From contig JAJQET010000079.1 of the NCBI GenBank assembly GCA_021201515.1, forward strand, positions 1 through 16,765: a DNA stretch of 16,765 bases, in the 5' to 3' direction. This document shows positions 1 to 16,765 of the stretch, in pieces. Origin of the DNA: Clostridiales bacterium (lineage in GTDB: Bacteria; Bacillota; Clostridia; Oscillospirales; Oscillospiraceae). Made by a program: the position numbers and the translations under genes. Under the pieces are notes generated by a model. The model was given only the letters and a program-made list of their open reading frames with translations. It was not told where the DNA came from and did no database searches. Each line of letters starts with the position of its first letter. Position 1 is the first letter of the stretch.

Positions 1-1077
1 CAGGCCACCATCCTGACCGCGCTGGCATATCTGTTGGGGGTGTTGCTGGTCAGCTATGCCATTGCAACCGTGAGCTGGGACTTTGCCAATGACCTCCTGG
101 CCCTGAACAAGGAGGAGCTGACCGCCACCATCACCATCGAGGAAGGGGAGACCGTCGACGAGATTGCCGCGGCCCTGAAAGAGGCCGGCCTCATCGAGTA
201 TCCCCTCCTGTTCAAGATATTCGCGGCCTTCACCGGGAAGGCGGAGGACGGCAAAATCGTCTCCGGCACCTACGAGCTGACCACGGATATGGATTACAGC
301 ACCCTGCTGACCAGCATTGGTCCCCAGTCCCCGGTGCGCTCTGTGGTGACGGTCACCATTCCCGAAGGCTACACCATGGCGGAGATCTTCGACCTGCTGG
401 AGGAGAACGGGGTCTGCTCTGCGGAGGATTTGATGGAGGCTGCCGAGACGGAGGACTTCGACTATGACTTCCTGGACGGCGTCACCGTCACCGGGGCCAG
501 CAGGCTGGAGGGCTACCTGTTCCCGGACACCTACGAGTTCTACATGCAGGCGTCGGCCACCAGCGTCATTAACAAGCTGCTGTCCAACTTTGAGACCCGT
601 TTCGACGAGGATATGCAGGCCCAGCTGGAGGAGCTGGACATGACGATGGAAGAGGTCATGATCGTGGCCTCCATCATCGAGAAGGAGACGGACGGCCAGG
701 ACCAGAAGGACATCGCCTCCGTCATCTATAACCGCCTCTCCGAGAGCAATACGGAGACCAACGGCTACCTCCAGATGGACTCCACCATTCAGTATCTGCT
801 GGACGAGCGGAAGGAGACCCTGACAGCGGAGGACTTGGCCATTGACAGCCCCTATAATACCTATCTGTACCCCGGTCTGCCGGTGGGCTGCATCTGCTGC
901 CCCGGCCTGGATTCCATCGAGGCGGCGCTGAACCCCAACGAGACGGATTACTACTACTTCTATCTGGGCAACGACGGCAGCACCTATTTCTTCAGCGACT
1001 ATGATTCCTTCCTGGCCTTCCGGCAGGAGCAGCTGGCCGAGGCGGGAACCGACGACGAGGAGGACGACGCTGCATGA
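1..1077 (+). CDS. mltG: Endolytic transglycosylase MltG (YceG-like), 5' end outside the window
   Basis: This membrane-anchored lytic transglycosylase cleaves nascent peptidoglycan strands inside the chain and so helps set glycan length. The reading frame is open from base 1, so the gene is cut by the window edge. The first codons encode a hydrophobic segment (LTALAYLLGVLLVSYAIATV), the single N-terminal membrane anchor, so a TTG at 34 inside that helix is not a believable start. Next come LysM-like stretches (EEGETVDEIAAALKEAGLI and VTIPEGYTMAEIFDLLEENG), then the catalytic core: ASIIEKET with the catalytic Glu encoded at 679-681, VIYNRL, LQMDSTIQYLL, and SPYNTYLYPGLPVG. The C-terminus is a short acidic tail. 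An oddity is GCICCPG, where the family usually has G-P-I-x-N-P-G. The stop overlaps the next start (ATGA), so the two genes are translationally coupled. Confidence 0.95.
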   Translation, partial: QATILTALAYLLGVLLVSYAIATVSWDFANDLLALNKEELTATITIEEGETVDEIAAALKEAGLIEYPLLFKIFAAFTGKAEDGKIVSGTYELTTDMDYSTLLTSIGPQSPVRSVVTVTIPEGYTMAEIFDLLEENGVCSAEDLMEAAETEDFDYDFLDGVTVTGASRLEGYLFPDTYEFYMQASATSVINKLLSNFETRFDEDMQAQLEELDMTMEEVMIVASIIEKETDGQDQKDIASVIYNRLSESNTETNGYLQMDSTIQYLLDERKETLTAEDLAIDSPYNTYLYPGLPVGCICCPGLDSIEAALNPNETDYYYFYLGNDGSTYFFSDYDSFLAFRQEQLAEAGTDDEEDDAA

Positions 1078-2288
1078 GGCACGGAGTCGAGCTGTTGGCC
1101 CCCGCCGGAGACATGGAACGGCTCCACATGGCGGTGGCTTACGGCGCAGATGCCGTCTACCTGGCGGGCACTGGCTTCGGAATGCGGGCCTTTACCGGGA
1201 ACTTCCGGCAGGACGAGCTGTATGAGGCGGTGCGCTACTGTAAAGCCCACGGGGTTGCCACCCATGTGACCATCAACACCATGCCCCGCAATGAGGAAAT
1301 CGCCCAGATCCCCGCCTGGCTGGAGACGCTGGAGGACGCCGGGGTGACGGCGGTGATTGTGGCCGACATGGGGGCCTTCCGGCTGGCGGAGCGGTACGCC
1401 CCCCATGTCCAACGGCACATCTCCACCCAGGTCAGCGTGTCCAACGCTGTAACCGCCCAGGCGTGGTATGACCTGGGGGCCAGCCGGGTGATTCTGGCCA
1501 GGGAGCTCTCCCTGGCGGAGATTCGGGAGATACGGGCCCACGTCCCCAAAGAGCTGGAGCTGGAGGCATTTGTCCACGGGGCCATGTGCGTCAGCTACTC
1601 CGGCCGGTGCCTGCTGTCCAACTACATGACCAACGACGCCCGGCGGGATTCCAGCCGGGGGGCCTGCGCCCAGCCCTGTCGCTACTCCTACGCCCTGATG
1701 GAGGAGAAGCGGCCGGGGGAGTATTTCCCCATCGAGGAGGACGGGAAGGGCAGTTACATCCTGTCCTCCCGGGATATGTGCATGATCGACCATGTGGAGG
1801 AGCTGATGGACGCCGGCCTGAACAGCCTGAAAATCGAGGGCCGGGCCAAAAGCGCCTACTATGCCGCCCTGGTCACAGGGGCCTATCGCCATGCCATTGA
1901 CGCGGCGGCGGCAGGGGAGCCGCTGAACCTGGTCTGGCGGGACGAGGTGGAAAAGGTCAGCCATCGGCACTATTCCACCGGCTTTTACTATGGCGACCCG
2001 GGGCAGTACTATCAGGATGACCGCTATATGCGCAATTTTCAAGTGGTGGCCATCTGCCAGTCCTGTGATGAGGACGGCAACGCCGTGTTCAGCCTGCGGA
2101 ACAAGTACCACGCAGGGGAGCGGGTGGAGCTGATCGGCCCGGATATCCTGCCCGTGGCGTTTATCGCCCCCGTGATGGAGACCATGGACGGGGAGATGCT
2201 GGAGGAGCCCCGCACCCCTCAGATGCTTTACCGGATGAGGCTGCCCCGGCAGGTGCCGCCCCTTTCCATTCTGCGGCGGGAAAAGTGA
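1074..2288 (+). CDS. trhP: U32-family (peptidase U32) protein, TrhP/YrrO-type tRNA hydroxylation enzyme
   Basis: The U32 family was named for a collagenase-like peptidase. Many members, including Bacillus YrrN/YrrO (TrhP1/TrhP2) and E. coli YegQ, instead hydroxylate tRNA wobble uridine, and related UbiU/UbiV and RlhA are also hydroxylation proteins. The protein is 404 aa, close to YrrO. It opens with VELLAPAGDMERLHMAVAYG, the usual TIM-barrel N-terminus. The U32 signature runs from Glu164 to Ser182 (E-A-F-V-H-G-A-M-C-x6-C). Cys172, Cys179, Cys198, Cys202 and Cys236 are spaced like the [4Fe-4S] ligands of U32 hydroxylases, so an iron-sulfur cluster is inferred. The start is the ATG overlapping the mltG stop. 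In Bacillus the mltG homologue yrrL also precedes the yrrN-yrrO pair, which supports the tRNA role over proteolysis. The usual methyltransferase gene (yrrM) between them is absent. Confidence 0.85.
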   Translation: MRHGVELLAPAGDMERLHMAVAYGADAVYLAGTGFGMRAFTGNFRQDELYEAVRYCKAHGVATHVTINTMPRNEEIAQIPAWLETLEDAGVTAVIVADMGAFRLAERYAPHVQRHISTQVSVSNAVTAQAWYDLGASRVILARELSLAEIREIRAHVPKELELEAFVHGAMCVSYSGRCLLSNYMTNDARRDSSRGACAQPCRYSYALMEEKRPGEYFPIEEDGKGSYILSSRDMCMIDHVEELMDAGLNSLKIEGRAKSAYYAALVTGAYRHAIDAAAAGEPLNLVWRDEVEKVSHRHYSTGFYYGDPGQYYQDDRYMRNFQVVAICQSCDEDGNAVFSLRNKYHAGERVELIGPDILPVAFIAPVMETMDGEMLEEPRTPQMLYRMRLPRQVPPLSILRREK

Positions 2289-2303
2289 ATCAAATTTCAT
2301 AAC

Positions 2304-2338
2304 ACAAGGCCCTTTGGCGTATTGCCAAAGGGCCTTGT
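2304..2338. terminator. Hairpin between convergent trhP and trmD, probably bidirectional
   Basis: A perfect 15-bp inverted repeat (2304-2318 against 2324-2338) encloses the 5-base loop GTATT. It lies 15 nt past the trhP stop and 5 nt past the trmD stop, so it can end transcription from both sides. Neither side has a clean T run (TTGCGG on plus, TGTTATG on minus), so termination may be incomplete. Confidence 0.8.
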
Positions 2339-2343
2339 TGCGG

Positions 2344-3111
2344 TTATGAGGTTGGTTCCTGCTCTTCCACTGCCAGCTCCGCCAGCAGCTTTTTGTCCTC
2401 CTTGGAGCTGAGGTCCAGCCTGGCGTACAGGTCGGGCCGCCGGTCTCTGGTGCGGCGGAGGGACTCCTTCCGCCGCCAGCGCTCCACCTTCCCGTGGTCG
2501 CCGGACAGCAAAATCGGAGGCACCTCCCGGCCATGCCACACCGCCGGGCGGGAATACTGGGGATACTCCAGCAGATTGTCCCAGTGGCTCTCGTTTTCGT
2601 AGCACGACGGGTCGGACAGCACCCCCGGTACCATCCGGCACACCGCGTCGGCAATGGCCATGGCGGCGTATTCCCCGCCGGTTAGCACGAAGTCACCCAG
2701 GCTCAGCTCCTCGTCCACGCACTCGTCCAGAAAGCGCTGGTCCACCCCCTCATAGTGACCGCAGACCAGAATCAGCCGGTCATAGGTGCTTACCAGCCGT
2801 TTGGCCTCCTGCTGGGTGAAGGTGACGCCGCAGGGGGACATGAAGATGGTATGCACCCGCCGCCCGGCCTCCTGGCAGATATGCCTCCAGCAGCGGTAAA
2901 GGGGGTCGGCCTGCATGATGGCCCCGTGGCCGCCGCCGTAGGGGTAGTCGTCCACCTGGTTTTGGCGGTTGGTGGTGTAGTCCCGAATCTGGTGGGACTG
3001 GATTTTGATGATGTCCCGCTCCTGGGCCCGGCCCAGGATGGATTCGTTCATCATATCGTCCACGCTGAGGGGGAAGAGGGTCATGATGTCGATTTGCATG
3101 GCGTAGCCCAT
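2344..3111 (-). CDS. trmD: tRNA (guanine37-N1)-methyltransferase TrmD
   Basis: TrmD transfers a methyl group from S-adenosylmethionine to N1 of G37, next to the anticodon, and so prevents +1 frameshifting. At 255 aa the length is normal. The SPOUT trefoil-knot landmarks are all present in order: IDIMTLFP near the N-terminus, YPYGGGHGAIMQADPLY, SPCGVTFTQQEAKRL, LILVCGHYEGVDQRF, SLGDFVLTGGEYAAMA (the Asp of this motif is the expected base), LLEYPQYSRPAVWHGREVP, and the C-terminal SGDHGKVERWRRKESLRRT. The ATG at 3111 begins one base after the rimM stop and has GGGG seven bases upstream. A second ATG at 3099 would give the commoner N-terminus MQIDIMTLFP, so the first four residues are uncertain. 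It is the last gene of the operon: rplS, which often follows, is missing here. Confidence 0.97.
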   Translation of the reverse strand: MGYAMQIDIMTLFPLSVDDMMNESILGRAQERDIIKIQSHQIRDYTTNRQNQVDDYPYGGGHGAIMQADPLYRCWRHICQEAGRRVHTIFMSPCGVTFTQQEAKRLVSTYDRLILVCGHYEGVDQRFLDECVDEELSLGDFVLTGGEYAAMAIADAVCRMVPGVLSDPSCYENESHWDNLLEYPQYSRPAVWHGREVPPILLSGDHGKVERWRRKESLRRTRDRRPDLYARLDLSSKEDKKLLAELAVEEQEPTS

Positions 3112-3112
3112 C

Positions 3113-3613
3113 TCACTGCCCCAGCCCTTCCAGCACGGTCATCACAATGGCACCACGCTCATCGTCGATTGCGTGGACGAAGGCAGGCACGTCGGGAATC
3201 AGGTATTCCTTCCCGTCCAGCCCGGCCACCTGGTACACATCCTGAGCAGGATACTCCAGCACGTCCGTCACCCTGCCGAACACTGCGCCGGTCTCGGCGT
3301 TGACGGCGTCCATGCCGATCAGGTCGGCCACGAAATGCTCCCCCTCGTCAATGGGCAGGTCGGCGCGCCGGGCCTGAACCACCCGGTTCTTCAGGGGAAG
3401 GGCGTCGTCAATGGAGGAGATGCCCTCCAGCATCAGCAGGGCGTGGACGCCCTGCACTCTGGCGGAGCGCACCGTGTACGCCGTGCCGCCCACAAAGACG
3501 GTGTCCAGCGCGCCGAAGTCCGCCGGGTCATTCAGCCAGCTCTCCACCTTCAGCTCCCCCCGGACGCCGTGGGTGTTGATGATTTTGCCGATTTCCAGCG
3601 TTTCTGTTTTCAT
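3113..3613 (-). CDS. rimM: 16S rRNA processing protein / ribosome maturation factor RimM
   Basis: RimM assists maturation of the 30S head, binding ribosomal protein S19 near the 3' domain of 16S rRNA. The N-terminal beta-barrel carries the family hallmark GKIINTHGVRGELKVESW. The C-terminal PRC-barrel domain runs from about VADLIGMDAVNAETG to the end, with the usual LEYPAQDVYQV and YLIPDVPAFV. I place the start at the ATG at 3613 (166 aa): AAGGAG at 3628-3623 sits nine bases upstream of it, whereas the in-frame TTG at 3622 would touch that site. trmD follows after one base, so the two are almost certainly co-translated. An intrinsic terminator lies 35 nt upstream, which leaves no room for an ordinary promoter, so expression probably depends on readthrough from khpA. 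Confidence 0.95.
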   Translation of the reverse strand: MKTETLEIGKIINTHGVRGELKVESWLNDPADFGALDTVFVGGTAYTVRSARVQGVHALLMLEGISSIDDALPLKNRVVQARRADLPIDEGEHFVADLIGMDAVNAETGAVFGRVTDVLEYPAQDVYQVAGLDGKEYLIPDVPAFVHAIDDERGAIVMTVLEGLGQ

Positions 3614-3622
3614 CTTGCACAA

Positions 3623-3628
3623 CTCCTT
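3623..3628 (-). promoter_or_regulatory. rimM ribosome binding site (sets the start codon)
   Basis: AAGGAG on the minus strand lies nine bases before the ATG at 3613. It rules out the upstream TTG at 3622, which has no spacing from it. Confidence 0.75.
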
Positions 3629-3647
3629 CTTGGGGTTGAAGTCTTAG

Positions 3648-3680
3648 GAAAAAAGCAGAGCCACCGGCCGGTGGCTCTGC
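3648..3680 (-). terminator. Intrinsic terminator inside the operon, after khpA and before rimM
   Basis: A perfect 26-base GC-rich palindrome (3655-3680, 13-base arms) begins six bases after the khpA stop. On the minus strand it is followed directly by six T residues (3654-3649). This is a canonical rho-independent terminator in the direction of the operon. The remaining 35 bases before the rimM ATG hold only a ribosome binding site. Confidence 0.88.
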
Positions 3681-3686
3681 CTTGTG

Positions 3687-3917
3687 TCATTCCATGATCT
3701 CCACCGAGACCCTGGTGTTGTTCCTCTGGGCGAACGAACGCACAACGGTGCGAATCTCCTTGGCGATGCGGCCCTGACGCCCGATCACCTTGCCCATGTC
3801 CTCAGGGGCGACCCGAAGCTCCAGAACAACCTCACCATCGCAATCAATCTCGTTGACGGAAACCGCATCGGGATTGTCCACCAGATTTTTCGCGATATAG
3901 ATCAAGAGCTCTTTCAT
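3687..3917 (-). CDS. khpA: KH-domain RNA-binding protein KhpA (YlqC)
   Basis: This 76-aa protein is a single type-II KH domain and little else. The RNA-binding GxxG loop is visible as Gly46-Arg-Gln-Gly49 in GKVIGRQGR, followed by the helix IAKEIRTVVRSFA. In streptococci and other Firmicutes KhpA pairs with KhpB (Jag) and affects cell elongation and RNA regulation; no khpB is in this window. The ATG at 3917 has GGAGG ten bases upstream and follows rpsP by 20 bases. The place between rpsP and rimM is its normal position in Firmicutes (ylqC in Bacillus), though the ylqD gene of the Bacillus order is absent and a terminator stands there instead. Confidence 0.95.
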   Translation of the reverse strand: MKELLIYIAKNLVDNPDAVSVNEIDCDGEVVLELRVAPEDMGKVIGRQGRIAKEIRTVVRSFAQRNNTRVSVEIME

Positions 3918-3937
3918 GCTGATCGATCCCTCCAGGA

Positions 3938-4177
3938 TTACAGTACGCCAGCCTGCTTGAGCAGACGCTTCACGGTGTCAGTGGGCTGTGCGCCGGTCTT
4001 GATCCAGGCCTGGGTGCGCTCTGCATCGACCTTGATCTCTGCGGGCTCGGTCAGGGGATTGTAAGTGCCCAGCTGCTCAATGAAGCGGCCGTCACGGGGA
4101 TAGCGGGAGTCAGCCACCACGATACGATAGAAAGGGGCCTTCTTCGCGCCCATGCGGCGCAGTCTGATTTTCACCAT
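3938..4177 (-). CDS. rpsP: 30S ribosomal protein S16
   Basis: S16 binds 16S rRNA early in small-subunit assembly. The 79-aa length is normal, and the family pattern is clear: [41 protein letters not shown], then [16 protein letters not shown] near the C-terminus. A strong ribosome binding site (GGAGGTG) lies upstream of the ATG at 4177. The 73-base gap to the preceding ffh stop is the widest in this operon and AT-richer than its surroundings. I see no convincing promoter or terminator in it, only a weak TGCTG/CAGCA hairpin. Confidence 0.98.
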
Positions 4178-4250
4178 TTATCATTCACCTCCAAAGATTA
4201 GTCACAATTTATGATTAACACATTGCTGTGCGAATCAGCAGGGAAGGGGG

Positions 4251-4676
4251 TTAGTGCTTCTTCTTGCGCTTGTTGCTCTTGCGCTGACGGCCTGCGCTGT
4301 GCCCGCCGCCGCCGAAGCGGCCGCTGAGCAGGCCCTCCATACCGCTCTGACCACCCACGATGCCGGAGACGTCGCCGCCGCTCATGGCCTGGCGCATGGC
4401 CTTGGGCATCTTGCCCCGGGCGAAGCGCTTGGTCAGCTGCTGCATCATCTCAAACTGTTTGAGCAGCTTGTTGACCTCCTGGACGGAGGTGCCGCTGCCG
4501 GCGGCAATACGCCGTTTGCGGGAGGCGTTCAGGATGGAGGGGTCGTTCCGCTCCTTCTTGGTCATGGAGAGGATGATGGCCTCGGTCCGGTCAATGGCCT
4601 TTTCATCGATCTGGCTCTCATCCACCTTGCCACTGAGGCCGGGCATCCGGTTCAAAATGTCACTCATGGAGCCCAT
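4251..4676 (-). CDS. ffh: Signal recognition particle protein Ffh, C-terminal M-domain fragment
   Basis: This 141-residue ORF is the methionine-rich M domain of Ffh, which binds 4.5S/6S SRP RNA and the signal peptide. It shows KMGSMSDILNRMPGLSG at its start, SMTKKERNDPSILNASRKRR, the SRP-RNA-binding stretch RIAAGSGTSVQEVNKLL, then FEMMQQLTKRFARGKMPKAM and a basic Gly-rich tail. It is in the same frame as the upstream GTPase part, from which it is separated by one TAG and eight sense codons. The ATG at 4676 has AGGAG nine bases upstream, so re-initiation could make it as a separate polypeptide. Joined through the TAG, the whole gene would be 483 codons, a normal Ffh length. It is either a broken gene, a sequence error, or a genuine two-piece Ffh. 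Confidence 0.85.
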   Translation of the reverse strand: MGSMSDILNRMPGLSGKVDESQIDEKAIDRTEAIILSMTKKERNDPSILNASRKRRIAAGSGTSVQEVNKLLKQFEMMQQLTKRFARGKMPKAMRQAMSGGDVSGIVGGQSGMEGLLSGRFGGGGHSAGRQRKSNKRKKKH

Positions 4677-4703
4677 TTTCCTGGTCTCCTGAATCTGGTC
4701 CTA
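4677..4703 (-). other. In-frame TAG codon and possible restart site within ffh
   Basis: Reading the minus strand, the codons run TTC TAG GAC CAG ATT CAG GAG ACC AGG AAA ATG. The positions 5702 and 4676 are in the same phase, so this is a nonsense codon and not a frameshift. The codon falls where other Ffh proteins usually have Leu (DF-L-DQ); TTG to TAG is one base change. AGGAG lies nine bases before the ATG at 4676. Confidence 0.9.
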
Positions 4704-5702
4704 GAAGTCCTGAAGGGTGAAGCGATTCTTGCGGATCTTCCGCTCCATCTCCTCGGCCTTTTCCTGATCCAGCTGATCCTGGGCCTTTTCGATCAGGGTC
4801 AGCATATCGCCCATGCCCAGGATACGGCTGGCCATGCGGTCAGGGTGGAACACCTCGATAGCGTCCAGCTTCTCCCCGACACCCACGAACTTGACAGGCT
4901 TACCGGTGGTGGCCCGAATGGACAGGGCCGCGCCGCCGCGGGCATCGCCGTCCAGTTTGGTCAGCATGACGCCGGTAATGTCCAGGGCGGCGTCGAAGGC
5001 TTCTGCGGCCCGGACGGCGTCCTGGCCAATCATGGCGTCCACCACCAGCATGATCTCATCCGGAGAGACGGCTGCCTTCATCCGCTTCAGCTCGTCCATC
5101 AGCGCATCGTCCACATGGAGGCGGCCTGCGGTGTCCAGGAACACAACATCGTTGCCGTGCTCTTTGGCGTGCTGTACGGCTGCCCTGGCGATTTCCACCG
5201 GGTCGCCCTGGCCCTGCTCAAAGACGGGGATGTTCAGCTGCTGCCCCACCACCTGCAGCTGCTGAATGGCGGCGGGACGGTACACGTCGCAGGCGGCCAG
5301 CAGGGGACGCATCCCCTTTTTGGAGCGCATATAGGCGGCCAGCTTGGCGGAGTTGGTGGTCTTGCCCGCCCCCTGCAAACCCACCATCATCACAACGGTG
5401 GGGGACTTGGGGGCAATGTTCAGCCGGGCGGCCTCCCCGCCCATGAGGGCGATCAGCTCCTCATTGACGATTTTTACCACCATCTGAGCGGGGGTCAGGG
5501 AGGAGATGACATCCTGCCCCACGGCCCGCTCGGTGACGCGGTTGATGAAATCCTTCACCACGGAATAGCTGACGTCGGCCTCCAGAAGGGCCAGCCGAAT
5601 CTCCCGCATGGCGTCCCTGACGTCGGATTCCGTCAGGCGGCCCTTGCTGCGGAGCTTGCTGAATACGCTATTCAGTTTTTCTGTTAAACCTTCAAAAGCC
5701 AT
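4701..5702 (-). CDS. ffh: Signal recognition particle protein Ffh, N-terminal NG (GTPase) part ending at an in-frame TAG
   Basis: Ffh is the SRP GTPase that delivers nascent membrane and secreted proteins to the Sec translocon through its receptor FtsY. This 333-residue part contains the N domain (MAFEGLTEKLNSVFSKLRSKG onward) and the G domain: P-loop GLQGAGKTTNSAKLA, the DVYRPAA motif, DTAGRLHVD, TKLDGDARGGAALS and the closing GVGEKLDAIEVFHPDRMASR. It stops at TAG (4701-4703) immediately after RKNRFTLQDF, where the family normally continues with Leu-Asp-Gln into the M domain. All GTPase motifs are intact. The ATG at 5702 lies four bases after the ylxM stop, with its AAGGAG inside the end of ylxM. 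Without an M domain this piece could not bind SRP RNA or signal peptides. Confidence 0.92.
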   Translation of the reverse strand: MAFEGLTEKLNSVFSKLRSKGRLTESDVRDAMREIRLALLEADVSYSVVKDFINRVTERAVGQDVISSLTPAQMVVKIVNEELIALMGGEAARLNIAPKSPTVVMMVGLQGAGKTTNSAKLAAYMRSKKGMRPLLAACDVYRPAAIQQLQVVGQQLNIPVFEQGQGDPVEIARAAVQHAKEHGNDVVFLDTAGRLHVDDALMDELKRMKAAVSPDEIMLVVDAMIGQDAVRAAEAFDAALDITGVMLTKLDGDARGGAALSIRATTGKPVKFVGVGEKLDAIEVFHPDRMASRILGMGDMLTLIEKAQDQLDQEKAEEMERKIRKNRFTLQDF

Positions 5703-5706
5703 GAGG

Positions 5707-6069
5707 TTACTCCTTTAGTGCCTCTACCTTGGATTGGAGGGAGGAGATGAGGTCTGCCAGGGGCTGACTCCCGATGCGAGTGTCGTTCAGCTCGGCGATT
5801 TGGTCGGCCAGCGTGCTGACCTCCTGCAGGCTGCGCTGCACCTCCAGAAACCGGGCGATGATGCCGGTTTTCTCCTCCATCTCCGTCAGAATCGCGTCCG
5901 CCCGGACAATGACATCCCGCACACCCTGCCGGGTGATGTTGGCGTTCTCCGCGATTTCCGCCAGAGACAGATCCTCATTATAGTAGAGGTCATAAAACTC
6001 TTTCTGGCGTTCGGTCAACAAGTCACCGTAAAAGTCAAAAAGCATGGTTTTCTCGAATGCCTGTTCCAT
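5707..6069 (-). CDS. ylxM: YlxM/p13-like helix-turn-helix protein (UPF0122)
   Basis: YlxM is a small protein with a sigma-70 region-4-like helix-turn-helix, linked in Firmicutes to the SRP pathway by its conserved place directly before ffh. In Streptococcus it has been reported to bind SRP components. The 120-aa sequence begins with the typical LFDFYGDLLTERQKEFYDLYY, followed by the HTH (LSLAEIAENANITRQGVRDVIVRA) at about residues 34-57, then a helical C-terminus. The start at 6069 is preceded by AAAGGCGG. It is the first gene behind a consensus promoter and is four bases from ffh. The more distant neighbours often seen (ftsY, smc) are absent; the other side is the divergent glucan synthase gene. 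Confidence 0.93.
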   Translation of the reverse strand: MEQAFEKTMLFDFYGDLLTERQKEFYDLYYNEDLSLAEIAENANITRQGVRDVIVRADAILTEMEEKTGIIARFLEVQRSLQEVSTLADQIAELNDTRIGSQPLADLISSLQSKVEALKE

Positions 6070-6094
6070 GGTGTCCGCCGCCTTTCACGCCGAT

Positions 6095-6118
6095 TTGTAA
6101 AGCTGCCATGCTTTACAA
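6095..6118 (-). repeat. Inverted repeat at the ylxM transcription start (operator or 5' UTR hairpin)
   Basis: TTGTAAAGC and GCTTTACAA form perfect 9-base arms around a 6-base centre. The repeat begins eight bases downstream of the -10 box, so it covers the predicted first transcribed bases. It could bind a repressor or fold as a stem at the 5' end of the mRNA. There is no T run, so it is not a terminator. Confidence 0.6.
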
Positions 6119-6125
6119 CGTGCTT

Positions 6126-6154
6126 ATTATACCGTGAATCCGGAGGCTTGTCAA
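6126..6154 (-). promoter_or_regulatory. Consensus sigma-A promoter of the ylxM-ffh-rpsP-khpA-rimM-trmD operon
   Basis: On the minus strand TTGACA (6154-6149) and TATAAT (6131-6126) are both perfect and separated by exactly 17 bases. The expected transcription start is near 6119, about 50 bases before the ylxM ATG. Confidence 0.92.
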
Positions 6155-6200
6155 GGGGTTTTCCTTTCAAATTTCGCAAAAAAGAAGGGTACAGCGCATA

Positions 6201-6287
6201 ATGACGGGAAAACCGGAAAGACTTGTGGCAGATGTTTTCGCAGCTTTGGCCGTCTGCCAGGGCGGACGCACGGAACCGGAGGAATGA
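6201..6287 (+). CDS. Possible 28-codon leader ORF before the glucan synthase gene
   Basis: The ORF MTGKPERLVADVFAALAVCQ... ends with TGA at 6285-6287, three bases before the synthase ATG. Its last codons contain the synthase ribosome binding site, an arrangement typical of translational coupling. Its own ribosome binding site is weak (GAAGGG, 11 bases upstream). I recognise no homologue. It could be chance in GC-rich DNA, or a remnant of a longer N-terminus. Confidence 0.3.
   Translation: MTGKPERLVADVFAALAVCQGGRTEPEE
6278..6282 (+). promoter_or_regulatory. Ribosome binding site of the glucan synthase gene
   Basis: GGAGG lies eight bases before the ATG at 6291 and fixes this start over the ATG at 6284, which is one base from it. 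I see no convincing promoter for this gene in 6130-6280; CATAAT at 6197-6202 is a weak -10 candidate without a matching -35. Confidence 0.8.
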
Positions 6288-6290
6288 CGG

Positions 6291-9200
6291 ATGACAAGAG
6301 AGGAAGCCTTTCGCGCAGGCGGCGTGGCCTGCGCCCGGTACCTGGCGGACGAAGCCTGTCCGGCCCGGGAGACGGCCCGCGCCCAACGTGGGGCGCTGCT
6401 GGCGCTGCGCCGGCAGATGGAGGGGCTGGAACATATGACCGCTGCCCGGCGACAGGTTCCCTCTGCTGCGGAATGGCTGCTGGACAATTTTTCCGTCTAC
6501 CAGAGCAGGGCGTTGCTGGCGATAGAGGAATTTCAGCAGGGGACACGGCTCCCCGCCTGCTCCAACCGGGGAGATCGGCTGCGGGTCATCCTGCTGGCGG
6601 AGCAGGCGGTGGAAACGGCCTCGGACGGCGACGGCTGCCTCGCCTTTTTCGAGGGGGTGCAGGAGGCCGCGCCGCTGTCGGAGGGGGAGTGCGCTCTGCT
6701 GGGCAGCGCATTGCTGCTGGGGCTGCTGCCGGTGCTAAGGCGGCTCGGTACCAAGGTGCAGGAGGCGGACTGGTGGCAGGGGGAGGCCCTTGCAGCCCTG
6801 GCGGAGGAGCTGAAACAGGTCTTCGCCCTGTTTCACGAACTGGCCGCGCCGGAGTTTGCCCGGCGTCTGGCAAAGCTGAGCGCTGCGGAGCGGATGCTCC
6901 GGCAGGACCCGGCGGGGCTGTACCCGAACCTGGCGGAGGAGAGCCGCAGCGCCTGCCGCGCCGCCCTGGCCCGGACGGCAAAGCGTAAACGGGTGCGGGA
7001 GCGGGACTATGCGGAAGAACTGCTGGGCCGGGCCAGGAGGGAGGGCCGCTCCGTGGCGGAGCTGCTGTTTCCGGCCCCCGGAACCGGGGCGTGGTACCCG
7101 CTGGCGGTCGGGGGCGGCACTGTGGCGCTGGCGCTGCTGGGGCAGATTCTGCTGGGCCGGTGGTGGAGCGGGCTGCTGCTGGTGCTGCCTATCTCGGAGC
7201 TGGTAAAGCAGGAGCTGGACTTCCTGCTGCTCCGGTGGGTGCCGGTGCGCCCGCTGCTTCGGCTGTCGCTGGAGGACGGCGTCCCGGTGGAGGGGCGCAC
7301 CCTGTGCGTCATCCCGGCCCTCCTCACCGACGGGGAGGCGGGGGAGACGCTGGCCAAAAAACTGGAATATCATGCGCTGGTGTCCAAGCGGGCGGGGAAG
7401 GAGATCCGCTACGGTATCCTGGCGGATCTGCCGGACGCCCCGTTTGGGGAGGACGCGCTGCGGCGGGGCTGGGTCGAAAACGCGAAACAGGCCGTCGCCG
7501 CCTTGAACAGCAGGTACGGCGGCGGCTTCTACCTGTTCTACCGTGAACCGACCTACGCCCGCCGGGACAACTGCTGGCGTGGCTGGGAGCGGAAACGGGG
7601 GGCCCTGCTGGAGCTGGCCCGCTTCCTGCGGAAGCTGCCCTCCGGCATCCGCGTGCTGGAGGGGGAGGAACAGGACCTGACCGGCACCCGGTTCCTGCTG
7701 ACACTGGATGAGGACACCCGGCTGCTGCCGGACACAGCGGAACGGCTGATCGCCACGATGCTTTGCCCCCTGAACCGGCCCAGGCTGGACGAAACCAGGC
7801 GGGTGGTGCAGTCCGGTTACGGCATTTTGCAGCCCGCCGTTGGGATGGCGCTGGAGGAGGAGGGGGCCACGGCCTTTGCCCGGCTGCACAGCGGACAGGG
7901 AGGGGCGGAGCCCTACGCCTTTGCCTCCAGCGAGCTGTACCGGGATGTCTTTGACCGGGGCAGCTACACGGGGAAGGGGCTGATCGACATCGACGCCTTC
8001 CTGACCTGCCTGGACCACCGGTTCCCGGAGGGGTGTGTCCTGTCCCACGACCTGCTGGAAGGGGAATACCTTCACACCGGTCTGGCAGGGGGCTGCCCCG
8101 TGTTGGACAACGCCCCCCAGACCGCCCTGGCCTGGTACCGGCGGCTGCACCGCTGGACGAGAGGGGACTGGCAAACCCTCCCCTGGCTCAGAAAAACGGT
8201 GGATAACGAGTTTGCACAGCGTGTGGAAAATCCCTTGAACTCCCTCTCAAAGTGGAAAATTTTGGACAATTTGCGGCGCAGTTTGGTACCGGTGGCCCTG
8301 ATTTTAGCACTGGCCCTGGGGGCCTGCGGAAGGGGGTCGGTATTCTGGCCCGGCGTCGTGCTGGCGTTGGCGGTCAGCGTGGAGGGGGTGCTGCTGCACG
8401 GGCTGGCCCGCCTCCTGAGCCGGGGGAAGGGGGGAATCCCCCACTTTCGGACGAAGACGGTTTCCGGGCTGACGGGAGCAATCAGGGTGGCGGCGGCCCG
8501 GTTCCTCCTGCTGCCCTGCGAGGCGTGGGTGCAGCTCTGGGCGGCGGTGACCGCCTTGATTCGGATGGGCATCACCCGGCGGGGCCTGCTGGACTGGACG
8601 GTCAGCGCCGGGGCCGAGGATGCCGCCGGCGTGTGGGCGGTTTGGCATAGGCTGCTGCCCGCCTCCGGGCTGGGGCTGGCGGTGCTGGTGCTGGGGCAAA
8701 ATGCGGCGGGAAGGCTGCTGGGGCTGCTGTGGCTTTTGTCCCCGCTGCTGGCCTGGTATCTGAGCCGCCCGGAGGAGGCCGTCAAACTGTCGGAAGGGGA
8801 GCTGGCCTTTCTGCGGGAGGAGGCCGGGGCCCTCTGGCGGTACTTTGACACCTTCCTGACCCCGGCAGACCACTTCCTGCCGCCGGACAACGTCCAGGAG
8901 CGCCCGGCGGCTGGGATCGCCCACCGCACGTCTCCCACCAACATGGGGCTGTCGCTGACGGCCTGTCTGGCCGCACTGGACCTGGAGCTGACGGAGCGGA
9001 ACCGGGCGCTGTTTCTCATTGAGCGGCAGCTGACCGCCATGGAGGGGCTGGAGCGGTGCCACGGCCACTTTTACAACTGGTATGATACCTGCAAGGCAGA
9101 ACCCCTTTACCCACGCTACCTCTCCACTGTGGACAGCGGCAACCTGTGCGCCGCCCTCATCGCCCTGGCCCAGGGGTTGCAGGAGCTGGGGGAACTGGCG

Positions 9201-12200
9201 TTGGCCCGGCGGGCCAGCCGTCTGGCGGAGGAGATGAATTTCGCCTTCCTGTACGACGAGGGACAGCACCTCTTTTATATCGGCTATGACGCCGAAGGCG
9301 GCGGCTACACGAACAGCTGGTACGACCTGATGTGTTCCGAAGCCCGCACCGCCAGCTATATCGCCATCGCCAGGGGAGAGGTGGAGGGTCGGCACTGGCG
9401 GCACCTGTCCCGGGCGCTGCTGCGCTCCGGCCGGCACGCAGGTATGGCCTCCTGGTCGGGGACGGCCTTTGAGTATCTGATGCCCCAGCTCTTCCTGCCC
9501 GCCCCCAGAGGGTCCCTGCTCCGGGAGACCCTGGCCTTCTGCGTGGCGGAGCAATATCGGGCGCGGGGAAGGCAAAAAGGGGTCTGGGGCGTCTCCGAGT
9601 CCGCCTTTTTCGCCCTGAACGGGGACGGCAGCTACTGCTATCAGGCCAACGGCACCCCCTCCCTGGCCCTGAAGCGGGAGACGGGCAGGCGGGTGGTGTC
9701 CCCCTACGCCTCCGCGCTGGCGCTGACGGTGACGCCCCGGCTGGCGGCGCAGAACCTCCGCAGGCTAGACGAGCTGGGGATGAACGGACAATACGGCTTT
9801 TACGATGCACTGGATTTGACCGTTCCCGGCGGAGCCGTCGTCCGCACCTGGATGGTGCATCATCAGGGGATGAGCCTGCTTGCCATTGACAACGCGCTGC
9901 ATCAGAATATTTTTGTGCGCCGCTTTTTGCGGGAACCGGCCATGGCGGCCTTTGCCCCTCTGCTGGGGGAGACGTTGCCAACCGGCCCCGCCATGCGGCG
10001 CAGGGAGGAACCTATGAGGAAAAGAAAAGCGCCGCCCGTGACCCCCTTTGCCCGGGGCGGCACCGGCTTCGACCCGGCGCAGCCCACCGCCCATCTCTAC
10101 TCCGACGGCAGCTTCCACAGCCTGCTCGCGGCGGACGGCGGGGGCTGGTGCGCCTTTGCCGGAAAGCGTATGACGGGGGATGCCGGTGTGCTGAACGTCA
10201 CCGCCCGGCTGGACGGGAAGGAATACGCCGTCTTTCCCTGCGGGCAGGCGGATAACCGCCTGGAATGGCGCTTTGAGGAGGAACGGGCCACGCTGTCCCT
10301 GACGGAGGAGTCCTTCCAGATCCGGCAGGAGGTGGCGCTGCGGAGCGGCCTGAACGGGGCCCGTCACACCCTTTGGATGGAGAACCGCAGCACATCCCCC
10401 ATGACTGTGCGCTGCACGCTGCAACCGATCCTGCTGGAGGAGGACGCCTACGCCGCTCACCCGGCCTTCGCCCGGCTGTCGGTGGAGAGCGAGCCGCGCC
10501 CCCAGGGCGTCCTGTTCCGCCGCCGCCCCAGGGAGGGCCGGGAAGCCCTCTGTCTGGTGGCGCTGTGGGATGGCCCGGTGGCGCGCTGGGACACCGCCCG
10601 CATCCACGCGGACCGGCCCGCAGGGCACACGGGGGCGGTCTGCGACCCCCAGCTGACGCTGGAGCTGGCGCTTCCGGGGAAGGGAACCGGGCGGCTCATC
10701 CTGGCCCTTTCCGTGGGGGAGGAGAGGCAGGCCCTGCGGAACGCGGAAGGGATTCTGGGCGGGCTGAAAACTCCGCAGCCGTCCTTTGCACTCCAGCTCT
10801 CGGAGCGCTGCGGCCTCTCCCTCCGGGAGCGGCAGGAGGCGGATCGGCTGCTCTCTCACCTGCTGCACTGGTGGACAAAGCGGGCGGCGGCGGGGATACA
10901 GGGCCCTCAGGACCTGTGGCCCTTCGGCCTCTCCGGCGACCTGCCCATTGCGGTGACTGAGGCGGGCGGAAACGATGCCCGGCGGCTGGCTCGGTTCGCC
11001 GCCGAGCATGAGCTGCTGGTGCGCTGCGGCTACCCCTTTGACCTGGTCATTCTGGACAGAAGCGGCGCACTGGAGGAGCCCCTCTGCGGGGAACTGCGGC
11101 GGAGGCATATCCCCGCCACCTTTGGAGGCAGCGGCGGTCTGCACCTGATTTCCGCAGCCCCGGAGCAGTGGGCCCCCATCTATGCCGGGGCCGCTGTGGT
11201 GCTGCAAAACGAGGTGCCACAGCAGCCGACGGAGGTTGCCCTGCCCCTGGCAAAGGGGGTTCCCATCCCATCCCAGGAAGGGGACTGCCGGTGGGAATGG
11301 CTGGAGGACGGTTTCCGGCTTTTCCTGCACAACGCGCTGCCGCCCCGGCGCTGGAGCCATATCCTGGCAAACGAGAACCTCGGCTGGCTGACGGACGAGT
11401 GCGGCACAGGCCACCTGTGGTATGGCAACGCAAGGGAGAATCAGCTCCTCCCCTGGGAGAACGATCCCCTGGCACAGCAGGGGCCGGAGGATTTGCTGCT
11501 CCTGGCGGAAGGGGAGGAGGTCTCCTGCTTCGCCCGCCGGGACGGCTGGGAGACGGTGGTGCGCTATCGCGCGGGCTTCGCCTCCTGGCAAAAGCGAAAA
11601 AATGGCAAGGAGATTTCCCTGACAGCGGAGCTTCCTCTGCATGAGAATTGCAGAACCTTCTGTCTGACCGTCTCCGGCTTCCAGACTCAGGTACAACTCT
11701 GCTGGAAGCTGTGGCCCCAGCTGGCGGAGCGGCGCAGGGATGCCCGATTTGTACGGATGCAGCAGAAGGACGGCGGCATTGCCCTGACGAATGGGGCGAA
11801 TCAGGATTTCCCCGGCGTGGAGCTTTTGCTCCGGGCAGAGGGCTGCCCACTGGCGCTGGAGCCGCTGCCGGACGGGGGATTCTGCCTGTCCTGTCCGGTT
11901 ATGGGCAGCCTTTCTTTGATGGCAGGCATAAATGCTTTACAGGAAAACGAGCAAACGCCGCCTCTCCTGAAGCCGGACTATGACTGGCCGCAGCTGGCCT
12001 CCCCGCTGAGGCTGGAGACGCCGGACGGGGCGCTGAACCATTATCTCAGCTTCTGGTGTCTCTATCAGGTGGTGGCCTGTCGGCTGTTTGCCCGCACCAG
12101 CCTGTACCAGTGCGGCGGGGCCTTTGGGTTTCGGGATCAGCTACAGGATGTCTGCGCCCTGATGGCTACCGCGCCGGAGCTGGCCCGGCAGCAGATTCTG

Positions 12201-13484
12201 CGGGCGGCGGCCCACCAGTTCCGGGAGGGGGACGTGCAGCACTGGTGGCACCCCAGAGGGACGGCGGAGCCGGAGCGGGGCGTCCGTACCCGCATCAGCG
12301 ACGACCTGCTGTGGCTGCCCTACGCCCTGACCTGTTGGGTGGAGACGACAGGGGAGACCTCCCTCCTGAAAGAGCAGGTGGGCTGGCGCACCAGCGAACC
12401 CCTCCAGCCCCAGGAGCAGGAGCGCTACGAGACCCCCGCCAGGGCCGGGGAGACGTCCACCCTGTACGAACACGGCTGCGCTGCCATTCACTGCGTCATC
12501 ACCCGGGGCACCGGCGGCCACGGCCTGCTGCTGATGGGCGGCGGGGACTGGAACGACGGCCTGAATCGCATCGGCGCGGAAGGGAAGGGGGAGAGCGTCT
12601 GGCTGACCTGGTTCGCTGCCCTGGTCCTGGAGCGGTGGTCGGCAGTGGCGGAGGGGCAGAACGATACCGCCCGGTCGGTTCGCTGCGCCCGTCGGGCCCA
12701 GGAGCTGGCCCAGGCCGCCAACCGGGCTTGGGACGGCCACTGGTACCTCCGTGGCTACGACGATGGGGGCAGGCCCTTCGGCGGTGAGGGTCATCCTTTC
12801 TGCCGGATGGACTCCATCGCCCAGAGCTTTTCCGTCTTTGCGCCGAACCCCCAGCCGGAGCGGGGCAGGGAGGCAGTGTTACAGGCGGTGTCCGCCCTCT
12901 ACGACGCCGACCGGGGTACGGTGGCCCTACTGCGGGGCGGCTTCCAGCCCGGCAGCGGGGCGGGTTATATTCAGAGTTATCCCTCAGGCGTCCGGGAGAA
13001 CGGCGGGCAGTACACCCACGGGGCGGTGTGGCTGGCCGGGGCCTGCTATCGGCTGGGGGAGCGGGAGCTGGGCTGGCGCCTCCTGCGGGACCTCCTGCCG
13101 GAGCGCCACGACAGCGGCGTTTACGAAGGAGAGCCTTACGTGTTGGCCGGGGACGTGTCCACTGCGCCGGGACAGGAGGGGCGCTGCGGCTGGAGTTGGT
13201 ACACCGGCGCGGCGGCGTGGTATTACCGCACGGCCACGGAGGCGCTGCTGGGGATTCGGCAGCGGGGCGGCAGGCTGTACCTGAACCCACAGCTGCCGGA
13301 GGGCTGGGACGGCTACCGGGCCACCCTGCGCCTTGCCGGAAAGACGCTGCGCATCCGCGTCCATTGCACCGGGCCCTGTCAGATTCTGGTGGACGGCGTG
13401 CCAAAGGAAAACGGCCTTGCCCTGGACAGTTTGGGAGGGCAGGCAGAGCTGACCGTGTTTTGCGGTAAAAACGCGGGACAGTGA
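6291..13484 (+). CDS. Cyclic beta-1,2-glucan synthase-like protein (GT84 + glycoamylase-like + GH94)
   Basis: Proteins of this architecture (NdvB/Cgs) polymerise UDP-glucose into beta-1,2-glucan at the membrane, cyclise it and trim chain length. Order in this 2397-aa protein: an N-terminal helical domain with PSAAEWLLDNF; two hydrophobic segments near 269-305; the GT84 domain with TLDEDT (Asp473, Asp475), FDRGSYTGKGLIDIDAF at 554-570, LSHDLLEG at 584 and RWTRGDWQ at 621; further membrane segments at roughly 664-709, 735-760 and 788-826; the glycoamylase-like cyclisation domain (GH189 in the Thermoanaerobacter enzyme) with TSPTNMGLS, YNWYDT, WYDLMCSEARTASYIAI and WSGTAFEYLMP, at about 865-1200; beta-sandwich parts of GH94 from about 1250; LWPFGLSGDLPIAV near 1543; and the GH94 barrel with GFRDQLQD (1946), RTRISDDLLWLPYAL, GGDWNDGLN (Asp2086/Asp2089, general-acid region) and YPSGVRENGGQYTHGAVW. 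All motifs are intact. NdvB-type enzymes are mostly about 2800-2900 aa, so this is a compact form. Acceptor and ring size cannot be read from the sequence. Confidence 0.9.
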   Translation: MTREEAFRAGGVACARYLADEACPARETARAQRGALLALRRQMEGLEHMTAARRQVPSAAEWLLDNFSVYQSRALLAIEEFQQGTRLPACSNRGDRLRVILLAEQAVETASDGDGCLAFFEGVQEAAPLSEGECALLGSALLLGLLPVLRRLGTKVQEADWWQGEALAALAEELKQVFALFHELAAPEFARRLAKLSAAERMLRQDPAGLYPNLAEESRSACRAALARTAKRKRVRERDYAEELLGRARREGRSVAELLFPAPGTGAWYPLAVGGGTVALALLGQILLGRWWSGLLLVLPISELVKQELDFLLLRWVPVRPLLRLSLEDGVPVEGRTLCVIPALLTDGEAGETLAKKLEYHALVSKRAGKEIRYGILADLPDAPFGEDALRRGWVENAKQAVAALNSRYGGGFYLFYREPTYARRDNCWRGWERKRGALLELARFLRKLPSGIRVLEGEEQDLTGTRFLLTLDEDTRLLPDTAERLIATMLCPLNRPRLDETRRVVQSGYGILQPAVGMALEEEGATAFARLHSGQGGAEPYAFASSELYRDVFDRGSYTGKGLIDIDAFLTCLDHRFPEGCVLSHDLLEGEYLHTGLAGGCPVLDNAPQTALAWYRRLHRWTRGDWQTLPWLRKTVDNEFAQRVENPLNSLSKWKILDNLRRSLVPVALILALALGACGRGSVFWPGVVLALAVSVEGVLLHGLARLLSRGKGGIPHFRTKTVSGLTGAIRVAAARFLLLPCEAWVQLWAAVTALIRMGITRRGLLDWTVSAGAEDAAGVWAVWHRLLPASGLGLAVLVLGQNAAGRLLGLLWLLSPLLAWYLSRPEEAVKLSEGELAFLREEAGALWRYFDTFLTPADHFLPPDNVQERPAAGIAHRTSPTNMGLSLTACLAALDLELTERNRALFLIERQLTAMEGLERCHGHFYNWYDTCKAEPLYPRYLSTVDSGNLCAALIALAQGLQELGELALARRASRLAEEMNFAFLYDEGQHLFYIGYDAEGGGYTNSWYDLMCSEARTASYIAIARGEVEGRHWRHLSRALLRSGRHAGMASWSGTAFEYLMPQLFLPAPRGSLLRETLAFCVAEQYRARGRQKGVWGVSESAFFALNGDGSYCYQANGTPSLALKRETGRRVVSPYASALALTVTPRLAAQNLRRLDELGMNGQYGFYDALDLTVPGGAVVRTWMVHHQGMSLLAIDNALHQNIFVRRFLREPAMAAFAPLLGETLPTGPAMRRREEPMRKRKAPPVTPFARGGTGFDPAQPTAHLYSDGSFHSLLAADGGGWCAFAGKRMTGDAGVLNVTARLDGKEYAVFPCGQADNRLEWRFEEERATLSLTEESFQIRQEVALRSGLNGARHTLWMENRSTSPMTVRCTLQPILLEEDAYAAHPAFARLSVESEPRPQGVLFRRRPREGREALCLVALWDGPVARWDTARIHADRPAGHTGAVCDPQLTLELALPGKGTGRLILALSVGEERQALRNAEGILGGLKTPQPSFALQLSERCGLSLRERQEADRLLSHLLHWWTKRAAAGIQGPQDLWPFGLSGDLPIAVTEAGGNDARRLARFAAEHELLVRCGYPFDLVILDRSGALEEPLCGELRRRHIPATFGGSGGLHLISAAPEQWAPIYAGAAVVLQNEVPQQPTEVALPLAKGVPIPSQEGDCRWEWLEDGFRLFLHNALPPRRWSHILANENLGWLTDECGTGHLWYGNARENQLLPWENDPLAQQGPEDLLLLAEGEEVSCFARRDGWETVVRYRAGFASWQKRKNGKEISLTAELPLHENCRTFCLTVSGFQTQVQLCWKLWPQLAERRRDARFVRMQQKDGGIALTNGANQDFPGVELLLRAEGCPLALEPLPDGGFCLSCPVMGSLSLMAGINALQENEQTPPLLKPDYDWPQLASPLRLETPDGALNHYLSFWCLYQVVACRLFARTSLYQCGGAFGFRDQLQDVCALMATAPELARQQILRAAAHQFREGDVQHWWHPRGTAEPERGVRTRISDDLLWLPYALTCWVETTGETSLLKEQVGWRTSEPLQPQEQERYETPARAGETSTLYEHGCAAIHCVITRGTGGHGLLLMGGGDWNDGLNRIGAEGKGESVWLTWFAALVLERWSAVAEGQNDTARSVRCARRAQELAQAANRAWDGHWYLRGYDDGGRPFGGEGHPFCRMDSIAQSFSVFAPNPQPERGREAVLQAVSALYDADRGTVALLRGGFQPGSGAGYIQSYPSGVRENGGQYTHGAVWLAGACYRLGERELGWRLLRDLLPERHDSGVYEGEPYVLAGDVSTAPGQEGRCGWSWYTGAAAWYYRTATEALLGIRQRGGRLYLNPQLPEGWDGYRATLRLAGKTLRIRVHCTGPCQILVDGVPKENGLALDSLGGQAELTVFCGKNAGQ

Positions 13485-13510
13485 AACAGCCGGGAAAAAA
13501 ACCGCAACGC

Positions 13511-13542
13511 AAAAAGGGAGGAGGGCATTGCTGCCCTCCTCC
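13511..13542 (-). terminator. Terminator of the ABC/pseudo-deacetylase unit; may also end the glucan synthase transcript
   Basis: Perfect 11-base arms (13517-13527 and 13532-13542) enclose a 4-base loop. On the minus strand the stem is followed closely by five T residues (13515-13511), a canonical intrinsic terminator for the gene ending at 13566. On the plus strand only a delayed TTTT (13550-13553) follows, so it is weaker for the synthase gene, whose stop is 32 bases upstream. Confidence 0.85.
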
Positions 13543-13565
13543 TGACTGATTTTGCACGCAGAGGC

Positions 13566-14531
13566 TCACCCCTCATACTGGGCGTAGATTCCGTTGATGA
13601 TCTCCGCCAACTCGTCAATCCGGGCCTGAATCTCCGCCATCTGTTCCTCATAGTTGGCCTGGTTTGCCGCCTCGGTGGAATTGATTTCGGACAGCTCCGT
13701 CACCACATCCGCCACCGTGGAGAAGACGCAGTCCTCCTGCTCCACATAGCTTTGCATGGTGTCCATCAGATTCGTCACATAGGACTCTTCCAGGGAACCG
13801 GAGTTGATGCTCTCCATATCAAAGGCGATAAGCATGGACGTCTTGTTTTTATACATTGCGGCGATGCGGCTTGCCACCGATGTGCCGGAGGAGGTCAGAT
13901 AGGAGTAGTCAAAGTATACCGTTCCATCCTCATCCTGTCCGGCGATGGGGGTGCTGCTGTGATAGCTGGTGTATCCGACAAATCCGTCGTCCTTTAACAG
14001 CTGAATGTTGGAATCCGTGGTGTAGTCGGAGCGCAGGAGGAACACGCTGGTGTGTTCCCGCCCGATGGTTTCCAGCCAGGACAGGGCGGAAAGGACGCTC
14101 TCATTCACTGTCTCTGAAAAGGCGGGGGTATACAGCATGACCTCCCAGGCGTCGTCCGCCGCGTCCAGAATGTCTTCCATGACGGATTGCTCCAGCGTGC
14201 AGTCCAGGATGAGGACGGGCGGGAAGTCATATGTGTCCGCCATGGTTTCCATGTAAGACAAATCCGACACATCCGTCACCACAAAGCCCACCATAAGCGC
14301 GGCCGTCTCACTGGAGTAGGAGATGTTTTCCTCCAGCTCTTCCAGCTGACTTTTCAGTTCCCTTTGTTCCCGCTCATAGACCGACGCCTCGTTCTGCAGG
14401 GCCTGAAGCTGCGTCTCCTGGGCGTCTGCCTCCTGCTGATCGGTGTAGAACAGATAGGCAAGCCCGACGGCCAGCGCAATGCTCAGCATTGCGCCGAGGA
14501 TATTCCAGATGAGTGACCCTTTACGCTTCAT
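13566..14531 (-). CDS. Membrane-anchored coiled-coil protein with a degenerate polysaccharide-deacetylase-like domain
   Basis: No named family is recognised with certainty. The protein (321 aa) starts with a basic tip and one membrane helix (about residues 5-29, SLIWNILGAMLSIALAVGLAYLF), followed by a Glu/Gln-rich coiled coil (about 31-72), so the rest should lie outside the cytoplasm. The central part follows the strand/helix order of NodB-type deacetylases: WEVMLYTPAF, FLLRSDYTTDSNIQLLKDDGFVGYTSY, SMLIAFDMES and a closing CVFSTVADVV. The metal-binding Asp-Asp and His-x3-His positions are not present, so it is probably non-catalytic. A second coiled coil (about 285-318) ends it. The start at 14531 has GGGGAGG at nine bases and overlaps the preceding stop by 11 nt; a longer version from 14591 would lie deep inside that gene. 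Coupling suggests a shared task with the exporter. Confidence 0.75.
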   Translation of the reverse strand: MKRKGSLIWNILGAMLSIALAVGLAYLFYTDQQEADAQETQLQALQNEASVYEREQRELKSQLEELEENISYSSETAALMVGFVVTDVSDLSYMETMADTYDFPPVLILDCTLEQSVMEDILDAADDAWEVMLYTPAFSETVNESVLSALSWLETIGREHTSVFLLRSDYTTDSNIQLLKDDGFVGYTSYHSSTPIAGQDEDGTVYFDYSYLTSSGTSVASRIAAMYKNKTSMLIAFDMESINSGSLEESYVTNLMDTMQSYVEQEDCVFSTVADVVTELSEINSTEAANQANYEEQMAEIQARIDELAEIINGIYAQYEG

Positions 14532-16668
14532 ACTGCTGTGCCTCCCCTTTTGTTGATGCGGTGTTGACCGCCGTGATGTTGGAATGTTCAAAGATCAGCC
14601 GCTTGCTGCAAATCTCCATTGCCGCCGGCCTGTGGGTGACGATCAGCACAGTCTGATTGCCCAGCGCCTTCAGGTTCCGCAGCAGCCTGCGTTCGGTGTC
14701 CTCGTCCAGTGCGGAGGTGGCCTCATCCAGCAGCAGCACCGGCGCATTCCGGTACACCGCCCTTGCGATGGCGATCCGCTGCATCTGTCCCTCGGACAAA
14801 CCTGCGCCCTTTTCCCCCAGCACGGTGCTGTAACCGTTGGGCAGCTCCCGGATGAACTCATCCGCGCAGGCGATGCGGCAGGCCTCCTCCACACGGGCCT
14901 TCTGCTCCTTCGTGTAAGGCGGGGCGTGGAGGAAGTCCACCGCCTCATAAATGCTGCCGGACATCAGCATGTTGCCCTGGGGGACATAGGAAAACCATCT
15001 GCGGGTGGCGGGGGAGATGTCGATGCCTCCGTCAGCATACAGGCTTCCGGACACCGGCGCGTAGATGCCCAGCAGGATTTTCAGCAGCGTGCTCTTGCCG
15101 ATGCCGGAGATGCCGGTCAGGGCGACGATTTCCCCCTTTGCCACGTCGAAGGTGGCCCCGCTGATCACTTCCTCCTCGCCATCGTCATAGATGAAGGTCA
15201 GATTCTCCGCATGGAGGCCGGTGAAGTCCGGAAGGGGTTTTGTGTCCTCCTCCTTCGGCAGCTGCTCCAGCTCCATCAGCCGCTCCGCCGAGGCCAGCAT
15301 GGCATAATACTGGGGCACGTAGCCGGAGATGTTGGCAAAAGGGCTTCTGATCTGGCTGATCAGCTCCAGCACGGCGGTCAGGGTGCCGTAGGTCAGGGTG
15401 CCGTTCAGAATACCGAATCCGCACCAGACCAGGCCAAAGAGATAGCTGCCCTGCATCACCGCACCGAAGCCCACATTGCAGATGTTGGAGAAGGTTCTTC
15501 GCTTCATCCGGGCCTTTTTATGGGCGGCGGCCTTCTCCCCGGTGCGGGCGGCGGCCATATCCTCCGCTTCAAAGCTCTTCAGAATCAGGAGGCTCTCCAC
15601 AGACTCCTGGAGCCAGGAGCGGAGCCTGCCGTCCGTCTCCTGCACCTCCTTGTGCAGCCGTTTCATCCTGCGGCGAAACAGGAAGGTCACGCCAAGCATC
15701 ACCAGCCCGCCCGCCAGGAACAGGCCGCCGAACCGCCAGTCCAGCACCATCAGCACCACCAGGGCACAGACCAGCTGCACCGCCATGGAGCAGATGCCGG
15801 GGATCAGGTCGGTGGCATAATCCGCCACGATCTTCACATCGCTGGTCATGCGGTTTTGCAGCTCGCCGGTATGGTAGACCTTCAGCCCGCTGTAGCGGCT
15901 ACGGAGGATGGTTTCATAGGTATGCTCTTTTAACCGATTCTCGATGGACGCCCGAAGGTGCTCATCCTCCTGCCGGATCACCGCCCTGAGGGCCAGCTGA
16001 GCGACGATGATGCCGAGGAAAATCCCGCACCAGCGAAGAAACATGGCCCGATTCAGCGCCACGGCGTAGTCAATGGCGTTGCGCATCACCAGGGCGAGGA
16101 TGACGGACAAAAACGCCGCCGCGCCCGTGCACAGGGTCAGAAGGAGGATGCCCGACAGACTGTGCTGCGCCATCCGGACGACCCAGCCCAGCGCCGTCTC
16201 TCCCAACAGGCGCTTGCCCAGGGTGCGGATTCCTGTGATTACCTGATGCTTCAGGAGACGGAGGGGATAGATCAGGTCCCAGAACCATACATACAGGCAA
16301 TAGGAGAGGTCTGTGGTGCGGATCTCCCGCTGGCCACGCCTGCCTTTCCCCCGCCAGCAGCTTTCCATGACACCCTTCACGGCGGAAAGGGGGACACGCT
16401 CCAGAGCGAAGGTGTTGTCTCCCCGGATGAGGCAGACGTCCCCGTCAAATCCCATCACGCGGTGCAGCACCTGGGTTCCGTCGGGGCGGACGTACAGCAC
16501 CACGTCGTGCTTCTTCGGCCTGCCCTCCAGCTTCCGAATCAGGACGTGGGAGGCGTAGGTGTAGAGGAGGGGCTGCATACTGACGCCTTTGATCGGTATC
16601 ACAATAAAGCCGGATGCGTCCAACTCATCGAGCTTTGTGGTTTGCGCTGTCCTGGGCTCCTGCTCCAT
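14521..16668 (-). CDS. ABC exporter (TMD-NBD) with fused N-terminal S24/S26 peptidase-like domain
   Basis: Residues 20-102 resemble S24/S26 signal-peptidase-like domains: IPIKGVSMQPLL with Ser30, HDVVLYVRPDGTQVLHRV with His69, and LIRGDNTFALERV with Asp84. The Ser-to-His gap of 39 residues matches the Ser/His type (Sec11, SipW). No membrane segment precedes it, so the domain is predicted cytoplasmic, as is the C39 peptidase of PCAT exporters. An amphipathic stretch (LSYCLYVWFWDLIYPLRLL) leads to a type-1 exporter membrane domain (about 165-470) and an ATPase domain with Walker A GISGIGKST (Lys525), Q-loop Gln564, signature LSEGQ (624-628, Glu where Gly is usual), Walker B VLLLDE (Asp648, Glu649) and switch His679. 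A homodimer is expected. The substrate is unknown: a peptide is inferred from the peptidase, a glucan from the neighbouring synthase. GGAGGTGG seven bases upstream sets the start. Confidence 0.9.
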   Translation of the reverse strand: MEQEPRTAQTTKLDELDASGFIVIPIKGVSMQPLLYTYASHVLIRKLEGRPKKHDVVLYVRPDGTQVLHRVMGFDGDVCLIRGDNTFALERVPLSAVKGVMESCWRGKGRRGQREIRTTDLSYCLYVWFWDLIYPLRLLKHQVITGIRTLGKRLLGETALGWVVRMAQHSLSGILLLTLCTGAAAFLSVILALVMRNAIDYAVALNRAMFLRWCGIFLGIIVAQLALRAVIRQEDEHLRASIENRLKEHTYETILRSRYSGLKVYHTGELQNRMTSDVKIVADYATDLIPGICSMAVQLVCALVVLMVLDWRFGGLFLAGGLVMLGVTFLFRRRMKRLHKEVQETDGRLRSWLQESVESLLILKSFEAEDMAAARTGEKAAAHKKARMKRRTFSNICNVGFGAVMQGSYLFGLVWCGFGILNGTLTYGTLTAVLELISQIRSPFANISGYVPQYYAMLASAERLMELEQLPKEEDTKPLPDFTGLHAENLTFIYDDGEEEVISGATFDVAKGEIVALTGISGIGKSTLLKILLGIYAPVSGSLYADGGIDISPATRRWFSYVPQGNMLMSGSIYEAVDFLHAPPYTKEQKARVEEACRIACADEFIRELPNGYSTVLGEKGAGLSEGQMQRIAIARAVYRNAPVLLLDEATSALDEDTERRLLRNLKALGNQTVLIVTHRPAAMEICSKRLIFEHSNITAVNTASTKGEAQQYEA

Positions 16669-16675
16669 GTTACCA

Positions 16676-16680
16676 CCTCC
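16676..16680 (-). promoter_or_regulatory. Ribosome binding site of the peptidase-ABC gene
   Basis: GGAGG (continuing TGG) lies seven bases before the ATG at 16668. The remaining bases to the window end (16681-16765) hold no recognisable gene or promoter; CGGTTCC is repeated at 16680-16686 and 16696-16702, too short to interpret. Confidence 0.8.
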
Positions 16681-16765
16681 GGTTCCGTTGCTGTACGGTT
16701 CCCCAAATCAAATTGAAAGTGTTCCTGCTGCCGTTTCCTGCGGCGCGGGGCACAATATTATTTAT

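Follow-up and report, generated by a model that had tools for sequence, protein, structure and literature searches.

The single in-frame TAG that interrupts ffh, a protein-targeting gene that is normally essential, in one metagenome-assembled draft genome (here G000) is in all likelihood a sporadic one-base nonsense change in a single metagenome contig, being either a consensus error or a recent deleterious allele. The TAG is probably a sequencing or consensus error in an assembly of low completeness, in which case the cells would produce a normal Ffh of full length; with lower probability, it would be a genuine and recent nonsense allele carried by some members of the sampled population. Among the genomes examined, G000 alone has TAG at this codon. 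We infer that the bacteria possess an intact Ffh, and no new mechanism (neither a ‘split’ protein nor a new genetic code) is needed to account for the interrupted gene. A previous, sequence-only reading of the same DNA had left open three possibilities: a sequence or assembly error, readthrough by a suppressor tRNA, and a real two-polypeptide Ffh. The first of these, widened to include a recent nonsense allele, fits best, and the last is unsupported.

The interrupted gene and its surroundings

The window, by which we mean the whole stretch of DNA that was analysed (16,765 nucleotides), is the entire contig C281 of G000, a draft of 1.69 Mb in 344 contigs that is 61.9% complete. Its minus strand carries the gene order ylxM-ffh-rpsP-khpA-rimM-trmD (Table 1), in which rpsP and the khpA-like KH-domain gene are putative names given from their sequences. 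When read over its stop, ffh scores 605.5 bits against the model of bacterial Ffh (TIGR00959, cut-off 473.2), thereby passing the curated cut-off with one TAG inside; the G part by itself scores 485.9 bits. The single uninterrupted reading frame of bacterial Ffh is broken at codon 334. The initial description of one in-frame TAG, with both halves of the gene in one frame, therefore stands, and the gene is conserved on either side of the stop. The contig contains zero ambiguous letters and its remaining genes look open, both of which are points against an error.

The existence of an intact second ffh elsewhere in the genome had been named as something to check; none was found in the G000 draft at its 61.9% completeness, where the sole further match, which lies below the cut-off and covers the GTPase region only, is probably FtsY.

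Table 1. Features of the window, with the other interrupted or broken genes discussed in the text (positions are those of the window unless a contig is given).
Feature	Position	Strand	Remarks
ffh	5702 to 4251	-	483 codons, including TAG at codon 334
In-frame TAG of ffh	4701..4703	-	codon 334 of 483; read from the sequence
ffh, N-terminal part	4704..5702	-	333 codons up to the stop, encoding the SRP54_N domain, the SRP54 GTPase domain and a linker; ‘G part’ (ORF 4701-5702, 333 aa)
ffh, C-terminal part	4251..4700	-	remainder of the M domain, which binds signal peptides; same frame; ends in TAA; ‘M part’
ATG (Met 343)	4674..4676	-	proposed restart; Met conserved in most genus relatives
AGGAG	4686..4690	-	9 bases ahead of the ATG; within codons of a conserved peptide
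ylxM	5707..6069	-	upstream neighbour; intact
rpsP	3938..4177	-	intact; ends in TAA; coordinates assigned by hand
KH-domain protein gene (khpA-like)	3687..3917	-	intact; ends in TGA; coordinates assigned by hand
2397-codon ORF	6291-13484	+	glycoamylase-like and GH94 domains
341-aa ORF	13566-14591	-	listed from TTG; no Pfam match
715-aa ABC transporter ORF	14521-16668	-	membrane and ATPase domains
OppC-like permease gene (L145)	G000:C12, 1453-2945		1-base deletion
ffh of G146 (L154)	G146:C20		stop at residue 34; stretch with 44 ambiguous letters
ffh of G394 (L259)	G394:C90		stop at residue 113, in the P-loop
ffh of G432 (L260)	G432:C140		stop at residue 383; partial gene at contig end

Three further reading frames of the window may be described here. 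The 2397-codon ORF, which we take to resemble cyclic beta-glucan synthases, has the same length in a near relative (G016) except for two compensating one-base gaps. The 341-aa ORF overlaps its upstream neighbour, the ABC transporter ORF, at the end of the latter, and the transporter itself is extended at its N terminus by about 170 residues without a Pfam match.

Position of the stop and the corresponding codon in relatives

The stop had been described as lying ‘exactly between’ the GTPase and M domains, at a codon where the family usually has Leu; neither statement survives comparison with other genomes. Two relatives with an intact gene place the end of the GTPase domain (PF00448) at residue 296 and the start of the M domain (PF02978) at residue 327; the TAG corresponds to position 8 of the PF02978 model and so falls at the eighth residue of the M domain. 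The residue found at this codon is Tyr in all 29 of the other genus loci that cover it (25 TAC and 4 TAT), each of these codons being one substitution away from the TAG of the window. In a wider set, which partly overlaps the genus genomes, the best 80 loci listed have Tyr in 58 cases, Leu in 17 and another residue in 5.

The comparison with close relatives, which had been suggested as a check, thus finds the gene intact at this codon throughout the genus loci and the TAG to be a singleton. An Ffh match was obtained in 31 of 32 genomes of the genus, with a stop inside the match only in G000; none was found in the other 31 genomes searched, among which G003 gave no match and G027 was covered by its first fragment only. 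The stops that were flagged in four FtsY-like matches of the same search are taken to be the terminators of those genes. The break is therefore neither common to the relatives (29 of 29 are unbroken) nor placed outside the domains. The nearest relatives are G016, which aligns at 93.7% over the full window, and G014, which aligns at 93.0% over positions 1-13561; the Ffh protein of the window is 98.5% identical to that of both.

Selection on the two parts of the gene

Pairwise comparison with G014 and G016 gave values of dN (0.006-0.009) and dS (0.16-0.24) that hold for both the G part and the M part. At codons on which G014 concurs with G016, the M part has acquired 9 synonymous changes and 1 non-synonymous change on the branch leading to the window, and the comparison of proteins shows one more non-synonymous change, at residue 483; in the absence of constraint, the expectation for this part is about 32 non-synonymous changes, against the 1-2 observed. 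Over ffh as a whole, 37 synonymous and 5 non-synonymous changes fall on the window’s branch, versus 45 and 2 for G014 and G016 together, a difference that does not reach significance (Fisher P 0.25; 0.15 if residue 483 is included). Both parts of ffh thus show strong purifying selection, and the M part was in use until recently, or still is. Decay of the M part was considered and, in view of such selection, is rejected for most of the branch.

Lone stops and other breaks in draft genomes

Single in-frame stops in ffh are found elsewhere, in 3 of the 285 other genomes listed from searches of the family and the order (about 1%), a total from which G000 and three genomes present in both listings have been subtracted. 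The family search gave a match in 276 of 300 genomes, with 150 matches listed and some 127 further matches outside the count; the order search gave 142 matches in 140 of 147 genomes, all of them listed and some of them partial genes. The stops lie at scattered positions (Table 1), and one of them, in the P-loop, can hardly be functional, a pattern that is like that of sporadic errors or pseudogenes. Given such a frequency of lone ffh stops, a new mechanism cannot be argued from a single stop in a single draft. The three genomes are drafts of 90-410 contigs that are 96-98% complete and are not, by that measure, poor drafts, which is a point against error.

Breaks of other kinds were counted only where a Pfam match extends across or beside the lesion, the lists of flagged ORFs including doubtful or antisense ORFs and upstream extensions. 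In the compared stretches of G000 itself, at least one more gene is broken: that of an OppC-like permease carries a one-base deletion relative to G016 that falls within its BPD_transp_1 domain. G016 in turn has two frameshifted ABC-transporter genes, one for an ABC ATPase, a gene that reads open in G000, and the other for an ABC permease. This amounts to about two lesions per roughly 75 ORFs in the two drafts, with the flagged ORFs partly resolved. A lesion that is private to one draft, accompanied by sporadic lesions in the same and similar drafts, is what a sequence or assembly error would be expected to leave, and is what was found.

Partial Ffh protein records

Two further points that could be held against an error come from protein records: P0121, a possible sign of the same stop in a second assembly, and records from other taxa that end near residue 333. 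P0121 (141 aa) is identical to the M part of the window’s ffh and comes from another contig, of 1505 bases. Fourteen other listed M-side proteins start at the same Met, however, nine of them on contigs shorter than 2 kb, so that gene callers may simply start there when presented with fragments; on these grounds the reading of P0121 as a second assembly bearing this stop was set aside. No identical G-part partner for P0121 was present in the best 120 matches to the C-terminal 190 residues of the G part, and none was listed in a search with the whole G part.

A few truncated Ffh records from other taxa (P0260, P0295, P0310 and P0326) terminate at residue 333 or directly beside it; P0326, with 332 aa, is located on a contig of 294784 bases; these form a weak lead, found by a search whose query ended at residue 333 and whose candidates were of at most 332 aa, a design that favours that length. 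In addition, the G part P0354, which terminates near residue 309, and the M part P0128 each lie on a contig of 9531 bases and may represent one more broken ffh.

Use of TAG and the tRNA complement

It had been noted from the sequence that no gene of the window with a visible stop ends in TAG, and that the 2397-codon gene contains no in-frame TAG. Both observations are correct (the former for the nine window ORFs that were checked, rpsP and khpA included; the latter gene contains its terminal stop only), and the absence of TAG terminators from the window is a small-sample effect. In the stretches of G000 and G016 that were compared, 61 pairs of ORFs end at the same residue; eight of these end in TAG in G000, and seven of the eight do so in G016 as well. 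About three of the eight, the shortest, may be false ORFs, and one of the remainder presumably resembles ruvC. TAG is an ordinary stop in G000, and its rarity or absence as a terminator, the mark of reassignment or suppression, is not seen there. Wholesale reassignment of TAG, which the sequence-only reading already considered unsupported, is contradicted by these terminators and is ruled out.

When 75 ORFs of G016 were read in G000, a TAG interruption appeared in ffh only, the other stops flagged among them being TGA and falling mostly in doubtful ORFs. A search for a tRNA with a CUA anticodon had also been recommended. The G000 draft yielded 18 tRNA-like matches, of which 17 gave an anticodon; none of the 17 is CUA, in a draft that is 61.9% complete and from which many tRNAs are missing. 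Neither is CUA found among 8 tRNAs in 0.94 Mb of G016.

Alternative explanations

A genuine TAG that is read through by a suppressor tRNA, probably as Tyr, such that full-length Ffh is still partly made, is an improbable account. Conservation of the M part on the window’s branch would agree with it, as would the Tyr codon of the genus relatives (E. coli is known to have amber suppressor tRNAs that insert Tyr), and the modest number of tRNAs recovered would leave room for an additional one. It is opposed by the lack of a CUA anticodon among the tRNAs of both genomes, by the use of TAG as a terminator in G000 (in most cases shared with G016), by the absence of any further in-frame TAG from the compared ORFs and by the fact that the stop occurs in no genus relative examined. 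Synthesis of Ffh as two polypeptides, with an NG part running up to the TAG and, from a restart at Met 343, an M part, is scarcely credible. The AGGAG nine bases ahead of an ATG, on which a restart of the M domain had been proposed, is indeed present, and both parts are open in one frame; however, of the 29 other genus loci, 12 have the same arrangement of AGGAG, nine bases and ATG at the corresponding site of an unbroken gene, and it is not evidence for a restart because it arises from the codons of a conserved peptide that precedes a conserved Met. It is thus not a start signal specific to a split gene. Use of the M part as a separate chain would agree with its conservation, and M-only protein records exist in other taxa, a few of them on contigs longer than 100 kb (P0123, P0184). 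Against this, a restart at Met 343 would remove residues 327-342, the first 16 of the M domain (which we take to be its first helix), the split is common to no genus relative examined, and among the titles and opening lines of abstracts that were retrieved, no paper title describes a natural split Ffh.

Decay of ffh in this lineage, with targeting by the signal recognition particle (SRP) dispensable or lost, is likewise exceedingly doubtful. In its favour, neither SRP RNA family (RF00169 or RF01854) was matched in the G000 draft; these searches are weak, the draft being 62% complete and both models also missing the Bacillus subtilis control, and the absence may reflect the limits of the search only. 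The strong purifying selection shown by both parts of the gene speaks against decay, as do the single lesion and the probable FtsY gene of G000. It is also very unlikely that the TAG is genuine and fixed, with partial readthrough as Tyr or separate NG and M parts, and that the level or function of SRP is set at this codon; if it were, the records P0260, P0310 and P0326 near residue 333 would be a sign of recurrence. A consensus error, or failing that a recent nonsense allele, continues to be the preferred explanation. The case matters mainly as a caution concerning lone stops in ffh, a normally essential gene, in draft genomes. Were the TAG real, it would offer a rare natural test of an Ffh that works in two pieces or under amber suppression.

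Comparison with known systems

The window gene is homologous to bacterial Ffh/SRP54 (TIGR00959; PF02881, PF00448 and PF02978) over its whole length, on both sides of the stop, and differs from it by the in-frame TAG that G000 alone has at residue 334. Amber suppression by a mutant tRNA, as found in E. coli laboratory strains, would make the TAG in ffh a sense codon, whereas in G000 no CUA tRNA was seen and TAG is a normal stop. The ffh genes of G146, G394 and G432 resemble that of the window in having one in-frame stop within a gene that is otherwise conserved, in a draft genome; they differ in that their stops fall elsewhere (at residues 34, 113 and 383) and, in the case of G432, in that the gene is partial.
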